From positions 1-64,000 of IMG/VR virus record IMGVR_UViG_3300042398_000969: 64,000 nucleotides of DNA; one strand, given 5' to 3'. This stretch comes from a virus. Position 1 is the stretch's first letter; the number at the start of each line of letters is the position of its first letter. Made by a program: the position numbers and the translations under genes. Below are positions 1 to 64,000 of the stretch, piece by piece. The notes below the pieces were generated by a model. The model made no database searches, was not told where the DNA came from, and saw only the letters and a list, made by a program, of their open reading frames with translations.

Positions 1-415
1 CATCTATATACTGAAGTTGTGGTGTCCACACACCTTCTGATACAATTGTTGGGTTATTGTTTCTGTCGATCATAACCCACTCAACCTTAACAATACCCCA
101 TGGTTCAAATTGTTCTAACACATCTTGTAGAGTAAATGATTTGCAGCTATAGATATCGAACTGAGCCATCGCGGGCTCATGATGATCCCATATGTGTATT
201 GACGCGTGTGATGTGGCTAATGTAACAGTTCCAGTTAATCCCTCATTACCAGGAAAGTCTACATAAACACTGGTTGGGCCAGCAACAACTTCCATTTTAA
301 CTTTATGAACTAATTGGATAAACCAATCATTTAAAACGCTAACCTTTTTTGGTGGGTTATTAAGCCAAACTTTCATTAAAAGGTGTTGGTGATAAGGTAC
401 AAATTCTTCCTGCAT
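1..415 (-). CDS. speD: S-adenosylmethionine decarboxylase-like proenzyme, partial (3' end beyond the left edge)
   Basis: 138 codons are visible from the ATG at 413-415; the rest lies outside the window. The family makes decarboxylated SAM, the aminopropyl donor for spermidine, and cleaves itself at a serine to form a pyruvoyl group. The visible stretch ATSHASIHIW (residues 67-76) lines up with the bacterial SpeD cleavage motif SESHxSIHTW, which would make Ser69 the pyruvoyl precursor with His70 beside it. FDIYSC (86-91) matches the DIFTC segment that carries the catalytic Cys. SpeD is known from marine T4-like phages. It is the last visible gene of a minus-strand run that also holds the Fe-S genes. 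The family call is fairly secure; activity is inferred. Confidence 0.75.
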   Translation of the reverse strand, partial: MQEEFVPYHQHLLMKVWLNNPPKKVSVLNDWFIQLVHKVKMEVVAGPTSVYVDFPGNEGLTGTVTLATSHASIHIWDHHEPAMAQFDIYSCKSFTLQDVLEQFEPWGIVKVEWVMIDRNNNPTIVSEGVWTPQLQYID

Positions 416-499
416 TAATATATTTTTTACTATACATATATATCATAAAATTGGATTTTTCTACGATATTTAAAATATATTTTATATTACTTATCTCAC

Positions 500-1180
500 T
501 TATTTTTTGTATTTTTTAAAGTTATCTATGAATGGTTTTTCATATTTCTTTAATTCTTTAGTATCTAAACCGTTATATAAACCAGTTGACATAAAGGCTT
601 GAATTTCATCATCAATTATTTTTTTGTCATCAATATACCCCATTTTGATAATCTTTTTTTTGAGCTTTTCATAATGAGATGGATTAATTTCAGAAATTAA
701 ATTGTCACAAATCTTTTTATATTCCTTATTTGTATAATATAATCCATGGGCGATTTCGTGATTCATTGTACTTGATTTAAAACTATCTGCACCAATCAAA
801 TACCATTTTTTTCTTGGTTCCTCAAATCTTAGTGGATAATTCTCACAATGATACCATATGTTACTCATTATCTCATCATATGGGCCCTTGTCTTTATCAA
901 AGACATTAATCGCTTTGTCAACAATGTTTGACGGTATATTAAACCCAGACCAATCTTCAGGATATGTAAACAAATCTTTGTTCCATCTCTTTTTATAAAT
1001 CATCATGAATTTTTCCCAGGTGAAAAAATGGCCTCTTATTTCTTTATATGGGGACTCATAAAATTCTTGATATCTACAAAACAACATTGTTCTTTGATAA
1101 TCATCTTTGATTGATACTGCGAATATTTGTGGTATAATTTGTTTTACTTCACCAACAACATATTCATTTTTAATTTTCAT
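500..1180 (-). CDS. HExxH metallopeptidase-like protein
   Basis: A 226-residue protein with the zinc-binding motif HEIAH at residues 141-145, in the context MNHEIAHGLYY, and an acidic cluster DDEIQAF (190-196) whose Glu could be the third ligand, as in gluzincins. There is no signal peptide or membrane segment, so it should act in the cytoplasm or in the virion. The N-terminal half is rich in aromatic residues and unrecognised. It lies between speD and iscA on the same strand. A protease role follows only from the motif; a structural zinc site is possible. Substrate unknown. Confidence 0.55.
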   Translation of the reverse strand: MKIKNEYVVGEVKQIIPQIFAVSIKDDYQRTMLFCRYQEFYESPYKEIRGHFFTWEKFMMIYKKRWNKDLFTYPEDWSGFNIPSNIVDKAINVFDKDKGPYDEIMSNIWYHCENYPLRFEEPRKKWYLIGADSFKSSTMNHEIAHGLYYTNKEYKKICDNLISEINPSHYEKLKKKIIKMGYIDDKKIIDDEIQAFMSTGLYNGLDTKELKKYEKPFIDNFKKYKK

Positions 1181-1198
1181 ATAAAATGTTTAAAGATA

Positions 1199-1528
1199 TT
1201 ATAGAGAAAAACTTTCTCCACATCCACATGTGCGTGATGCGTTGGGGTTTACCCAATGAAACCCCTTTCCATTTAGACCGTCGGAAAATTGTAATTCCGT
1301 TCCGTATAAATAAAGAACAGATTTTTTATCAATTATAACACTCAGGGGTCCAAGATCAACAACCTCATCCATATCTGTAACCTGGGTATCAAAATCCATA
1401 ACATATGAAAGACCACTACATCCACCACCCTTAACACCAACCCTTAGTTTATGTGTATCTGGTGCTATCTGTTGTGAAGCCATTAACGTTACTAGATGAT
1501 TTAATGCGTTGTCACTTATTGTTATCAT
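1199..1528 (-). CDS. iscA: A-type iron-sulfur cluster carrier (IscA/ErpA family)
   Basis: A 109-residue protein of normal family length. It has the three cysteines of A-type carriers: Cys37 in GGGCSGLSY and Cys101/Cys103 in TCGCGESF, preceded by the family segment GFHWVNPNA. Such proteins take Fe-S clusters from the IscU/NifU scaffold and pass them to target enzymes. An IscU gene lies about 200 bp upstream on the same strand, separated by one small membrane protein, and the stop of that small gene overlaps this start (TAATG). HesB/IscA genes occur in marine T4-like phages. Here a likely client set is visible in the same window: eight radical SAM proteins. Confidence 0.93.
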   Translation of the reverse strand: MITISDNALNHLVTLMASQQIAPDTHKLRVGVKGGGCSGLSYVMDFDTQVTDMDEVVDLGPLSVIIDKKSVLYLYGTELQFSDGLNGKGFHWVNPNASRTCGCGESFSL

Positions 1529-1713
1529 TATTTAATGCCAGATTTATTTAATAAACTATCTGTAGTTTTTTTATCTATTTTAATTTCACTATTGGTCTGA
1601 GTCTCTTTTCTTAATCTTGTTAACTCTTTTTGTTGGAAGTAACATATCAATAGCAAAGCCACAGCCCCACCCATTGTTATATTCTTTTGATTCTTTTTTA
1701 AAAATTCTATCAT
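1528..1713 (-). CDS. small single-pass membrane protein
   Basis: A 61-residue protein with a short basic N-terminus, one hydrophobic segment (about residues 12-25) and a charged tail containing KELTRLRKETQ, which may form a short coil. It sits between iscU and iscA and shares one base with the iscA start. I do not recognise the family and see nothing linking it to Fe-S chemistry beyond position. Its coding status is supported by the tight coupling to both neighbours. Confidence 0.6.
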   Translation of the reverse strand: MIEFLKKNQKNITMGGAVALLLICYFQQKELTRLRKETQTNSEIKIDKKTTDSLLNKSGIK

Positions 1714-1720
1714 AATTAAT

Positions 1721-2131
1721 TTATATGTGTGTTTCTTCGAAGGTAATTTCTTCTAACCCCTGTTTTTTTCTGTAATCATTTATTGCAGATTTTATTGCAT
1801 CTTCCGCTAAAACTGAACAATGTATTTTAACTGGAGGTAAACTTAACTCCTCAACTAAATCCATATTATCAATTGTAATTGCCTCATCTAACGATTTACC
1901 TTTTAGCCATTCTGTGGCAACCGAAGATGATGCTATTGCTGATCCACAACCAAATGTTTTAAACTTAGCATCAATAATTATATTATCCACCACCTCAATT
2001 TGTAACCTCATTACATCTCCACATTCTGGTGCACCGACTAAGCCGGTACCAACATTTGATTTAGTTTTATCTAATGTTCCAATGTTTTTAGGGTTTTCGT
2101 AATGATCTATTACTTTTTGTGAATATGACAT
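1721..2131 (-). CDS. iscU: iron-sulfur cluster scaffold protein IscU
   Basis: A 136-residue protein that matches IscU over its full length. It has the three cluster cysteines Cys37 (GAPECGD, with Asp39), Cys62 (TFGCGSAIASS) and Cys105 (KIHCSVLAEDA), and the HscA-recognition motif LPPVK at 98-102. IscU is the platform on which IscS and frataxin-type partners assemble [2Fe-2S] or [4Fe-4S] clusters. No cysteine desulfurase (IscS) is in the window, so sulfur would have to come from the host enzyme or from a phage gene elsewhere. All functional residues are intact, so it is probably active. Confidence 0.94.
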   Translation of the reverse strand: MSYSQKVIDHYENPKNIGTLDKTKSNVGTGLVGAPECGDVMRLQIEVVDNIIIDAKFKTFGCGSAIASSSVATEWLKGKSLDEAITIDNMDLVEELSLPPVKIHCSVLAEDAIKSAINDYRKKQGLEEITFEETHI

Positions 2132-2151
2132 ATTTGTTTATATGATAAATA

Positions 2152-2397
2152 TCAGTTTATTAGTTCATCCGTATTGATATTATGGTCATTTAATATTTCG
2201 TGTATCTTTTCATATACCAACTCCAAAGCGTCATATTTGTCGATTTCTTTACCCTCCATCGACCATTCTAGCCCTTTTTTGGTGTTATGTACAATATCCC
2301 ATAGAGCTAATGCCAAATCTAAAGACTTGACCGCTCTTAGATGTGCTAATACATCATCTGGTTCGTTTAAATCATATTCTAACGTCGCTTTCGCCAT
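2152..2397 (-). CDS. conserved small phage protein of unknown function
   Basis: An 81-residue acidic soluble protein with no membrane segment. The sequence resembles a small protein I recall from many large phages (N-terminus AKATLEYDLNEPDD followed by a KSLDLALALWDI helix), but no function is known to me. Its start lies inside the 3' end of the next upstream small ORF (19-bp overlap), which suggests translational coupling. Confidence 0.65.
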   Translation of the reverse strand: MAKATLEYDLNEPDDVLAHLRAVKSLDLALALWDIVHNTKKGLEWSMEGKEIDKYDALELVYEKIHEILNDHNINTDELIN

Positions 2398-2519
2398 AAG
2401 TCACTTAGTTTTTTACCTGGTTTAGTTATTCTACCACTATTATCCACCATGGGTGCTCGGTATATTTCAAATGCAATCCATAAACCAGACACGATCATAA
2501 ACAATGCTATAAATTTCAT
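2379..2519 (-). CDS. tiny membrane protein
   Basis: A 46-codon ORF (ATG at 2517-2519, TAG at 2379-2381). One hydrophobic segment (about residues 2-18) is followed by a basic tail ending KLSDLWRKRR. It fills the gap between two genes and overlaps the following gene by 19 bp. This is the gene density typical of phage small-ORF clusters. It is unrecognised; the call rests on position, uninterrupted frame and a sensible membrane-protein composition. Confidence 0.45.
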   Translation of the reverse strand: MKFIALFMIVSGLWIAFEIYRAPMVDNSGRITKPGKKLSDLWRKRR

Positions 2520-2523
2520 GATT

Positions 2524-2829
2524 TTAGTTTTTAAGTTGTTCAATATATTTTGATTTCCAAAACTCCCACCACTTTCTTTTAACTATTGGCTTACATTCTG
2601 AGAATGGATTATCACCAAATGATGCTCTATTTAAATATTTAGATGATAAAACATTAAAGAAAATCTCGTGATATTTTGGATCTATTGTTGCAAAATCAGC
2701 AACAACATCGGTGTTTAATGTTACTGGGCCATCTGGTGTATATATTGTAAACTGTTCGGTTAATTTAACGATTGAACTAGTTTTCATATTAATATATGAA
2801 CCATTACCTATATGAAAATCTGTACTCAT
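2524..2829 (-). CDS. hypothetical protein
   Basis: A 101-residue soluble protein. The N-terminal half looks like a small beta-rich fold (IYTPDGPVTLNTDVVADFATI), and the C-terminus is tryptophan-rich and basic (KRKWWEFWKSKY). The stop of the upstream membrane protein ends right at its start. No family recognised. Confidence 0.55.
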   Translation of the reverse strand: MSTDFHIGNGSYINMKTSSIVKLTEQFTIYTPDGPVTLNTDVVADFATIDPKYHEIFFNVLSSKYLNRASFGDNPFSECKPIVKRKWWEFWKSKYIEQLKN

Positions 2830-3132
2830 TTACTCTGTTTGTGTTGTTAATATTAATTCAAATTCATCAGCCGCTTTTTTGTTTTGTTCTTTAAGGATTT
2901 CAAGTGCGGTTTCATAACGACCAACCTCAGTGAATCTAATAAATAATTCATCTCGTAAACTGTCTCGTTCGTTAATAATTTGTGCTTTTTCAATATCACC
3001 TCCTTGCAAAAAAACATTACCGGATTTATATTTCTGTAATTCGTCATGCTGTTGAAAGAAAAAAAATGTCAAAATCACCAAAGATAATAGTGACATAACA
3101 ATCGCTGTTCTTAATCTTGTTTCTAAACTCAT
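2830..3132 (-). CDS. membrane-anchored coiled-coil protein
   Basis: A 100-residue protein with one hydrophobic segment at residues 9-27 (SLLSLVILTFFFF core) and then a long charged, probably coiled-coil region to the C-terminus. This signal-anchor-plus-coil layout is seen in inner-membrane spanins (Rz-like) and in many unrelated phage proteins. No embedded outer-membrane lipoprotein partner was found, so spanin is only one possibility. It overlaps the upstream gene by 4 bp (ATGA). Confidence 0.55.
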   Translation of the reverse strand: MSLETRLRTAIVMSLLSLVILTFFFFQQHDELQKYKSGNVFLQGGDIEKAQIINERDSLRDELFIRFTEVGRYETALEILKEQNKKAADEFELILTTQTE

Positions 3133-3431
3133 AAATCTAGATTTTTAATATCACATAATGTTTTTTCAACTTCTTGTTCTGATAGGTAACCAAGTACATC
3201 ATCAGTAATTGGTGTATCATAAGTTATTTGGCCGTCTTTACCAAAGACAGCTAACTCATATAAACCTTTATCTCCACCATATGTGTGTGGCCCCTGAACA
3301 ATACTAGCCCCATAGCCATTTGAGAATTGTACTATACATTGTTTTCCGATCCCCATTGGATGTTCTTGGAAGTTCAACTCTTGAAAGGCTGTTGCTTCGA
3401 AGTTGTTTGTTGGTCTTGTTGTTGCGTTCAT
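3129..3431 (-). CDS. conserved phage protein of unknown function
   Basis: A 100-residue soluble protein, glycine- and aromatic-rich in the middle (QFSNGYGASIVQGPHTYGG), ending in an acidic helix. The pattern resembles small proteins of large phages that sense or bind a ligand, but I cannot name a function. It is the first gene of a tightly overlapping block running left (3431 to 2152). About 45 bp separate it from the small ORF upstream. Confidence 0.6.
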   Translation of the reverse strand: MNATTRPTNNFEATAFQELNFQEHPMGIGKQCIVQFSNGYGASIVQGPHTYGGDKGLYELAVFGKDGQITYDTPITDDVLGYLSEQEVEKTLCDIKNLDL

Positions 3432-3476
3432 CTTTTAATTTTTGTGCGAATGCTCGCGTTAAATAAAAATTCATGT

Positions 3477-3641
3477 TTAAAATATTTCTTCAGCAATCCC
3501 TAATACTTCAGCTAATCCGAAAAGTATTGCAGAATTACCAAATTGTTCATTAAATAAGAAATAGCATGCTGCAAATCTTAATCCACTTTTGAATAAACTT
3601 ATCCAAAAATGTGTATTTGTTTTACTTTCTTTTTGTTGCAT
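3477..3641 (-). CDS. tiny hydrophobic protein
   Basis: A 54-codon ORF (ATG at 3639-3641, TAA at 3477-3479). After a polar start it has an amphipathic or membrane-type helix (FKSGLRFAACYFLF) and ends GLAEVLGIAEEIF. The pattern recalls the small DUF2061-type membrane protein at 38647-38859 (basic start, hydrophobic middle, GxAEL near the end), but the similarity is too weak to call them homologues. It occupies an otherwise unexplained gap and keeps one frame throughout. Confidence 0.45.
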   Translation of the reverse strand: MQQKESKTNTHFWISLFKSGLRFAACYFLFNEQFGNSAILFGLAEVLGIAEEIF

Positions 3642-3654
3642 GTGTTTAATATAA

Positions 3655-3771
3655 CTAAAAGTTTTGAATTAAAAAAATACCAAACAATATTACTATTATA
3701 CCAATTAAGGAGTAATAGGTGGCATCTTCTGAAAATTTAATTTGATCTGGTCGTTTACCTTGATTTTCCAT
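3655..3771 (-). CDS. tiny single-pass membrane protein
   Basis: A 38-codon ORF (ATG at 3769-3771, TAG at 3655-3657). A polar N-terminus (MENQGKRPDQIKFSED) leads into one clear membrane helix (SLIGIIVILFGIFLI) ending QNF. It lies 13 bp upstream of the next tiny gene. The clean charge and membrane layout argues that it is real. Function unknown. Confidence 0.45.
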   Translation of the reverse strand: MENQGKRPDQIKFSEDATYYSLIGIIVILFGIFLIQNF

Positions 3772-3854
3772 GTTATTTTGTTTAGACCGCTAAATTAAAA
3801 ATCTTTTTTTAGAATAACAAGAATTTTTTTTTAATTAATATAAGTCATTAATAA

Positions 3855-5240
3855 TCAATGAGTTATGATATCATATTTCTCTCTTTCAGGACTTATTGTT
3901 GAATATTTTGACATTTTTGCGTTTAAAATATCAATAGCTTGGTTAAACTCTTTGGGTACGTTTGTGTTTGCTTTACCTTTATGTTGATTTAACATTCCTC
4001 TTCTGTATTGTAAGTTAACTCTTTTTTTGTTTAAAGACACCGCAATGTGAATATATAACAAACCAACGTTAAACTGTTTAGCCATACAGTTTTTCATTAT
4101 CATACCTTCTAACTTAAATTGATCTTCACTTAATATAATGGTTGGCTTAAACACATCGCCATCAATAACAATATCAGTCTGGATCTCATCAACCATTTCT
4201 TGTGGGATTGAGTATCTTAACTTATAACCTAACTTAAAATGTTTCTTATGTAGATCCCAGGTATCTTTTAATGTAATTAACTGATGTGATGAATTTGATT
4301 TAAGTTTAACTTCTAGACCATTCTCTCTTAAGAATGCTTTCAATGTATAAAGATCAAAAATAGTATTTAAGATACCGTCATGAACATAGGCATCAATCTC
4401 TGAATATGTTTTAAGTGACTTGGTGATAGCTTTCTTTTCTGGATCATTCTCACATACAAAAAGCTTGTTAGATTTAATATACTCCATGCAAATGCTTTGC
4501 CACTCAAACTCTCTAAAGTAATCAACATAGTTTTCACCAAACAACGAACACAGAAACCTTAACGACTTAAGATTGATTTTATTTTTACCTTCTCTTACTG
4601 ACAAAGCACCAACCATGTATTTTGTTTTTATACCATATTGATCTAAGACAGCGGGTAAGAACTTATTATCATTTAACTTTAACCATTTCTTTTTTGGATA
4701 CGCTTCGCAGATATGCCAGTACACATTATCATGGCCCTTTATTCCCTTTTTATCCAAATGATAATCAACTAACATATCATATAAAGGATTAACCGATTGA
4801 TCCTTCTCGTAATCCTTACCTGTTAAATCTATACCTAATTCTTTAACAATTATTTTATGAAATTGAGAGAGTGCTCTTTTGTATTTAACACCCCAAAAAT
4901 TATATCTCTTCTCTCCAGCATAGTAACCTCGTTGTGTTAACTCGATTAACATCTCGAAGTTATTCTTCTTTACCTTAGCAACGTTTTGATGTAGTTTATA
5001 TGTGTTCTCTTTCTTATTAATTAATCTGTATCCAACACTAAAGTCACCAGTCTTTTTATTTATTGTTAAAGCGTGTTCATAGGTCAAATAGTTCATTCTA
5101 CCCATCCTAATGTATTCAACATAAAATTCAGACGTGAACATTAAAAACTCATTATCACCAGCCAATTTTAACTTGGCGTCACTCCTTAAAGGTTTATTCC
5201 TCTCGTATTTTTCTTGCTCATAAAAATGCAAAATTTCCAT
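3855..5240 (-). CDS. PcfJ-like domain protein, copy 1
   Basis: A 461-residue protein related to the next gene. Near residues 372-410 it has EGMIMKNCM followed by HIAVSLNKKRVNLQYRR, a variant of the PcfJ pattern (EG..MHHCV..Y....I.S.R....RVT.E). PcfJ-like proteins occur on conjugative plasmids and phages and have no firm function. Here the usual HHCV reads KNCM, so this copy is more diverged than its paralogue. Its start codon lies inside one arm of a perfect 13-bp inverted repeat, which may control its translation. Confidence 0.55.
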   Translation of the reverse strand: MEILHFYEQEKYERNKPLRSDAKLKLAGDNEFLMFTSEFYVEYIRMGRMNYLTYEHALTINKKTGDFSVGYRLINKKENTYKLHQNVAKVKKNNFEMLIELTQRGYYAGEKRYNFWGVKYKRALSQFHKIIVKELGIDLTGKDYEKDQSVNPLYDMLVDYHLDKKGIKGHDNVYWHICEAYPKKKWLKLNDNKFLPAVLDQYGIKTKYMVGALSVREGKNKINLKSLRFLCSLFGENYVDYFREFEWQSICMEYIKSNKLFVCENDPEKKAITKSLKTYSEIDAYVHDGILNTIFDLYTLKAFLRENGLEVKLKSNSSHQLITLKDTWDLHKKHFKLGYKLRYSIPQEMVDEIQTDIVIDGDVFKPTIILSEDQFKLEGMIMKNCMAKQFNVGLLYIHIAVSLNKKRVNLQYRRGMLNQHKGKANTNVPKEFNQAIDILNAKMSKYSTISPEREKYDIITH

Positions 5241-5276
5241 CTATAAAAAAGTTTTACCTAAAATATAGATGGAAAT
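5233..5276 (-). promoter_or_regulatory. inverted repeat that could sequester a start codon
   Basis: A perfect 13-bp inverted repeat (arms 5233-5245 and 5264-5276, arm ATTTCCATCTATA and its complement) with an 18-base loop. The ATG of the downstream PcfJ-like gene (5238-5240) lies within the 3' arm of the transcript hairpin. Folding would hide the start codon, so it may act as a translational switch, a protein-binding operator or a processing site between the two paralogues. It lacks a following T-run, so it is not a typical terminator. Confidence 0.5.
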
Positions 5277-5292
5277 ATTAAAATTCTAAACC

Positions 5293-7143
5293 CTAAAAAT
5301 CGTTTCTATCAAATAGTAAATTGTAAATAGAATCCTCGGTTCTTTGTTCTATTTGAATTGTTCTACCATTTATAATCAATGGTATCTTTTCCTTACTAAT
5401 TGATTTAATCGAACCCTTATATGTTTTAACTCTTTCTTTTAAAACATCCAAAGATTCTCCAAACCTTTCAGGTGGCGGTGCGTTACAAAAGTATTTTGAT
5501 TGTACTATTTCTTTATTGGTATCAAACTCACAGGTAACCCTTTCGTATGCTTCTGTTGATTCTTCTCTTAACGAAATAATTATTGAGTTTTCTCTGTCAG
5601 CATATGTCGCTACGCAGTGATGCATATGTGCACCCTCTTCGGTATATTCGGCGTCTATCTTTAATATAACTGGATAGTATGTTATATCATCAGAAACAAT
5701 TGGTTCTTCAATTGTTTTAACTAATCGATCTTCAAATTTATATTCAATACTATACCCTTTCTTTATGGATCTTTCAATCTTAGAAAATTCAATATGTTCT
5801 TTATGAAAATCTTTAAGACTATGGCATCTTATTTCCATATCCGGAATGTGTCTCCGTATTCTGGTGATTAAATCAAGATGGTCATTAAATTGACGAATCT
5901 GACCTTTAATTTCTGACTCCGTTATGGTATCATAATTAAAAAATTCGTTCATCATTTTTAATAATAAAGACCGTTCAGAATCTTTAATATCATATTCAAA
6001 TCTTTCATTAAGAACAGAGTACATCGATTCGATATGTGCTTGTTCATCGAATAACTTCCAATCATTACCAAAATATTGTGGTGAAAGATTGTGTATATAT
6101 TTGTGTACGTTACTGTAACCAAAATACTTACCAAGTAGTGTTAGCTTGGAAATATCAACCTTAGGATTTTTATGGACTAATTTAATTATTGATTTAGATT
6201 TAAGCCCAATCCTATCTAAAACAGAAACTATTAATTTATTCTCATTCTTTTTAAGGAATGGTTTAGTTGGGTACCAGTTTAACATAAGATCACTATAATC
6301 ATTTGGTACTTTGATATTGTTTACTTTAATAAACAACCGCATAAACCCATTGTACGCAAAATCGACAATACCTTTTTCATCATTAGGGTAAGCGGATCTA
6401 AACTCTGGTGATTTAGATGAAATAACATGAAACAATGTTTTGTTAAACTCCTCATCATCAAATGCTTCTAGATATTTTTTATTAATTGCATGGCTTTGTT
6501 TTGATTTATCAATAATAAAATGACCAACACAATCTCTAGTTTTTTTCAAGAAGGTGGTTAAAACCTCACCCAAAAATTTAAAACTGTTTTGTCTGATTTT
6601 AATGAGTTTTTTTTCTCCCTGATAAATGATAATGTTACCAGTTTTTATATTCATACTTACACCCATTGAATATGTGTGCTTTTTAAAATACTTACAGTTA
6701 ACTGCTCGTGTTTTTTCAAAACGAGTAAATCTAATGGAAAGCTTATCATCAGACATGTTGATTGTTCTTTCATATAACACGGTTCTTACTGTGCTAAAGG
6801 GATTACCAAAATGTCTTTTTAAATGCTTCTCATCCTGTGTATAAAATGAACCAAAAGGAACTATTCTTACCTTTTCATCAGATAAGTTTTCGTCACAATA
6901 AAAATATTTGGTGTTCTTTTTTTTGGCTTCCTTCTTATTAGAAAGAAAAAGCATGTGAGATTCTTTCATATCCACCACACTACCCAATTCCTCTAAAAAA
7001 AGACTAATTTTATCGATACCAGTGGTTTCTAGTTCAATACCAGAAGCCTTTTTTTGTACCGGTTTTGAGGAAATTAACGAATAGTTTCTGTAAGGTGTTA
7101 TCTCAAAAAAATTGAACCTTTGTGTTAAAATGTTATTTACCAT
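5293..7143 (-). CDS. PcfJ-like domain protein, copy 2
   Basis: 616 residues from the ATG at 7141-7143. The frame stays open upstream to 7287 but would then cover the divergent small gene at 7214, so the internal ATG is preferred. Around residues 495-560 it carries the PcfJ signature: EEGAHMHHCVATYADREN, an IISLRE strand, ERVTCEFD, then IVQSKYFCN. The first 450 residues share layout and short motifs with the next gene (for example LSIRFTRFEK versus the aromatic repeats there). Function of the family is unknown; some members are linked to plasmid transfer. The intact HHC motif suggests this is the more typical copy. Confidence 0.65.
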   Translation of the reverse strand: MVNNILTQRFNFFEITPYRNYSLISSKPVQKKASGIELETTGIDKISLFLEELGSVVDMKESHMLFLSNKKEAKKKNTKYFYCDENLSDEKVRIVPFGSFYTQDEKHLKRHFGNPFSTVRTVLYERTINMSDDKLSIRFTRFEKTRAVNCKYFKKHTYSMGVSMNIKTGNIIIYQGEKKLIKIRQNSFKFLGEVLTTFLKKTRDCVGHFIIDKSKQSHAINKKYLEAFDDEEFNKTLFHVISSKSPEFRSAYPNDEKGIVDFAYNGFMRLFIKVNNIKVPNDYSDLMLNWYPTKPFLKKNENKLIVSVLDRIGLKSKSIIKLVHKNPKVDISKLTLLGKYFGYSNVHKYIHNLSPQYFGNDWKLFDEQAHIESMYSVLNERFEYDIKDSERSLLLKMMNEFFNYDTITESEIKGQIRQFNDHLDLITRIRRHIPDMEIRCHSLKDFHKEHIEFSKIERSIKKGYSIEYKFEDRLVKTIEEPIVSDDITYYPVILKIDAEYTEEGAHMHHCVATYADRENSIIISLREESTEAYERVTCEFDTNKEIVQSKYFCNAPPPERFGESLDVLKERVKTYKGSIKSISKEKIPLIINGRTIQIEQRTEDSIYNLLFDRNDF

Positions 7144-7213
7144 GTCCTTTTTTTTAATATCAACAAATATATAATAATTTTTTGGATAATTATAAAAAAT
7201 AAAGAATAATTTT

Positions 7214-7342
7214 ATGGCAAAAGCAAAAGGAAGTTCTTCAGCGATGAAGATATCCTTTGGTAAGAAGAGTAGGGGCAAAGCTCGCAAGTCTTATGGACCA
7301 AAGGACCAGAAACCAAAGAAATACAAGGGCCAGGGCCGCTAA
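7214..7342 (+). CDS. small, very basic phage protein
   Basis: A 42-codon ORF, alone on the plus strand between minus-strand genes, overlapping the end of the convergent NlpC gene by 4 bp. The product is strongly basic (ISFGKKSRGKARKSYGPKD, ending KKYKGQGR). It resembles a short conserved protein I recall from Bacteroidota phages. Its codons are visibly richer in G and C (ggc, cgc, aag, cag) than the AT-rich neighbours, as expected for a highly expressed gene. A role in binding DNA or capsid is a guess from charge alone. Confidence 0.65.
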   Translation: MAKAKGSSSAMKISFGKKSRGKARKSYGPKDQKPKKYKGQGR

Positions 7343-7830
7343 TTTAAACGACCAGCACCTTTGTATGAACGAAGATAACGGGGCTCAGATAAGCTACTTA
7401 TTTTAACCCCTTCTTCTTTATTTGCAGCGTGTGCAAATGTACCATCACCCAAATATAAACCACAATGCCAACCACTTGGACTTTGTTTGTTATTAAAGAA
7501 TACTATATCACCAACTTGTAAGCTATCCTTTTTAATCCTTTTGGTCTGTTTCCATTGCTCAGAACAGTTATTCCCTAGCTTTAATCCATAGACCTCCCAA
7601 TATAATTTCTTAGTGAATTGGGAACAATCAATCCCTCTTTTAGTGTTACCGCCTAGTTTATACTTAACACCATACCAACGCATTACAAATGTGGATAAGG
7701 GTGTTAGTTGTGGTGGATTGTTTTCAGCATGTTTAACATAGTCAGCAAATTGATTTTGGCTAAACGCCGATATTGTCAATAGCAATAATAATATTACTAA
7801 TAAAATTGTTTCTTTTACTCTTTCTTTCAT
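7339..7830 (-). CDS. exported NlpC/P60 family cell-wall hydrolase
   Basis: A 163-residue protein with a signal peptide (LLVILLLLLTISAFSQ, cut near residue 24-25) and an NlpC/P60 domain. Cys69 in RGIDCSQF, His122 in GWHCGLYLGDG and His134 in TFAHAANKEEG give the catalytic set of Cys-His peptidoglycan endopeptidases that cut stem-peptide bonds. The signal peptide has the short FSQ ending common in Bacteroidota. A phage endolysin that is exported through Sec would act from the periplasm. It precedes thyA's stop by 3 bp in a co-directional pair. A host-derived cell-wall enzyme is the alternative origin. Confidence 0.85.
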   Translation of the reverse strand: MKERVKETILLVILLLLLTISAFSQNQFADYVKHAENNPPQLTPLSTFVMRWYGVKYKLGGNTKRGIDCSQFTKKLYWEVYGLKLGNNCSEQWKQTKRIKKDSLQVGDIVFFNNKQSPSGWHCGLYLGDGTFAHAANKEEGVKISSLSEPRYLRSYKGAGRLN

Positions 7831-7833
7831 GAT

Positions 7834-8928
7834 TTAGTTACTTAATGGTGCTTTTATTGCTGGATGTGATTGATAGTTTTCTAATATCACGTCCTTGTCT
7901 CCAAATGAAAATATACCATCCATAACATGTACAGTTGGTAAATCAAATGGTTCTCTTTTTATTTGTTCTTTGGCTTGTTCAAGATGATTTGAATAAAGAT
8001 GTACATCACCTAAGTTACCTATCAATTCATCGGGTACCATATTCATTTCGTCAGCTATCATTGTTAACAATAAACCATATGATGCAATGTTGAATGGTAA
8101 CCCTAAGAATGTATCTACAGATCTTTGATTCCACATTAATGAGATTGCTCTTTTAGGTATATTATATACTTGTAGTTCTTCACTCAATCCTCCACCAAAT
8201 GGAACAATGTCATCAACCATCAATTGAAACTTTTCATCGCCTACTTTCTTCTTTAACAAATCCCACATCTCTTCACCTGTTAACTTCCTTGTATAAACTT
8301 GAAACCCATAATGACATGGAGGAAGTACCATATGGTCTAACTGGCCTACATTCCAAGCAGACACCATTAATCTTCTACTGTCTGGATTTGTTTTTAGTTC
8401 ATCAATTAAGTTTTGAATTTGATCAATCTTTTCACCAACCTTTAACCAATTTCTCCACTGAGCACCGTATATCGGTCCTAATTCTCCCCATCGTTCAGCA
8501 AACTCATCATCAATTTTAATTAGGTTAATAAATTCTTCTTGTGTTAATGGTTCTAGATCGTCTGGATTACTAAACCATTTTTCAATGTGAGGTTGCATCC
8601 CTATAATATCACCACATTTGTAACCATCAATAACACCCTCAATTGTTTTACTGTAATTTTTGTATGCGTCGCCATCCCAAATGTGACATCCATTCATCAC
8701 AAGGTATTTGATGTTAGTGCTACCACTTAGAAACCAAATCAATTCAGTCACCATTGTCTTCCAAGCCATCTTCTTTGTTGTAAGTAATGGAAACCCTTGT
8801 GACATCTTATGACGAATTTGTCTACCAAATACTGAAATAGTACCAGTACCGGTTCTATCTGTTTTAACAATACCGTTATCTAAAATGTCCTGTAGTAGAT
8901 CTTGATATTTGGAATCTAATGTATTCAT
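7834..8928 (-). CDS. thyA: thymidylate synthase ThyA
   Basis: 364 residues from the ATG at 8926-8928; a GTG three codons upstream is also possible but overlaps the upstream gene. ThyA converts dUMP to dTMP with methylenetetrahydrofolate. It has GCHIWDGDA, SRRLMVSAWN, the active-site segment LPPCHYGFQVY (Cys205) and GDVHLYSNHLEQ. It is about 100 residues longer than the usual 264 because of insertions near residues 88-150 and 215-260. An ordinary phage nucleotide-metabolism gene that would support DNA synthesis in an AT-rich genome. Confidence 0.97.
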   Translation of the reverse strand: MNTLDSKYQDLLQDILDNGIVKTDRTGTGTISVFGRQIRHKMSQGFPLLTTKKMAWKTMVTELIWFLSGSTNIKYLVMNGCHIWDGDAYKNYSKTIEGVIDGYKCGDIIGMQPHIEKWFSNPDDLEPLTQEEFINLIKIDDEFAERWGELGPIYGAQWRNWLKVGEKIDQIQNLIDELKTNPDSRRLMVSAWNVGQLDHMVLPPCHYGFQVYTRKLTGEEMWDLLKKKVGDEKFQLMVDDIVPFGGGLSEELQVYNIPKRAISLMWNQRSVDTFLGLPFNIASYGLLLTMIADEMNMVPDELIGNLGDVHLYSNHLEQAKEQIKREPFDLPTVHVMDGIFSFGDKDVILENYQSHPAIKAPLSN

Positions 8929-8930
8929 GT

Positions 8931-9302
8931 TTACCACTTTTCTATTTGTAATCTTTTTATGTTCTCTCTTTCAATTTCATGACTATAGTATTCTCTATGT
9001 GAAAGAATTCTATGAAAATCTTTATACGCTTTTAGATGATAATTTTTTAGATGGTCTAAACCATACTCATATTCAAATAAGATACCTTCATATCTTCTTT
9101 CTTTATAATCCCAACCATCTTGTTCATTCTTTAAGTCAATCTCAAGATCTGTAATTACCTTTATTAAAGAATCTTCTTTGCATGTTGTTTGCGAAGAAGC
9201 TACAGGGACCTCGCGTTCATTATAATTTTTGGTGAGTCCTATTGATAATAAAACTATAATACCAACCAAAAGTATTAATAGTACATTGTTTCTGTTTTCC
9301 AT
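8931..9302 (-). CDS. membrane-anchored helical protein
   Basis: 123 residues from the ATG at 9300-9302 (an upstream ATG adds ten residues but would overlap the next gene). One membrane helix (LLILLVGIIVLLSIGL, residues 8-23) is followed by a long charged helical region. The layout fits an inner-membrane spanin or an adaptor, and it lies near the NlpC/P60 hydrolase, but no outer-membrane spanin partner is visible. Unknown family. Confidence 0.5.
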   Translation of the reverse strand: MENRNNVLLILLVGIIVLLSIGLTKNYNEREVPVASSQTTCKEDSLIKVITDLEIDLKNEQDGWDYKERRYEGILFEYEYGLDHLKNYHLKAYKDFHRILSHREYYSHEIERENIKRLQIEKW

Positions 9303-9303
9303 A

Positions 9304-9483
9304 TTAATATCCTTCTTGTATTTGAAATCCAACCATATATGTTAACCATCTAACAGTTAACCCCCAAGATGGTGTGTATACGCCAGTCTCAAGAAACGTT
9401 TCTTTATTATAAAAGAAAACAATTGTTGGTAATATAAACCAATGATGCTTCTTGTTATAAACAAAAAAATCTTTAAGATACAT
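9304..9483 (-). CDS. small membrane-associated protein
   Basis: 59 residues if the ATG at 9481-9483 is used; that start has an A-rich leader and overlaps the upstream gene by only 11 bp, whereas earlier ATGs at 9495 and 9540 would overlap more. The product is aromatic and hydrophobic (HHWFILPTIVFFYN and LTVRWLTYMVGF) and may have one or two short membrane segments. No family recognised. Confidence 0.45.
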   Translation of the reverse strand: MYLKDFFVYNKKHHWFILPTIVFFYNKETFLETGVYTPSWGLTVRWLTYMVGFQIQEGY

Positions 9484-9787
9484 TTTTTTCTTCATCTTTT
9501 TTATTGAAAATAGAATAAATTTTGGATCTATAGTTTTCATAGTGTGTCATTGCGATCCATTTACCAATTACACTACCGGAAACATAAAATATAATACCAT
9601 AATAATCTCCGTGAAACATACCATCAAGTGAATAATATGCAGAACCTAATGCCATTAGATTTATCCAAACACTATTCAATAATAATGCTTTAATTTTATT
9701 TTCATATGTATATTTTATCTCTAAAACTTTAAAGATGTTAAACATAATTTGAAAAAATAAAATTAATAAATAACTTTTATTCATCAT
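9473..9787 (-). CDS. small multi-pass membrane protein
   Basis: 104 residues with about three hydrophobic segments (YLLILFFQIMFNIF; LLLNSVWINLMALGSAYY; YYGIIFYVSGSVIGKWIAM) and a lysine-rich, presumably cytoplasmic C-terminus. Two adjacent ATGs are possible; the outer gives an 11-bp overlap with the upstream gene. Small membrane proteins of this size are common in early regions of large phages. Function unknown. Confidence 0.5.
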   Translation of the reverse strand: MMNKSYLLILFFQIMFNIFKVLEIKYTYENKIKALLLNSVWINLMALGSAYYSLDGMFHGDYYGIIFYVSGSVIGKWIAMTHYENYRSKIYSIFNKKDEEKNVS

Positions 9788-10067
9788 AATTCCCTGTTGT
9801 TCTTCTTAATAGACGATCCACATCATCTTCTTTTTCTTTTAGCTCAATCATACGAATATAATAACCGTCAGCATTCGCATTAGAGTTTTCTGATTTTACA
9901 TTCTTGTCAAACCATTTGCTAAACCATTTACCTTTGTAAGCTAAAACCTGACATCTTTCAGAAAACTCTTCTGAATCTGATTGATCTAGTAAACCTTCAC
10001 TTACTAATTTGTTTAGTACAATGTCTTTAACCTTGTTGTAATTCTCCATTTCCGCTGTTAAGTCCAT
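9777..10067 (-). CDS. hypothetical protein
   Basis: A 96-residue soluble protein, acidic and helical, with a lysine/tryptophan patch YKGKWFSKWFDKN in the middle. It overlaps the upstream gene by up to 41 bp; an internal ATG at 10047-10049 (MENYNKVKD) would cut this to 23 bp and may be the true start. Not recognised. Confidence 0.5.
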   Translation of the reverse strand: MDLTAEMENYNKVKDIVLNKLVSEGLLDQSDSEEFSERCQVLAYKGKWFSKWFDKNVKSENSNANADGYYIRMIELKEKEDDVDRLLRRTTGNYDE

Positions 10068-10257
10068 CTTGTTTTTGTTTTAGTTTTTTTAAACATTTGT
10101 ATATAACATGGCTCTCCACTATGCTAAACCTATCGTTACAACCCTCTAGGGCTATTTCTAATAGCTTGATAGCTAATGTGTTATCCATTTTATCTAGGAG
10201 TGAATCTAAGTCTAATTCATCCTTAAATTCCAATAAATCATTAAATATTGCTGGCAT
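10027..10257 (-). CDS. hypothetical protein
   Basis: A 76-residue mostly helical protein (FNDLLEFKDELDLDSLLDKM, then IALEGCNDRFSIVESHVIYKCL). It is the first gene of the leftward run and faces the rightward DUF192 gene across a 52-bp AT-rich gap that must hold divergent promoters. No family recognised. Confidence 0.5.
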   Translation of the reverse strand: MPAIFNDLLEFKDELDLDSLLDKMDNTLAIKLLEIALEGCNDRFSIVESHVIYKCLKKLKQKQDGLNSGNGELQQG

Positions 10258-10309
10258 GTTTCAAATATATATAAAAAGATTTAAAAAAACAAATCTCATA
10301 TTTATTATC

Positions 10310-10666
10310 ATGGAATTAAGAATAAATGGTAAAGTGTTTCAGGTTGAACTATTAACCCGACCAGATGATATCCAACAAGGTATGATGGGTAAGGAGAGTT
10401 TGGATGGTTGTATGGGATTCAAATTAAAAAGGGGTTTCCATAGTTTCTGGATGAAAGACTGTTTAATACCATTGGATATTGTATTTGTGTTAAATAACAG
10501 GGTTAACAAGATCTTCAGAGACTGTCAACCATGTTCTGGGGAAGAATGTCAACACTTTACAGCGGCTGCTGACCATGTATTTGAGTTTCCATCTGGAACC
10601 TGCTCTGAATTCAATGAAGGTGACACAGCAAATCTTTATTTAGGTACAAAATATAATCCGGTTTAA
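10310..10666 (+). CDS. DUF192 family protein
   Basis: 118 residues from the ATG at 10310; the longer open frame to the left covers the divergent gene and is not used. It matches DUF192 in order: a QQGMMGKESL segment (the family's RxxGLMxRxSL), a hydrophobic FWMKDCLIPLDIVFV strand pair (the family's FWMKNTxIPLDxxF) and a late VFEFPSGTCSEF segment (the VLELPAGxxxxxG box). Family members are small beta-barrels of unknown function found in bacteria, often exported, and in large phages; this one has no signal peptide. It contains six cysteines, an unusual number. It opens the plus-strand block. Confidence 0.8.
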   Translation: MELRINGKVFQVELLTRPDDIQQGMMGKESLDGCMGFKLKRGFHSFWMKDCLIPLDIVFVLNNRVNKIFRDCQPCSGEECQHFTAAADHVFEFPSGTCSEFNEGDTANLYLGTKYNPV

Positions 10667-10745
10667 TCTTTGTTTTTTTGTTTTTTTTACCTATATTTTA
10701 TCAAGAAATCAATAAAATAAATATTTATATAAAAAACATACTATT

Positions 10746-10910
10746 ATGGGATGCGGATGTAAAAAAAAGAACAATGAACCTGAGCAACCAGTTCAAAATC
10801 AAAACGTAACTGAATCAACAACTCCAATTGCAACACCAGACGTTCAGCAAGAACAAATAATTCAGGTGGCTGTAGCTCTTCGTGAAATGATTCAGAATAA
10901 AGAACTTTAA
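10746..10910 (+). CDS. small N-terminal CGC protein
   Basis: A 54-codon ORF starting MGCGCKKKNNE, then a Gln/Thr/Pro-rich linker and a short helix (IIQVAVALREMIQNKEL). The double-cysteine, lysine-rich start could bind metal or carry a lipid, but it lacks a signal peptide. I recall similar tiny MGCGC proteins in other phages without a known function. It is followed within 10 bp by a hairpin with a T-run, which supports expression as its own short unit. Confidence 0.6.
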   Translation: MGCGCKKKNNEPEQPVQNQNVTESTTPIATPDVQQEQIIQVAVALREMIQNKEL

Positions 10911-10916
10911 GTTAAT

Positions 10917-10948
10917 AAATGACGGACATCTTGTGTTCGTTATTTTTT
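10917..10948 (+). terminator. probable intrinsic terminator
   Basis: An 11-bp stem with two G-T pairs (arms 10917-10927 and 10935-10945), a 7-base loop and a run of T at 10943-10948. It lies just after the small CGC gene and before the gene at 10984, and should stop plus-strand transcription. Confidence 0.6.
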
Positions 10949-10983
10949 AGCCTTAGGGTATATAAAAATATATATTTTTAAAT

Positions 10984-11181
10984 ATGAAAGGAAATACTAA
11001 ATTGACTAGTGTAACAGTGTTAGATGATGTCTACAAAAAATTCAAGGTTAATGTTATCGATGGTAACATTAACTTTCAAAAGTTAGTAAATAGATCAATG
11101 GATCTATACAATAAAAGTGAAGACTTTAGAAAACAGATCGATAATCACAACGGTTTGGCTTCAACTGGATCAAAGTTTTAA
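10984..11181 (+). CDS. small ribbon-helix-helix-like protein
   Basis: A 65-residue basic protein. The start TKLTSVTVLDDVYKKFKV resembles the beta-strand and first helix of a ribbon-helix-helix (CopG-like) DNA-binding domain, followed by a second helix NFQKLVNRSMDLYN. The family call is tentative. It lies 3 bp upstream of the glycosyltransferase operon and could be its first gene or a regulator of it. The leader (10949-10983) is extremely AT-rich. Confidence 0.45.
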   Translation: MKGNTKLTSVTVLDDVYKKFKVNVIDGNINFQKLVNRSMDLYNKSEDFRKQIDNHNGLASTGSKF

Positions 11182-11184
11182 TTA

Positions 11185-12540
11185 ATGAAGAAAAAAATAT
11201 TATTACTATCTGATGATCTAAGAATGACATCAGGTATCGCTACTGTGTCGAAAGAGATTGTCATGGGAACAATTGACAAATATGATTGGGTACAATTAGG
11301 CGCCGCAATCACACATCCGGAAGCTGGAAAGATTGTTGATGTTAATGATGATATTAGAAAGAGAACGGGTATTGAAGATGCCAATCTTAAGATCATTCCA
11401 TACAATGGTTATGGTGACATTAATATTCTTAGAAAGTTAATAAACGAAGAGAAGCCAGACGCTATCTTACACTTTACTGATCCACATTATTGGCAATGGT
11501 TATATGATAATGAACACGAGATTAGACAACATACACCAATATTATATTATCACATATGGGATGATTTGCCAGATCCAAAGTACAACAGGAACTATTATGA
11601 GAGTGTTGATTGGTTGGGTTGTATATCTAAGCAAACATATGGTATAGTACATAGAGTAGGTAAAAATACTGATAAGGTAACATATAAGCCATTAGAAGAT
11701 TGGCAAATAAGTTATGTTCCACATGGTATTAATTCAGAAACATTTAAACCATTAGATGTTGTGAGTGATGATATTAAAAAAATTGTCTTTGGTGACAAGG
11801 AATATGATTTTATTTTATTCTATAACAACAGAAACATTAGAAGAAAACAACCATCTGATGTTATCTATTCATTCAAATTGTTTTGTGATAAACTACCAAA
11901 AGAAAAAGCTGATAAGTGTTTGTTATTAATGCACACAGCGGCTGTTGATGAGAATGGAACAGACTTACCTGCGGTTATTGAAGATCTTTGTCCATATGAT
12001 GTTAAGTTCACAGGATTAAAGTTAGAACAAGATAGATTAAATGAAATCTATAACCTAGTTGATTGTACTATTAACATTGCAAACAACGAGGGGTTTGGTT
12101 TAACAACAGCAGAATCATTAATGGCTGGAACCCCAATCATTGTTAGTGTTACTGGTGGTTTACAAGACCAATGTGGATTTGATTTTAGTGCTGATGATTA
12201 CATTAGTATTGGTACCTTACACAACAAAGGTGAGAGAGCACAAACAAAACATGGAGAATGGGTTTTACCTATTTGGCCATCAGCCATTAATCTAAATGGT
12301 TCTGTACCAACACCATATATCTTTGACGATAGAGTTAATGATGAAGAAGTTGCTGATGGAATTATGAAGATGTATAAGTTTGGTAAAAAGAAAAGAAAAG
12401 CAAAAGGATTGTTAGGTAGAAAGTTTGTGATTGATAACCTATCAAATAAAATAATGTGTGATAAAATGTCTGAAGGGATTGAACAAGCAATCAGTAACTT
12501 CAAACCAAGAAAGAAATTTGATTTATATAAAATTATATGA
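11185..12540 (+). CDS. GT4-type glycosyltransferase
   Basis: A 451-residue GT-B glycosyltransferase. The N-terminus has the glycine-containing acceptor-side loop (DDLRMTSGIATVSKEI), and the C-terminal half has the nucleotide-sugar site NEGFGLTTAESLMAGTPIIV near residues 301-320 (the family's E(x)7E motif). It probably transfers a sugar from an NDP-sugar in the cytoplasm. There is an insertion rich in tryptophan and proline after this motif. It overlaps the next glycosyltransferase by 4 bp. Sugar and acceptor are not predictable from sequence. Confidence 0.85.
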   Translation: MKKKILLLSDDLRMTSGIATVSKEIVMGTIDKYDWVQLGAAITHPEAGKIVDVNDDIRKRTGIEDANLKIIPYNGYGDINILRKLINEEKPDAILHFTDPHYWQWLYDNEHEIRQHTPILYYHIWDDLPDPKYNRNYYESVDWLGCISKQTYGIVHRVGKNTDKVTYKPLEDWQISYVPHGINSETFKPLDVVSDDIKKIVFGDKEYDFILFYNNRNIRRKQPSDVIYSFKLFCDKLPKEKADKCLLLMHTAAVDENGTDLPAVIEDLCPYDVKFTGLKLEQDRLNEIYNLVDCTINIANNEGFGLTTAESLMAGTPIIVSVTGGLQDQCGFDFSADDYISIGTLHNKGERAQTKHGEWVLPIWPSAINLNGSVPTPYIFDDRVNDEEVADGIMKMYKFGKKKRKAKGLLGRKFVIDNLSNKIMCDKMSEGIEQAISNFKPRKKFDLYKII

Positions 12541-13790
12541 GAAAACCATTTTTATTATTTAGAGGACCAGTAAAGACGAGAAGCGGATATGGTGCACATT
12601 CAAGAGATTTACTTGAAGCATTGTATAAAATGGAAACATTTGATATAAAGATTGATAGCTGTAGTTGGGGATCAACTCCATTAACAGCATTAGAAGAAGA
12701 TAATGTTTTCCACAAATGGATTGATGCTAACACCATTACAAATTTAGCAAATCAACCTGACATCTATGTTCAAGTTACAGTACCAAATGAATTTCAAAGA
12801 GTTGGTAAAGTTAACATAGGTGTGACAGCAGGTATTGAAACAACTGTGGCACCAAAGAATTGGGTTGATGGTTGTAACAAAATGGATATGATCATTGCTA
12901 CATCAGAATTTTCAAAAGAAGTTTTGTTGTCAACAGTTTATAATGAAACAGACAATGTAACTGGTAAATTAATTAAACAATATAGAATTGAAAAACCTAT
13001 ACATGTTTTGTTTGAAGGTATTGACACATCCATTTATAATAATGTTTATAACGGAATTGATTTAGACATCAAGGAAGACTTTGCATATCTATTTGTGGGT
13101 CATTGGTTAAAAGGAAGTATTGGCCAAGATAGAAAGGATGTGGGTATGTTGATTAGATGTTTCACAGAAGCATTTAAAGGTCAAGAAGATATGCCAGCTT
13201 TGATTCTTAAGACATCTGCAGCATCATTCTCAATTAAACAAAGAGAAGAGTTCAGAAAGAAGATAGAAGACATTGTAGGTAAAGTAGAGAATCCACCATC
13301 AATCTATCTTTTATTCGGTGATCTATCGAACAGCGAGATGAATGAGTTGTATAATCATCCTAAGGTTAAGTCTATGGTTTCAATAACTAAGGGTGAAGGG
13401 TTTGGTAGACCGTTGTTAGAATTCACAATGACCGGTAAGCCAGTGATAGCATCAAACTGGTCTGGACATAAAGACTTCTTACCGATGGATAAGGCTATTA
13501 TGATTGGTGGTAAGTTAACTGATGTTGATGAGAGTGCAATTGATGATTTTATTATTAAAGGTTCAAAGTGGTTTACAGCAAATTACAATGAGGTGGTTGA
13601 AGTTTTAAAGTTAGTTAAGAAGGATTATGATACATTCTTATCTAAGTCAGAGATATTAAGAGTAGAGAATCAGGAGAAGTACTCATTAGAAAAGATGGTT
13701 GATAAATTTAAATCATTAATACCGATTGAGGTTAAAGAGGAACCAGTACAAAAACAATTAAATTTACCTAAATTAAATAAAATAAAATAG
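12537..13790 (+). CDS. GT4-type glycosyltransferase
   Basis: A 417-residue GT-B enzyme. Key segments are the N-terminal RGPVKTRSGYGAHSRDLLEA (acceptor-side loop) and TKGEGFGRPLLEFTMTGKPV near residue 284-303 (donor-site E(x)7E). The middle contains VFEGIDTSIY, the family's HGID-type turn, and an FVGHWLKGS strand. It is translationally coupled to the preceding GT4 gene (ATGA overlap), and the pair may act in sequence on one glycan. The C-terminal tail is lysine- and proline-rich and unmatched. Confidence 0.85.
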   Translation: MRKPFLLFRGPVKTRSGYGAHSRDLLEALYKMETFDIKIDSCSWGSTPLTALEEDNVFHKWIDANTITNLANQPDIYVQVTVPNEFQRVGKVNIGVTAGIETTVAPKNWVDGCNKMDMIIATSEFSKEVLLSTVYNETDNVTGKLIKQYRIEKPIHVLFEGIDTSIYNNVYNGIDLDIKEDFAYLFVGHWLKGSIGQDRKDVGMLIRCFTEAFKGQEDMPALILKTSAASFSIKQREEFRKKIEDIVGKVENPPSIYLLFGDLSNSEMNELYNHPKVKSMVSITKGEGFGRPLLEFTMTGKPVIASNWSGHKDFLPMDKAIMIGGKLTDVDESAIDDFIIKGSKWFTANYNEVVEVLKLVKKDYDTFLSKSEILRVENQEKYSLEKMVDKFKSLIPIEVKEEPVQKQLNLPKLNKIK

Positions 13791-13791
13791 T

Positions 13792-14073
13792 ATGCCGAGA
13801 AAGAAAAGAGAACCGATCTTTTTAACAACAGAAACACCGCAATCATCATCGTTTTCTATTGCGGGCACAAAGTATATTGAAGACTGTGAGTGGTGTTTCC
13901 AATTCGATGATCACGAACCTATTGTGTTTGCAACAGCATCAAAAAAAGATTTTGCATCTACACCTAAAATAAGTTTCACATTATCAAATAGAAGTGATAG
14001 TACTATGACTTTTTTTGATGAAAAATCAGGTAAGAAATTAAAACTATACTCAAGAGAAAAAATTAACAAGTGA
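13792..14073 (+). CDS. small conserved phage protein between glycosyltransferases
   Basis: 93 residues, basic at both ends (MPRKKREP; KKLKLYSREKINK), with a beta-rich centre (DCEWCFQFDDHEPIVFATA, with two Cys three apart). No membrane segment or signal peptide. It lies 1 bp after one glycosyltransferase and overlaps the next by a TGATG. The conserved position suggests a link to the glycan operon, but I do not recognise the family. Confidence 0.55.
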   Translation: MPRKKREPIFLTTETPQSSSFSIAGTKYIEDCEWCFQFDDHEPIVFATASKKDFASTPKISFTLSNRSDSTMTFFDEKSGKKLKLYSREKINK

Positions 14074-14693
14074 TGAAAATAAGTTTTGCAATAACCGTAT
14101 GCAATGAATTAGACGAAATAAAAAGACTGGTTCCCTTTTTATTAGAACACAAAAATACCAATGATGAAATCGTTATTCTTTTTGATGAAAAGAATGGAAG
14201 TAAAGATGTATTAGATTTTCTATTACCTTTCAACATTAAACCAAATGTTCAAACCTGGAGAGGATTGGATTGGGATAATAACTTCGCCGAATGGAAGAAT
14301 AAACTAAATGAATATTGTACTGGTGATTATATCTTTCAATTAGATGCTGACGAGATGGTTAGTGAGTACTTGGTTAAAAACATTGGTGATATAATTGAAG
14401 AGAATAAAGAAGTGGATCTATTTTATTTAGCAAGAATTAACACGGTTAAAGGTATAACAATGGAGCACATCAACAAATGGAGATGGAATCTAGATAAAGA
14501 AGGTAGAATTAACTTCCCCGATTACCAGGGTAGATTGTTCAAACCAAATTTAAAGTGGGATGGTAAGGTTCATGAAAGAATAGTTGGCGCGAAATACTAT
14601 GCTATTCTCCCATTAGAAGAAGAATATTGTTTAATTCATAATAAAACAATTAATAAGCAAGAAACACAGAACGAATTTTATAACACAATATAA
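14073..14693 (+). CDS. GT2-type glycosyltransferase
   Basis: 206 residues from the ATG at 14073 (a GTG one codon upstream is also possible). It is a GT-A enzyme: ITVCNELDEIKRL at the N-terminus, LDADEM near residue 91-96 as the DxD metal site, then YQGRLFKPNLKWDGKVHERI, a segment shared with bacterial LPS or SunS-like GT2 enzymes. It is short for a full glycosyltransferase and ends soon after the acceptor region. Operon position supports a role in building the same glycan as its neighbours. Confidence 0.8.
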   Translation: MKISFAITVCNELDEIKRLVPFLLEHKNTNDEIVILFDEKNGSKDVLDFLLPFNIKPNVQTWRGLDWDNNFAEWKNKLNEYCTGDYIFQLDADEMVSEYLVKNIGDIIEENKEVDLFYLARINTVKGITMEHINKWRWNLDKEGRINFPDYQGRLFKPNLKWDGKVHERIVGAKYYAILPLEEEYCLIHNKTINKQETQNEFYNTI

Positions 14694-14699
14694 TAACAA

Positions 14700-15455
14700 A
14701 TGAATAAATTAATTTTAGCAACTGGAAGTAATCTAAACTATCTACATAAGATGACAGGTTATTTAAAATCAATTGAGGCTAACTCAAACTTTGATTCAAA
14801 CTATCTGGTTTTTTTAGGTGATGACGAAATGAAGATGAAGTATGAGAAAATAAAAATAGTTAATGTCTATCAAAAAGATCTAGAGATTGTTCCATCAAAC
14901 TATTGTATTCAACATGGTGAGTTTTTAAAATCAAAGATGTTAGATGAAGCAACGAATGATGATGATGTTATTTTCTTTACGGACGGTGATATTAAAATAC
15001 AAAGAGAATTAACAGATGATGAGATAACTAGATTTAAGAATTTCAAAGACGATGATGTTTATGTTGGTTATAATGTATCACCAACTGATACATTACATGA
15101 TGAGTCATTAAGATTGGGAATTATTGACAGAGAGTCATCATTATTAAAAAAGGATTTAAAAAAAATTAAGGTATATAACACTGGTGTCTTAGCAATGAAT
15201 AAAAAAACTTGGATCAAATTAATGAACCAGTTTATTGAATATTATCCTGAAGTGGATAAAACTTTTCATCATTATGCTAAACAACAATGGTTGTTATCAC
15301 TTTTGATTAACACAATGGGTTATAATGTTTATGAGATGTCATATGATATACACAATCATCTACATTATCCAAGTCCAGATGGAACACAGCAGGATGCTGA
15401 GGGTGTAGTATATTACAATAATAAAAAGGTTTTATTTAAACACAAATGGGATTAA
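14700..15455 (+). CDS. GT-A-like nucleotide-diphospho-sugar transferase
   Basis: A 251-residue protein. It has a beta-strand plus metal motif DDVIFFTDGDIKIQ (residues 81-94) and later VYNTGVLAMNKKTW, the NxGxxxxN turn typical of GT-A transferases that act on a second sugar. The C-terminus has HNHLHYPSPDGTQ, which may close the active site. It lies 6 bp after the GT2 gene and 1 bp before a methyltransferase. Family assignment is by motif only. Confidence 0.7.
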   Translation: MNKLILATGSNLNYLHKMTGYLKSIEANSNFDSNYLVFLGDDEMKMKYEKIKIVNVYQKDLEIVPSNYCIQHGEFLKSKMLDEATNDDDVIFFTDGDIKIQRELTDDEITRFKNFKDDDVYVGYNVSPTDTLHDESLRLGIIDRESSLLKKDLKKIKVYNTGVLAMNKKTWIKLMNQFIEYYPEVDKTFHHYAKQQWLLSLLINTMGYNVYEMSYDIHNHLHYPSPDGTQQDAEGVVYYNNKKVLFKHKWD

Positions 15456-15456
15456 G

Positions 15457-16113
15457 ATGAAAGATTTACTAGAAATTATCAAAGGTATTGACCTTAAAAA
15501 AATAACAGAAGAAGAATTAGAAAACTTATTACCATCTTTAGGTATGAATGGTGAGAATGGACATGAGATGCCAGCTCATTTATCCCAACACTATAATATT
15601 GGTTTAAGATTTTGGCAATACCCAAATCAATTTAGTAAGTATCTTAAACTACTAAGTAAGTTTAAGATCAACTCATATCTAGAAATAGGTTGCAGATGGG
15701 GTGGTACATTCATTATAACAAATGAGATATTAAAATTAAAGAATAAAAACGTTAAAGCATTTGCTTGTGACTTAATTGATAAATCTAGTATCTTAAACGA
15801 ATATTCAAACCATGCTGACTTTACTTTTATTAAGATCAATAGTGCACTACTTGATAAAGAAAATGTGCAAGAACAAGTTGATCTAATATTAATTGATGGT
15901 GATCATTCTTACAATGGTGTAAAAACGGACTTTGAGAGATCTCTACAGTATTCTCCAAAGTATGTGGTGTTTCATGATATTGCTAGTGATGCTTGTCAAG
16001 GAGTTGTGAACTTCTGGAATGAAATAAAAAATAATTACAAGCACCATGAGTTCATTGAACAATATGATAGCGTTTCGGGTAGTTACTTAGGTATCGGTTT
16101 AATAGAATTATAA
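15457..16113 (+). CDS. class I SAM-dependent methyltransferase (CmcI/family 24-like)
   Basis: 218 residues. It has the SAM-binding loop SYLEIGCRWGGTF near residue 69-81, the acidic VDLILIDGDHSYNGV strand near 142-156, and an FHDIASDA segment after it, the arrangement seen in cephalosporin-hydroxylase (CmcI)/TylF-type O-methyltransferases. Such enzymes often methylate sugars. The partial gene at the right edge of the window is of the same kind. Operon position suggests a methylated sugar in the phage glycan. Confidence 0.75.
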   Translation: MKDLLEIIKGIDLKKITEEELENLLPSLGMNGENGHEMPAHLSQHYNIGLRFWQYPNQFSKYLKLLSKFKINSYLEIGCRWGGTFIITNEILKLKNKNVKAFACDLIDKSSILNEYSNHADFTFIKINSALLDKENVQEQVDLILIDGDHSYNGVKTDFERSLQYSPKYVVFHDIASDACQGVVNFWNEIKNNYKHHEFIEQYDSVSGSYLGIGLIEL

Positions 16114-16114
16114 T

Positions 16115-17218
16115 ATGAATATAACATTTGTACTAGCGGTTTACAACAAATTAGAATTAACTAAAGAGTGTTACAGACACCTTAGACACATATATCCAAC
16201 AGCACCATTGGTTATTAGCAGTGGTGGATCTAGCGATGGTACAAAGGAGTGGCTTGAGTCATTAGAAGATGAGAATGTTTCTTATATTCATGATGACGAT
16301 AGATTAACTTTCTCTGACACATATAATTCGGGTATCAAACTTGTTGATACTGAGAAGGTTGTGTTGATTCATAATGACATGGTTATTGGTGAGGGATTTT
16401 TAGAAGCAATCGAAAGACTTCTTAAACCTAATATGGTATTATCATATACAACAATTGAGCCGCCAGTATTCAGAGGACACAAAAGACCTGGTAAAGTATT
16501 ATTAGATCTTGGTAGTGGCTTTGATGATTTCGATCACGTTAACTTCAATAGTTATGTTCAGCAATGGAATCAAAGTGATGAGTTATATGACGGCGCGGTA
16601 TTCTTTATGAGTGGTTATAAAAAGATGTTTGATGATGTCGGTGGATTTGATGGTTTTAGTTTTGTTCCTTGCTTCTGTGAAGATGATGATTTCTTATTAA
16701 GAGCTAAGATTAAAGGTTATGAATTAAAAACCTGTGACTCTGCTATTACATATCACTTTGTTTCACAGACATCTAGATTTAGCGATGATATGAAAACCAA
16801 CAGACAGCTAATAGAAGTCTCATCAAACAGAAACTTTGTAAGGAAGTGGGGTCTACCATTCTCAGCCTTCAATGAGATTAGATATTGGGAAGAAAAGGAT
16901 TTCAAATATAAAACATTCAAGATGGGGCTAACCACTAGAAGTAGATCATTTTTACTCCAGATAGAACCATTCTTTGATAAAATCAATTTAGGGGCCATTC
17001 CAGACGATTATATTCAAAATGAACAGAAGAATACCAAGTATGATTTAAGATCGAAATTTACCCTAACAGACGACGTTGACGTTATGATTTACGAGACCAG
17101 CCCATTTGATCAAATGGATCTCGACACACTTAAAAAATTAAGACTTTCTATACCATATTATGAACCAGGTGAATACCAGATTGGCAATATGATGATTGAT
17201 ATTAAAAAAATAGTTTAA
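16115..17218 (+). CDS. GT2-type glycosyltransferase
   Basis: A 367-residue GT-A enzyme. It starts ITFVLAVYNKLELTKECYRHL, has VLIHNDMVIGEGFL (the DxD-like metal site, here NDM), FFMSGYKKMFDDVGGFD and then CEDDDFLLRAKIKGYEL, the typical ED catalytic region of GT2 enzymes. The last 100 residues are unmatched. It overlaps the epimerase gene by one base, so the two are probably translated together. Confidence 0.85.
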   Translation: MNITFVLAVYNKLELTKECYRHLRHIYPTAPLVISSGGSSDGTKEWLESLEDENVSYIHDDDRLTFSDTYNSGIKLVDTEKVVLIHNDMVIGEGFLEAIERLLKPNMVLSYTTIEPPVFRGHKRPGKVLLDLGSGFDDFDHVNFNSYVQQWNQSDELYDGAVFFMSGYKKMFDDVGGFDGFSFVPCFCEDDDFLLRAKIKGYELKTCDSAITYHFVSQTSRFSDDMKTNRQLIEVSSNRNFVRKWGLPFSAFNEIRYWEEKDFKYKTFKMGLTTRSRSFLLQIEPFFDKINLGAIPDDYIQNEQKNTKYDLRSKFTLTDDVDVMIYETSPFDQMDLDTLKKLRLSIPYYEPGEYQIGNMMIDIKKIV

Positions 17219-18063
17219 TGAATATACTTGTAACTGGTGGTGCTGGGTTTGTGGGCACCAATTTAATTAAGAGATTATTAAAAGATGGGCACAATGTTAC
17301 ATCGATTGATAACTATTTAAGTGGATATGTATCTAACCATCAAGACGGCGCAAACTATATACTTGGTGATGTTACTGATTTAAGCATATTAAATGATATT
17401 AAGTTTGATATCGTTTATCATTTAGCTGCGATAGCTAGAATACAACCATCATTTAAACAGCCTGTTGAATATTTTGAAACAAACACAAATGGTACATTGA
17501 ATATAGCACAGTATTGTGTTAACAATAACATACCATTAGTTTATGCTGGAAGTAGTTCACATCATAGTGGTAAGTTTAAAAACCCATATACATTCAGTAA
17601 AGACATTGGTGAGGAGATTATTAAACTTTATCAGGATCATTTTAAATTAAATGCGTCTATCACTCGTTTTTATAATGTATACGGTCCACATCATTTAAGA
17701 GATGGTGGTTATAGTACTGTGATCGGTAGATGGGAAAAACAATATGATGATGGTGAACCTTTAACAATATATGGTGACGGATCAAAGAGAAGAGATTTCA
17801 CACACATTGATGATATCGTTTATGGGTTAATTAAGATACAAGAGAAAAATGCTTGGGGTTATATCTTTGAGTTAGGTAGAGGTAAAAACTTTTCGTTAAA
17901 TGAAGTAGCAGATATGTTTAAGGAAGATCGTTTATACTTTGAAGATAAACCAGGTGAAGCTCAGGAAACTTTGTGTGAAAGCAATTTAGCTAAATTTGTA
18001 TTGGGTTGGTTTCCAATTATTAATTTATCTGATTATATTAATGAATATAAAAAAAGGAGCTAA
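17218..18063 (+). CDS. NAD-dependent sugar-nucleotide epimerase/dehydratase
   Basis: A 281-residue extended-SDR enzyme. The Rossmann motif is TGGAGFVG (residues 6-13), and the catalytic YxxxK is YTFSK near residue 125-129, preceded by the AGSSSHH strand that supplies the catalytic Ser. It changes the sugar of an NDP-sugar, most likely UDP- or GDP-linked, at C4 or a nearby carbon, and would supply the donor for the glycosyltransferases upstream. It closes the plus-strand operon. Its last codons form one arm of the terminator hairpin. The precise substrate cannot be read from sequence. Confidence 0.85.
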   Translation: MNILVTGGAGFVGTNLIKRLLKDGHNVTSIDNYLSGYVSNHQDGANYILGDVTDLSILNDIKFDIVYHLAAIARIQPSFKQPVEYFETNTNGTLNIAQYCVNNNIPLVYAGSSSHHSGKFKNPYTFSKDIGEEIIKLYQDHFKLNASITRFYNVYGPHHLRDGGYSTVIGRWEKQYDDGEPLTIYGDGSKRRDFTHIDDIVYGLIKIQEKNAWGYIFELGRGKNFSLNEVADMFKEDRLYFEDKPGEAQETLCESNLAKFVLGWFPIINLSDYINEYKKRS

Positions 18064-18076
18064 TTTAGCTCCTTTC
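18053..18076. terminator. bidirectional intrinsic terminator overlapping a stop codon
   Basis: A near-perfect palindrome, AAAGGAGC (18053-18060), loop TAATTTA, GCTCCTTT (18068-18075), with an A-run on the left and T-rich DNA on the right. It therefore works on both strands, between convergent genes that end at 18063 and 18080. The stop codon of the epimerase lies in the loop. Confidence 0.8.
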
Positions 18077-18079
18077 TTT

Positions 18080-18535
18080 TTATTTCTTAATTAACTTAAA
18101 CAGTACCTGGTATTTGTCTTTTGTTTTACCAGCATCCTTTAGATCTTCTTTAGTGATTTCAGGATATTCAAGTTCAATCTCTTGATTTAAAAGAGTACCA
18201 TATTCTTTATCGAACTCAAGATAATTTGGATTAATAACAGTTCCGGTTACATTACCTTCTTCGTCTTTAACCTCGTTTCTCATTTTAACCAAGATACCAC
18301 CATTACCATCGTCTTCACCATACTTTTTAATCAAGTCGTCTCTCAATACTTCAACCTTGCTTCTCTCACTTTTAAGTGTTGCTGAGAAATCACTTAGCTC
18401 ATATTTCAAAATGATTGATAGATTTTGTTTGCTAAAGCCCTCATAAATCTGTTCACCAGATTGTGGATCGGTATACCCGTTTATTTCACTTTCTAATTGT
18501 AGAACGTCTCCTAATTTTAATGTAATTTTGTCCAT
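18080..18535 (-). CDS. conserved phage protein of unknown function
   Basis: A 151-residue soluble protein. It begins with a beta strand and helix pattern (KITLKLGDVLQLESEING), has a YELSDFSATLKSERSKVEVL helix, then a glycine-turn region GNVTGTVINPNY, and ends in a helix plus LFKLIKK. The overall pattern resembles the small DUF1617-type phage proteins, but I cannot confirm it. It is the last gene before the bidirectional terminator. Position near the DUF401 transporter gives no clear clue. Confidence 0.45.
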   Translation of the reverse strand: MDKITLKLGDVLQLESEINGYTDPQSGEQIYEGFSKQNLSIILKYELSDFSATLKSERSKVEVLRDDLIKKYGEDDGNGGILVKMRNEVKDEEGNVTGTVINPNYLEFDKEYGTLLNQEIELEYPEITKEDLKDAGKTKDKYQVLFKLIKK

Positions 18536-18586
18536 AAATTTAAATTATCTTTTATAATATATATCTTATTTTTAAAAAAGTAAACA

Positions 18587-19594
18587 CTAAATTATTGTCA
18601 AAAGTGCGTAAGTTATCATGATCGATATCCACACAATTAGTGCTTTCAGGTAGGTCATAAATCCGGTGTGGAAATACTTCTGACCAATCGGTAAACACTT
18701 ATGGGATGGTGAGATCAAATATGCTGAGTATTCCAATGTAAAGAACAGAACAAAATACTGCATACCAAACACACTTGTTAGTAAGCTAACGATACTCGCA
18801 TACTTTGCGGAAGATCCTAACATGAATGATGATAGAAATGATATAACAGAAACCACTAGAATATATTCTGGTTTACTATATTGTTTAATATATGATTCTA
18901 TCACATTATAGTAAGAACCAACAAGGTTACCTAGAATGATTACTAATGCAACGATCCATATCAATTCCCAGTCAATATAACCCATTAGTTTATTCCAGCT
19001 TTTAGAATAATACACCAACCATAGAGTAAACCCTGTAAAGAAACCAAAATAATATTCAGTAAGAAATACACACATTAGTATAGTAACCAAGAACGGTATA
19101 ACCACCATAGTAATGTTTTGCATATTAATTGGTTCGTCTTTAACTTCAATATCAATCTCATCATCATTTAATGATAAAATATAATATGTTACATATAATA
19201 CAGATATTAAAAGCAACGGCCAGATATATGACATGAATTGCATATAAGTTAAACTCAACACAGCCATTGGAATAATAACAGTCTTCTCTAATGGTGACCA
19301 TAGATAATAGTGGTGTGTTGCTAGGTAATCAATGATACCAAACTTCTTACGTTTCTTATTATCAACAGGTGCAATACTGTTTAACATTGATGCCGATAAT
19401 GCAACACGCCCAGGGATAGGTAAGATACCACCAAATAGTGATACCAAAAATACCACCATTCTTTTAGACTTAACTTTTTGTTCAAGTAGTCTGAAGATGT
19501 CCATAAGGTATCCTCTTTCTTTGAGGATACCTGTAACGAACATAATGAATATTAAATAGACAAGGAACTCTTGTCCTTTGATTAGAATTGACAT
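18587..19594 (-). CDS. DUF401-type integral membrane protein
   Basis: A 335-residue polytopic protein with roughly nine or ten hydrophobic segments. The re-entrant-type motif GGILPIPGRVALSASMLN (residues 55-72) and SPSHKCLPIGQ in the C-terminal half are characteristic of DUF401, a family of presumed inner-membrane transporters related to anion permeases. Transported substrate is unknown. It follows the TonB-dependent receptor by 2 bp on the same strand, which is the order expected for a paired outer- and inner-membrane uptake unit. This is an unusual cargo for a phage. Confidence 0.7.
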   Translation of the reverse strand: MSILIKGQEFLVYLIFIMFVTGILKERGYLMDIFRLLEQKVKSKRMVVFLVSLFGGILPIPGRVALSASMLNSIAPVDNKKRKKFGIIDYLATHHYYLWSPLEKTVIIPMAVLSLTYMQFMSYIWPLLLISVLYVTYYILSLNDDEIDIEVKDEPINMQNITMVVIPFLVTILMCVFLTEYYFGFFTGFTLWLVYYSKSWNKLMGYIDWELIWIVALVIILGNLVGSYYNVIESYIKQYSKPEYILVVSVISFLSSFMLGSSAKYASIVSLLTSVFGMQYFVLFFTLEYSAYLISPSHKCLPIGQKYFHTGFMTYLKALIVWISIMITYALLTII

Positions 19595-19596
19595 AA

Positions 19597-21369
19597 TTAA
19601 AAATTATATTTAAGGTTTAAATTAATACTTCTTGTTGGTAAATCAACTGACGATCCCCAGACTCTACTAGCATCATTAAATAAGTTATAAAACAACATTG
19701 TGTATTCTAAATTTTTATACTTTGTGGTGTATCCAATGTTCACCAATCTCACACCTTTATTGTGTAAAAATTGTCGAACATCATTTCTATCTGCAAATGA
19801 TAAAGATTGATCAATTGGTTGATATCTACCTTCCACCCATAGCTTATTATAATTTAGTTTGATGTAGCCAAAATATGGTACTGTTTTATCAACTGGTTCT
19901 GTTGTTCCTGTTAATCTTTTAACACCATAAACATATTCTGCTCTAGCATTCACACCTAGTTTAGTTCCAAACAAACTATCATTAAAATAACCTAACGTTG
20001 CGCCATTTACTGAGACACCACCAATGTTATCGGTCCTAAATACGTTTGTCGATAGTACGGTTACATTAAATGCATCATCTAATTCTTTGAAGTAAACATC
20101 AAAATATAAATTACTTCTTTTATAACCAAATCGATATGTTTGACCTCTCTCTTGTATTAAATCCGGGTTTGGTAATTGTGTGCCTCTACCATTTGTCATT
20201 GCTTGTTTAATCATCAAATAACTTGGTGCGTTTAAGCTATTGTCATAACTTGCAAATAGACCTTTGTATCCAACAATTGCTGAATATTCAAAACCATTAA
20301 ATGGATCAATATCAGTTATTTGAACATTCTTTAATCCTAAACTTGTGTAAACTTTTACTTTACCAATTTCATTAATCCAACGAATACCATGCTTTGTTGT
20401 TTTATAATCATCGTTTGATACCCCACCAACTAAACCATTTTCATATCTGATTTTTTCAATTGTGTTTGTTGAATATATACTAAATGAATGTGGTAATTGA
20501 TATTCAAGATTTGCGGTATATGCTTCTAGACGACTAGCAACTTTTTTTGTCCCATCTAAAATATCTTCCGCACTATTTTGATATGCAAGATTCACGCGTA
20601 GTCTGTTTAAATTCATCTCATGATTAACAAACAAATATCTTTGTAGTTCCCACGTATAAACCGCCGGTCTTTGATAACCAGAACTTCTGAAACCACCGTT
20701 CCATCTATCTGTTCTTTCTAAATCATTTGATTGTGAAAAAATTAAAGTTGTTTTTTGTGTTGAAGACCAGTTGGCTTCAGACACCAATGCTTTTTGGTTG
20801 TAAGCACTGTGTTGAAATGTACTATCAGGAGATATCACATTACCATAGTCAATGTTGTTAAACCCAATACCAAATTTCTTACCCTTATAAGATGCTGATC
20901 GGCTAAATCCATCCGTACCACCCACATAATTTAATCCAACATGTGATGATTGAACACCAACCTTTCTTTCGATTGTTCCACCAATATTACCACCATCTGT
21001 AATAGAAATTAATTTTGTGAATTCTAGTGGAACCCATCCAAAATATTGGTTTGGCCCGGTTCTAAACAAACCGTTATTAACCCTAATACCATTAATTGAT
21101 TGGTCAACTTGATTACCAGTAAACGCCCCAACATATGGACTTAGTTGTCCTGGACTTGTTTCCTGAATCCGTGCAGAGTTCAAGTATACTTTCGGGTTTT
21201 TTATTACTTGTTGCACCTGATAGTTGGTGCCCCCAACAACAACAACTTCTTTCAATTCTATTGAAGCTGTGTCTTTTTGAATTGTACCGCTACTTTGTTG
21301 TCCAAATGACATAGTAGTAGTAAACAATAGTGCTAACATTAGCGATAGCATTGTGATTGTTTTTCTCAT
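19597..21369 (-). CDS. TonB-dependent outer-membrane receptor
   Basis: 590 residues from the ATG at 21367-21369; the longer frame to 21498 runs through the tRNA and is rejected. It has a signal peptide (TMLSLMLALLFTTTMSFGQ), a TonB-box-like segment ELKEVVVVGG (residues 38-47) that binds TonB in the periplasm, a plug region, a beta-barrel rich in alternating aromatic strands, and a terminal Phe (NLKYNF) that marks barrel insertion. The family takes up siderophores, vitamins or glycans. It is shorter than usual (650-1000 residues), and the ligand cannot be inferred. Codon 67 is the rare CGG. Confidence 0.85.
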   Translation of the reverse strand: MRKTITMLSLMLALLFTTTMSFGQQSSGTIQKDTASIELKEVVVVGGTNYQVQQVIKNPKVYLNSARIQETSPGQLSPYVGAFTGNQVDQSINGIRVNNGLFRTGPNQYFGWVPLEFTKLISITDGGNIGGTIERKVGVQSSHVGLNYVGGTDGFSRSASYKGKKFGIGFNNIDYGNVISPDSTFQHSAYNQKALVSEANWSSTQKTTLIFSQSNDLERTDRWNGGFRSSGYQRPAVYTWELQRYLFVNHEMNLNRLRVNLAYQNSAEDILDGTKKVASRLEAYTANLEYQLPHSFSIYSTNTIEKIRYENGLVGGVSNDDYKTTKHGIRWINEIGKVKVYTSLGLKNVQITDIDPFNGFEYSAIVGYKGLFASYDNSLNAPSYLMIKQAMTNGRGTQLPNPDLIQERGQTYRFGYKRSNLYFDVYFKELDDAFNVTVLSTNVFRTDNIGGVSVNGATLGYFNDSLFGTKLGVNARAEYVYGVKRLTGTTEPVDKTVPYFGYIKLNYNKLWVEGRYQPIDQSLSFADRNDVRQFLHNKGVRLVNIGYTTKYKNLEYTMLFYNLFNDASRVWGSSVDLPTRSINLNLKYNF

Positions 21370-21402
21370 TTTGTTTTTGTTTAAGAAAAATTTATAAAAT
21401 TG

Positions 21403-21492
21403 CGGGGAGGAAGAGATTCGGACTCTCGATTGAATGTTAAGTCCAATAGCAGCTTCGGAGGCTGTCGGTTTAAACCACTCACCCACCTCCCC
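21403..21492 (-). tRNA. class II (serine-type) tRNA with anticodon CCG
   Basis: A complete cloverleaf of 90 bases. The 7-bp acceptor stem is perfect (GGGGAGG with CCTCCCC). The D-loop has GG, the anticodon stem is CAGC/GCTG with loop CTCCGAA, the long variable arm has a 6-bp stem (ATTGGA/TTCAAT), and the T-arm is GAGAG/CTCTT with loop TCCGAAT. The discriminator base is G73 and CCA is not encoded. Long variable arm plus G73 is the serine identity pattern, yet the anticodon (21456-21458) is CCG, which reads the arginine codon CGG. Position 55 is C instead of T and the 27-43 pair is A-C, so some decay is possible. Confidence 0.85.
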
Positions 21493-21502
21493 TTGCAATC
21501 AT

Positions 21503-21508
21503 ATTATA
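21503..21508 (-). promoter_or_regulatory. possible -10 box for the tRNA/TonB-receptor unit
   Basis: TATAAT on the minus strand, ten bases before the 5' end of the tRNA, which itself lies 33 bp before the receptor start. No clear -35 was found 17 bases upstream, and neither the Bacteroidota -33 TTTG/-7 TAnnTTTG pair nor any SD motif fits well. In DNA this AT-rich the match could be chance. Confidence 0.3.
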
Positions 21509-21536
21509 ATATAAACAAAAAATATCAGATATACAA

Positions 21537-22202
21537 CTATCTTTCAATTAAAAATATTCCAAGACCATTCCAAAAGTCAGTGCTATCCTCACCAGATGTG
21601 AAGATTTCTCTATAATGACTAATAAATAAATTATTATCATTTATAAACTTATCAAAAGCACCACCGTTCCAATTCCAATCGTCCATGATAAGAATAGTTT
21701 GATTAGAAAATATGGGTAACATATTAGTTAATGCCACGTATTGATCATGAAATTTTGTTTCACCATCATAAAAAATAATGTCAACATTTGGTAAGGTACT
21801 AAAATCAAATGTTTGATAATCTGTTTTATATACTGAAGTTTTATTAACATTACCATGTTTTTTAACATTCAATAAAAATTCCTCCTGTGGTATTGTTTCA
21901 ATATTATGTTTATAGTAGTTACCTATTTTTTGACTAACACCCTTTGGTGTTAAGTTAGGTGACATGAAGTTGTCAATACCTATTGCGTTAATATTATTAC
22001 TATATATTGCAGAACAAAAAGTGGCCCCTCTAAACACACCAACCTCTAGGTACGTTGTGCCATCAATGTTACAAATATTATTAAGAAAGGCTCTGACTTT
22101 ATTGCTGGTGATTCCATGTATATCTAAAATTTCTTGTGTTAATTTAGATACTTCAAGTTTACCCCATTCAATAGATTCATCTATATGTTTAACTAAGTCC
22201 AT
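21537..22202 (-). CDS. class I SAM-dependent methyltransferase
   Basis: 221 residues from the ATG at 22200-22202, which overlaps the next gene by 14 bp; the ORF's upstream ATG would overlap it by 47 bp. It has the SAM loop TYLEVGVFRGATF, an acidic strand ending IGIDNF, IIFYDGETKF as motif II, and LIMDDWNWNG. The layout resembles the CmcI/TylF-like methyltransferases elsewhere in the window. It forms a translationally coupled trio with the U32-like and radical SAM genes, so the three may act on one substrate. Substrate unknown. Confidence 0.7.
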   Translation of the reverse strand: MDLVKHIDESIEWGKLEVSKLTQEILDIHGITSNKVRAFLNNICNIDGTTYLEVGVFRGATFCSAIYSNNINAIGIDNFMSPNLTPKGVSQKIGNYYKHNIETIPQEEFLLNVKKHGNVNKTSVYKTDYQTFDFSTLPNVDIIFYDGETKFHDQYVALTNMLPIFSNQTILIMDDWNWNGGAFDKFINDNNLFISHYREIFTSGEDSTDFWNGLGIFLIER

Positions 22203-23229
22203 ATGATTTCTTTTTGTGGTTAGCAACGACGTCACAATAGTTACAATCCCAGCACTGAAATTTACATTTCTTTATTTTATTTCTCCATCCTTTTAACTCC
22301 TCGTGTGGAATACCGTCAAGATATATGTGTGATGTTTCAGATAGTATTTCTTTACCCTGTACATATGAATCAACAATTTCCATGGTTTCTTTTAATCGAT
22401 TGAAACTATCTCTACCATGCATTTTAAAAACATCAATGTATTCTAAAAATTCATCAAACTCTTCTTTAAATGGTGGTATTGTTCCTGTCTTGAAAAAGAA
22501 AGCATTAATATCTTTTTCCCATTTATGTTCACAAGTTACTTTGGAGATCTCGTGATGAAAGTATGGTAGTTCGTTGTTTGTTCTTAAGTTATTATATGTG
22601 TAATGTTCATCCATCACTGGGCATCTACCTAAACAACCTTCATTAACTAGTAATGATATTTTAACATATCTACCTTTATCTTCTTGATATTTTAATTGTG
22701 CTCTCTTAATGTTTTTTAACTCTTCAACATCTCTCATTAAAATTCTATCAAGGTTAATGTAATCAAACCCCTGATCCGCATTATACCAAAAGTCTTGTCC
22801 TGTTGCAACCTTTCTTAATATAGTATTTTTAATTTCCATCTCAGGAAAATGTTTCTTAAGCCCCATTGCAACCCAATGACCGTGTGGAATAGTAATGCAC
22901 CTCAAACCCTTTTCATATAAGGGTTTCAGATTATCAACAAACAATTTATAGTTCTGATAATTTGGTGAGATGTTAACATTATTAAATGTTGCACTTATTT
23001 TTATACCTAACGCCTTTTGTATAATCATTGCGTTTTCAAACACAACATCCCTATCCTCTTCTCTGAACACAGCACCCATAGCGTCTTGTGTGAATGGTGG
23101 TGTTCTACATGTAAAATAAATGTCATAGATCCATTCTTTATTTCTTTCTAAGAATGGATAGAATTCATTCATGAACATATCCTCCGTTAACATTGGATTA
23201 AACGGTATTGAAAATATTTTCTTTATCAT
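22189..23229 (-). CDS. peptidase U32-like (RlhA/TrhP-related) protein
   Basis: 346 residues. The segment LLVNEGCLGRCPVMDEHYTY (Cys199, Cys203) matches the cysteine box of the U32 family, and Cys233 in VTCEHKW may be a further cluster ligand, as RlhA/TrhP-type U32 proteins bind a [4Fe-4S] cluster and hydroxylate RNA bases. At the C-terminus is an extra four-cysteine motif CKFQCWDCNYC (322-332), which looks like a second metal or Fe-S site. U32 members also act on peptides, so RNA versus peptide substrate is open. The start overlaps the end of the radical SAM gene upstream by 4 bp. Confidence 0.6.
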   Translation of the reverse strand: MIKKIFSIPFNPMLTEDMFMNEFYPFLERNKEWIYDIYFTCRTPPFTQDAMGAVFREEDRDVVFENAMIIQKALGIKISATFNNVNISPNYQNYKLFVDNLKPLYEKGLRCITIPHGHWVAMGLKKHFPEMEIKNTILRKVATGQDFWYNADQGFDYINLDRILMRDVEELKNIKRAQLKYQEDKGRYVKISLLVNEGCLGRCPVMDEHYTYNNLRTNNELPYFHHEISKVTCEHKWEKDINAFFFKTGTIPPFKEEFDEFLEYIDVFKMHGRDSFNRLKETMEIVDSYVQGKEILSETSHIYLDGIPHEELKGWRNKIKKCKFQCWDCNYCDVVANHKKKSYGLS

Positions 23230-24227
23230 TTGCTACCTTCCATACAACCTCCACAAATTCCATTACATTCTGTTTTATAAAAAACGCAATCTAAACAACC
23301 TTGTGGGATTGAATAATTTTTATGATTATCGATATAAAGTTTATCAAACTCTTCTCTTAAACCTAATATACCATTTTTACCTGATATTTCCAAAACATTA
23401 TTGATTTTTACTTTATCTTCTAATGGGTAACAATGGATTGAGCTGCCGTCCGGAAAGATATCCAATGGCATAAATCCACATATTGTTTCATATTCGGGTA
23501 TCTTAAATGTTGCGAAGTTTAATGAATTTTCTAACACCGCACCTTTTGTTTTACCTTCCCAGAGACATGGTGGTACCTGACAGTCCGATGTGATCTTTAT
23601 TTGATTGTATAGACCAAATTTAAGTATCTTAGTCATCTCATTCCCCATCTCTTTATTGTTAATGAGATAGGTTCCAGTTAGATCTAACCCCAACCTTATT
23701 GCGTTTATATTACCATCTAATTCATGGTACAACCATTTAACATATTCATAGAAATTTCTATCCTTCCAATCACTTGACATTGTTAATGCTAAGTATAATC
23801 TTGGATTCGTTTCAAATCCCCATGTGTTTGCATAAGCTTTGTATATTTCCAAATAGTTTTTTTTAAAAATAACCATTCTGTTTTTCTCATTGAGCTCCGC
23901 AGCATTAGGAAATACCCATCTAATATTTTTGATGTTCGCAATTATATACTCTCTGGTAGTTTTACCAAATAGAAAATTACTAACAAGATTTACTTTAAAT
24001 CCTTTAGAAAATATATGATCTAATATTCCAGTAAAATTTGAATGTTGTGTTGGTTCGCCACCAAGTATTGTGATTTCTTCGCTAGGGTTGTTTAGACGAT
24101 AATGGCCGATAATTTTATCGACCATTTCTATACTCATTTCCCCTAAGGTATGTTTTAATCTTGCGTCTTCTTTTGTGAAACAAAATGAACAACCTTTAGC
24201 ACACGTTCCGTTTATTGCTAAATTCAT
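23226..24227 (-). CDS. radical SAM protein with C-terminal SPASM-like cysteines
   Basis: 333 residues. The radical SAM cluster motif CxxxCxxC is CAKGCSFC at Cys9, Cys13 and Cys16, followed by ITILGGEPTQ (GGEP at 56-59), the SAM-binding motif. The C-terminal third is cysteine-rich (CGFMPLDIFPDG, then GCLDCVFYKTECNGICGGC), as in SPASM domains with auxiliary [4Fe-4S] clusters. Such enzymes make peptide crosslinks, epimers or thioethers, or anaerobic sulfatase-type changes. The core is at the N-terminus, unlike the seven radical SAM proteins further right. It forms one unit with the U32-like gene. Confidence 0.85.
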   Translation of the reverse strand: MNLAINGTCAKGCSFCFTKEDARLKHTLGEMSIEMVDKIIGHYRLNNPSEEITILGGEPTQHSNFTGILDHIFSKGFKVNLVSNFLFGKTTREYIIANIKNIRWVFPNAAELNEKNRMVIFKKNYLEIYKAYANTWGFETNPRLYLALTMSSDWKDRNFYEYVKWLYHELDGNINAIRLGLDLTGTYLINNKEMGNEMTKILKFGLYNQIKITSDCQVPPCLWEGKTKGAVLENSLNFATFKIPEYETICGFMPLDIFPDGSSIHCYPLEDKVKINNVLEISGKNGILGLREEFDKLYIDNHKNYSIPQGCLDCVFYKTECNGICGGCMEGSK

Positions 24228-24237
24228 TAAAAATTAT

Positions 24238-24978
24238 TTAAAAGTCCATTCTCAATGTGAGTGGTGTTGTTTCAATATTCTCGTCTTCTCTTTGTTGTTT
24301 ACTTAAAGCTACACCAAACTTCTCGTGTTTAAGTCTGTGACAATCAGCAATGTTTTCACATGCTTTAATTCTTTCTTCTAACAATTGTTGTTCTAATAAT
24401 AGATTAGCTAACTTTGTGTTGTATACAGTTATATTATTAATGATTTTTTGAACAAATACTGCTTTATCAATATTTCTACCAGCACATAAAATATCTATGA
24501 TCGGAGTTTGATAATCTTCGTCAGCTGTCCAACCAAACGCTTCTCTTTTCTGTTCTTCCCAAGTATCTTTTTCTAGTATAGAAGCATCAACCATTAACTC
24601 TTTATATCTTTCTGAAAATCTATCAGCAACAACTTTTCTCATTGCAGCTTTATTAAAAAGTACAGCTGATAGTTTGTCATCCTCATTAAGAAAATATTTT
24701 ACTTTTTCTTCTTCAGACTCACTAGATTCGGCTAACTGAGGAATTTCGTCCATAATATGCGAGTTTGTTCTAACGCTAATATAATCTTTATATATGTCAG
24801 CAAAAACAAAGCCTTTAGCCACAATTTCTGGTATAACTATTGCCCCAAGTTTATTCAACTCAACTCTCATATCGTTGTACTCGTCAGCAATTCTACCATA
24901 ATTGTAATTTAAATACATCCCAACTACTTGTATGTAACCTGGAACGTCTCCCTGTACTTTAAAAAGTATATGTGTCAT
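24238..24978 (-). CDS. probable virion assembly protein
   Basis: 246 residues, soluble, with a compact N-terminal part (DVPGYIQVVGMYLNYNYG), a helical middle and an acidic C-terminus. The segment AFGWTADEDYQTPIIDIL is a possible DUF4376-like turn of the kind found in tail-fibre assembly proteins, but I cannot confirm it. It lies 1 bp after its upstream partner and next to the fibre block. Function by position only. Confidence 0.4.
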   Translation of the reverse strand: MTHILFKVQGDVPGYIQVVGMYLNYNYGRIADEYNDMRVELNKLGAIVIPEIVAKGFVFADIYKDYISVRTNSHIMDEIPQLAESSESEEEKVKYFLNEDDKLSAVLFNKAAMRKVVADRFSERYKELMVDASILEKDTWEEQKREAFGWTADEDYQTPIIDILCAGRNIDKAVFVQKIINNITVYNTKLANLLLEQQLLEERIKACENIADCHRLKHEKFGVALSKQQREDENIETTPLTLRMDF

Positions 24979-25742
24979 TATAATAATTTTTCTGTTTCTA
25001 TTTTATTTGGTTCAGATAATCTTAACTGATTTTTCAACGATTCTTCAATTGTAAAATTATTTGTTGTTGCTTCTGCCATTAATTGATTTATATTTTTATC
25101 AGTTGAGATGGTGTATGCTGATGCTAATGCTAGCACTTGTTTTTGTTGTTCTGGGTCCATCATGAGAATTGAATCTAAATTACCGGTGCCAATTCTACCA
25201 TATGATATCATATCAAGCATAGCTTGTTTTGCCATACGAACGGTCCAATATTCATGTTCATATTTTTCTTCTAGTTCAGGATTACCAAAAACATCAATTA
25301 GTTTTGTACCGTTAGGTAAAATAGCCTGATCTGATTCTAAAAACTCTTTTATCAAATCAATAAACCCTTGTCTTTCTTTATATGCGTCTTTAAGATTTCT
25401 ATTATATTTTCTTAAATCAATCATTTTATCTGCAATGGTAATGTTTACCATTTCTTTTCTCTTTGGATCGGTAATGAATTCTTTACTCTCTTCATCCATT
25501 TGAATTTCAAGTTCCATTTTTCTAACTGTATATTCCAAATGCTCTACCGCATCTTCTCTACCTCTTAACTCCAATAACCATTGTTTTAATCTAGCATAAG
25601 GTGTTATTTGTGCTCCGCCCACAAAATTATATGCTTTGTACTTTGGTAAAGCAAAAGACATACTTTCAGAAATTTGCATTAGTTTTTCATCAAATGGGTT
25701 ATTGATAAAATTAGATCTGTCATATTTGTAACCTTGTTCCAT
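24978..25742 (-). CDS. probable virion structural or assembly protein
   Basis: 254 residues, mostly helical. The distinctive segment YARLKQWLLELRGREDAVEHLEY recalls a protein found in other large phages beside tail genes. It overlaps the next gene by one base. A helical chaperone or neck/tail role is possible. No enzymatic motif. Confidence 0.45.
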   Translation of the reverse strand: MEQGYKYDRSNFINNPFDEKLMQISESMSFALPKYKAYNFVGGAQITPYARLKQWLLELRGREDAVEHLEYTVRKMELEIQMDEESKEFITDPKRKEMVNITIADKMIDLRKYNRNLKDAYKERQGFIDLIKEFLESDQAILPNGTKLIDVFGNPELEEKYEHEYWTVRMAKQAMLDMISYGRIGTGNLDSILMMDPEQQKQVLALASAYTISTDKNINQLMAEATTNNFTIEESLKNQLRLSEPNKIETEKLL

Positions 25743-25792
25743 AATTAATTCTTTTTATCTAATATAGTGAAAAATATTCATAAAGTCAACTA

Positions 25793-26902
25793 TTATCTCC
25801 AACCACAGTGCCCTGATGATGTTCCATTATTTACTCTTGGGGCCAAACCTGTTACAGCATTGGATCCGCTATCAGTTGCATAATAAAATAACCAACTACT
25901 ATTATTTTGTCCTGTACCATCATAGTTACCTAGCATGTATTGCCAGTCCTGTCCCATTGCAAAGTTTTCTTCTCCACAATTTGGGTGAGGCTTTGCAACG
26001 TTACCAAGATTTGTATCTGTAGAGTTACTCCATCTTCTTAAGTTGTAACCCCCATTGTACGAACCTTCATTACCACAATAACCTTTACCCACCTTAGAAC
26101 TAATTCCTTTTTGTTGTGCGTGTGCTCCCCATTGAGTTGATGATGATGGTGTTTCATTCGAAAAGTTAAATTTAATACCGGCACTTGACGTCCAAGCATA
26201 ACCAAAACTTTCGTCAAAAAACGCACCACCTCCGTCAGAACCATTAATAGATGTTACCCCAAATCCACTCACATAACTTTCATTTGATAAATTAAATTTT
26301 TCAATTGAAGTAGATCCGCCTGAAATTAAATAAGCGAACTCGGTTTCTTTTTGCATGGTAGCGACGTCACTTCTAGCTATACCAGTATTAAATTTTGTTT
26401 GATGTGCGTAGTTTGTATCATTAAACATGTTGATGGCAGATGTTCTGGTTCCATGAACACTATCAGGACCTTTCCATGCCCCATCATCATTTACGGACCA
26501 AATAAATAATATTGTTTTATTACATGCGCCAGATGTATAAGAAACTGGATAATCCAACAACTCACCAATGTGTGTTGTTTGATGTGTTGAGTTAGTTGTT
26601 TTATGTACATTTCTCCATGGAGATGAATCTTTATATCCTCCAGCTAAGTATGAATATGCTAAAACTTGTCTATATCTAAATGCAATTGGAATTGTTTCTT
26701 GTGCCGCAATTCTCTCCCATCCGTTATCAATATTTGATACGCCGGTATATAACATTAAAAAGCTACCACTAGTGGATTCTTCCAAATATAAAGAACCAGA
26801 TAATGGTGAACCAGGTCTATTTGCTCTGGTACCTTTAGGTGGTCTATTAACCACTCTATCTGATGTTAAACTTCCACTAATTTCTAAATTCTCGTATATC
26901 AT
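25793..26902 (-). CDS. virion protein, tandem paralogue 1
   Basis: 369 residues, the first of three adjacent paralogues. The N-terminus has NLEISGSLTSDR, then RANRPGSPLSGSLYLEES. The middle carries SYLAGGYKDSSPWRNVHKT, and the C-terminal part has GISSKVGKGYCGNEGSYNGG and ends SSGHCGWR. The set is beta-rich with no signal peptide and no catalytic motif, matching virion structural or fibre-type proteins of marine myoviruses. It differs from the other two in WQYMLGNYDG and in lacking their TVNPSGLAPGVNG, and looks the most diverged of the three. Role in host binding is an inference from position by the fibre. Confidence 0.7.
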   Translation of the reverse strand: MIYENLEISGSLTSDRVVNRPPKGTRANRPGSPLSGSLYLEESTSGSFLMLYTGVSNIDNGWERIAAQETIPIAFRYRQVLAYSYLAGGYKDSSPWRNVHKTTNSTHQTTHIGELLDYPVSYTSGACNKTILFIWSVNDDGAWKGPDSVHGTRTSAINMFNDTNYAHQTKFNTGIARSDVATMQKETEFAYLISGGSTSIEKFNLSNESYVSGFGVTSINGSDGGGAFFDESFGYAWTSSAGIKFNFSNETPSSSTQWGAHAQQKGISSKVGKGYCGNEGSYNGGYNLRRWSNSTDTNLGNVAKPHPNCGEENFAMGQDWQYMLGNYDGTGQNNSSWLFYYATDSGSNAVTGLAPRVNNGTSSGHCGWR

Positions 26903-26917
26903 ATTATATAATAATTT

Positions 26918-28024
26918 TTATCCTCTCCATCCACAATGTCCTGAGGATGTCCCACCATTAACACCTGGTGCCAATCCGCTAGGATTAACTGTCCCTGTAT
27001 CTGTTGAATAACTAAATTTCCAACTTGTATTATTTTGAAGCCCATCATAATTCCCCAACATGTATTGATGATCTTGCCCCATTGTAAAATTTTCTTCTCC
27101 ACAGTTGCCATGTGGTTTAGCAACGTTACCAATATTAGTATCGTTAGCGTTGCTCCATCTTCTTAAATTGTATCCACCATTATAACTTCCTTCATTTCCC
27201 GCATACCCTTTACCAACCTTAGAACTAATACCTTTTTGTTGTGAGTGGTTTCCCCACATTCCACTTGAGCTGAATGTTTCTGTTGCAAAACTCATTTTAA
27301 CACCTTCACTACTTGTCCACCCATAACCAAAGTTTTCATCAGAAAAAGCTGATCCACCATCGTTACCTGTAATCGTTGTTAAATTAAATCCGGTTGCTAT
27401 TGTTTCCGTACTCATATCAAATTTTTCAACCAACGAATTACCACCACTAAAAATATAGGCAGTTTCAGTTTCTTTATGCATAGTACCACAATCTGATCTT
27501 ATGGCAGTTATATTAAACTTGGTATTATGTGTATATTTTGTTTCATTAGACATATTAACCGCAGCGGTTTGGGTTCCATGTATATCTGATGCTGATTTCC
27601 ATACATTATCCGTGTTAACCGACCAGATAAATAAAATGTACCTACTACAAGCCCCTGAAGTATATGATGCTGGGTAATCCAATAACTCGCCAATATGTGT
27701 TGTTTGATCTGTGGCATTTATTGTTCTGTGGACATTCTTCCATGGTGAACTATCTTTATATCCACCAGCCAAATATGAATAATTAATAATTTGTCTAAAT
27801 TTAAATCCAACGTTAGCGTTTACTTGGGATGATACTCTAACCCAACCGCTATCATTGTTACTCACACCAGCATAAACCATCAAAAAGCTACCACTCGTTG
27901 CTTGTTCCAAATATAAAGAACCCGTTTGGGGGCTACTTGGTCTATTGGCACGAGATCCCATTGGGGGTTTTGAAACTCCCTGTGCTTTTAATGATCCGCT
28001 AATTTCAATATTTTCGTGTATCAT
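26918..28024 (-). CDS. virion protein, tandem paralogue 2
   Basis: 368 residues. It shares the whole layout of its two neighbours: ENIEISGSLKAQG, RANRPSSPQTGSLYLEQ, YSYLAGGYKDSSPWKNVHRT and NLRRWSNANDTNIGNVAKPHGNC, ending TSSGHCGWRG. Its C-terminal third is closest to paralogue 3 (TVNPSGLAPGVNG is identical). It lies 15 bp from paralogue 1 and 18 bp from paralogue 3, on one transcript. The three copies could assemble as a heteromer or be alternative versions. Confidence 0.7.
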   Translation of the reverse strand: MIHENIEISGSLKAQGVSKPPMGSRANRPSSPQTGSLYLEQATSGSFLMVYAGVSNNDSGWVRVSSQVNANVGFKFRQIINYSYLAGGYKDSSPWKNVHRTINATDQTTHIGELLDYPASYTSGACSRYILFIWSVNTDNVWKSASDIHGTQTAAVNMSNETKYTHNTKFNITAIRSDCGTMHKETETAYIFSGGNSLVEKFDMSTETIATGFNLTTITGNDGGSAFSDENFGYGWTSSEGVKMSFATETFSSSGMWGNHSQQKGISSKVGKGYAGNEGSYNGGYNLRRWSNANDTNIGNVAKPHGNCGEENFTMGQDHQYMLGNYDGLQNNTSWKFSYSTDTGTVNPSGLAPGVNGGTSSGHCGWRG

Positions 28025-28042
28025 ATTTTATAAATACAAATT

Positions 28043-29182
28043 TTATGCTCTCCAGCCACAATGTCCAGAAGATGTTCCACCATTAACACCGGGAGCTAAT
28101 CCACTGGGATTAACAGTCCCCGTATCTGTTGTATAACTAAACCTCCAACTAGTATTTACTTGTGCACCGTCATAACATCCTAACATATATTGATGATCTT
28201 GTCCCATTGTGAAATTCTCTTCACCACAGTTACCGTGAGGTTTTGAAACATTCCCAATATTTGTTTCCGTGAAAACGTTCCATCTTCTTAAGTTATATCC
28301 TCCATTGTAATTTCCTTCATTTCCAGCATACCCTTTACCAACCTTAGAACTAATTCCTTTTTGTTGTCCACTGGCTCCCCATTGTTGATTATTTGTAAAT
28401 GTATCGTTTGCAAAAAATAATTTTGTACCACTTTGTTGTGTCCAACCATACCCATAATTCTCATCAGAAAATCCTGATGCCCCTGAAGGTCCACTACCTG
28501 TAATTGACGAGGTATTTGTTATGTATGGTGAAGCTACTTGGTAATAAACACTATACATTGTTTCATTTGTTAAATTAAATTTTTCAACTGTTGCAACCGA
28601 AGCACCAAATATCCAAGCAAATTCTGTTTCTTGATGCAAAGTACCACAGTCATCTCTAGCATTTGCTAAATCCCATTTTGATTGATGTGCGTATGCTGTT
28701 TCATTAACCATGTGTACACCACTTGTCCATGTTGAATGAACGGTGTTATCTCCTTTAAATGCCCCATCGGTATTTGTTGACCAAAGAAATAAAATACTTT
28801 TACTACACGCTCCTGAAGTATATGATGCTGGGTAATCTAAAAGTTCACCTAAATGAACCGTTTGATCTGTTGAGTTTGTTGTTCTATGAACATTTCTCCA
28901 TGGCGATGCATTTTTATAACCACCCGCTAAATAAGAAAAATTAATTACTTGTCTATATTTGAACCCAGTTCTATCTGTGTTTTGCGAACCGACAGGTTCC
29001 CACCCATCGTCATAATTTGATGATGCTGTATATGTTACAACAAAACTACCACTAGGAGATTCTTCTAAATATAATGAACCAATATCAGGACTGGTTGGTC
29101 TATTTGCTCTTGGCCCTCTAGGTATAATATATTGTCCACTAACATTTAAGGAACCGCTTACTTCAACATTTTCTCTTAGCAT
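28043..29182 (-). CDS. virion protein, tandem paralogue 3
   Basis: 379 residues. It shares RANRPTSPDIGSLYLEES, FSYLAGGYKNASPWRNVHRT and GISSKVGKGYAGNEGNYNGG with the other copies, ending SSGHCGWRA. An insertion around residues 215-245 (YYQVASPYITNTSSITGSG) makes it the longest. It lies 17 bp from the large fibre gene. An expansion like this beside a fibre is often linked to adhesin or decoration proteins, but the function is not known. Confidence 0.7.
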   Translation of the reverse strand: MLRENVEVSGSLNVSGQYIIPRGPRANRPTSPDIGSLYLEESPSGSFVVTYTASSNYDDGWEPVGSQNTDRTGFKYRQVINFSYLAGGYKNASPWRNVHRTTNSTDQTVHLGELLDYPASYTSGACSKSILFLWSTNTDGAFKGDNTVHSTWTSGVHMVNETAYAHQSKWDLANARDDCGTLHQETEFAWIFGASVATVEKFNLTNETMYSVYYQVASPYITNTSSITGSGPSGASGFSDENYGYGWTQQSGTKLFFANDTFTNNQQWGASGQQKGISSKVGKGYAGNEGNYNGGYNLRRWNVFTETNIGNVSKPHGNCGEENFTMGQDHQYMLGCYDGAQVNTSWRFSYTTDTGTVNPSGLAPGVNGGTSSGHCGWRA

Positions 29183-29199
29183 AATCTAATATAATGATT

Positions 29200-32100
29200 T
29201 TATCCTGTAACTACAAGTCTTCCTGATCTAGATGATGCAAAAGTTACAATTACTTGTGTTGATGATATTCTTATATTAGAAGGGAAGAACATGTCTCCGT
29301 TTGTATCAAACACTTGTGCAGTTAAATTTGCAGTACCTAGGTTATGTGTAAATGTTAAACTAGTTACACTAGAGAACGTTGTGGCGCTACTTAATGCAAC
29401 TCTCTTCCACCCAGCCCAAGTACCATTATTTTTTCCCCTAACATACATGATACCCGTCCGATAATCACCATATATTTGATGTTGCCAACTAGAACTATAT
29501 ATTTGAGAATACAATGCACCATCTGTTGAGTTACCTGTTAGGTTTGTGCTACTACCATCCACATCGGTAACATAAGTCATACCATTTGAATCTAATGTGT
29601 TTGCTGCTACTGCTGAGTTTGATCCCGTATTTCTAAATCCAACACCATCGATTTGGTCCGCCGATGTTGCTGTTGCGGCGTTACCACTAATACTGATACC
29701 CCAGTTACCACTTGCACCAGTACCTGTTAATGTTGGTGAATATGAATTATAGTTACCGGCATGTAATGCTGTGTTTCCACCTATCGTTAATGCGGTATGG
29801 AAATTAGGAATACCTCCACCGCTAATTGAGAAAATATAACCGGTGTTTGTTCCACTATTTTTATATATGTAGAATGGTGTTGCATCGGTATTAGATCTAC
29901 CAACTATCTCCCATAAGTTTGACCCCGCTGAACTTTGAAATTGTATTATATTACCACTTGTTGAGGTTAACTCTCTTAAATTTAACACCCGACTATCGGT
30001 GTCACTTGTTAGTGTAACAGCTTTAAAAGTTGGTACTGCAGATGTATGTATATTTTGTGGTAATGATAATGTTACACCACCTGTTGATGCACTTGCAGTT
30101 ATTTGATTTGCTGTTCCGGTAATTGATGTCACACCACTATTAGTAACAGTAACCGCACCTGTAGTAGCATTCACGCTAATACCAGTACCAGCAGAAACTG
30201 AAGTAACTTTAGCATCTGTATATGTTGTACTAATTGAAGAACCTTGCCATACACCAGTTGTCACTGTACCCATGTAAACAGTACCATCACCATACACTCT
30301 TAACAAATTATCAGCACCCCAATGACCAAGACTTACATAGTTACTATTTGATGCCGAACTAGACCAATTATAACCCAAGTATCCAGCATTTTTAGTGCTA
30401 CCCGCTTGACCAACAACTAAAATGTTTGTTTGACCGGCAGTCATGTTTGCTGAAAAGTTTTCTTGCGAATGTATAAATGATGTTGCAGTTGACGTGTTGA
30501 TTTTTAATGTTGCAGCACCTGCAGTTCCTGTTGAACCTATGATTAATTGACCGGTCATCGTGTCACCCGTCTTTTGTACAAAGGTTGATGTTAATTGTGC
30601 TGAACCAGAAACAATACCACTTGGTATGTTAGATAACCCTGTATAAGAAACTTGTGAAGATCCAGATACTAAACCACTTGGTATTGAACTTATACCTGAA
30701 AAAGTAATTTGTGATGAGCCAGAAACTAAACCTGCAGGTATACTACTAATACTTAAGAAAGTAATTTGACTCGATCCAGAAACCAATGCTGGTTTATCCG
30801 TAATTCCGTTAAACGATATTTGCGCTGAACCTGAGACAACAGATATTCCGTTAAAGAATGCACCAGAATGAATTGTTGTTCCGGCTAATACTTGTGATGA
30901 TCCTGATACAGTTCCAGCAGGTAATGATGAAATAACTTGTGCAGATCCTGATACAACACCAGATGGTAATTGCGCAGAACCAGACCAAATACCTGTTCCA
31001 CTTAATACCTGAGATGATCCTGACACCACACCCGATGGTAATTGCGCTGAACCTGACCATATACCCGTACCAGATAACACTTGTGATGATCCAGATATAA
31101 CACCTTCTGTGTTAAGTTCTTTTTTAACACCATCTAAGAAATGTACCGAACCGGTGTCTAATGTTAATGTTCTTGTTGATGCAATTGTACCACCACCACT
31201 TAAACCGCTACCAGCAGATACTGAAACAGACGTGTGATCAATGTGTTGATTTGCATCATAGTTTGTTGTTGCATTATGATTTACTTGTGACGATCCACTA
31301 ATAACACCATCACTATTTAATTTAGATTTAATAGTTGTGTTAATTGAACTAGTAAATGAATTCAACGAACCCGTACTTGTTTCAACATTGTTAATTCTAG
31401 TAACTTGTGTGTTGAATTCTGTTTCTCTTACTAATCTTTGTTCTGATCCTAATTGACCGGCAATCCAGTAATCATTTGTTGCATCCCATAAAAGTGAACC
31501 AGAAATTTGGCTTACTCCTGTGGTGTCTTTAACTCTTAGACCAGCATTAGATGCACCAGCACCATTAAGATTAATTAAATTGTTATCAACATCTAATGTT
31601 GATGTATTAACGTTTGTTGTTGTTCCTTTAACCAATAAGTTACCTCTAACAGTTAAGTTAGAACCGGTTAATTCCACAGCCGTTAATAATGATGATGTGA
31701 AAGTATTTAAACTGCTAGTAGATGTTTCTATTGCAGTTATATTAGGGCTAGTTATATTTCCCGTAACTTTTAATGTTCCAGTTACTTCTGTATTTGAATT
31801 AATTGATACCTTAGTTCCAGTGTCGGTAATATTACTATCACCAAGGTGTTCGGCGTTAACCGATTTCACAATTCTATTTATTGTTGGATATAATTCAGAC
31901 CCAAGACTATCGAATGATTGAGGCCCCATTAATAACACAGAAGATGTTAGTGGTGACCCAGCTATTGCCTGATGAACAAACAACCATTGGTCATTAACAG
32001 AATCGAAAAGTAATGACCCGGAAACTGTTGGTGATGAACCACTGTCTATAACCGCTAATCCACCAAATCTTGTACCTGGGTTTTGTACGTTGACAGTTAT

Positions 32101-34329
32101 AATATTTGTACCAATGTTTAAGGTGCTTTGAGAAATAAAATTGATTGATGATGAACCACCAATAAGTAAGTTTTGTGAAACGTATAAAGATCCTGTAATT
32201 GTTTGATCGCCTTGGAATACATTTGATCCGGTAGTTGCATAACTACCGGTTTTACCTTCAATAGAATCTAATCTATTATTTTGATTTAAATTTACTGTTG
32301 CAACAGATGAAGATAAACTTCCAATACTTGAACTTAGTCCTGATGTTGTTGTTGCAACGCTTGAACTTAAAGAACTTATTGATAATGTTAATCCAGACGT
32401 TGTTGTAGCAATACTAGAACTTAATCCATTTGTTGTTGTTGCAACAGAAGAACTTAATCCATTAATTGCAGTATTGATACTAGAACTTAATTCTCCAACA
32501 CTTGTAGATATACTTGAACTAAATGTCGAATAACCGGTAGTTCCCGTAATTAAAACTTGTGCACTACCAGATATTACTGATTCAGTATTAAGTTTAGTTT
32601 TAATTGTTGTATCAATAGAAGATGTGAATGAATTCAACGAACCCGTTGATGTTTCAATACTGGTTAATCTACTATTTTGAGTATCATTAGTTGAACTAAG
32701 TGATGAAGATATACTTCCAATACTTGAACTTAACCCAGATGTTGTTGTAGCCACCGATGAACTTAATGTATTAATAGATGTACTAACACTAGAACTTAAT
32801 GATCCAATACTTGTAGATATACTTGAACTAAATGTTGAATATCCTGTGGTACCTGTGATTAATACTTGAACACTTCCAGATATAATAGATTCACCATTAA
32901 GTTTATTTTTAATTGTGGTATCGATCGAACTACTGAATGTGTTTAAACTACTTGTTGTTGATTCAATACTACTTAGTTTATTATTTTGTGTATCATTAAT
33001 AGAACTAAATGATGATGATAAAACACCAACACTAGAACTTAACCCCGATGTTGTTGTGGCAACAGAAGAACTTAATGAACCTATAGATGAACTAAGACCT
33101 GATGTCACACTTTCAACAGATGAACTTAAAGAACCTATACTTGAACTTAGTCCTGATGTTGTTGTTGCAATACTAGAACTTAATGCTCCGATGCTTGTAG
33201 AGATACTTGAACTAAATGTAGAATATCCAGTTGTTCCTGTAATATTAACCTGAATTGAACCAGAAATAACATTTTCTTCGTTCATCTCATTCTTAATTCT
33301 GGTGTCTATTGAATTGGTGAATGTATTATATGATGATGTAGAATTTTCAATAGCAAATAGTCTACCATCGTTTGATGATGTATATGCCTGAAAAGTTGTT
33401 TCATCTAATTTACCTGTACCAATTGCTTGACCATTTAATGTAATAGAACCAGTTATATTAACTGAGCCGGTAACGTTATGAGATCCACTAATATCGACGG
33501 ACCCAGTAACAACCAATGAGCCACTTGTTCTTTGAATATTTGTAAAGTTGTTTGACCCGGTTGTGGCAAGTGCAGTTGTATCTACGTTAATGAGACCAAT
33601 ACTAGATTGACCATGTAGAAAATCCGAATATACTGTTATAGCATTACCCATACCAACATGAAAGTCGCAGTAATAATAGAGTGTTGCAGCAGTAGCATCG
33701 GTAACCTCAACTTCAATATAGAAAGGGTCAGCATTAGTTGTTACTCCGGTGGTATATTCCGTACCTCCATTGTGTCTCCCGTTGTCAATTAAAGAGAAAC
33801 GTAATGGATGCTGCCCTATGTTATTATAATAAAATCTATATTTGAATCCCCTAATGAAGGATAACCTTGGGTTTCTAACCCCGTTAATAAAGTATTTCCC
33901 ACCCCCATCTGTTAGGGTTATATCAACAATGTTGTTACTACCTAAATTTACTTTATTAAGTTTTAACGCCCCTGTGATTTCAGTATTTGAGTTAACTTTT
34001 AAACCGTTTGCAGAAGAAATGGATGCGGTAGCACTACCATCAGCAATTCTTGTTAAATTAAGCCCCGTAACCCCACTAGCAGGGATATTATATAATTTAG
34101 ACCCGTCACCATTAAAAGAACCTGTAAAAGATCCAGTGGTGTAGGATGAGGTAAAAGCCCCAAAACTAGATGTTAATGTGTAATTTGCAGCATGTGATGT
34201 AGAAACGGCGTTTTGTGATGTACCAGAAATTGTGGCAAATAATGTGCCTATTACTCTTAAATCACCAGAAATTTCTCCTGAACCAGATACTGATAGGGAG
34301 CCCGATATGTGTGGATCAAATATATTCAT
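29200..34329 (-). CDS. giant tail-fibre-like protein
   Basis: 1,709 residues. N-terminus: SGSLSVSGSGEISGDL-type strands seen in phage fibres. Residues 158-236 hold a cupredoxin-like domain with His174 and CDFHVGMGNA (Cys221, His224, Met227). Then come long repeats of SSSIGSLSSSVATTTSGL (about 370-690) that look like a trimeric coiled stalk, VSGSSQVLSGTG and WSGSAQLPSG repeats (about 1070-1180), and a C-terminal receptor-type region with ALHAGNYNSY, SYGDYRTG-like aromatic blocks and AGWKRVALS. No protease or chaperone motif is evident. Together with the paralogues it is the best evidence that the window is phage. Confidence 0.85.
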   Translation of the reverse strand: MNIFDPHISGSLSVSGSGEISGDLRVIGTLFATISGTSQNAVSTSHAANYTLTSSFGAFTSSYTTGSFTGSFNGDGSKLYNIPASGVTGLNLTRIADGSATASISSANGLKVNSNTEITGALKLNKVNLGSNNIVDITLTDGGGKYFINGVRNPRLSFIRGFKYRFYYNNIGQHPLRFSLIDNGRHNGGTEYTTGVTTNADPFYIEVEVTDATAATLYYYCDFHVGMGNAITVYSDFLHGQSSIGLINVDTTALATTGSNNFTNIQRTSGSLVVTGSVDISGSHNVTGSVNITGSITLNGQAIGTGKLDETTFQAYTSSNDGRLFAIENSTSSYNTFTNSIDTRIKNEMNEENVISGSIQVNITGTTGYSTFSSSISTSIGALSSSIATTTSGLSSSIGSLSSSVESVTSGLSSSIGSLSSSVATTTSGLSSSVGVLSSSFSSINDTQNNKLSSIESTTSSLNTFSSSIDTTIKNKLNGESIISGSVQVLITGTTGYSTFSSSISTSIGSLSSSVSTSINTLSSSVATTTSGLSSSIGSISSSLSSTNDTQNSRLTSIETSTGSLNSFTSSIDTTIKTKLNTESVISGSAQVLITGTTGYSTFSSSISTSVGELSSSINTAINGLSSSVATTTNGLSSSIATTTSGLTLSISSLSSSVATTTSGLSSSIGSLSSSVATVNLNQNNRLDSIEGKTGSYATTGSNVFQGDQTITGSLYVSQNLLIGGSSSINFISQSTLNIGTNIITVNVQNPGTRFGGLAVIDSGSSPTVSGSLLFDSVNDQWLFVHQAIAGSPLTSSVLLMGPQSFDSLGSELYPTINRIVKSVNAEHLGDSNITDTGTKVSINSNTEVTGTLKVTGNITSPNITAIETSTSSLNTFTSSLLTAVELTGSNLTVRGNLLVKGTTTNVNTSTLDVDNNLINLNGAGASNAGLRVKDTTGVSQISGSLLWDATNDYWIAGQLGSEQRLVRETEFNTQVTRINNVETSTGSLNSFTSSINTTIKSKLNSDGVISGSSQVNHNATTNYDANQHIDHTSVSVSAGSGLSGGGTIASTRTLTLDTGSVHFLDGVKKELNTEGVISGSSQVLSGTGIWSGSAQLPSGVVSGSSQVLSGTGIWSGSAQLPSGVVSGSAQVISSLPAGTVSGSSQVLAGTTIHSGAFFNGISVVSGSAQISFNGITDKPALVSGSSQITFLSISSIPAGLVSGSSQITFSGISSIPSGLVSGSSQVSYTGLSNIPSGIVSGSAQLTSTFVQKTGDTMTGQLIIGSTGTAGAATLKINTSTATSFIHSQENFSANMTAGQTNILVVGQAGSTKNAGYLGYNWSSSASNSNYVSLGHWGADNLLRVYGDGTVYMGTVTTGVWQGSSISTTYTDAKVTSVSAGTGISVNATTGAVTVTNSGVTSITGTANQITASASTGGVTLSLPQNIHTSAVPTFKAVTLTSDTDSRVLNLRELTSTSGNIIQFQSSAGSNLWEIVGRSNTDATPFYIYKNSGTNTGYIFSISGGGIPNFHTALTIGGNTALHAGNYNSYSPTLTGTGASGNWGISISGNAATATSADQIDGVGFRNTGSNSAVAANTLDSNGMTYVTDVDGSSTNLTGNSTDGALYSQIYSSSWQHQIYGDYRTGIMYVRGKNNGTWAGWKRVALSSATTFSSVTSLTFTHNLGTANLTAQVFDTNGDMFFPSNIRISSTQVIVTFASSRSGRLVVTG

Positions 34330-34411
34330 CTAAATATGGTATTATTTACTTAGATAAATACTTTGGTTGTGGGTTATTCTTTCTGAATTAGTTATGAATT
34401 GAATTTATAAT

Positions 34412-35071
34412 TTAAATCATTTTTCTGTGGGTCACATCTATTCTAACCCTTATATTTGGGGATAATATATATTTTTCATAATGGGCTTGGATTAATTTTA
34501 ACCCCAAATATTCCAATAAGTCGTTTATTGTACCCTCATCGTGCTTTTCATATATATCTTCGTAATAAAATAATGGGTATTTTTTATTTTGTGATAGGTT
34601 ATGTAAAATATCACTAGATTCGTTATATCTTTTAATCATAGTTTCAATATATGAAGGTTTAATTTTTGTCATGTCATATATTTTTGGGACATGCCATCCA
34701 ACCCCTCTTTCCCTACTCCATGTTTCATTGATAGTAAAACTTTCCGCCTGATGAGTTTTATTTTTTCTATCTAATATCACAATTTTATCAAAGAATGTGT
34801 CACACCATTCAAAATATTCATGTACATTATTGAAGTTTTTTCTTGGGAATTCGTCATAACCAACGATTAATAAGTTTTTTACTAAAATATTATCATAACT
34901 TAATAACGGTTCTATTGTGTCACAATCAAATTTATCAAAATAATCTTTATAATTAGAATCGTTATATGGTTCCATAAACATTTTGTAATTCGGTAATTCT
35001 ATATGCGAATCAATAAACTTAGTCAAGGACGTTGACCCACTTCTTGGGGTTGCCAATATTAAAATTTTCAT
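34412..35071 (-). CDS. sulfotransferase-like protein, copy 1
   Basis: 219 residues. TPRSGSTSL near the N-terminus (PRSGST at 9-14) matches the PAPS 5'-phosphosulfate loop of sulfotransferases. The core FDKIVILDRKNKTHQAESF and FYYEDIYEKH segments recur in the second sulfotransferase-like gene, so the two are paralogues. Such enzymes move sulfate from PAPS to hydroxyls of sugars or peptides. An APS-kinase-like gene lies further right in the same island. Overlaps the dioxygenase gene by 4 bp. Confidence 0.7.
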   Translation of the reverse strand: MKILILATPRSGSTSLTKFIDSHIELPNYKMFMEPYNDSNYKDYFDKFDCDTIEPLLSYDNILVKNLLIVGYDEFPRKNFNNVHEYFEWCDTFFDKIVILDRKNKTHQAESFTINETWSRERGVGWHVPKIYDMTKIKPSYIETMIKRYNESSDILHNLSQNKKYPLFYYEDIYEKHDEGTINDLLEYLGLKLIQAHYEKYILSPNIRVRIDVTHRKMI

Positions 35072-35586
35072 AAAAGATTTCTAGATTTCATTCTAAACTT
35101 ATGTATAAACATAGCAATTGCCCATCGTTCTCCGTTTATGATTGGGGTAACTTGGTGTGGTGTTTGGGATTGGTATATGCACACGTTACCTATCTTTTTG
35201 TCGATAAATATAGGTTTATCATTTTCATCGAATACTAAATAATCTCCTCCTTCAAAATCTTCGTTTAATATAATACCAACATTCCATTCCTTTATAGGGG
35301 TTCCTGTATCAATGTGTTTACTGAACTCATCTCCTGATGTATAGTGATGTAAGTTTAACTTTGTCGGTCTTAAAAAAATGTGTAGATTCGTTTCTTTTTC
35401 GAAATAATTACACATTCTATCAATAACCCAATCGATATCGGGTAGGTAATCCAATGCATAAAATTTGTATCTAAAATTGTTAAATTCATCCCATCTACCA
35501 TTGTCACCTAATAATGGGTATTTATCTTTTAAATTTATAATAGATTCACATTCGTCTTTTGTAAATAGGATAGATTGTATTAACAT
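35068..35586 (-). CDS. Fe(II)/2-oxoglutarate dioxygenase-like protein (prolyl-4-hydroxylase type)
   Basis: 172 residues with the complete metal and co-substrate set: His91 and Asp93 (KHIDTG), His144 (TPHQVTP) and Arg154 (NGERWAIAMF), in a double-stranded beta-helix pattern (LNLHHYTSGDEF). Members hydroxylate proline, other residues or small molecules, using iron, oxygen and 2-oxoglutarate. It is coupled to a sulfotransferase-like gene. Many P4H-like enzymes in marine phages have unknown targets. Confidence 0.8.
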   Translation of the reverse strand: MLIQSILFTKDECESIINLKDKYPLLGDNGRWDEFNNFRYKFYALDYLPDIDWVIDRMCNYFEKETNLHIFLRPTKLNLHHYTSGDEFSKHIDTGTPIKEWNVGIILNEDFEGGDYLVFDENDKPIFIDKKIGNVCIYQSQTPHQVTPIINGERWAIAMFIHKFRMKSRNLL

Positions 35587-35614
35587 TTTCTTTATTTATA
35601 TGTTGTTGAATTAC

Positions 35615-36292
35615 TTATATTAGTGAAGTATAATTTTCTTTTCTAATATTTCTAATTTCTTTTATTAGTTGATTATTTGTACCATATTCGGAATGTGGTT
35701 TCCAATTAGTGCCCATCTGAATATATTGAAGTTCTGCATTCCATCTATTTTTATCAACACCGATAATATCTATGGTTTTAGCATATTCACCAGTCAACCA
35801 CCAAAAGTTACCTGAATAAATTATATTTTTAGAGTTATTTACGGTTTCCAATAAAACACCGTATGTGTTAAAATCGGTTCTATCAAATATTTTAAGTACA
35901 TTTTTAACTCTTTCAATGTTAAAATATTGCATTAAATTTCTCCAATTTGACTCCCTATTGTATTTATTTTTGTTTTTTAATTTGGATGCCCCTTTAGTAT
36001 GAAAATAAAAAATATAATCCGAATTTTCAAATATCTCTTTATCTTTTTCTATTAAATTTAAAGTAACAAATTCGTTTCCTCTTGGGTAAATGTCTCTTAT
36101 TATATAATTTGATTTATTGTAATCATGAAATTTTCTTATAATTGAGTCGGTTGGCGGATTATCGTCTGATATTGAGATACCTACATTTAAAATATATGGG
36201 AAATTAAAGTGTTTTTCTATTAAAGAGATTTGTTCATCAATTATTGACTCCACTCCTTCTATTGAATATATGTGATAATAAATTCTTACCAT
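35615..36292 (-). CDS. putative glycosyltransferase-like protein (HTKG motif)
   Basis: 225 residues. The segment YIFYFHTKGASKLKNK and YSGNFWWLTGEY are features I associate with a family of polysaccharide-linked transferases found in phage and cell-surface loci. N-terminal IYYHIYSIEG could be a beta strand with a nucleotide turn, but no DxD metal motif is evident. It may need a partner. The call is tentative; operon position among glycan genes supports it. Confidence 0.4.
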   Translation of the reverse strand: MVRIYYHIYSIEGVESIIDEQISLIEKHFNFPYILNVGISISDDNPPTDSIIRKFHDYNKSNYIIRDIYPRGNEFVTLNLIEKDKEIFENSDYIFYFHTKGASKLKNKNKYNRESNWRNLMQYFNIERVKNVLKIFDRTDFNTYGVLLETVNNSKNIIYSGNFWWLTGEYAKTIDIIGVDKNRWNAELQYIQMGTNWKPHSEYGTNNQLIKEIRNIRKENYTSLI

Positions 36293-36329
36293 TATAAACT
36301 ATATTATATTTTTTTCCGTTTATAATTAC

Positions 36330-36989
36330 TCATAAAAATTTCACTTTTTTATTGTTATTATAATTTTTAATTAAATCATAAAGATAATTAGACATTTGTT
36401 CGTGACCATGTTCGCTAAAGTGTTTGTCAGATATTTCACCATTTGTTTCATCAAATATTGTTTCTATTTTTTGTGTGATTGGTGTAACAAGCATACCATC
36501 GGTTTCTTGTTTATATGGTGACCAATTAATAATAACGTTATTTGGGTACATTTGATCAATCAATCTAATATATCTGTTTATCTCATCAATATAAATTTGG
36601 TTATTTCTATTAACAACGATTTCATTTAAACAATCAACACAAATATCTGTCATATAAATGATATCGTTTAATTCATCGTTGCTTAAACTATTTGGTCTAA
36701 TTGTTAAGAAATTACCTTTTTTGGATACAATTCTAAATCTTATTGTTGATGACCACCCAATAATAATAATATCATTCGAATTAATTCTACTTAAACTATC
36801 AATTACGGTATCGATAATTGTATAATTATCTGCACCACTAATCCCCATGTTTCTATAGGTAATATTTAATTTATTGGATAAAAAATCTGAAAATACTTTT
36901 GGTACATACCCCTTCCTTTCAACATAACTAGGAACTAGTCGATTATTTTTGGCCGAGAATGAGTCGCCAAAAACCCACAGCTTTGACAT
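36330..36989 (-). CDS. SGNH/GDSL hydrolase-like protein, copy 1
   Basis: 219 residues. It has the SGNH nucleophile block WVFGDSFSA (Ser10), block-II-like GISGADNYTIID, and a C-terminal DKHFSEHGHEQM that supplies the Asp-His pair. The block-III Gly/Asn residues are replaced by ADNYT. SGNH proteins are esterases, acyltransferases or, in surface glycans, O-acetyl modifiers. It is one of five such proteins in this island, and several share the motif GxDNY. No signal peptide, so it acts in the cytoplasm or inside the virion. Confidence 0.65.
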   Translation of the reverse strand: MSKLWVFGDSFSAKNNRLVPSYVERKGYVPKVFSDFLSNKLNITYRNMGISGADNYTIIDTVIDSLSRINSNDIIIIGWSSTIRFRIVSKKGNFLTIRPNSLSNDELNDIIYMTDICVDCLNEIVVNRNNQIYIDEINRYIRLIDQMYPNNVIINWSPYKQETDGMLVTPITQKIETIFDETNGEISDKHFSEHGHEQMSNYLYDLIKNYNNNKKVKFL

Positions 36990-37000
36990 AAAATAACTAA

Positions 37001-37114
37001 TTAAGAATGTTTATTTCTTATTGCTGTGAATATTGTATGTAATATGTTTAAACAATTAATTTTATCTGTTGTTTGAACCTGTAAAATTGTTGGTCTTTCT
37101 AATAATTTTGCCAT
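37001..37114 (-). CDS. tiny ORF, 37 residues
   Basis: ATG at 37112-37114, TAA at 37001-37003. The product (MAKLLERPTILQVQTTDKIN, one Cys) is soluble, with no membrane segment. It lies 10 bp from the end of the Hint-like gene and fills a short gap. Its size and position beside radical SAM-rich DNA make it a conceivable peptide substrate, but there is no supporting motif. Confidence 0.35.
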   Translation of the reverse strand: MAKLLERPTILQVQTTDKINCLNILHTIFTAIRNKHS

Positions 37115-37123
37115 TTTGTTTTA

Positions 37124-38527
37124 TTAAATTTTTTCGAATCGGTTATGCGCAATTACATTAGCCAATAAATTAGCTCCAGTTATACTATTTGAATCGGTAC
37201 CTGCAATGAATACGTCATCCGGTTCTATGTTAATTGTTGTAATATTACCACTATACCATTCTAAATTTATTGATGTAATTTCTGCGGTTACCTGATTTGA
37301 AATAACCAATGAATCAGTGTCTTCAATATCAGTAACTATTTTAAATTTAACTAATCCAGTATTATTTTCTTTAATTAGTAGTTTCTCATTTGTAGTTACC
37401 AATGTACTACCAGTTGATGATTGGAAAGAATATTCAATTTTAGGAAGCCACCCTTGAAATGTGGTGGTTAATTTGTTAACAACTGACGCAGTTGAATATG
37501 TAATTAATTCAGAAATTTCTAATGTAGAAGACCAATTTAAACTTTCATTAGATTTCTCATTTTTATCTAATCCAACTAAAGAAACAGATTTAACGATATC
37601 ACCAATTTCAAGTGAATTTAAATCAACAGAAATTTCTTGATCATCAACAATTTTAATAACATCATATTCACTAGGTATACCAATAGAATTTACTGGATTA
37701 GAGAAATACATAGATCTCCATTTGTTGTCTAATTTAGTGTTAGTGTATGTAGCATTATTTTCATCTAGAGACACCGGATTGGTGTAAACACATCCGCCTA
37801 AATAAATCATAGTTTCGACATCTTCTAACAGTAATGTCCAAGTTCTTATGACATTCGAAATTTTACCGTTTACTAAGGTATTCTCATTAAATTCATATTC
37901 TTGTAACATATTTGTACCGTTAACCGTTGATTTTAAATCATTTAAATCGGTTTCTGTATCAATTTTATAAAATGCCGGATATTCGGTTTTTTCAAAATCA
38001 GGTAATGTCTTTTTAAAAATTATATTTGGGTTTTGATTATTATCAACTAAGTCGTTCAAATTATCGAACATTTTACTATCGTCACTTAAATCTCTAACGC
38101 ACGTTTTTGGTAAAAGGTCTTCGTGATTAGACTCAAATAACAATTTTACCATTTCTGCTTTATCTCGGCAATATATATCATCGATAATTGCGGTAGAATC
38201 ATATGCACATCTCAAATAAAAAGTAGTACTTTCGACATTTACCGATGGGGTTGTTATATCATTATTATTAATAACAATTAGTTCAAGTTCTATGTTATTA
38301 CTATCACAAGCGGATTGAAACTGGTTTATTACAGATTGTCCAATATGTCTCTTTTTATAAACAATAACCAACTTGGTGTACGTATTTGTGGTCAAATATG
38401 TCATTAAATTATCCAATTCCAACAAATGGGACGCCGATTCGTGTAAATCAACGTCTGTGTTTGTTTCCAAAAACTTTATATTGTCCCCCAACTTCAAAAA
38501 ATCGGAGCCTATTAAAACTGCTTTCAT
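37124..38527 (-). CDS. ATP-grasp-like protein with a C-terminal Hint-like domain
   Basis: 467 residues. Residues 120-245 have the layout of an ATP-grasp region (IIFKKTLPDF, then GKISNVIRTWTLLL). From about residue 275 a Hint-like region follows: VDLNSLEIGDIVKSVSLVGLD, TLVTTNEKLLIK (weak block), INIEPDDVFIAG and a terminal VIAHN (His461-Asn462), which resembles the intein/hedgehog C-terminal His-Asn. No cysteine or serine can be placed at the expected splice site, and the protein does not continue beyond the Asn by more than a few residues. It may be a decayed autoprocessing domain. The call is moderate. Confidence 0.4.
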   Translation of the reverse strand: MKAVLIGSDFLKLGDNIKFLETNTDVDLHESASHLLELDNLMTYLTTNTYTKLVIVYKKRHIGQSVINQFQSACDSNNIELELIVINNNDITTPSVNVESTTFYLRCAYDSTAIIDDIYCRDKAEMVKLLFESNHEDLLPKTCVRDLSDDSKMFDNLNDLVDNNQNPNIIFKKTLPDFEKTEYPAFYKIDTETDLNDLKSTVNGTNMLQEYEFNENTLVNGKISNVIRTWTLLLEDVETMIYLGGCVYTNPVSLDENNATYTNTKLDNKWRSMYFSNPVNSIGIPSEYDVIKIVDDQEISVDLNSLEIGDIVKSVSLVGLDKNEKSNESLNWSSTLEISELITYSTASVVNKLTTTFQGWLPKIEYSFQSSTGSTLVTTNEKLLIKENNTGLVKFKIVTDIEDTDSLVISNQVTAEITSINLEWYSGNITTINIEPDDVFIAGTDSNSITGANLLANVIAHNRFEKI

Positions 38528-38646
38528 GTGCTTTCTTTTTTATAAATATTTATCATTTGTCTTTCTAATTAGTTCCTCCAATAAAATTTCTCACTTTATT
38601 CATATATTAACAATTTATTCAATGTATATGAAATCAAAGTACTTAT

Positions 38647-38859
38647 TTACTTATCGTTTAACCCATATTTTATCCATTTATACCAAATTCTTTCGTGTAA
38701 ATAATATTGGATAGGTTTATATACCAATTCAGCAATCCCAAAAGCGGTACCTATTTTATAATCACCACTTACCCACCAAACTATAGCAAAACCAACTAGA
38801 GTTGATATAATTCGGTATGAGATTGTTTTAGCTATGTGTCTTTTCCTTTGTACTATCAT
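38647..38859 (-). CDS. DUF2061 family membrane protein
   Basis: 70 residues. It matches DUF2061: KRHIAKTISYRIISTLVGF, a hydrophobic helix FAIVWWVSG, then GIAELVYKPIQYYLHERIW, the family's conserved AELxxKxxxYYxHERxW motif. These are small membrane proteins of unknown function, common in bacteria and marine phages. It overlaps the methyltransferase gene by 4 bp. Good match over the full length. Confidence 0.85.
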   Translation of the reverse strand: MIVQRKRHIAKTISYRIISTLVGFAIVWWVSGDYKIGTAFGIAELVYKPIQYYLHERIWYKWIKYGLNDK

Positions 38860-39503
38860 ATCAATTTTTTTATATCTGAACGTTTAACAAACGATTTACC
38901 ATCAAATGTGGTATATTTCAATTCATATCCATGTCTAAATGCCCTGTTATTACTATATGGTAGCGATTCCACCTCATCTGACGTTAGTTTATGTCTAACC
39001 GCGTTAAAAATTTGATTTTCAACAGGAGTTTGAAAAAAACCGACAATGGTTCCATCTTTACAATTTGGTTTTACATAATCTAAAAATTTAGAAATATTTG
39101 GGTCCAAATGTGTATCATGTAAAATACCATCAAACTTTGATTGTAGTGTTGGTAGGACATCGACCCAATCACCTAAAATTATTTTCACATTTGGTTTGTC
39201 TTCAGCCCATTGTAAAGCATTTTTAAACATCTCAGGATGGATTTCAATTATTATGTGTGACGTCACATTTGGGTTAGATTGAACAGCGTCAGCTGACAAA
39301 TGCATGCCGAATCCAATTTCAAGTATGTCTCCACCATTTTTTGTAACTATATCGGCTAACTTATACATCAAAGATTCTTCACCATTGTGCATCACATAGT
39401 CATTTTTTAATCCATCTATTCTAATATCATTAGTGGATATTGATATTTTTTCGTCTCCTTTCATAATTAATTTTGAATACAAATTTTCATAAAAATTTAT
39501 CAT
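38856..39503 (-). CDS. guanidinoacetate/arginine methyltransferase-like (GAMT/RMT2-type) enzyme
   Basis: 215 residues. GGDILEIGFGMHLSADAVQ (near 54-72) is the SAM loop, followed by HIIIEIHPEMF, WAEDKPNVKIILGDWVDV and DGILHDTHLDP. The order EIGFG...IEIHP...GDW...DTH is that of GAMT and RMT2 methyltransferases, which methylate guanidino nitrogen. It is a rare type in a phage. The substrate could be a guanidino group on an arginine or a sugar. Overlaps the sulfotransferase gene by 17 bp. Confidence 0.65.
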   Translation of the reverse strand: MINFYENLYSKLIMKGDEKISISTNDIRIDGLKNDYVMHNGEESLMYKLADIVTKNGGDILEIGFGMHLSADAVQSNPNVTSHIIIEIHPEMFKNALQWAEDKPNVKIILGDWVDVLPTLQSKFDGILHDTHLDPNISKFLDYVKPNCKDGTIVGFFQTPVENQIFNAVRHKLTSDEVESLPYSNNRAFRHGYELKYTTFDGKSFVKRSDIKKLI

Positions 39504-40104
39504 ATTTTTCTGAAATTCTTACCTTTTTATCATCTGATATTAACCAATTATTAATCGATTCTTCAATGGGTTTTAATTCCAAATAATCAAAAATTTCATT
39601 TATTACTGAGGTGTTTTTATTAACAAAAATATCCTCATAATAATATATTTTTTTATTATAATTTTCTGAAAATGATTCTAACGCATCTGAAACAACTATC
39701 AAATTTAGTTCCCATTCATTAAATGTATCTTTAGGGATTGAATTTAAATAATAAACTCGTTTTCTTTTGTGTCTATCTTTAATTTTATTTACGGTGTGAT
39801 ATATAAAACTTTCACTTTGTTCTATTTTGTTTATTCTATCAAGAATAATAACTTTATCAAATGTTTCGAAAATAGATTCATAAAATAATTTCGAATTTTC
39901 TTTGACATTTGATGGTGTTTGACCCAATAACATTTTAAGTAGAACATTTTTATCGTCATCACAAAATGATAGATTTTCTTCAATTTTATAATGTCGGTCT
40001 AGGGGTTCCTCCAAGAAAGTATAATCATCAGTTAAGTGTTCTTTAATACAATTAAATAATGATGATGATCCACATCTACCTGATGCCATTATACATATTC
40101 TCAT
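39487..40104 (-). CDS. sulfotransferase-like protein, copy 2
   Basis: 205 residues. GRCGSSSL (9-16) is a variant of the sulfotransferase PAPS loop. FDKVIILDRINKIEQSESF and YYYEDIFVN match the parallel segments of copy 1, so the two are paralogues and probably share a function. The catalytic His or Glu is not evident. Its stop codon and the next start share one base. In the context of the adjacent APS-kinase-like gene the enzyme probably uses PAPS. Confidence 0.65.
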   Translation of the reverse strand: MRICIMASGRCGSSSLFNCIKEHLTDDYTFLEEPLDRHYKIEENLSFCDDDKNVLLKMLLGQTPSNVKENSKLFYESIFETFDKVIILDRINKIEQSESFIYHTVNKIKDRHKRKRVYYLNSIPKDTFNEWELNLIVVSDALESFSENYNKKIYYYEDIFVNKNTSVINEIFDYLELKPIEESINNWLISDDKKVRISEKYDKFL

Positions 40105-40484
40105 TACCCTTTAGTTTTATCATATGTTATTTTCCCATCTGAAGTCATATGTCCCGTTCTAATTGCGGTACCACTAATTTGTCCAATATCGGTTGGTGGT
40201 TCGTGGTAAATTACATCATACCCAACTCCTCTACCATAATTTACGGATTCAATATCGGGAATAATTGATAATAGAATTTTATTAAAGTTTTCATTGAAAA
40301 ATGGTTCCTGTATTAACATCTGAAACACCTCTTGAGCGGTCTTTGGGTTGTTTTCATCCACCTCAACATCTCTAATTGCCACCCACACATTCTTACCTTT
40401 TTGTAATTGTTGGTTAATAAGCCATTCGTGACCTTTGTGCCAATTTTGCCATCTTCCGATGTACATTGCGTACTTTTTACTCAT
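40104..40484 (-). CDS. cytidylyltransferase-like nucleotidyltransferase
   Basis: 126 residues, short and single-domain. GRWQNWHKGHEWL (HKGH at 16-19) is the HxGH nucleotide motif, and ISGTAIR (103-109) is the matching ISSTxxR motif. Both are typical of TagD-, NMNAT- and ATP-sulfurylase-like enzymes. Being next to an APS-kinase-like gene, a role in making APS is tempting, but the size fits a cytidylyl- or adenylyl-transferase as well. No substrate-specific motif is visible. Confidence 0.75.
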   Translation of the reverse strand: MSKKYAMYIGRWQNWHKGHEWLINQQLQKGKNVWVAIRDVEVDENNPKTAQEVFQMLIQEPFFNENFNKILLSIIPDIESVNYGRGVGYDVIYHEPPTDIGQISGTAIRTGHMTSDGKITYDKTKG

Positions 40485-40915
40485 AGTGATAATTTTTTTA
40501 ACAGTTCATAATATGAATCTGTTTCGTTTTTTATTGTTGTGTCTATATCTATAAAATTCTCTAAAGGTGGTTCGTACTCCCCAACATGGAATTCATTCCT
40601 ACCTCTATCCTCTGTGGTGTGCACATAAATCTCAACAACCGATGTGCTGAACTTAAAAGACTCTCTTTGGTCTCTATACGGTGAAACTAAGGACACAATT
40701 ACATTATGTCCTTTACTGTGCATGAATTGTGCAATGTATTGTGCTCTTTGGATGTTTAATCTTCTTCCTGTGATGGAATAGTCTTTATTCTTAAAGATGT
40801 CTCTTAGGTCGTCTCCATCGATGTGAATAACCTTGTCTTTAGGGAAATATTCTACTAAGTATTTTGCTAGGGTTGTTTTACCTGCTCCGGGTTGCCCTGT
40901 TAACCAATATATCAT
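40481..40915 (-). CDS. cysC: APS-kinase-like protein
   Basis: 144 residues with the features of adenylylsulfate kinase: P-loop GQPGAGKTT (7-15), IDGDDLR, GRRLNIQRA and VSPYRDQRE, in the usual order. The family turns APS into PAPS, the sulfate donor. The region that would hold the lid (KGLYxKARAG) is shortened to RGRNEFHVGEYEPPLENF, and the total is well below the typical 200 residues, so the substrate may differ. It is coupled to the nucleotidyltransferase by a 4-bp overlap. Sulfotransferase-like paralogues flank the unit. Confidence 0.8.
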   Translation of the reverse strand: MIYWLTGQPGAGKTTLAKYLVEYFPKDKVIHIDGDDLRDIFKNKDYSITGRRLNIQRAQYIAQFMHSKGHNVIVSLVSPYRDQRESFKFSTSVVEIYVHTTEDRGRNEFHVGEYEPPLENFIDIDTTIKNETDSYYELLKKLSL

Positions 40916-40952
40916 AATGGTAATATAGTTAATTAATTAGAAAAAATAAAGA

Positions 40953-41072
40953 CTAATGATTATAAACGAACGGATCTCTTTTTTTAAGTTCCTCCATACG
41001 TTTTTTAATCATTTTTTTACGTTTATAGTTCCTGATTTTGTCCTTAATATATTTGATGAGTTTTCCTATCAT
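40953..41072 (-). CDS. small basic phage protein
   Basis: 39 codons (ATG at 41070-41072, TAG at 40953-40955). Highly basic and helical (KDKIRNYKRKKMIKKRMEEL), ending DPFVYNH. It resembles a tiny protein of other marine phages that ends in RDPFxY. Its start overlaps the stop of the SGNH gene upstream by 4 bp, which supports it. Function unknown. Confidence 0.55.
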   Translation of the reverse strand: MIGKLIKYIKDKIRNYKRKKMIKKRMEELKKRDPFVYNH

Positions 41073-41776
41073 ATCAATTTAATTATTCTTGTTTCATTAT
41101 AAATATCCTTTATATATGCAACTCTGGTCTCATTTAAAAATGTGTAAAATAATTCGGCTAATAAAAGATTTCCCTTTTCACCAAAATGACCGTCATTAAC
41201 CAACCCTTCCGTTTCTTGTTTAATAGATGTAATATTTCCTCTTTTATATAGGTAACCTAATTTCATTATGTTTATGATACCTTTAGATTCTCTTAATGGA
41301 TCAAAAAGTGTCCAAAAATATACTTTATATCCATCTAACACCATTTTAAATAAATTAACATAGTTTTCAAATTCTTTCGCAAAAAGAGGATGCATCCTAT
41401 TCGTCAATATTTCAGATATAGTGTCACTCGATACTGATAAGTTGTCATTACGCCCACCAACCGCTATTGACCTAAAATTAATTTTATCAACAATCCTAAA
41501 ACGAGACGTATCAGTTAGACCAACAAAAATGACATCATTTTCTTTGTCAAATTTTTTAATTTGGTAAAAAAGTGTTTCAAAAATACTATAGTTATCCGAA
41601 CCACCCATTCCATGGTTTTCTAGTTCTAAGTTTAATTTTTCTGCCAATATTTGACTAAAGTTCTTTGGTTCATAACCTAAATAATCAATGTATGGTTTTA
41701 TCCAATCTTGTAATTTCATTGTTCTATCTGTATATAAAGCAGAATTAGAATCTCCAAATACCCATAATTTACCCAT
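41069..41776 (-). CDS. SGNH/GDSL hydrolase-like protein, copy 2
   Basis: 235 residues. WVFGDSNSA (Ser10) aligns with copy 1 (WVFGDSFSA). HGMGGSDNYSIFETL recurs as the block-II motif, and NDGHFGEKGNLL supplies the Asp-His pair. This is the closest relative of copy 1 in the set and probably has the same role. One base is shared with the carbamoyltransferase start. Confidence 0.65.
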   Translation of the reverse strand: MGKLWVFGDSNSALYTDRTMKLQDWIKPYIDYLGYEPKNFSQILAEKLNLELENHGMGGSDNYSIFETLFYQIKKFDKENDVIFVGLTDTSRFRIVDKINFRSIAVGGRNDNLSVSSDTISEILTNRMHPLFAKEFENYVNLFKMVLDGYKVYFWTLFDPLRESKGIINIMKLGYLYKRGNITSIKQETEGLVNDGHFGEKGNLLLAELFYTFLNETRVAYIKDIYNETRIIKLI

Positions 41777-43443
41777 TACTTATAAATTAAAAAATTTTCT
41801 ATTATTAAAATGTCCAAATTAGTATTATAAAAAGTGTTTAGAGCATCTTTTGGTGTTAACACCATTGTTTTATCTTTTATATTAAACGAAGTATTCAATA
41901 GAATTGGGTACCCACTTAATTTTTCAAACTCTTTTAATAATCTATACATATTTGTATGCTTATGTACCGATTGTACTCTAGCAGTACCATCAACATGTGT
42001 AACTGCTTTAAGAACATCTTTATATTCAGATTTGACTTGAACAATTTGGTTCATATATGGAATTTCGTTTTCCATAATAAAATATTTATCTTGGTCATCT
42101 ACTGTTACCATTGGAGCAAAAGGTCTAAAGTTTTCTCTCTTTTTAATCAATTTATTAATTCTATCTTTCATACCTTCTTTGGTTGGGTCAGCAAGTATTG
42201 AACGGTTACCTAGTGCTCTTGCACCAAACTCACAATGACCTTCGAACCAACCAACGACCTTACCCTCATGTATTTTTTTCGCAACATAAGCTCTCAACTT
42301 GTTTTCAGATCTGAACATGTGGTATTTCCCATTACTTAATAGTTTTACAATTTCTTTATAATAATATAGAGGACCGAGAAATGGGTTTTGTGTAACCCGT
42401 TCGAATAATTGTTTATTTTTAACTAAATAATGTACACAAGCTCCGATGGATGAACCCGCATCTGATGGTGCAACGGGTATCCATAATTTTTTGAATGATG
42501 TGTTACTTATAATTTTACCATTTGCGGAACCATTATATGCACATCCACCGCTTAAACATATGTTCCCTGTGTCATCAATGTACGAGATAGCCTTTAATAA
42601 ATCAAAGAAGACTTCCTCATATACTTTCTGAATTGATGCTGCCAGATTCTCATGAATCGCCATAATTGGTTCTTCTGTTAATCTAGGTTGAATACCTAAA
42701 TGTTCCACCAATTCAGAATTAAACATTATTTTATTTGATTTATTCCATGTGAAATATTTTAAATTACATTTAACACCTCCGTTTTTAAATCTGATTAATT
42801 CCCTAACCTTATCGAGATAAACATTAGGGTCACCATACGATGCTAACCCCATTACCTTATACTCACCCTCATTTGGTTTAAAACCTAAAAAGGATGTCAT
42901 AGCAGAATAATATAAACCTATTGAATGTGGATAATCCGATACTGTTATTGTCTCAATCTCTTGACCATTTGCAAAACCAACAGATGCCGTTTCATATTCA
43001 CCAACACCATCAACGGATAGACAGGTTGCTCTTTTAAAATCAGACGTGAAGAAGGAATAGTATTGATGAGATAAGTGGTGCTTAGAATAAAAAACATTGT
43101 CAGAAATTCTGGCCAAATTTTTCTTAAGATTACTTATGTTTTTTTTTATTTTAATATAGGATTGGATAGAGTATAACGGTACACTAAGAAAATTTTCTTT
43201 TATGTTTTGTTTAACTCTCTTTAATTTTAATTCAGGGTCCTCATAATAACACACAGCACTGATATTTTCCTTACCAATTTTATATGTTTTGAATATATGG
43301 TCAATAGTTTTATTAGGAAATGATGAATCATGTTTTATACCTGTGAATTTCTCTTCCTCACAAGCAAATACCAACTTACCGTCTTTAAATAGACACGCGG
43401 ATGAATCATGATAGTATGCCGATACTCCAATTACATATTCCAT
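41776..43443 (-). CDS. NodU/TobZ-type carbamoyltransferase
   Basis: 555 residues, full family length. It shows the N-terminal ASKHA-type domain (GVSAYYHDSSACL, HHLSHQYYSF, GVGEYETASVG) and the Carbam_trans_C part (GHCEFGARALGNRSILADP). Such enzymes transfer a carbamoyl group from carbamoyl phosphate through an acyl-adenylate to sugar hydroxyls, as in Nod factors and aminoglycosides. His12 and Asp13 near the N-terminus belong to the metal site. It fits a glycan-decorating role. Overlaps the next SGNH gene by 13 bp. Confidence 0.88.
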   Translation of the reverse strand: MEYVIGVSAYYHDSSACLFKDGKLVFACEEEKFTGIKHDSSFPNKTIDHIFKTYKIGKENISAVCYYEDPELKLKRVKQNIKENFLSVPLYSIQSYIKIKKNISNLKKNLARISDNVFYSKHHLSHQYYSFFTSDFKRATCLSVDGVGEYETASVGFANGQEIETITVSDYPHSIGLYYSAMTSFLGFKPNEGEYKVMGLASYGDPNVYLDKVRELIRFKNGGVKCNLKYFTWNKSNKIMFNSELVEHLGIQPRLTEEPIMAIHENLAASIQKVYEEVFFDLLKAISYIDDTGNICLSGGCAYNGSANGKIISNTSFKKLWIPVAPSDAGSSIGACVHYLVKNKQLFERVTQNPFLGPLYYYKEIVKLLSNGKYHMFRSENKLRAYVAKKIHEGKVVGWFEGHCEFGARALGNRSILADPTKEGMKDRINKLIKKRENFRPFAPMVTVDDQDKYFIMENEIPYMNQIVQVKSEYKDVLKAVTHVDGTARVQSVHKHTNMYRLLKEFEKLSGYPILLNTSFNIKDKTMVLTPKDALNTFYNTNLDILIIENFLIYK

Positions 43444-44270
43444 TTAGTTATGTTGTGTGCGTTTTTAATTTCTTGGTTTATTATTTTAAAAAATGTTTCA
43501 TGTCCCCTAAGATCCCAATGACAGTCATTAACCTGTTTTCCCGTTGAGTAATATATTGAATTTTTATATGAACAAAAATTATACTTTAAAGGTTTCCATA
43601 TTATGGCATCTTCATCATATTTATTCCATAATCCCTTCTCACCATGATGTAAATTGATAAATCCTTTAGTGTTTACTAACCTATCATGTATATGTGTTTT
43701 TTCAAATAATGGTTCGATTTCTTTGTTATATCCAAACTGATATGGGTTCCAAAACCAATGAATTGGTTTAATGTTTTTCTCTTCTAATAATTTATTAACA
43801 ATATCAATCCAATTTAGTAGCTCATGGGCTGAATTTGGGTGATTTTCTTTATAAAGTAACCACTCTTTGAAAAATAATATATCTTTATTTCTTAAATTAC
43901 TCATGACAAGTTCATCGTTTTCAAAATTCATCAATATCGGTAAAAACAATTCTTCTCCAGTAACAAAATTATTAGTCTTCTCATATGACCTAACTCTATC
44001 TAATGTAGTCCAACCAAATATTGCTATATCATTTTCCTTTAATTCTGGTATTCTTCGAAGTACACTCTCAAAAAGTGTTAAATTGTCTGAACCTGGTATG
44101 GAATAAACCTGTACTTCTTTACCTGTTTCCTTTAATAACTCAATCCAATCTTTTGGAATATCTCCATTTTCTAAACATACCTTTAAATAATCGGTACAGA
44201 ACCTTAAATCCAAGTTATAATTAAAATGGAATGGTGTTGAAAATGAATCCCCAAATATTCTAATTGACAT
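43431..44270 (-). CDS. SGNH/GDSL hydrolase-like protein, copy 3
   Basis: 279 residues. FGDSFSTPF (nucleophile Ser9), YSIPGSDNLTLFES as the block-II-like motif and DCHWDLRGHETF near the C-terminus. It shows the same overall order as the other copies. Longer than copies 1 and 2 because of an insertion in the middle. A mobile acetyl- or acyl-transferring role is plausible but unproven. Confidence 0.6.
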   Translation of the reverse strand: MSIRIFGDSFSTPFHFNYNLDLRFCTDYLKVCLENGDIPKDWIELLKETGKEVQVYSIPGSDNLTLFESVLRRIPELKENDIAIFGWTTLDRVRSYEKTNNFVTGEELFLPILMNFENDELVMSNLRNKDILFFKEWLLYKENHPNSAHELLNWIDIVNKLLEEKNIKPIHWFWNPYQFGYNKEIEPLFEKTHIHDRLVNTKGFINLHHGEKGLWNKYDEDAIIWKPLKYNFCSYKNSIYYSTGKQVNDCHWDLRGHETFFKIINQEIKNAHNITKWNM

Positions 44271-44272
44271 AA

Positions 44273-45196
44273 TTAAAGTTCTACAAATAAAAACGGATTA
44301 TTAATTATAAACGGGTTAGCGTTTTTTTCAATATTTTCCAATATTGAGTTGGCAACAGCAAAGTGTGATTCTTTTGAGAAGTGATAACTATTGATTTCGC
44401 CATTTGTTACATCTCTAATATTCTCAAATTTTAATGCATCTTTGTGTAAAAAGAACACATTCATGAATGTGTTCATGTGTTCAACAAATTGTCTTGGTGG
44501 TACATTGGCATCTTTTGCTACCTTTAATATGTCACTCTCAGAAAAGAATATATAAATTAAGTGAGTAAAATTCTTTGATTCCACATATGACTTAATTGAT
44601 AACAAATCCTTTATAAATCCTTCGTAATAACTTTTATATGATGTGGTTAAAAAGAAATGATCTTTGATTGTATTAATCAAATGGGAATCATCTTGTAATT
44701 CTCTATACTTTATGCTATTTTCATCAAACATCATGTTTGGGTGAATAACATAGTACTTGTCATTATAACGAATTGGGTACCTATGACTATAGCTTAGTTG
44801 TGTTATAATTAGTGGGTTTTTATATGCTGAAAATTCATCGACGCCGGCTACCTTGATTTTCTCCTGTTGAATAAAATACCTTTCCTTAGGGAATAAATTA
44901 ACATGATATTCAAAATTAGCGTCTTCAAATAAATCCATATATCTTCTTAAAATGAATTCATTACAACTGCCAGCTTGTGAAATGTTTAAAACGGGTAAAT
45001 TAGATTTCTCACCCATGTGTGATCCCCAGTTATTGACATAGTCAAATAATGATGCAAATTCAATCTCCTTTGGTGTTAGTTCTGAGAAATCTTTTATAAT
45101 CCTACCTTTCTTGTACTGATTTTCAATGAATTGTCCATCACCAAATGAAAAGGAGTCACCGTTTATAACAATTAAATCAAAATCTCTAATATTCAT
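44273..45196 (-). CDS. SGNH/GDSL hydrolase-like protein, copy 4
   Basis: 307 residues. VINGDSFSFGD (Ser15), NISQAGSCNEFILRR and SYHFSKESHFAVAN as the Asp/His region; the Asp here is replaced by SYH, so it may be non-catalytic. The sequence is more diverged than copies 1 to 3. It contains a perfect intragenic palindrome at 44453-44474. The start overlaps the upstream gene by 11 bp. Confidence 0.55.
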   Translation of the reverse strand: MNIRDFDLIVINGDSFSFGDGQFIENQYKKGRIIKDFSELTPKEIEFASLFDYVNNWGSHMGEKSNLPVLNISQAGSCNEFILRRYMDLFEDANFEYHVNLFPKERYFIQQEKIKVAGVDEFSAYKNPLIITQLSYSHRYPIRYNDKYYVIHPNMMFDENSIKYRELQDDSHLINTIKDHFFLTTSYKSYYEGFIKDLLSIKSYVESKNFTHLIYIFFSESDILKVAKDANVPPRQFVEHMNTFMNVFFLHKDALKFENIRDVTNGEINSYHFSKESHFAVANSILENIEKNANPFIINNPFLFVEL

Positions 45197-46565
45197 AATA
45201 TTTTTTTACGTTTTTTACAAAATCCGGGTTTGGGTAATGGTGGTCCACATCTGATCCATCAATTATTGAATTGGTTTTTTCCGCAATACCCACCAATTCA
45301 AAAAGGGTATTTTTAAGTTTGGTTTTACCCCATTTAACTAATCCAGCCTCTGTATTATAACTATTACTAAAATAAATATAATTTTGTCCCTCGGTTAATA
45401 GTTTTTCAACTTTATCTAAATCCAAGACCAAATCAATTAAATGGTATTCGTGGTCTAATTTTCTATATCTATCCCAAAAACCTAACCATGACTCCAATCC
45501 GCCAAATTGCTCAATTACCTTATCATGAGACTCCTGATATGAAAGATGAAACGGTTTGTTCCAATTCATTGGTTGACCTATTTCCTTCTCGAACTTGGTA
45601 ACCGCATCAAACACATCAACACCATCCCAATTATTAACCAACCATTTTTTAAATTGTAAACTTATTTCACTATAATCGATAAATTTAACTTTAGTTGCGG
45701 TTGTGAATAATGACCTATGTAAAATTAGATACGGTCTAAACGCAGCACAAACACTTATCAAATTGTCAACAACCACTTTAGGTGGTTCAAAATCTAAACT
45801 GTCTGTGTTAAATAAGAAAATTGATGTCTTTGCGTTATTGTAATCTATCGATGAGAAGTATTGTTTTTGTAATGGTTGTATAAGTTCATTAACCGTCACT
45901 TTAGAATCAAAGTAGTCCATTAATACTTCATGATTTTCTGGATATAAATGATGCTTAAGCTCTCTAATTTCTTTTGTGAAGTTCACTACCTTTTTACCAT
46001 TGTTTAACCAGCATTTTATTAAACCGGTACCCCAACCTATTTGATGTGTATTTTTGGTTATACCATTTACTGGTTCAATATAAAAAGGAGTATAGTCATC
46101 ATGGAAATTTTCAAGACTTCTGTTGAAATTTGGGAATGATTCATCCTTTGGTGATATCCAAGATGGGTGACCGTATTCTCTATACCTTTTTAAATCGACA
46201 CACCAAAACTCTTTATAGAAATAAGGTATCTTATCGGTATATGAAATTATATGACCGACCAATCCATCACTATCTTTGCATAAATTAATTGAATCGATAA
46301 TAACATGTTTACCACCTCTTTTGGCTGGTCTAAGTAAATGACCAATCCAATTACCAATGGCATAGTCATAGTCATCAACCGATGCAACATCAAGGAACTC
46401 TTGTTCTGATTTAAAATATAAAACATCTAAGGTGATACCATGTAATCTTAAATCTAATTTGGCATTAAATAACCAAAAGTCGGTGAGATTTAATAATTTT
46501 TCAATATATAACTCGCTGACTTTTTCTTTATCTAAATCATTTATTACACCTATTATTACTCTCAT
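45186..46565 (-). CDS. protein of unknown function
   Basis: 459 residues. The C-terminal part has HLSYQESHDKVIEQFGGLESWLGFWDRYRK, and another segment YIYFSNSYNTEAGLVKWG. There is no clear metal or nucleotide motif, signal peptide or membrane segment. Neighbours on both sides are SGNH-like proteins. I do not recognise the family; a carbohydrate-related role is suggested only by location. It overlaps the next gene by 4 bp. Confidence 0.5.
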   Translation of the reverse strand: MRVIIGVINDLDKEKVSELYIEKLLNLTDFWLFNAKLDLRLHGITLDVLYFKSEQEFLDVASVDDYDYAIGNWIGHLLRPAKRGGKHVIIDSINLCKDSDGLVGHIISYTDKIPYFYKEFWCVDLKRYREYGHPSWISPKDESFPNFNRSLENFHDDYTPFYIEPVNGITKNTHQIGWGTGLIKCWLNNGKKVVNFTKEIRELKHHLYPENHEVLMDYFDSKVTVNELIQPLQKQYFSSIDYNNAKTSIFLFNTDSLDFEPPKVVVDNLISVCAAFRPYLILHRSLFTTATKVKFIDYSEISLQFKKWLVNNWDGVDVFDAVTKFEKEIGQPMNWNKPFHLSYQESHDKVIEQFGGLESWLGFWDRYRKLDHEYHLIDLVLDLDKVEKLLTEGQNYIYFSNSYNTEAGLVKWGKTKLKNTLFELVGIAEKTNSIIDGSDVDHHYPNPDFVKNVKKYYEY

Positions 46566-47455
46566 TTAAAATAGATGTTTATAATTTTACCTTGTCTTAA
46601 TCCAAAAAAATATACCAAGTCATCAATGTTACCAATAGGCTTTGCTAGCGGTATTCTACCTGGATTGTAAATTGGTTTTGTGTAATCATAACCATATGTT
46701 TTTACATTATTCTTTTTACACCAATTATAATATTTTGTTTTAATACCATTCTCATATGTTGGGTCAACTTCATCCATACCATCTAATTCAATGTGAATTT
46801 CATTAGATAACCCCTGGCTTTGTCTAACCAATTCCTTTTCAATAACCGGCATATCGTCATCACAAAAACAATGAAATAAATTCTTACCCGGTGTTGCGTA
46901 TCCAACATAAATCCAACCAGCTAACATACTACATTTAAAATGTTCATAATCCTCCTCTTCATATGGTACTTGCATATGTGGTGTGGCCGTCGCTATAATT
47001 CTTTTATCGGGTCTGATTTGATGTCTATTCTTTTCCGCAATTTCAGTTAAGTGAACTAGATCATTTAATCGATGACATAGTTCTTCTGTTTCTCTTACCT
47101 TTGCATTAGAACTGTCCTTCTCACACGTTTCAACATACTTGTGAAACTCCTCATGAATTCTATTTAGTTCTTCTCTCGTAATATCATCATGAATATCGGC
47201 ACTACCAACATAATGTTCACCCAAAGAATCGATGATTTCAACCAGTTGTTTAATTTCTTTAATATAGTTAGAAAAATCTTCATTAGTTGAGGAGATAAAC
47301 CATTTGTCTTTAAATTCTGGTACTCCCTGTTTCCATTGGTCTTTCCAATCTAACATTAAATCTTTCCAGGCTCTAGCATATCTGGTGTCAACTAGTTCCC
47401 AATCAAAAGACTTTTCTTCACCTTTATAGTTTTCAAATACAATCGTTAAAATCAT
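46562..47455 (-). CDS. protein of unknown function
   Basis: 297 residues, rich in aromatic and charged residues. Segments such as TRYARAWKDLMLDWKDQW, DIHDDITREELNRIHEEFH and FCDDDMPVIEK recur in hypothetical proteins of marine phages as I recall them, but no catalytic motif is plain. A possible metal-binding cluster is HCFCDDD (His and Cys near an acidic run). It overlaps the SGNH copy 5 gene by 23 bp. Confidence 0.5.
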   Translation of the reverse strand: MILTIVFENYKGEEKSFDWELVDTRYARAWKDLMLDWKDQWKQGVPEFKDKWFISSTNEDFSNYIKEIKQLVEIIDSLGEHYVGSADIHDDITREELNRIHEEFHKYVETCEKDSSNAKVRETEELCHRLNDLVHLTEIAEKNRHQIRPDKRIIATATPHMQVPYEEEDYEHFKCSMLAGWIYVGYATPGKNLFHCFCDDDMPVIEKELVRQSQGLSNEIHIELDGMDEVDPTYENGIKTKYYNWCKKNNVKTYGYDYTKPIYNPGRIPLAKPIGNIDDLVYFFGLRQGKIINIYFK

Positions 47456-48152
47456 TGTTTATTTTTTTAAAAATTATTTCAGATAACCAAATATGCCCTT
47501 CTTCGGATAAATGGTAATCCTTTATTTGTTTATTCGTTTGTTTATATATCGACTTATCTGATTGATCAATCCTTTCTATCCAACCTATCTTTGGATCATC
47601 TAGCCAGATGTTACCGGTATAATCTTTAATCTTATATGATCGATCAATGTTATCATTATACTCAGAAAGTACATCTCCACCAATTGAACATATATTCCAT
47701 AATATAACATTTTTTGTTAAATTTTTGTATATAAAATGGGATATTTTTGTAATCAGATCGATATCATTTCTATATGTAAATCCTAATGAGTGAAAGTTAA
47801 TGAAATAATCTTCAATGGTTTTCCATTCATCAATATTCCAAGTATAACCTTTGTTATTTTTTATCTCGTCATTGTATACACCCATGTCAGAAGCGTAAAC
47901 TGTTCTAGATTCATTTTCAGAAACTGGAACATCCATTCTACCTGGCCCAGATATTTGTATAATAATGTAATCATTTTTGTTTATATTTTCTAATTCGTTT
48001 ATTATGGTTTTTAAAATAAAACTATTTGAACAACCAACTAATCCTTTATTAATCAATTCAACCCCCAACTTATCAGACAATAGTTTTGTCCAATTTAATG
48101 CCTCTCTATTTGGATAAAAATCAGTAAAGCTATCACCAAACGTGTAGATCAT
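47433..48152 (-). CDS. SGNH/GDSL hydrolase-like protein, copy 5
   Basis: 239 residues. YTFGDSFTDFYPNR (Ser8), NKGLVGCSNSFIL as block-II, and KDYHLSEEGHIW for the C-terminal His. A spaced version of the same order found in copies 1 to 4. No signal peptide. It sits next to the second dioxygenase-like gene, so the two may modify the same product. Confidence 0.6.
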   Translation of the reverse strand: MIYTFGDSFTDFYPNREALNWTKLLSDKLGVELINKGLVGCSNSFILKTIINELENINKNDYIIIQISGPGRMDVPVSENESRTVYASDMGVYNDEIKNNKGYTWNIDEWKTIEDYFINFHSLGFTYRNDIDLITKISHFIYKNLTKNVILWNICSIGGDVLSEYNDNIDRSYKIKDYTGNIWLDDPKIGWIERIDQSDKSIYKQTNKQIKDYHLSEEGHIWLSEIIFKKINNDFNDCI

Positions 48153-48914
48153 TTATATAAATTTAGGGGTTGCTTTATAATTTCTAGTAACCATCTCTGC
48201 CCATTTTTTACCAGCTGGTTCATGGTATTGTGCGTTTCTCCAGTGAACAATTAAGTGTATTCTATCTTCTTTAGAATCATTCCAAACGGCATGTCTATTG
48301 GATAAATCCAATAAGAAACCTTTACCTTCTTTGAATGGTACAATACCTTGATTCTCCATTATGAAATTACAACCCTCTGGATTATTCAATGCAATGTTTA
48401 TCGGGAATAATAATTTATGATCCCTATCTCTGTGTGGTAAAACATACCCTCCAGCTTTTAATAACATGAATCTAACTCTGGTATATGAATCATGTGGGAA
48501 AACGTCTTTAAAATATTCAACCGTTTTAGGTATTCTATCTGATATCTCTGTCCAATCATATGGAACCAGTTTCTCATCACCTAATGCTTTATATTCTTCA
48601 TAACTATTCCAATTCATTGTGTGTTGAGATGATATACCATGTATTGTTAAACTAGCCCACCCGCTATGTGATGCTCCCATTTGACCTGGGTCGTTTGCTC
48701 TATGATCAACAAACAATGACTTTAGTTCTAGTGCTTCATTAAGCATTTCTTTATATGGTAAACCATCTAGTGGTATCTCCCAGTATGGTACACCACTTTC
48801 ATTTTGTAACCATTGGTACTTATTGAACTCCGTTTGAAAATTTGGGAAGTCGATACGTTTTGGTTTTAACATACTATTTGCTTCGTAAAACTCAGTCAGC
48901 TTACTATCTACCAT
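48153..48914 (-). CDS. aspartyl/asparaginyl hydroxylase-like dioxygenase
   Basis: 253 residues. VLPHRDRDHK (His161, Asp163), LSNRHAVWND (His208) and DRIHLIVHW (Arg218) give the 2-His/1-carboxylate and 2-oxoglutarate set, in a double-stranded beta-helix. The family hydroxylates Asp or Asn side chains, but homologues act on other targets. It is right before the radical SAM block and shares with the other dioxygenase a need for iron. Confidence 0.75.
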   Translation of the reverse strand: MVDSKLTEFYEANSMLKPKRIDFPNFQTEFNKYQWLQNESGVPYWEIPLDGLPYKEMLNEALELKSLFVDHRANDPGQMGASHSGWASLTIHGISSQHTMNWNSYEEYKALGDEKLVPYDWTEISDRIPKTVEYFKDVFPHDSYTRVRFMLLKAGGYVLPHRDRDHKLLFPINIALNNPEGCNFIMENQGIVPFKEGKGFLLDLSNRHAVWNDSKEDRIHLIVHWRNAQYHEPAGKKWAEMVTRNYKATPKFI

Positions 48915-48915
48915 T

Positions 48916-50235
48916 TTATAAATGTTTTGTTAATTCTGGTGGAAACACCATTATTGATTTATTTCTTCTAATATCATATTGTAAATAAAACTTTTTAAAA
49001 TCATTCCAAAGTTTAACTGGATCTTGATCTGCGTTTTGATGTGGTCTTTCAACGTCAGTTAAATAATCAACCAATCTTTCAATATCTGTTTGTTCAAATA
49101 AATGTAATTTATGTTTATTCTTAATATACCATTCTTCTAAATGATCTCTTCTTTCTTTTCTAACTTCTTTTGGTAAACTAAGTGATGATTGGAAAGCCGG
49201 GAATCTTAAGATATTAAGACTTAGATAAGGATAACCACCAAACCTTTCTTTTAATTTGATCATATCATCCATGAAGTCTGTAATAGTAAATAAACATAAC
49301 GCATTGATTGTCATCATGATATAAGTTTTAGACCAATTACCTTCTTTCATAAATCTAGTTAAATTGTTTAACCAGGTTTTATATACCACACCATCTCTGA
49401 TATAATCAGCTTGTTCGCCAGTCGCTTCCATGCTAGTATATAAATGGAAATCTTTTAATCCTTTTGACTTCTGAATTATCTTATCAATGATTTCTGGTTT
49501 ACCCATTAAATTAGAGTTAATTGCAAATCTCATATCCAAGTTCTCTTCAATAAGATAATCAATTATCTTCCAAGTTTGTGGGCTCATTGTTGGTTCACCG
49601 CCTGTAATTCTAAGTTCTTCTAATGAATCTTTTAATCCGTTGTGCCACCATTCCCAGAAAGCCTTTATATAAGGGTTATTTTCCTCACTATCATATAAAT
49701 CTTCCTTACTACCGTCTGAACTAAAGATCGTCGCCCCATAGGTCTGCAAATCGCGATACGGACCATTCTTTATAATATCTTTGGCCCAAGTTGTACTGTA
49801 ATCTGCGTTACAATAAGAACAGGCTAAGTTACATGCTCTACTAAAACTTATCTCCAGTGTTTTTAGATTAACATTATCACTAGTTGGTGCTGTTGATATT
49901 CTATCAATATCTTCCTGTTTGTATATGATTGATTTGTGAACCCTGTCACTAATATGATCTTTACCCATATCTTCAATCTTCCAACAATATTCACATTCAG
50001 GTGGTCGAACACCATTTAACATCATCTCACGCATTTTCTTCTTGTGTGATGTGTTGTGTATTGCTGTGAAATCATTAGCTAACTCATCTAGTGGTATTGT
50101 TTGTTTCGGTGGATGGTGACAAGATGTTGTACCACCACTATTAAGCCATATGCTGGCGTTTAACCATTTAGCTGCGCAAAATGATGGACTAATAACATCC
50201 AATACCGATTTTCTATATTTTAAATGTTCATTCAT
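48916..50235 (-). CDS. N-terminal-twitch radical SAM protein, group A copy 1
   Basis: 439 residues. An N-terminal half-SPASM (twitch-like) region with Cys20, Cys39 and PPECEYCWKIED (Cys81, Cys84) precedes the radical SAM core, the reverse of the usual order. The core has CNLACSYC (Cys135, Cys139, Cys142) and the SAM motif RITGGEPT (GGEP 212-215). Its closest relative is the gene at 55258. Substrate unknown; the family is reported in phages without function. It lies 1 bp before the dioxygenase gene. Confidence 0.85.
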   Translation of the reverse strand: MNEHLKYRKSVLDVISPSFCAAKWLNASIWLNSGGTTSCHHPPKQTIPLDELANDFTAIHNTSHKKKMREMMLNGVRPPECEYCWKIEDMGKDHISDRVHKSIIYKQEDIDRISTAPTSDNVNLKTLEISFSRACNLACSYCNADYSTTWAKDIIKNGPYRDLQTYGATIFSSDGSKEDLYDSEENNPYIKAFWEWWHNGLKDSLEELRITGGEPTMSPQTWKIIDYLIEENLDMRFAINSNLMGKPEIIDKIIQKSKGLKDFHLYTSMEATGEQADYIRDGVVYKTWLNNLTRFMKEGNWSKTYIMMTINALCLFTITDFMDDMIKLKERFGGYPYLSLNILRFPAFQSSLSLPKEVRKERRDHLEEWYIKNKHKLHLFEQTDIERLVDYLTDVERPHQNADQDPVKLWNDFKKFYLQYDIRRNKSIMVFPPELTKHL

Positions 50236-51234
50236 CTAATTAAAATTATGTACAACGTTTTTATATTTTTTTAGTTTCTCAACTTCAACTTTGAAATCGG
50301 AATTTAACTCATGGGATTCATCCCAAACTTTGATTTCATTATACTTCGCATCTGAAAATGTTCCCCAGTTAGCAACTTTGTAAAAGAAGATCAAAACCTT
50401 TTTATTTTGGAAGATATTGTTAACCATGTCACAGAAGATATCCATCTCTTTGTAGTTTTCCTTTTGTGCAACAAAAGATAATATAACCTGTTCAACGGTT
50501 GAGATTGTATTAATGAACTTTAAGTTTTCAACTAACGTTTCCCACTTACCACCAAGTCTAACTTTCTCATAAGTTTCCTTTGTAGCGGCATCAATACTAA
50601 TCTCACAGCTTTTTACATATGGATGAATGTTACGCATCATCTCCCAAACTTTTGGAGTCCAAAGAATGCCATTGGTATGAAGGATAATGTTTTTTAGTTT
50701 AGGATATTTTTCAGAATTTATATTCATCAAGTATTCACGCATTGGAATACTATAGAATGGATCACCAGTACCACTAGTAAAAATCTCTTCTAGCTCATCA
50801 CTATATGCTTCTTCTATCTTTTGAAATATTAATCTACTTTTCTTTGTTCGTTCTTCAGTATTGGGAACAATATCCAATCTACAACTAGGGCACCTTAAAT
50901 TACACGCAACATCAAAACATAACTTAATTCGTTTTGGTTTATTGTAAATTTGATTTTTAAATTCAACTATAGGTTTGATTGGTCCAGTAACTGCACCAGT
51001 TTTAACTAATGTGTTTAACGATGGACAAAATTCTGTGCTACAGTTTTTAAACGACCCATCTAACATTGACTCTCTAATTTCAACAGCTGGTTCACCAAAC
51101 CAATTATCTAAAAAGTTCTCACTAATTTGAATGTTGGTTGTATTCCAATATGGACAGCACAGAGTTTGTTTATCTGTGTGTAATTCTGTGTAGGTGAAAG
51201 GTAACTCACAGTAATAATTTTTTAAATCAACCAT
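50236..51234 (-). CDS. N-terminal-twitch radical SAM protein, group B copy 1
   Basis: 332 residues. Core motif CNLRCPSC (Cys111, Cys115, Cys118), an ELEEIFTSGTGDPFY segment in place of GGEP, and an N-terminal cysteine set (Cys9, Cys26, Cys27, Cys65, Cys70). The GTGDPF segment recurs as STGDPFYSK in its neighbour. That substitution is unusual for the SAM-binding loop and may mark a subfamily. Paired head-to-tail with the next gene. Confidence 0.8.
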   Translation of the reverse strand: MVDLKNYYCELPFTYTELHTDKQTLCCPYWNTTNIQISENFLDNWFGEPAVEIRESMLDGSFKNCSTEFCPSLNTLVKTGAVTGPIKPIVEFKNQIYNKPKRIKLCFDVACNLRCPSCRLDIVPNTEERTKKSRLIFQKIEEAYSDELEEIFTSGTGDPFYSIPMREYLMNINSEKYPKLKNIILHTNGILWTPKVWEMMRNIHPYVKSCEISIDAATKETYEKVRLGGKWETLVENLKFINTISTVEQVILSFVAQKENYKEMDIFCDMVNNIFQNKKVLIFFYKVANWGTFSDAKYNEIKVWDESHELNSDFKVEVEKLKKYKNVVHNFN

Positions 51235-52247
51235 TATGATAAATTTTCGTTTACGTGTTCAATACCTTTTATTTTTTCTATCTCATCTAGGAATAAATTA
51301 TATTCTGGGTGTGTTGGTTCGTAGATACATTGTTCATCCCAATACTCTTTAGTATGGAATGGGAACTTGATGATCTTGAATAATTGTATTCTAGCTTTAT
51401 CACCAAAATATCCTTTAATCATTTTAACAAAATCAACCATCTCTTTGTAGTTGTCTTTTTGAACAACCATTGAGCATATGATAAACTCAAAATTTGGAAT
51501 AACTTCTTTTGAAAGATATTCTAAGTTTGATAATAGAACGTCCCACTTACCATTTAACCTAACCTTCTCGTATGTTTCTTTTGTTGCGGCATCTATTGAT
51601 ATGTGTGCGCTCTTAACATATTGATGAACATTTGGCATTCTTTCCCACATATCCTTATTCCAAAGAGTACCATTTGTATGTAAGTGTATCTTTTTAAGAT
51701 TTGGATATTTCTCAGGCTTGAAGTTAATCAAGTAGTCTCTATATGATTTTGAATAGAACGGATCACCAGTACTGGTAATGTGTAACTCCTCAACTTCATC
51801 ACTATAAGCCTCCTCAATCTTTAATACCTTGTCATCTATCTCCAATATTTTTGTTGGATCTGCATTGATTAAAGATGGTCGACATGATGGGCATTTAAGG
51901 TTGCAACTAAAATCAAAGCAGAAGTTAATCCATTTTGGTTTGTTCCACTCCCTACTCATGAAATCTTCTCTAGTTAATATGTTATGATTTGGTTTATCAT
52001 CTCTAATAACACTATGTAAGTGTGAACATTGTTCTTTATCACAGTATTTGTAAGAACCATCAAGAATGGATTCTCTAACCATCTTAGCTTTATCTCCAAA
52101 CCAATCTTTTTCAAAATCTCCGGTCTCATGAACGTTAACACCCATTAAGTTAGGACAACAAAGATATTGTCTATCATTGTCATAAACTTCTGTGTACATG
52201 AACGGCCAAGTACAAACATATTTCTTTAAATCAACTTCTTTATTCAT
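51234..52247 (-). CDS. N-terminal-twitch radical SAM protein, group B copy 2
   Basis: 337 residues. Core motif CNLKCPSC (Cys115, Cys119, Cys122) and N-terminal Cys12, Cys30, Cys31, Cys69 and Cys74. HITSTGDPFYSK replaces GGEP, as in copy 1. The two genes overlap by one base and share VKSAHISIDAATKETYEKVRL almost exactly, so they are recent paralogues. Both would act in the cytoplasm. Confidence 0.8.
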   Translation of the reverse strand: MNKEVDLKKYVCTWPFMYTEVYDNDRQYLCCPNLMGVNVHETGDFEKDWFGDKAKMVRESILDGSYKYCDKEQCSHLHSVIRDDKPNHNILTREDFMSREWNKPKWINFCFDFSCNLKCPSCRPSLINADPTKILEIDDKVLKIEEAYSDEVEELHITSTGDPFYSKSYRDYLINFKPEKYPNLKKIHLHTNGTLWNKDMWERMPNVHQYVKSAHISIDAATKETYEKVRLNGKWDVLLSNLEYLSKEVIPNFEFIICSMVVQKDNYKEMVDFVKMIKGYFGDKARIQLFKIIKFPFHTKEYWDEQCIYEPTHPEYNLFLDEIEKIKGIEHVNENLS

Positions 52248-53481
52248 AATATTTCGATATTTCTGGTATCATCACAGAAATGTTTTGGTTTCTTTTTATA
52301 TCCAAAGCGTTAGTGAATTTTTTAAATAAAACTATTTGATATTCATTTCTCTCTAACGACAGTTGGTTCTTTATTGCTATTAATCTTTCTATCACCCAAT
52401 CAACTTGGAACACATCCGGATACTCTCTACTTTCGATATCACCCAGCGTCTCATCGATCTTAACTATAAGATCATTCTTCAAATTGTCTGGCATGTTCCT
52501 AATATTAAGATAAGAGGGATTTTGCAATATGTGTAGTATAGGTAAAACTGATTTCGATAAGAAGAAGTCAATTAGATCAAACATACAAAACACATTATAT
52601 ATTTGAACGGTGAAATTGGCATTCATCTTTATGTTATCATGATCGACCATGAACTTATATGTCATATCAATCTTATTTTTGGTTATATCCCATACCATCG
52701 GGTATCTAATGTACTCATAAACAGGGCCTAACCCATCAATTGAGAAATCTATGGTTACACGTTTAAACTTACTTAGTTTTTCTAAGGTTTCTTCTTTCAT
52801 CTTTGTTAGATTCGTATTCAATCTAAACTCAATGTTTTTAGCATAATCACCTTCAATCAAGTAATCTAATAATTCATAGAAAGATTTGTTAATCAAAGGC
52901 TCTCCACCAGAAAATCTAATGATTTTAATTGTACTAGCATTATCTCTGATCCCTTGTATGTAACTTGTTAAATCATCGGTGATTTCAAAGTCAACAATTG
53001 GTAAAATTTCACCTAGAGTACTGTCCAATGATATCAACTCCTTATACTCTTTATTAATAAGGTCAGAATCCTGTGGTTGACACATTCTACATTTTAAATT
53101 ACAAAGATTACCAACACGTAGCTCAATTGCTGTTGGGAATTTATCTAGTTGGCCACCATTTTCTTCCGCTACTTTAACACTATCCAAATAGTCTTCATTT
53201 TCCTCGTATATTTCAACCAGATCTTTTCTTAATGATGTACCACCATTTCTTTCAGATCGATAGCATTCTTCACAACCTTTAATTTCCTCACCATTGATGG
53301 CTTTAATCCTAGATTGTTTCATGTAATCGCTATTCCAGAATGTGTCTAGGCTTTCATTAACACCGATACCAACAACCTTATTATCTTTGATTGGTACATG
53401 TAAACAACAAGTTTTATAAACCCCAAAAGAGTCATTCATGACATTGTTAAAAAAGTTAGGACAAATCGTTTTGTTATCCAT
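52240..53481 (-). CDS. N-terminal-twitch radical SAM protein, group C copy 1
   Basis: 413 residues. CNLKCRMC (Cys127, Cys131, Cys134), SGGEPLIN as the GGEP motif, and N-terminal Cys25/Cys26 and EIKGCEECYRSE (Cys70, Cys73) as the twitch cysteines. Resembles the other group C genes at 56631 and 57824. It overlaps group B copy 2 by 8 bp and the glycosyltransferase gene by one base, so the whole block is translationally linked. Confidence 0.85.
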   Translation of the reverse strand: MDNKTICPNFFNNVMNDSFGVYKTCCLHVPIKDNKVVGIGVNESLDTFWNSDYMKQSRIKAINGEEIKGCEECYRSERNGGTSLRKDLVEIYEENEDYLDSVKVAEENGGQLDKFPTAIELRVGNLCNLKCRMCQPQDSDLINKEYKELISLDSTLGEILPIVDFEITDDLTSYIQGIRDNASTIKIIRFSGGEPLINKSFYELLDYLIEGDYAKNIEFRLNTNLTKMKEETLEKLSKFKRVTIDFSIDGLGPVYEYIRYPMVWDITKNKIDMTYKFMVDHDNIKMNANFTVQIYNVFCMFDLIDFFLSKSVLPILHILQNPSYLNIRNMPDNLKNDLIVKIDETLGDIESREYPDVFQVDWVIERLIAIKNQLSLERNEYQIVLFKKFTNALDIKRNQNISVMIPEISKYYE

Positions 53482-54644
53482 TACAATAATTTTTTAATAA
53501 AATTGTTACCGTCTTCCCATCTTTCTTTTTCTGGGAATATTTCACAAAGTTTTTCATAATAATAATTTCCTAAACCATTGAGATACAGTTTCTTTTGTGA
53601 TTCTAAAATCTCCGTTTCAGTATTACCATATTTTATCTTTTCAACCAACACGTTTAAATGGTCATAACCATTATGTTGTATTGTATGTATATCTTTCATT
53701 CTATCTAGCATGATATTGTTGATATAATCATCAATTTTATGTTCCGCTAAGTGTAAATACCCACACAGATTATGGTACCTTAAGTATTTAAGATCAGTAC
53801 CAATACTTATAACATCTTTTGGTGTGTCTATAAACCTACCTATCTCCATTATCTTCTTCACATTCGAATTTACTGTGAACTTATTGTCATCACCCGGTTT
53901 TGGTATAATAGATAATGATGGATAATCACTAAATAAAAATGTATGTGCTTCAAACATTGTCCAGTTCTTCAAATACCCCTCGGTTATTTTATTATAGATT
54001 GGGAAAAATAATAATTGTTCCACAATCTGAGGTGACCTGAATGTATCAGTGTCTAATAACTCACGATTTGTAAAATAAAAATCAACCAAATAGTCATAAG
54101 TCTTTTTGATGTTCTCCAAATCATAACCACCAAAAATTGACATGTTTGGTATGAAGTCCATTGGCATTGTTTTAAAGAAATCCAATTCAAAACAATCTTT
54201 TAACTTTATGAACAACTCGTAGTAGTACTCGTAAAATGAAATAAACCTAGAATTCTCAATTCTATGTTCAAATCGTGGGTACAACATCACATCAGGGAAA
54301 GCAAAGATTAACTTTTTATTCTCTGGGATCTGAACCCTTTCGAAAAGGAAAGTATCAGTATCGATGTGTAGGAATGGTGTGTTTTGGTGTCTGTATACCT
54401 CCATTTTGGGTATAGCAAAGTTTGGACCATCATAGTTTAGTTTATCCAACAAGTCTGTGTTAATTCTATTGTATGGAAGATCTAATGGTTTTATGATCTC
54501 ATAAATGTCACTTGTGGTATATAAATGAACATTGTCATATAATCTTTTTGCACATAGCAGTGACATGATCATATGGAAGATCGTTCTTTTGTTAGTATAG
54601 TCTGGTTTTGAACTAACGTTAGCCCATGTGTGGATTATGTTCAT
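53481..54644 (-). CDS. GT-A-like glycosyltransferase between radical SAM genes
   Basis: 387 residues. The metal motif HIDTDTFLF (near 93-101) is a DxD of GT-A transferases acting on capsule- or surface-type glycans, followed by IPNMSIFGGYDLENI. It is flanked on one side by a radical SAM gene and on the other by a lectin-like gene. Sugar and acceptor unknown. Overlaps the lectin-like gene by 4 bp. Confidence 0.65.
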   Translation of the reverse strand: MNIIHTWANVSSKPDYTNKRTIFHMIMSLLCAKRLYDNVHLYTTSDIYEIIKPLDLPYNRINTDLLDKLNYDGPNFAIPKMEVYRHQNTPFLHIDTDTFLFERVQIPENKKLIFAFPDVMLYPRFEHRIENSRFISFYEYYYELFIKLKDCFELDFFKTMPMDFIPNMSIFGGYDLENIKKTYDYLVDFYFTNRELLDTDTFRSPQIVEQLLFFPIYNKITEGYLKNWTMFEAHTFLFSDYPSLSIIPKPGDDNKFTVNSNVKKIMEIGRFIDTPKDVISIGTDLKYLRYHNLCGYLHLAEHKIDDYINNIMLDRMKDIHTIQHNGYDHLNVLVEKIKYGNTETEILESQKKLYLNGLGNYYYEKLCEIFPEKERWEDGNNFIKKLL

Positions 54645-55261
54645 AAATAAAATCTATTCAGTAGGTTGAAGTGCGGTGACCTATCCCAAACTTTTTGTTC
54701 TGTTTTCCTGTTGAAATCATAACAACCAAGTATATTAATATCTATTTCACTTTCACTTTCCAACGCTCTTATTTCATCAATATAACACATTTTTTTCGCA
54801 ATAACTAATCCGGTTAAATCATACTCAATATTGTCAGCATGACCACCACCAAAATTATATGTGCTGGTTGGTAAAAATATCATATTACCCATAAAACTAT
54901 GTACCAATGAGTCATTTATGTATATGAAATTTTCATTATCTCTTCCACTTAATAAAATCTCAAAAGAGGTTTCACCTTTCATTTCTGCATAAAACTTAAG
55001 AACACCCTTTTCTTTATCTTCTTGATCATCAACGTGTCTAAAGGTGAACTGTAATTGATCATCACATATTTGTATGCCCAGTTCATCATTACCTTTCCAC
55101 ACAATATTAGAAACAGAATCTTGTATACCACCAATTAAATCAAATTTGATATAGAAGGTATATTCGTTAGAATTGTCAAATGCTAATATATTACCGCTAT
55201 TCATACCATATGATATGATATCCGGATTTAAGCACCAGGGTTCCTTATATTTTATTATCAT
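54641..55261 (-). CDS. stand-alone LamG/concanavalin-like lectin domain protein
   Basis: 206 residues. Alternating strands and turns (NEYTFYIKFDLIGG, LQFTFRHVDD, NFIYINDSLVHSF, GCYDFNRKTEQKVWD) give the jelly-roll pattern of LamG/ConA-like lectins; similar elements are inserted in the two GT7-like genes further right (ENYFRGTIDRFAYFDD there). No signal peptide. It may bind the sugar made by the neighbours or be a virion component. Assignment by fold pattern, not by motif. Confidence 0.5.
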   Translation of the reverse strand: MIIKYKEPWCLNPDIISYGMNSGNILAFDNSNEYTFYIKFDLIGGIQDSVSNIVWKGNDELGIQICDDQLQFTFRHVDDQEDKEKGVLKFYAEMKGETSFEILLSGRDNENFIYINDSLVHSFMGNMIFLPTSTYNFGGGHADNIEYDLTGLVIAKKMCYIDEIRALESESEIDINILGCYDFNRKTEQKVWDRSPHFNLLNRFYL

Positions 55262-56634
55262 ATTAAATGTGTTTTATAAAAATCTTCTAACTCTGGAAAA
55301 GTTTTGACAAAATCAGTTCCTCTTCTTTGATCGATTTGTTTAATGTAATGTGAAAACGTTTTTCTTTGTTTAAATAATTCATTATCATCTATTGGTGATA
55401 TTGCCCAATCATACGTTCGTTTAAGTTTCTGTATTTCCATATCAGAACATCCCATATGTGTGTGATCATACATAAGAGTAGCGTTGAATAGTGCCAATTT
55501 AGATTGCTCTAAAATGTTATGTTTCATTTGATGTGGTAATATTTGAATACTCATGAAATTAGGGTAACGCAAATATGATGTATCAAATATCGCTGGTTGT
55601 ATCCAACATCTTTGTTCATTCTGATGTACTCTTTTCAACTCCAGAACATCTAAAATAAATTTATCAAATGAGAAGACGCTTAAAGCGTTATATGTAACCA
55701 TGAAATCAATAGTCACTTGTGGTAACTCTGTCAATATTTTATTAACGTTATTCATGAATCTATTATAATCCATACCATTTCTAAGATATTCCGCTTGTTT
55801 ACCGTGGGCATCACATGATGTGAATATTACTAGTTCTCTAATTCTACCTTCACCCAATATGCGTTTACATTTCTCAATTAAATTATCAATTAGTTTGTCA
55901 GGTACACCTAGATTGGTATTGATGGCTAGATTTAAATTTCTATTAGGTTCTTTTTGTTCTAATATGTAATCTAAAACACCCCAAGTATCTTTTGATAATA
56001 AGGGTTCTCCACCAGTAATTCTAAATGTGTGTAGATCTCTATATAGTTCCGGCCACCACTCCCAAAATGCATCAACATATGGATTATGTTCTGAATTTAA
56101 ATAAGGTGTGGTTTCTTCATTAAAATGATTAAAACCATTTTCATATGGTCCGTATTTTTTAAGTTCTTCAACCCATGAACTTGAGAATTGTGGGCCACAG
56201 TACATACATTTGAAGTTACAAGTATTGCTAAATGCTACCTCAACATATTTTGGATTAAAATCCGCTCTCCAATTCAAATCTTTAATTTCATTATAATATT
56301 CCCAAGACCATGGTTCAGATGATTTAAAAACCCTATCAGAATATCTATCCGAATTGTCTTCTATTTTCCAACAATATTCACATTCCGATGGTCTACCGCC
56401 ATTTAACATTTCACGTCTTTTCTCTTTTTTAAATCTCGTGTTATGTAATGCGGATGGATTGTTTTTAATTTCAATCTCAGGTATCTTATGAAGACTTGGG
56501 TGGTGACATGAGTGGTTGTGCCCAGTATGTAATTGTAACGTTACTTGTGTCCATTTAGCTAGACACATACCATTACCAATCCCATTGAGTGATTCACTTA
56601 CTTTTTCATAATGTTTATTAATGTCTATACTCAT
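55258..56634 (-). CDS. N-terminal-twitch radical SAM protein, group A copy 2
   Basis: 458 residues. CNFKCMYC (Cys139, Cys143, Cys146), RITGGEPLLS and the N-terminal Cys24, Cys43, Cys85 and Cys88 (RPSECEYCWKIED). It shares with the copy at 48916 the exact string CEYCWKIED, HHP-rich N-terminus and DRVxKS. So group A has two copies about 5 kb apart, each followed by group C enzymes. Overlaps group C copy 2 by 4 bp. Confidence 0.85.
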   Translation of the reverse strand: MSIDINKHYEKVSESLNGIGNGMCLAKWTQVTLQLHTGHNHSCHHPSLHKIPEIEIKNNPSALHNTRFKKEKRREMLNGGRPSECEYCWKIEDNSDRYSDRVFKSSEPWSWEYYNEIKDLNWRADFNPKYVEVAFSNTCNFKCMYCGPQFSSSWVEELKKYGPYENGFNHFNEETTPYLNSEHNPYVDAFWEWWPELYRDLHTFRITGGEPLLSKDTWGVLDYILEQKEPNRNLNLAINTNLGVPDKLIDNLIEKCKRILGEGRIRELVIFTSCDAHGKQAEYLRNGMDYNRFMNNVNKILTELPQVTIDFMVTYNALSVFSFDKFILDVLELKRVHQNEQRCWIQPAIFDTSYLRYPNFMSIQILPHQMKHNILEQSKLALFNATLMYDHTHMGCSDMEIQKLKRTYDWAISPIDDNELFKQRKTFSHYIKQIDQRRGTDFVKTFPELEDFYKTHLI

Positions 56635-57851
56635 ATTGATTTTATTTCATTTTCAATCCATGGACTCACACTTCTAAAGTCACTATTTCTCAGCACATCT
56701 AATTTCTTCACAAAATCTAATGTATTGTGCTCCGTTCTTGTTGGTTCGAAAACATTTAAATAATTAATAAACCCGTTTAGATCGTCCTTTATTTTTTGTG
56801 TTAACGTTGTATCTTTTGCTACGTTCTCAGTAATAAAATTCCTAACTTTAACTTTAAACTCTTCGCTGGTATTTCCAACAGACAAATGATATGGATATGT
56901 TACCCATTGTGTCATAACATTATCGAAAAACAAATCTTCTTGTTTGATATAATCGATAAAATCAAAAAAGTGAAACACATTAAAGATCGATATGGTGAAG
57001 TTAAAAGAGAAACTAATTGAATGATATTTCGTTTTGCTTAAATCTCTTAACTTCTTTACATTAGCGAAGAACTTCTCATGTGAGAATCCTGTTCTAATAT
57101 ATTCACCCATTTCACCATAGCCGTCACAAGAAACAACCATGTGACAGTTTTTAAAGTTTGATAACAATTCTAATATATCTGTTTTCTTATACATAAGATT
57201 TGATAGATTAGTATTAATAACAATTTCACATTCTTTCGCATTTGGAAGCAACTGATTTAGATATTGAAATGTCTCATCCATGATCAATGGTTCACCACCA
57301 GCCAAATATACCCAGTTTAAATTGTTTGTATGTTTATCCAGCTTCTGTACAAAATTATCACCAATCTTTATTGACTTGTTATCCATGTTCACAACGTGAT
57401 TAGGATAAACTATTTTAGCATCCTCATACCAGTTTGTTGAATAGATCGGTGCACACATTCTGCACGAGAAATTACATAGGTTGGAAAATCTTAAGTCAGT
57501 TGATTTTAACTTGGAGATGTTATAATTTTCATCCACCAATTCTTGGGATAAATCAACATAGTTTTTACCAGTGATTCTTTCCCATAGGTTATTAAAATCA
57601 TTTCTCATCCCATGACCATTCTTGAAACAAATGTCACATACTTTTGGCTTCTCGCCGTTTAGCATTTGCTTACGTAATTCTAAGAATTTTGGGTGGTTGA
57701 TAACATCATCAATATCACCCTCATTAACAGAAATATCCCAGCCGTCTGATATACAGCAGGGAGCAACTAAACCATCTGTTCTAACAAATAAATGTAGAAA
57801 AGGAAGAATACATATTGATTCTTTTAAAACATCATCTCTATCCATGGACAT
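56631..57851 (-). CDS. N-terminal-twitch radical SAM protein, group C copy 2
   Basis: 406 residues. CNFSCRMC (Cys126, Cys130, Cys133), YLAGGEPLIM and N-terminal Cys32/Cys33 and KVCDICFKNG (Cys72, Cys75). The N-terminal dG-type segment RTDGLVAPCC is the conserved SPASM/twitch turn. Its 5' end overlaps copy 3 by up to 28 bp; the second Met (57845) would leave 22 bp. Confidence 0.85.
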   Translation of the reverse strand: MSMDRDDVLKESICILPFLHLFVRTDGLVAPCCISDGWDISVNEGDIDDVINHPKFLELRKQMLNGEKPKVCDICFKNGHGMRNDFNNLWERITGKNYVDLSQELVDENYNISKLKSTDLRFSNLCNFSCRMCAPIYSTNWYEDAKIVYPNHVVNMDNKSIKIGDNFVQKLDKHTNNLNWVYLAGGEPLIMDETFQYLNQLLPNAKECEIVINTNLSNLMYKKTDILELLSNFKNCHMVVSCDGYGEMGEYIRTGFSHEKFFANVKKLRDLSKTKYHSISFSFNFTISIFNVFHFFDFIDYIKQEDLFFDNVMTQWVTYPYHLSVGNTSEEFKVKVRNFITENVAKDTTLTQKIKDDLNGFINYLNVFEPTRTEHNTLDFVKKLDVLRNSDFRSVSPWIENEIKSI

Positions 57852-59017
57852 ATATTTTTGTAACTTGTGTTTCTCATTAGATCTAATTTTTGAAAATAAA
57901 CTTTTAAATCATTTCTATGAAAATCTCCTTTAATTATTTTTGAATCAATTCTAACATAATCTTTAAACGTTTGCATGATATCATATATGTTAGAAGCATA
58001 TTGTTTTTTCGCTAAGTTCTCGTCAATATAATTGATTACCTTTTCTTTAAATTCATCTGGTGCAGCACCAACCGCAAAATAGTATGGTGTTGTCGCCCAA
58101 TGAAAATGCATCTTCTCCTGTGGTAAATAACCATTACCGGAAACATAATCAATAAAGTCAAAGATATGAAATATATTCATCAATGTTATTGTATATTCAA
58201 TTTCAGCATAAACATTTTTATGTGTCTTATTGAACTCAACAATTTTACTTAAATTATTGAAGAACTTTTCTGAAACAAACCCAGTTCTCTGAAATTCTCC
58301 AACCTCACCATAACCATCACAAGAACAACCAATGATAACATTGTTGAATTTCTTAAGTTCCTCTAATACATCTCTGTCTTTGTACTTTAGTGTGGATAGA
58401 TTGGTGTTGATATACATGTTAATACCTTTAGCTTGCTCTTCACCAAAACGATCAAGTAATTTAAAGATATTATCATTGATAAATGGTTCACCACCAGCTA
58501 AGTATAAGTGGTGTATGTGTTTTAAATCTTCATCTGTGAACTTATCAACCGGGTCTTTACCAATATCAATAAATTTGGTATGTGAATCAGAGAATCCTTT
58601 CCCATATATCTCAGTTAGGTCATCATGCCATGATGATGATAAGCTTGGGCCACACATTCTACACTTAAAGTTACATAAATTAGAAAATCTAACATCTAGA
58701 TATTCCAATCTGTTAACGCTATAATCAGGATTTATCAATGTTGGGTCATCCATTTTGTGTGACCACATTTTATTCCAATTATCCTTTAACGTGTTACCTT
58801 GTTTAAAGCACACATCACATGATCTAGGTGCCGTACCTTCGTCCATTTCTTTTCTTAGTTGTTTAAACTGTTCGCTATTAAACAACTCCATGATTGTTGG
58901 ATAATCATTAAAATTCAAATCCTTATCGAATTTGCTTGATATACAACAAGGTCTAACTGACCCATCTGGATCAACATAGATTGATGTATAACCTAATACG
59001 CATTGTGTACTTTTCAT
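57824..59017 (-). CDS. N-terminal-twitch radical SAM protein, group C copy 3
   Basis: 397 residues. CNFKCRMC (Cys115, Cys119, Cys122), YLAGGEPFIN and N-terminal PDGSVRPCC (Cys24, Cys25) plus RSCDVCFKQG (Cys67, Cys70). Very similar in layout to copy 2 (VGEFQRTGFVSEKFF versus MGEYIRTGFSHEKFF), so copies 2 and 3 are a recent duplication. Both use FHWATTPYYFAVG- or TQWVTYPYHLSVG-type C-terminal segments. It overlaps the GT7-like gene by 4 bp. Confidence 0.85.
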   Translation of the reverse strand: MKSTQCVLGYTSIYVDPDGSVRPCCISSKFDKDLNFNDYPTIMELFNSEQFKQLRKEMDEGTAPRSCDVCFKQGNTLKDNWNKMWSHKMDDPTLINPDYSVNRLEYLDVRFSNLCNFKCRMCGPSLSSSWHDDLTEIYGKGFSDSHTKFIDIGKDPVDKFTDEDLKHIHHLYLAGGEPFINDNIFKLLDRFGEEQAKGINMYINTNLSTLKYKDRDVLEELKKFNNVIIGCSCDGYGEVGEFQRTGFVSEKFFNNLSKIVEFNKTHKNVYAEIEYTITLMNIFHIFDFIDYVSGNGYLPQEKMHFHWATTPYYFAVGAAPDEFKEKVINYIDENLAKKQYASNIYDIMQTFKDYVRIDSKIIKGDFHRNDLKVYFQKLDLMRNTSYKNICPWIEMMF

Positions 59018-60423
59018 TTCATTTTTACATTTATAAATTTAGTGTTTGGGTATAAGCTATCGTCGACATTTACTATCTCCATAGTATCCAAAACATTTTT
59101 TAAACCATCTTCTTTATAGTTTATCTTTCCTTGTTGCATTTCTGTAACAAATCTTTTTTCATTTCTTGCAGTTGTTTCACCTTTAGCCCATCTACCATGT
59201 ATAAACCCCTCGTCAACATGTGGCAAACAATAAAATTTACCTTCTCTTCTATATGGAATAATATTTTCAATTATTTCAATATCTTCAGTAGTTAGATTAA
59301 CGTTTTGTCTAATTACGTCTTGGCTATTCATATCCATATTTAAAATAAGATTTTCTGTGTTTGTATAAACATCCTCTACGTTGTTGAAAAACTTATCATA
59401 AATTTTAAAATCAGATATTTTACCTTTAAATCTTGTATTACTATGTGAACAAAATCCTAACAAGAACGGTTTAACCGAATCGTGAGTTTTTAAATGTTCT
59501 TTGATTTGAAATGGAACATTTTCTTTAGTTCCACTTCTTTGTGATATAAGTTCATCATTTACATAAATGTACACACTTTTTTCTTCTGAATTATAACTAA
59601 GTGTTACTTGTGTCCACATTCCTTCAAATCTTTTTGCCCAGTTGTAATGTCTCATGTTTGTTCTATCAAACACAGTAACCGTTACTGCTCTAGAATTGTT
59701 GAAAGATAAACCCCATGTCCAGCTACCATCTTTTCTTAATATTGGATATTCAATAAATTGTTTATTTTGATCCCCTACTAGCCAAATTGGTACCTTATTC
59801 TCTTGTTGTTCAGCATTAAATGTTAAAGTTATTGTGTGATCGTTATGTAAGCATGAACTAATTTCTCTATTTGTTGGTACATATATTGCAGAATCATCCC
59901 CATTAAAAGTTGCTATTAACTTATCTTTTTCTGTTTTTATAATTCTACCGGTAGTCAATCCCTCAAAATAACATCTCCAGAATAAATCATCATCTTCTTG
60001 TCCCCAGTCCCAATATTCATTTGAATATCCATTGGTATTATATGCTTGTTCTTTGTTAAATAAAACAACCCCACCGAAGTACTGATCATAACCCAATCCA
60101 TAGTTGTACTTTGATAGTTTTGTAGCAATGTGTAGTGGGAAGTTTTCTGGGTATGCATAACTAACACCAACCTCTTCTTTGTTATAAACTAACATATCCA
60201 CGTCATGCCAAGCCACATAGTCACATCCATCTTCAAAAGCGTGGTGTGCAGCAATGTTTTTCATTGCACCTCTGTTAAATAATTTATCATCAACTTGATG
60301 ACCAACATAAAATGTGTGATCAATACCCTGATTAGTTAGTTCTTTTGACAGATGTGGTATTAAAGACTCAATATGTTCTTTTCTATTTCTGTATGGTATG
60401 CATATACCTAATTTATGACTCAT
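59014..60423 (-). CDS. GT7-like galactosyltransferase with an inserted lectin-like domain, copy 1
   Basis: 469 residues. N-terminal IPYRNRKEHIESL, HDVDMLV and GYSNEYWDWGQEDDDL, then TTARNEKRFV and KINYKEDGLKNV at the C-terminus, match the beta-1,4-galactosyltransferase (GT7) pattern in order. Between the WGxEDDD and the C-terminal RF block is about 220 residues of LamG/ConA-like strands (SWTWGLSFNNSRAVTV, KSVYIYVNDELIS). So a lectin-like domain is inserted within the catalytic domain. Donor and acceptor unknown. Confidence 0.75.
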   Translation of the reverse strand: MSHKLGICIPYRNRKEHIESLIPHLSKELTNQGIDHTFYVGHQVDDKLFNRGAMKNIAAHHAFEDGCDYVAWHDVDMLVYNKEEVGVSYAYPENFPLHIATKLSKYNYGLGYDQYFGGVVLFNKEQAYNTNGYSNEYWDWGQEDDDLFWRCYFEGLTTGRIIKTEKDKLIATFNGDDSAIYVPTNREISSCLHNDHTITLTFNAEQQENKVPIWLVGDQNKQFIEYPILRKDGSWTWGLSFNNSRAVTVTVFDRTNMRHYNWAKRFEGMWTQVTLSYNSEEKSVYIYVNDELISQRSGTKENVPFQIKEHLKTHDSVKPFLLGFCSHSNTRFKGKISDFKIYDKFFNNVEDVYTNTENLILNMDMNSQDVIRQNVNLTTEDIEIIENIIPYRREGKFYCLPHVDEGFIHGRWAKGETTARNEKRFVTEMQQGKINYKEDGLKNVLDTMEIVNVDDSLYPNTKFINVKMK

Positions 60424-61847
60424 ATTCCAATTATTGCGTGATATGTTTTATTGTCCCTCATTAAACCATGTTGCACAAAGTCTAAATCAGATAGCCCGTC
60501 GTTATATAACAACTCTTTATTTATTGATACCTCATTTAAAAATCTAAGTTGATTCCATCTAGTCGCCTGATCTTTCCATTTTGTACCAAGAAACCCATTT
60601 TGTTCATGTGGTAAAGATTTAAATAAAGAGGGTCTTCTATATGGTATTTTAACCTCTGTAAATTCATCATAATTACTATCAACAATTTCACATTTTATTA
60701 TGATACCATTATTACCATTGCCAGATAAATCTACCAATTGATAGTTTTCGATGAAATTAACATCATAATATGTTTTTAGGTCTAATGATGATTTATATCT
60801 TTTAAAATTATTTGTTAAATCTTCGTTTTCGTTTGTTGAGATATCAAAAACCTCGTCACTTTCTAACATGTCATCAAAATAAGCAAACCTATCAATCGTT
60901 CCTCTAAAATAATTTTCAGTTTTTTCTCTATTTGGATTACCAACACCTAAATAAAAAAATTCTTCTTTTTTATAAAAATGTAACTTTTTAAAAACTGGTG
61001 TTTCCCCAATAAAAACACCATCTTGATAAACCTTTATAATTTTTTCATCCCTATCTAAAACAACCGTCATGTTTGTTTTGTAATTAGGTTTTATTTTTGA
61101 ATTCACATACAATGCGTTATGTGAAATATCAAATGCACAAAAATTATATCTCGAAAATGAATTATAGCAAATAGCAAAATCCCAACCAGGAATACTAAAA
61201 ACTGTAAACTCATCAGTTTCTCTAGTGTGATCTAAATTTAGTTTATCTGGATAAAATGAAATAAAAAAAGTAGCGTTTGAATTTAAATTAATAATGTTTT
61301 TACATTTAACAAAAGCATTATTACCATTGAATCTTAAAGACTTACCATTTCTACCAAAGTTTTTTATTTTTAATGAATCTAAATTAATGTTGTTCTCCTT
61401 ACATCTTAATAATAAATCATCATCTTCATATCCCCAAGCCCAATACTTATTTGAATACCCATTTATTTTTTTAAAATCCTCAACTGGAAACATTGTAACT
61501 CCACCAAAATATTCTTCAAACATGTCTCTTTCTTTTTCGTCATTTTCATATTCGAAATTTGTAGATAAATGAAGTGGTTTATCACTATAAGAATAATCAA
61601 CCTCTGATGGTATCATATCAATATCATGAAACACAACATAATCACATTTGTGCTCTAGTGCATACTTAAATCCAATATTAAGTAACATACCTCTATTGAA
61701 TTGCTTAGCACCATCTTGTTCAACGATAAAAATATTGTGGTCTATCCCATTTTTACTGAGATAAAACGGCATCAATCTTTTAAACTTAGAAAGTTGTGAT
61801 AATCTATCTCTGTAAGGTACAATAACACCGAGTTTATGTTTATCCAT
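60420..61847 (-). CDS. GT7-like galactosyltransferase with an inserted lectin-like domain, copy 2
   Basis: 475 residues. IVPYRDRLSQLSKF, FHDIDMIPS, GYSNKYWAWGYEDDDLLL, and at the C-terminus ATRWNQLRFLNEV and LLYNDGLSDLDF. The inserted region (residues about 175-380) has LamG-like strands (AFVKCKNIINL, IIKVYQDGVFIGET, NYFRGTIDRFAYFDD). It shares the layout of copy 1 but little exact sequence, so the insertion is older than the pair. Overlaps copy 1 by 4 bp. Confidence 0.75.
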   Translation of the reverse strand: MDKHKLGVIVPYRDRLSQLSKFKRLMPFYLSKNGIDHNIFIVEQDGAKQFNRGMLLNIGFKYALEHKCDYVVFHDIDMIPSEVDYSYSDKPLHLSTNFEYENDEKERDMFEEYFGGVTMFPVEDFKKINGYSNKYWAWGYEDDDLLLRCKENNINLDSLKIKNFGRNGKSLRFNGNNAFVKCKNIINLNSNATFFISFYPDKLNLDHTRETDEFTVFSIPGWDFAICYNSFSRYNFCAFDISHNALYVNSKIKPNYKTNMTVVLDRDEKIIKVYQDGVFIGETPVFKKLHFYKKEEFFYLGVGNPNREKTENYFRGTIDRFAYFDDMLESDEVFDISTNENEDLTNNFKRYKSSLDLKTYYDVNFIENYQLVDLSGNGNNGIIIKCEIVDSNYDEFTEVKIPYRRPSLFKSLPHEQNGFLGTKWKDQATRWNQLRFLNEVSINKELLYNDGLSDLDFVQHGLMRDNKTYHAIIGI

Positions 61848-62031
61848 TTATTGTTGGGTCCTTTGGTTTAGCAATGTTATGCCATTCAGCTAAATAATAT
61901 TGAATTCTATCACTCCACTCTTGTTTGTCGATCTCTTCAAACCAAATGGTCAACGCATCTAATGAATTAGCAATCTTTTCTAGTGCTTTTACTTTCTTTT
62001 GCTCTAACGCAAATTCTTCTTCTTTTGTCAT
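61840..62031 (-). CDS. conserved small phage protein
   Basis: 63 residues, helical and charged (EQKKVKALEKIANSLDALT, WFEEIDKQEWSDRIQYYLAEW). I recall this pattern in marine phages, with no function. It overlaps both neighbours (8 and 4 bp), which supports it as a real gene. The tryptophan-rich helix may bind a partner protein. Confidence 0.65.
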   Translation of the reverse strand: MTKEEEFALEQKKVKALEKIANSLDALTIWFEEIDKQEWSDRIQYYLAEWHNIAKPKDPTING

Positions 62032-62630
62032 AATAGTTTTTTTGTTTTTATGTTATTTTTATTTAACACATATGATAACGCAGCACCTTCTCCACTACCG
62101 ATGATACCTTTATCACCCTCATGTAGTATACTTAACGTTTCAAATATAGGTTTTAATAATTCTAGTTCACAAATTAATTGTGTTGCAGGTAATGATTTAG
62201 GTAAGTAAATAAAATTTTCTTTAATTGTTTCACTATCTAAATGGATATCATCAATCATATCCTTAAACATACCAAATCTAACATCATCAAGATCTTTTAA
62301 TGTTCTTTTTGGCCAGTTTTCTAAGTATACAACAAATTTTTCATTCGGATTAATCTCTTTAATCCAATATAATAAATTATCATTAAATAACTCATCAGCA
62401 TCGATATATAAAACATCCTCTCTATACTCTTCCACTATCCTTAACGCGTGTAATATTTTATCAAAATATGAGAATATTTTATTCTTATATTCTACTGTCA
62501 AAACATCGGTAAACATATCTACATTGTTTGTTAACACAATGGAATCATTTTTAAATGATCCATTTCTACTCAAAAAATCGCTTAAGATTTTTGAATATGA
62601 TAACCCAACTGAAACAAACGCGTACTTCAT
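62028..62630 (-). CDS. GT-A-like transferase
   Basis: 200 residues. DVLYIDADELFNDNLLYW gives the DxD-type metal motif, and GDKGIIGSGEGAAL near the C-terminus may be part of the acceptor site. Short for a glycosyltransferase. It is coupled to a GT2/GT92-like gene by a one-base overlap. Confidence 0.6.
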   Translation of the reverse strand: MKYAFVSVGLSYSKILSDFLSRNGSFKNDSIVLTNNVDMFTDVLTVEYKNKIFSYFDKILHALRIVEEYREDVLYIDADELFNDNLLYWIKEINPNEKFVVYLENWPKRTLKDLDDVRFGMFKDMIDDIHLDSETIKENFIYLPKSLPATQLICELELLKPIFETLSILHEGDKGIIGSGEGAALSYVLNKNNIKTKKLL

Positions 62631-63475
62631 TATATTGCAATTATGTTTTTAATTAAATTATCCCAAGGTCTATATGATCTGTATCTACCCTCGCATTTCT
62701 CAAACATAAATTCCGGATTATTTAGATCTAGTCTAAATCTACTTTTTCTTAATTGATCATACATTAATTTATATTCTTGTGAATACGCATATTCTTGTTT
62801 AAGATTAGCAACTGCTTGTATTCTTTCTATTGATGTTGCGTCCCACTTAAAATGGTGAACCTGAACATACGAATGTTGATTAATTAATGGGTGATTCCAA
62901 CCCTGCCATCTCCAAGTTGTTTCACCGTTTATTTTTGCATAATGCTGACCAGACGTTAGTTCAATGTGACCTTTCATCACACAAACTTTATTAGGGCAAG
63001 CCTTACTCATTGGGTACCTAAAGAATCCCGCATTTGGAAATTGATCGAATAAAGAAACATCTGGTATTATTTCAGAGAACTCACCATTCTCACCAATTCT
63101 GTCTATGAATCCACCTCTAACTAATTGATAACCAAACTTTTCGCAGTTATCCACCAGATAACGTAAATTATCATTCGGATATAAATGAAGTTCGTCGATA
63201 TCAGCAATTACCCACCAGTCATTTGGTTTTTGTGATTTAATAAAATTGTATAATTTGGTAACCTTATCCCAATCAAATATTCTATCTTTGATTACTTTGA
63301 TAATCTTTACATTATCTTGATTACCAATGATTTGTGAAACATCAATGGATAATTGTGGATACATATCCGTTTCATAAACAGCAATATTAATCTCATCAAC
63401 ATATTGTTGATAATGCTTTATAAAATGTGGAAGTAAAGTAGTTCCGTGACCAATAACTGTTAAAAGCCTAATCAT
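62630..63475 (-). CDS. GT2/GT92-like glycosyltransferase
   Basis: 281 residues. LLTVIGHGTTLLPHFIKHYQ at the N-terminus, WWVIADIDELHLYP (ADIDE metal motif), and a C-terminal YVQVHHFKWDATSIERIQ are typical of GT92/GT2 family transferases. The segment RWQGWNHPLI is part of the acceptor-side region. It overlaps the methyltransferase gene by 8 bp. Sugar unknown. Confidence 0.7.
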   Translation of the reverse strand: MIRLLTVIGHGTTLLPHFIKHYQQYVDEINIAVYETDMYPQLSIDVSQIIGNQDNVKIIKVIKDRIFDWDKVTKLYNFIKSQKPNDWWVIADIDELHLYPNDNLRYLVDNCEKFGYQLVRGGFIDRIGENGEFSEIIPDVSLFDQFPNAGFFRYPMSKACPNKVCVMKGHIELTSGQHYAKINGETTWRWQGWNHPLINQHSYVQVHHFKWDATSIERIQAVANLKQEYAYSQEYKLMYDQLRKSRFRLDLNNPEFMFEKCEGRYRSYRPWDNLIKNIIAI

Positions 63476-64000
63476 ATCTCCTGTTAATAATGGTTATACC
63501 ACTTGATGATGGTTTATCCATTAATATACGGAAATTGTGTAAATTAATCAAGTTCCAGGCCGGATTTTTTTGTAGTTCTTTGACTAACCTACTAGGGCCA
63601 TCAAACCTGTGGTGATCTTTTTTTGCGTCTTCTGAAATGATTAACGTTTCTTCGTACTGATCGTCAGTATCATGAAGAATGATGACACCCTTTGGTGACA
63701 ATATTGTTGAATATAAATCAAAGTCTTGTTTAACACCCTCATATGAGTGGTCCCCATCGATAAATAATAAATCTATTTTAATATCCTGTCTAATAAAAAA
63801 ATCATGATACGCGTCGAGAGAAGTTGATTTAATAAATCTCGGATAAAAATTCTTGCGGTAGAATGAATCTTCATTATCCAAATCGTTAGGGCCACCGATG
63901 CCATTGCAAGCATCAACAACGTAAGTAGACCCAATGTCACCCCAGTTATAGTCTCCATTTCCTTCAAATATATTTTGTTTATGTAAATCAATTCTAGCTT
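63468..64000 (-). CDS. class I SAM-dependent methyltransferase (CmcI/TylF-like), partial (5' end beyond the right edge)
   Basis: The frame is open from the stop at 63468 to the window edge, so the start is not visible; an apparent internal start at 63881 (TTG) is only a frame artefact. It reads GNGDYNWGDIGSTYVVDACNG at the left part, then IDLLFIDGDHSYEGV (motif II) and GVIILHDTDDQ. It resembles the plus-strand methyltransferase at 15457 (LIDGDHSYNGV). The next gene is a glycosyltransferase, so a sugar O-methyl role is plausible. Confidence 0.75.
   Translation of the reverse strand, partial: ARIDLHKQNIFEGNGDYNWGDIGSTYVVDACNGIGGPNDLDNEDSFYRKNFYPRFIKSTSLDAYHDFFIRQDIKIDLLFIDGDHSYEGVKQDFDLYSTILSPKGVIILHDTDDQYEETLIISEDAKKDHHRFDGPSRLVKELQKNPAWNLINLHNFRILMDKPSSSGITIINRRYD

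What the first reader, a model, noticed from the sequence alone, without database searches (positions are those of the whole stretch)
18587..21369. Phage TonB-dependent receptor paired with a DUF401 transporter
The receptor has signal peptide, TonB-box-like segment, barrel-type sequence and terminal Phe, and its 3' end is 2 bp from a polytopic DUF401-type protein. An outer- plus inner-membrane uptake unit is rare in phages. It might alter nutrient uptake, block superinfection by taking a receptor site, or be a recently captured host operon. It is short (590 residues) for the family.
Basis: partly seen in the sequence, partly recalled or inferred. Interest (0 to 1): 0.75.

Follow-up and report, generated by a model that had tools for sequence, protein, structure and literature searches.

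The report
Phage import pair with swappable gate
Many viruses of bacteria carry a matched pair of membrane proteins that looks like an import line across both membranes of the host cell, and they swap the outer gate between two unrelated barrel types while keeping the inner carrier, which suggests that these viruses remodel what their host takes up during infection.

Summary
The pair is real: a 590-aa TonB-dependent receptor (TBDR, 19597-21369, minus) ends 2 bp before a DUF401 carrier (18587-19594). Pfam misses the receptor, but it matches the plug and barrel of an Emticicia TBDR; its plug is present but trimmed. Eight other contigs hold the pair, ruling out a chimera. "Rare" and "captured host operon" are wrong: DUF401 of this subfamily occurs in about 450 phage loci. 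In about 100 places it pairs with a different outer-membrane protein, predicted to be a 12-stranded barrel, in either gene order and once fused in one ORF. The TBDR is a cassette that replaces this barrel behind the same signal peptide and TonB-box-like leader. Two phages 98.9-99.96% identical on both sides differ only there; at least four exchanges are needed on the DUF401 tree. All parts are under purifying selection. Best reading: a TonB-driven outer gate feeding an inner-membrane secondary carrier, substrate unknown. The 12-stranded barrels carry a conserved TonB-box-like N-terminus; if functional, they would be TonB-dependent transporters outside the 22-stranded class. Import and TonB use are inferred, not shown.

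The parts
19597..21369 (-). TonB-dependent receptor (TBDR), 590 aa, outer gate of the unit
   Evidence: homology to Emticicia TBDR WP_305953328
21298..21369 (-). Signal peptide, residues 1-24, shared with the alternative 12-stranded barrel of related phages
   Evidence: cleavage site read by eye
21229..21258 (-). TonB-box-like segment ELKEVVVVGG, residues 38-47; left border of the exchanged module lies here (21229-21273)
   Evidence: alignment on BtuB/CirA/FepA boxes; homology break
20950..21228 (-). Trimmed plug domain, about residues 48-140
   Evidence: 39% identity to Emticicia plug at residues 63-134; alignment; limits approximate
19600..20949 (-). Beta-barrel part of the TBDR, about residues 141-590, terminal Phe
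   Evidence: 25% identity over 360-588 to Emticicia barrel; no structure model available
18587..19594 (-). DUF401 carrier, 335 aa, inner-membrane partner; the shared sequence resumes at its start (19588-19594)
   Evidence: PF04165 1.1e-9, phrog_14035 8.6e-84, alignment A3, junction
21402..21492 (-). tRNA gene, anticodon CCG, long variable arm, directly upstream of the TBDR; the only tRNA found in the record
   Evidence: ARAGORN, Rfam RF00005 E=7e-9
21537..23229 (-). phrog_1458 as two ORFs (22189-23229 N-terminal half; 21537-22205 methyltransferase half), recurrent neighbour of DUF401 in other phages

Best explanation
This is the TBDR version of a widespread phage import unit that has not been named. 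(1) An outer-membrane gate with a TonB-box-like N-terminus is exported by an ordinary signal peptide and inserted as a beta-barrel; in most phages it is a 12-stranded barrel, in the window's group a TBDR with a trimmed plug. (2) Host TonB pulls on the N-terminal box and opens the gate, letting a solute into the periplasm. (3) The DUF401 protein, a secondary carrier related to the citrate/ion transporter superfamily, moves it into the cytoplasm, where it serves phage production. The gate is an exchangeable cassette: recombination in the conserved leader and at the DUF401 start replaces plug plus barrel and keeps the carrier. Shown: pairing, recurrence, exchange, shared leader, purifying selection, TBDR homology, predicted 12-stranded fold of the alternative gate. 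Inferred: TonB energisation, direction (import), benefit to the phage. Unknown: substrate.
For: TBDR homology over plug and barrel. DUF401 membership, and polar blocks HHYYxWSPxEK, GSSxK, SPxHKC kept from cyanophages to cellular copies. The usual partner is a confident 12-stranded barrel resembling FapF, NanC, COG4313 and KdgM channels. Barrel and DUF401 stay together in both gene orders and in one fusion ORF; exceptions are contig ends. Exchange: flanks 98.9% and 99.96% identical, only the gate module differs; TBDR 98% identical in backbones that are 69-86% identical; at least 4 changes on the DUF401 tree, single clade rejected. dN/dS 0.02-0.12. TonB-box-like motif in all 45 intact distinct barrels.
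Against: No substrate, no expression and no direct proof of transport. The match to E. coli TonB boxes beats shuffles in only 6 of 11 barrels, and not in the window's own TBDR (p=0.14). The trimmed plug could be a gate stuck open or shut. Cyanophage DUF401 genes have no outer-membrane partner beside them, so the carrier can work without this gate. Tail-fibre-like genes lie nearby, as would suit receptor masking.
Confidence: 0.6

Rival explanations
1. Superinfection exclusion or TonB decoy: the outer-membrane protein masks a receptor or ties up TonB, so that competing phages cannot enter; the gate is swapped in an arms race and DUF401 is an accessory.
For: Repeated exchange of the surface-exposed part only; tail-fibre-like genes close to DUF401 in several phages; T5 is a precedent for exclusion acting on a TonB-dependent receptor (PMC9586334).
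Against: A conserved carrier stays adjacent through inversion of order and fusion. L032 and L059 share about 8 kb upstream at 98.9% identity, which includes adhesin-like genes, yet differ in the gate, so the gate is not matched to those adhesins. dN/dS of the gates is low, 0.05-0.12, with no sign of diversifying selection within a gate type.
Confidence: 0.2
2. Export line: DUF401 and the gate move out a product of the neighbouring tailoring enzymes (phrog_1458, 2OG-oxygenase, halogenase), in the manner of a secretion channel.
For: phrog_1458 with 2OG-oxygenases or a tryptophan halogenase beside DUF401 in many phages; best fold match of the usual gate is the secretion channel FapF.
Against: TonB boxes and TBDRs serve import as a rule (established knowledge); NanC and KdgM, also matched, are uptake channels; a TBDR would be an odd replacement for a secretion channel.
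Confidence: 0.12
3. Recent capture of an intact host TBDR-DUF401 operon, or an assembly chimera.
For: The nearest relative of the TBDR is cellular (Emticicia); the leader looks Bacteroidota-like.
Against: The pair is in nine contigs with phage flanks; DUF401 is spread in phages, and only 2 cellular contigs of the subfamily were found, neither beside a TBDR; the TBDR family has already diverged 20% within phages.
Confidence: 0.03

Closest known systems
TonB-dependent transporters of bacteria (BtuB, CirA, FepA; Emticicia WP_305953328)
   Same: Signal peptide, TonB-box-like segment, plug with the NGIRVNN...GPNQY block, C-terminal barrel homology, terminal Phe
   Different: Plug lacks about 22 residues after the box, the Arg of the (I/V)RG motif and the LYGSxA block; below Pfam detection; encoded by a phage and paired with DUF401
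SusC-like TBDR of marine megaphage Mar_Mega_1 (PMC9723777)
   Same: A TBDR gene in a phage, proposed to raise uptake
   Different: No inner-membrane partner and no exchange of gates described there
DUF401 / phrog_14035 (PF04165), also in cyanophages S-CAM4, S-H25 and MbCM1
   Same: The same carrier family, 38-39% identical, same conserved polar blocks
   Different: No outer-membrane partner beside the cyanophage copies
12-stranded outer-membrane channels (FapF, COG4313/Phenol_MetA_deg, NanC, KdgM)
   Same: Predicted fold of the usual gate partner (b12)
   Different: About 11-14% identity; no TonB box reported for the solved ones as far as I know; b12 carries one after its signal peptide
T5 superinfection exclusion at the TonB-dependent receptor FhuA (PMC9586334)
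   Same: A phage protein acting at the outer membrane around a TonB-dependent system
   Different: T5 Llp is a small lipoprotein without a carrier partner (own knowledge)

Membership tests
TonB-dependent receptor | Plug domain (PF07715-like) | tested here: met
   39% identity of residues 63-134 to the plug of a bona fide TBDR; trimmed, and no direct Pfam hit
TonB-dependent receptor | 22-stranded barrel (PF00593-like) | tested here: inconclusive
   C-terminal 230 residues match the Emticicia barrel; strand number not modelled, structure prediction failed
TonB-dependent receptor | TonB box after the signal peptide | tested here: inconclusive
   ELKEVVVVGG aligns with BtuB/CirA/FepA boxes; shuffle p=0.14
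TonB-dependent receptor | TonB- and pmf-dependent uptake | not testable with these tools
   needs an experiment
DUF401 (PF04165) | Score above the curated cut-off | tested here: met
   38.6 bits against 24
TIGR00529 equivalog | Score above the curated cut-off | tested here: not met
   52.2 bits against 378.4
Phenol_MetA_deg (PF13557), for the usual partner b12 | Score above the curated cut-off | tested here: not met
   8 of 25 members match at E<=0.1, best 3.6e-4; P0005 scores 20.7 bits against 22; the fold is similar
TonB-dependent transporter, for b12 | 22-stranded barrel with plug | tested here: not met
   12 strands in a model with pLDDT 79.9
TonB-dependent transporter, for b12 | TonB box | tested here: inconclusive
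   motif in all 45 intact distinct sequences, 43 by a pattern written after seeing them; PWM shuffle test significant in 6 of 11
Superinfection-exclusion outer-membrane protein | Blocks a receptor of a competing phage | not testable with these tools
   host and its phages unknown

The most novel reading that the evidence does not exclude
[quoted passage not shown] TBDR and mini-barrel are interchangeable modules behind one TonB box.
Probability: 0.4. Interest if true: 0.9.

Novelty: new variant of a known kind. Interest (0 to 1): 0.72.

Why it matters
Here a matched outer- and inner-membrane pair is spread over many phages, keeps its adjacency through a change of gene order and a fusion, and trades its outer gate between two unrelated barrel types in otherwise near-identical genomes. 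That natural swap makes it directly testable what the gate does for the phage. If the 12-stranded barrel uses TonB, the view that TonB energises only 22-stranded plugged barrels would need revision.

Tried and rejected
Direct Pfam, PHROGs, NCBIfam and PDB sequence searches for the TBDR gave no hit. Structure of the TBDR failed for lack of alignment depth. A genome scan for cellular TBDR kin by back-translated peptides found none. The DUF401 subfamily in the groups of its two cellular carriers: only the two known genomes, so no substrate clue beyond a neighbouring MFS gene. The 12-stranded barrel in isolated phages and plasmids: none. Reassignment of CGG to Ser by the odd tRNA: not supported, homologous sites are mostly Arg. 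Chimera: rejected by recurrence. Literature: no paper on a phage DUF401 carrier and none found on TonB-boxed 12-stranded barrels.

Full report
OBSERVATION. The two ORFs are as described. The window lies in a 169-kb virus record of a contractile-tailed phage with tail sheath, baseplate wedge, UvsX-like recombinase and DnaB-like helicase. The likely start of the receptor is ATG 21369; the longer ORF from TTG 21498 translates a tRNA gene. There is no Shine-Dalgarno-like sequence before this ATG and the signal peptide ends SFGQ, both Bacteroidota habits (own knowledge); that the host is a Bacteroidota bacterium is an inference.

IS IT A TBDR? No library hits it, but tblastn of plasmids finds one protein, an annotated TonB-dependent receptor of Emticicia oligotrophica, which scores 2.1e-22 for Plug and 2.6e-37 for the barrel. 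Pairwise, residues 63-134 align with its plug at 39% and 360-588 with its barrel at 25%. Alignment with BtuB, CirA and FepA puts ELKEVVVVGG on their TonB boxes and shows a plug trimmed in two places. The size is not abnormal: BtuB has 614 residues. The structure model failed.

NOT A CHIMERA, AND NOT RARE. The TBDR-DUF401 pair is in the window and in eight other contigs; one more contig is cut inside the TBDR (L074). This DUF401 is in 64 viral loci found with the single sequence, 453 places with a profile search, and nine cyanophage records. Only two cellular contigs of the subfamily turned up in a scan of 84,980 genomes.

THE USUAL PARTNER. In the other loci the ORF before DUF401 is a protein of about 290-330 aa that shares the signal peptide and TonB-box-like leader with the TBDR (roughly 44-65% over about 46 residues) but nothing after it. 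Its model is good (pLDDT 79.9 from 25 sequences): 12 strands, terminal Phe. The best solved matches are FapF, NanC, COG4313 and KdgM. I call it b12. The viral collection has 101 places with b12; in those read, DUF401 is beside or near it unless the contig ends (L222, L258 and L268 end within about 115 bp). The order is b12-DUF401 with a 13-bp overlap in most; DUF401-b12 in L262, L267, L269, L271 and L278, whose signal peptides look proteobacterial; 2.3 kb apart in L234 and L235; and fused in L248. In the fusion the last DUF401 helix runs into TTEAKA|DVIEEVIVEGKEYPQF, so one helix may serve as membrane anchor and as signal peptide. This is a single contig and could be an assembly error.

EXCHANGE. 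L032 (TBDR) and L059 (b12) are 98.9% identical over 8.4 kb on one side and 99.96% over 11 kb on the other; only the module between the TonB-box region and the DUF401 start codon differs. Conversely the TBDR part is 98% identical between the window and L007 or L011, whose flanks are 69-86% and DUF401 87% identical. With L002 and L003 both TBDR and DUF401 are 94-97% identical against flanks of 72-88%, so the pair can also move together. On the DUF401 tree the TBDR/b12 label needs at least four changes, forced by strongly supported branches; a single clade of TBDR carriers is rejected (p-AU 2e-38; 2e-4 without L032). dN/dS is 0.05-0.12 for the TBDR, 0.02-0.05 for DUF401 and 0.09-0.10 for b12, so all are kept as working proteins.

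TONB BOX ON b12. All 45 distinct b12 proteins with an intact N-terminus have a motif like LxE[VI]x[VI]xA just after the signal peptide or after a variable linker; in the proteobacterial-type ones it lies within the first few residues of the mature protein, as in BtuB. 43 fit a pattern that I wrote after seeing them. Scored against five E. coli boxes, 6 of 11 representatives beat shuffles at p<0.05 and 5 do not. Conservation at a fixed place is the stronger evidence. A 2024 review states that the 12-stranded Tsx lacks a TonB box and is not in the TBDT class (PMC11658791).

MECHANISM. The most likely reading is a two-step import line: a TonB-opened gate, then the DUF401 carrier. DUF401 keeps its polar blocks (HHYYxWSPxEK, GSSxK, SPxHKC) from cyanophages to cells, which speaks for a working carrier. 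The substrate is unknown. A lead: phrog_1458 (in the window 22189-23229 and 21537-22205) adjoins DUF401 in many phages, with a 2OG-oxygenase or a tryptophan halogenase between or beside them; the carrier may serve that pathway, in either direction. Superinfection exclusion is the main rival.

NOVELTY. A phage TBDR as such is known (SusC of Mar_Mega_1, PMC9723777). The unit with DUF401, the exchange of gates and the TonB-boxed 12-stranded partner were not found in the literature searched, which holds open-access papers only.

Noticed in passing
window 21402-21492 (-); also in about two dozen related loci: The only tRNA found in the 169-kb record has a long variable arm, G at the discriminator position and a D-arm like tRNA-Ser, but anticodon CCG (Arg). 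CGG is among the two rarest of the twelve Arg and Ser codons (16 of 52,628 codons) and homologous sites are mostly Arg (61 of 112 sites, Ser 4), so there is no sign of recoding; how it is charged is unclear.
   Followed up: partly
window 21537-23229; L153, L154, L159, L160, L163, L167, L234, L278; cyanophages S-H25 and MbCM1: phrog_1458 (unknown N-terminal half plus methyltransferase) recurs beside DUF401, often with a 2OG-Fe(II) oxygenase or tryptophan halogenase: a possible tailoring pathway with its own carrier.
   Followed up: partly
L248:5149-6771: DUF401 and the 12-stranded barrel are fused in one 540-aa ORF; the last DUF401 helix plus AKA|D looks like a signal peptide, suggesting a polyprotein split by signal peptidase. 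Single contig; no second copy found.
   Followed up: partly
L198, L199, L200, L203 (contig ends): Several contigs end inside the shared leader of the outer-membrane gene, as expected if alternative gate modules coexist in the sampled population.
   Followed up: no
window 23226-24227 and 48916-59017: A radical-SAM domain is confirmed at 23226-24227; a run of further ORFs at 48916-59017 has cysteine motifs that look like radical-SAM proteins, among glycosyltransferase-like ORFs, unusual in number for a phage (read by eye).
   Followed up: no
window 25793-29182: Three tandem paralogous ORFs of 368-379 aa with nearly the same C-terminus (NGGTSSGHCGWR), probably alternative adhesins.
   Followed up: no
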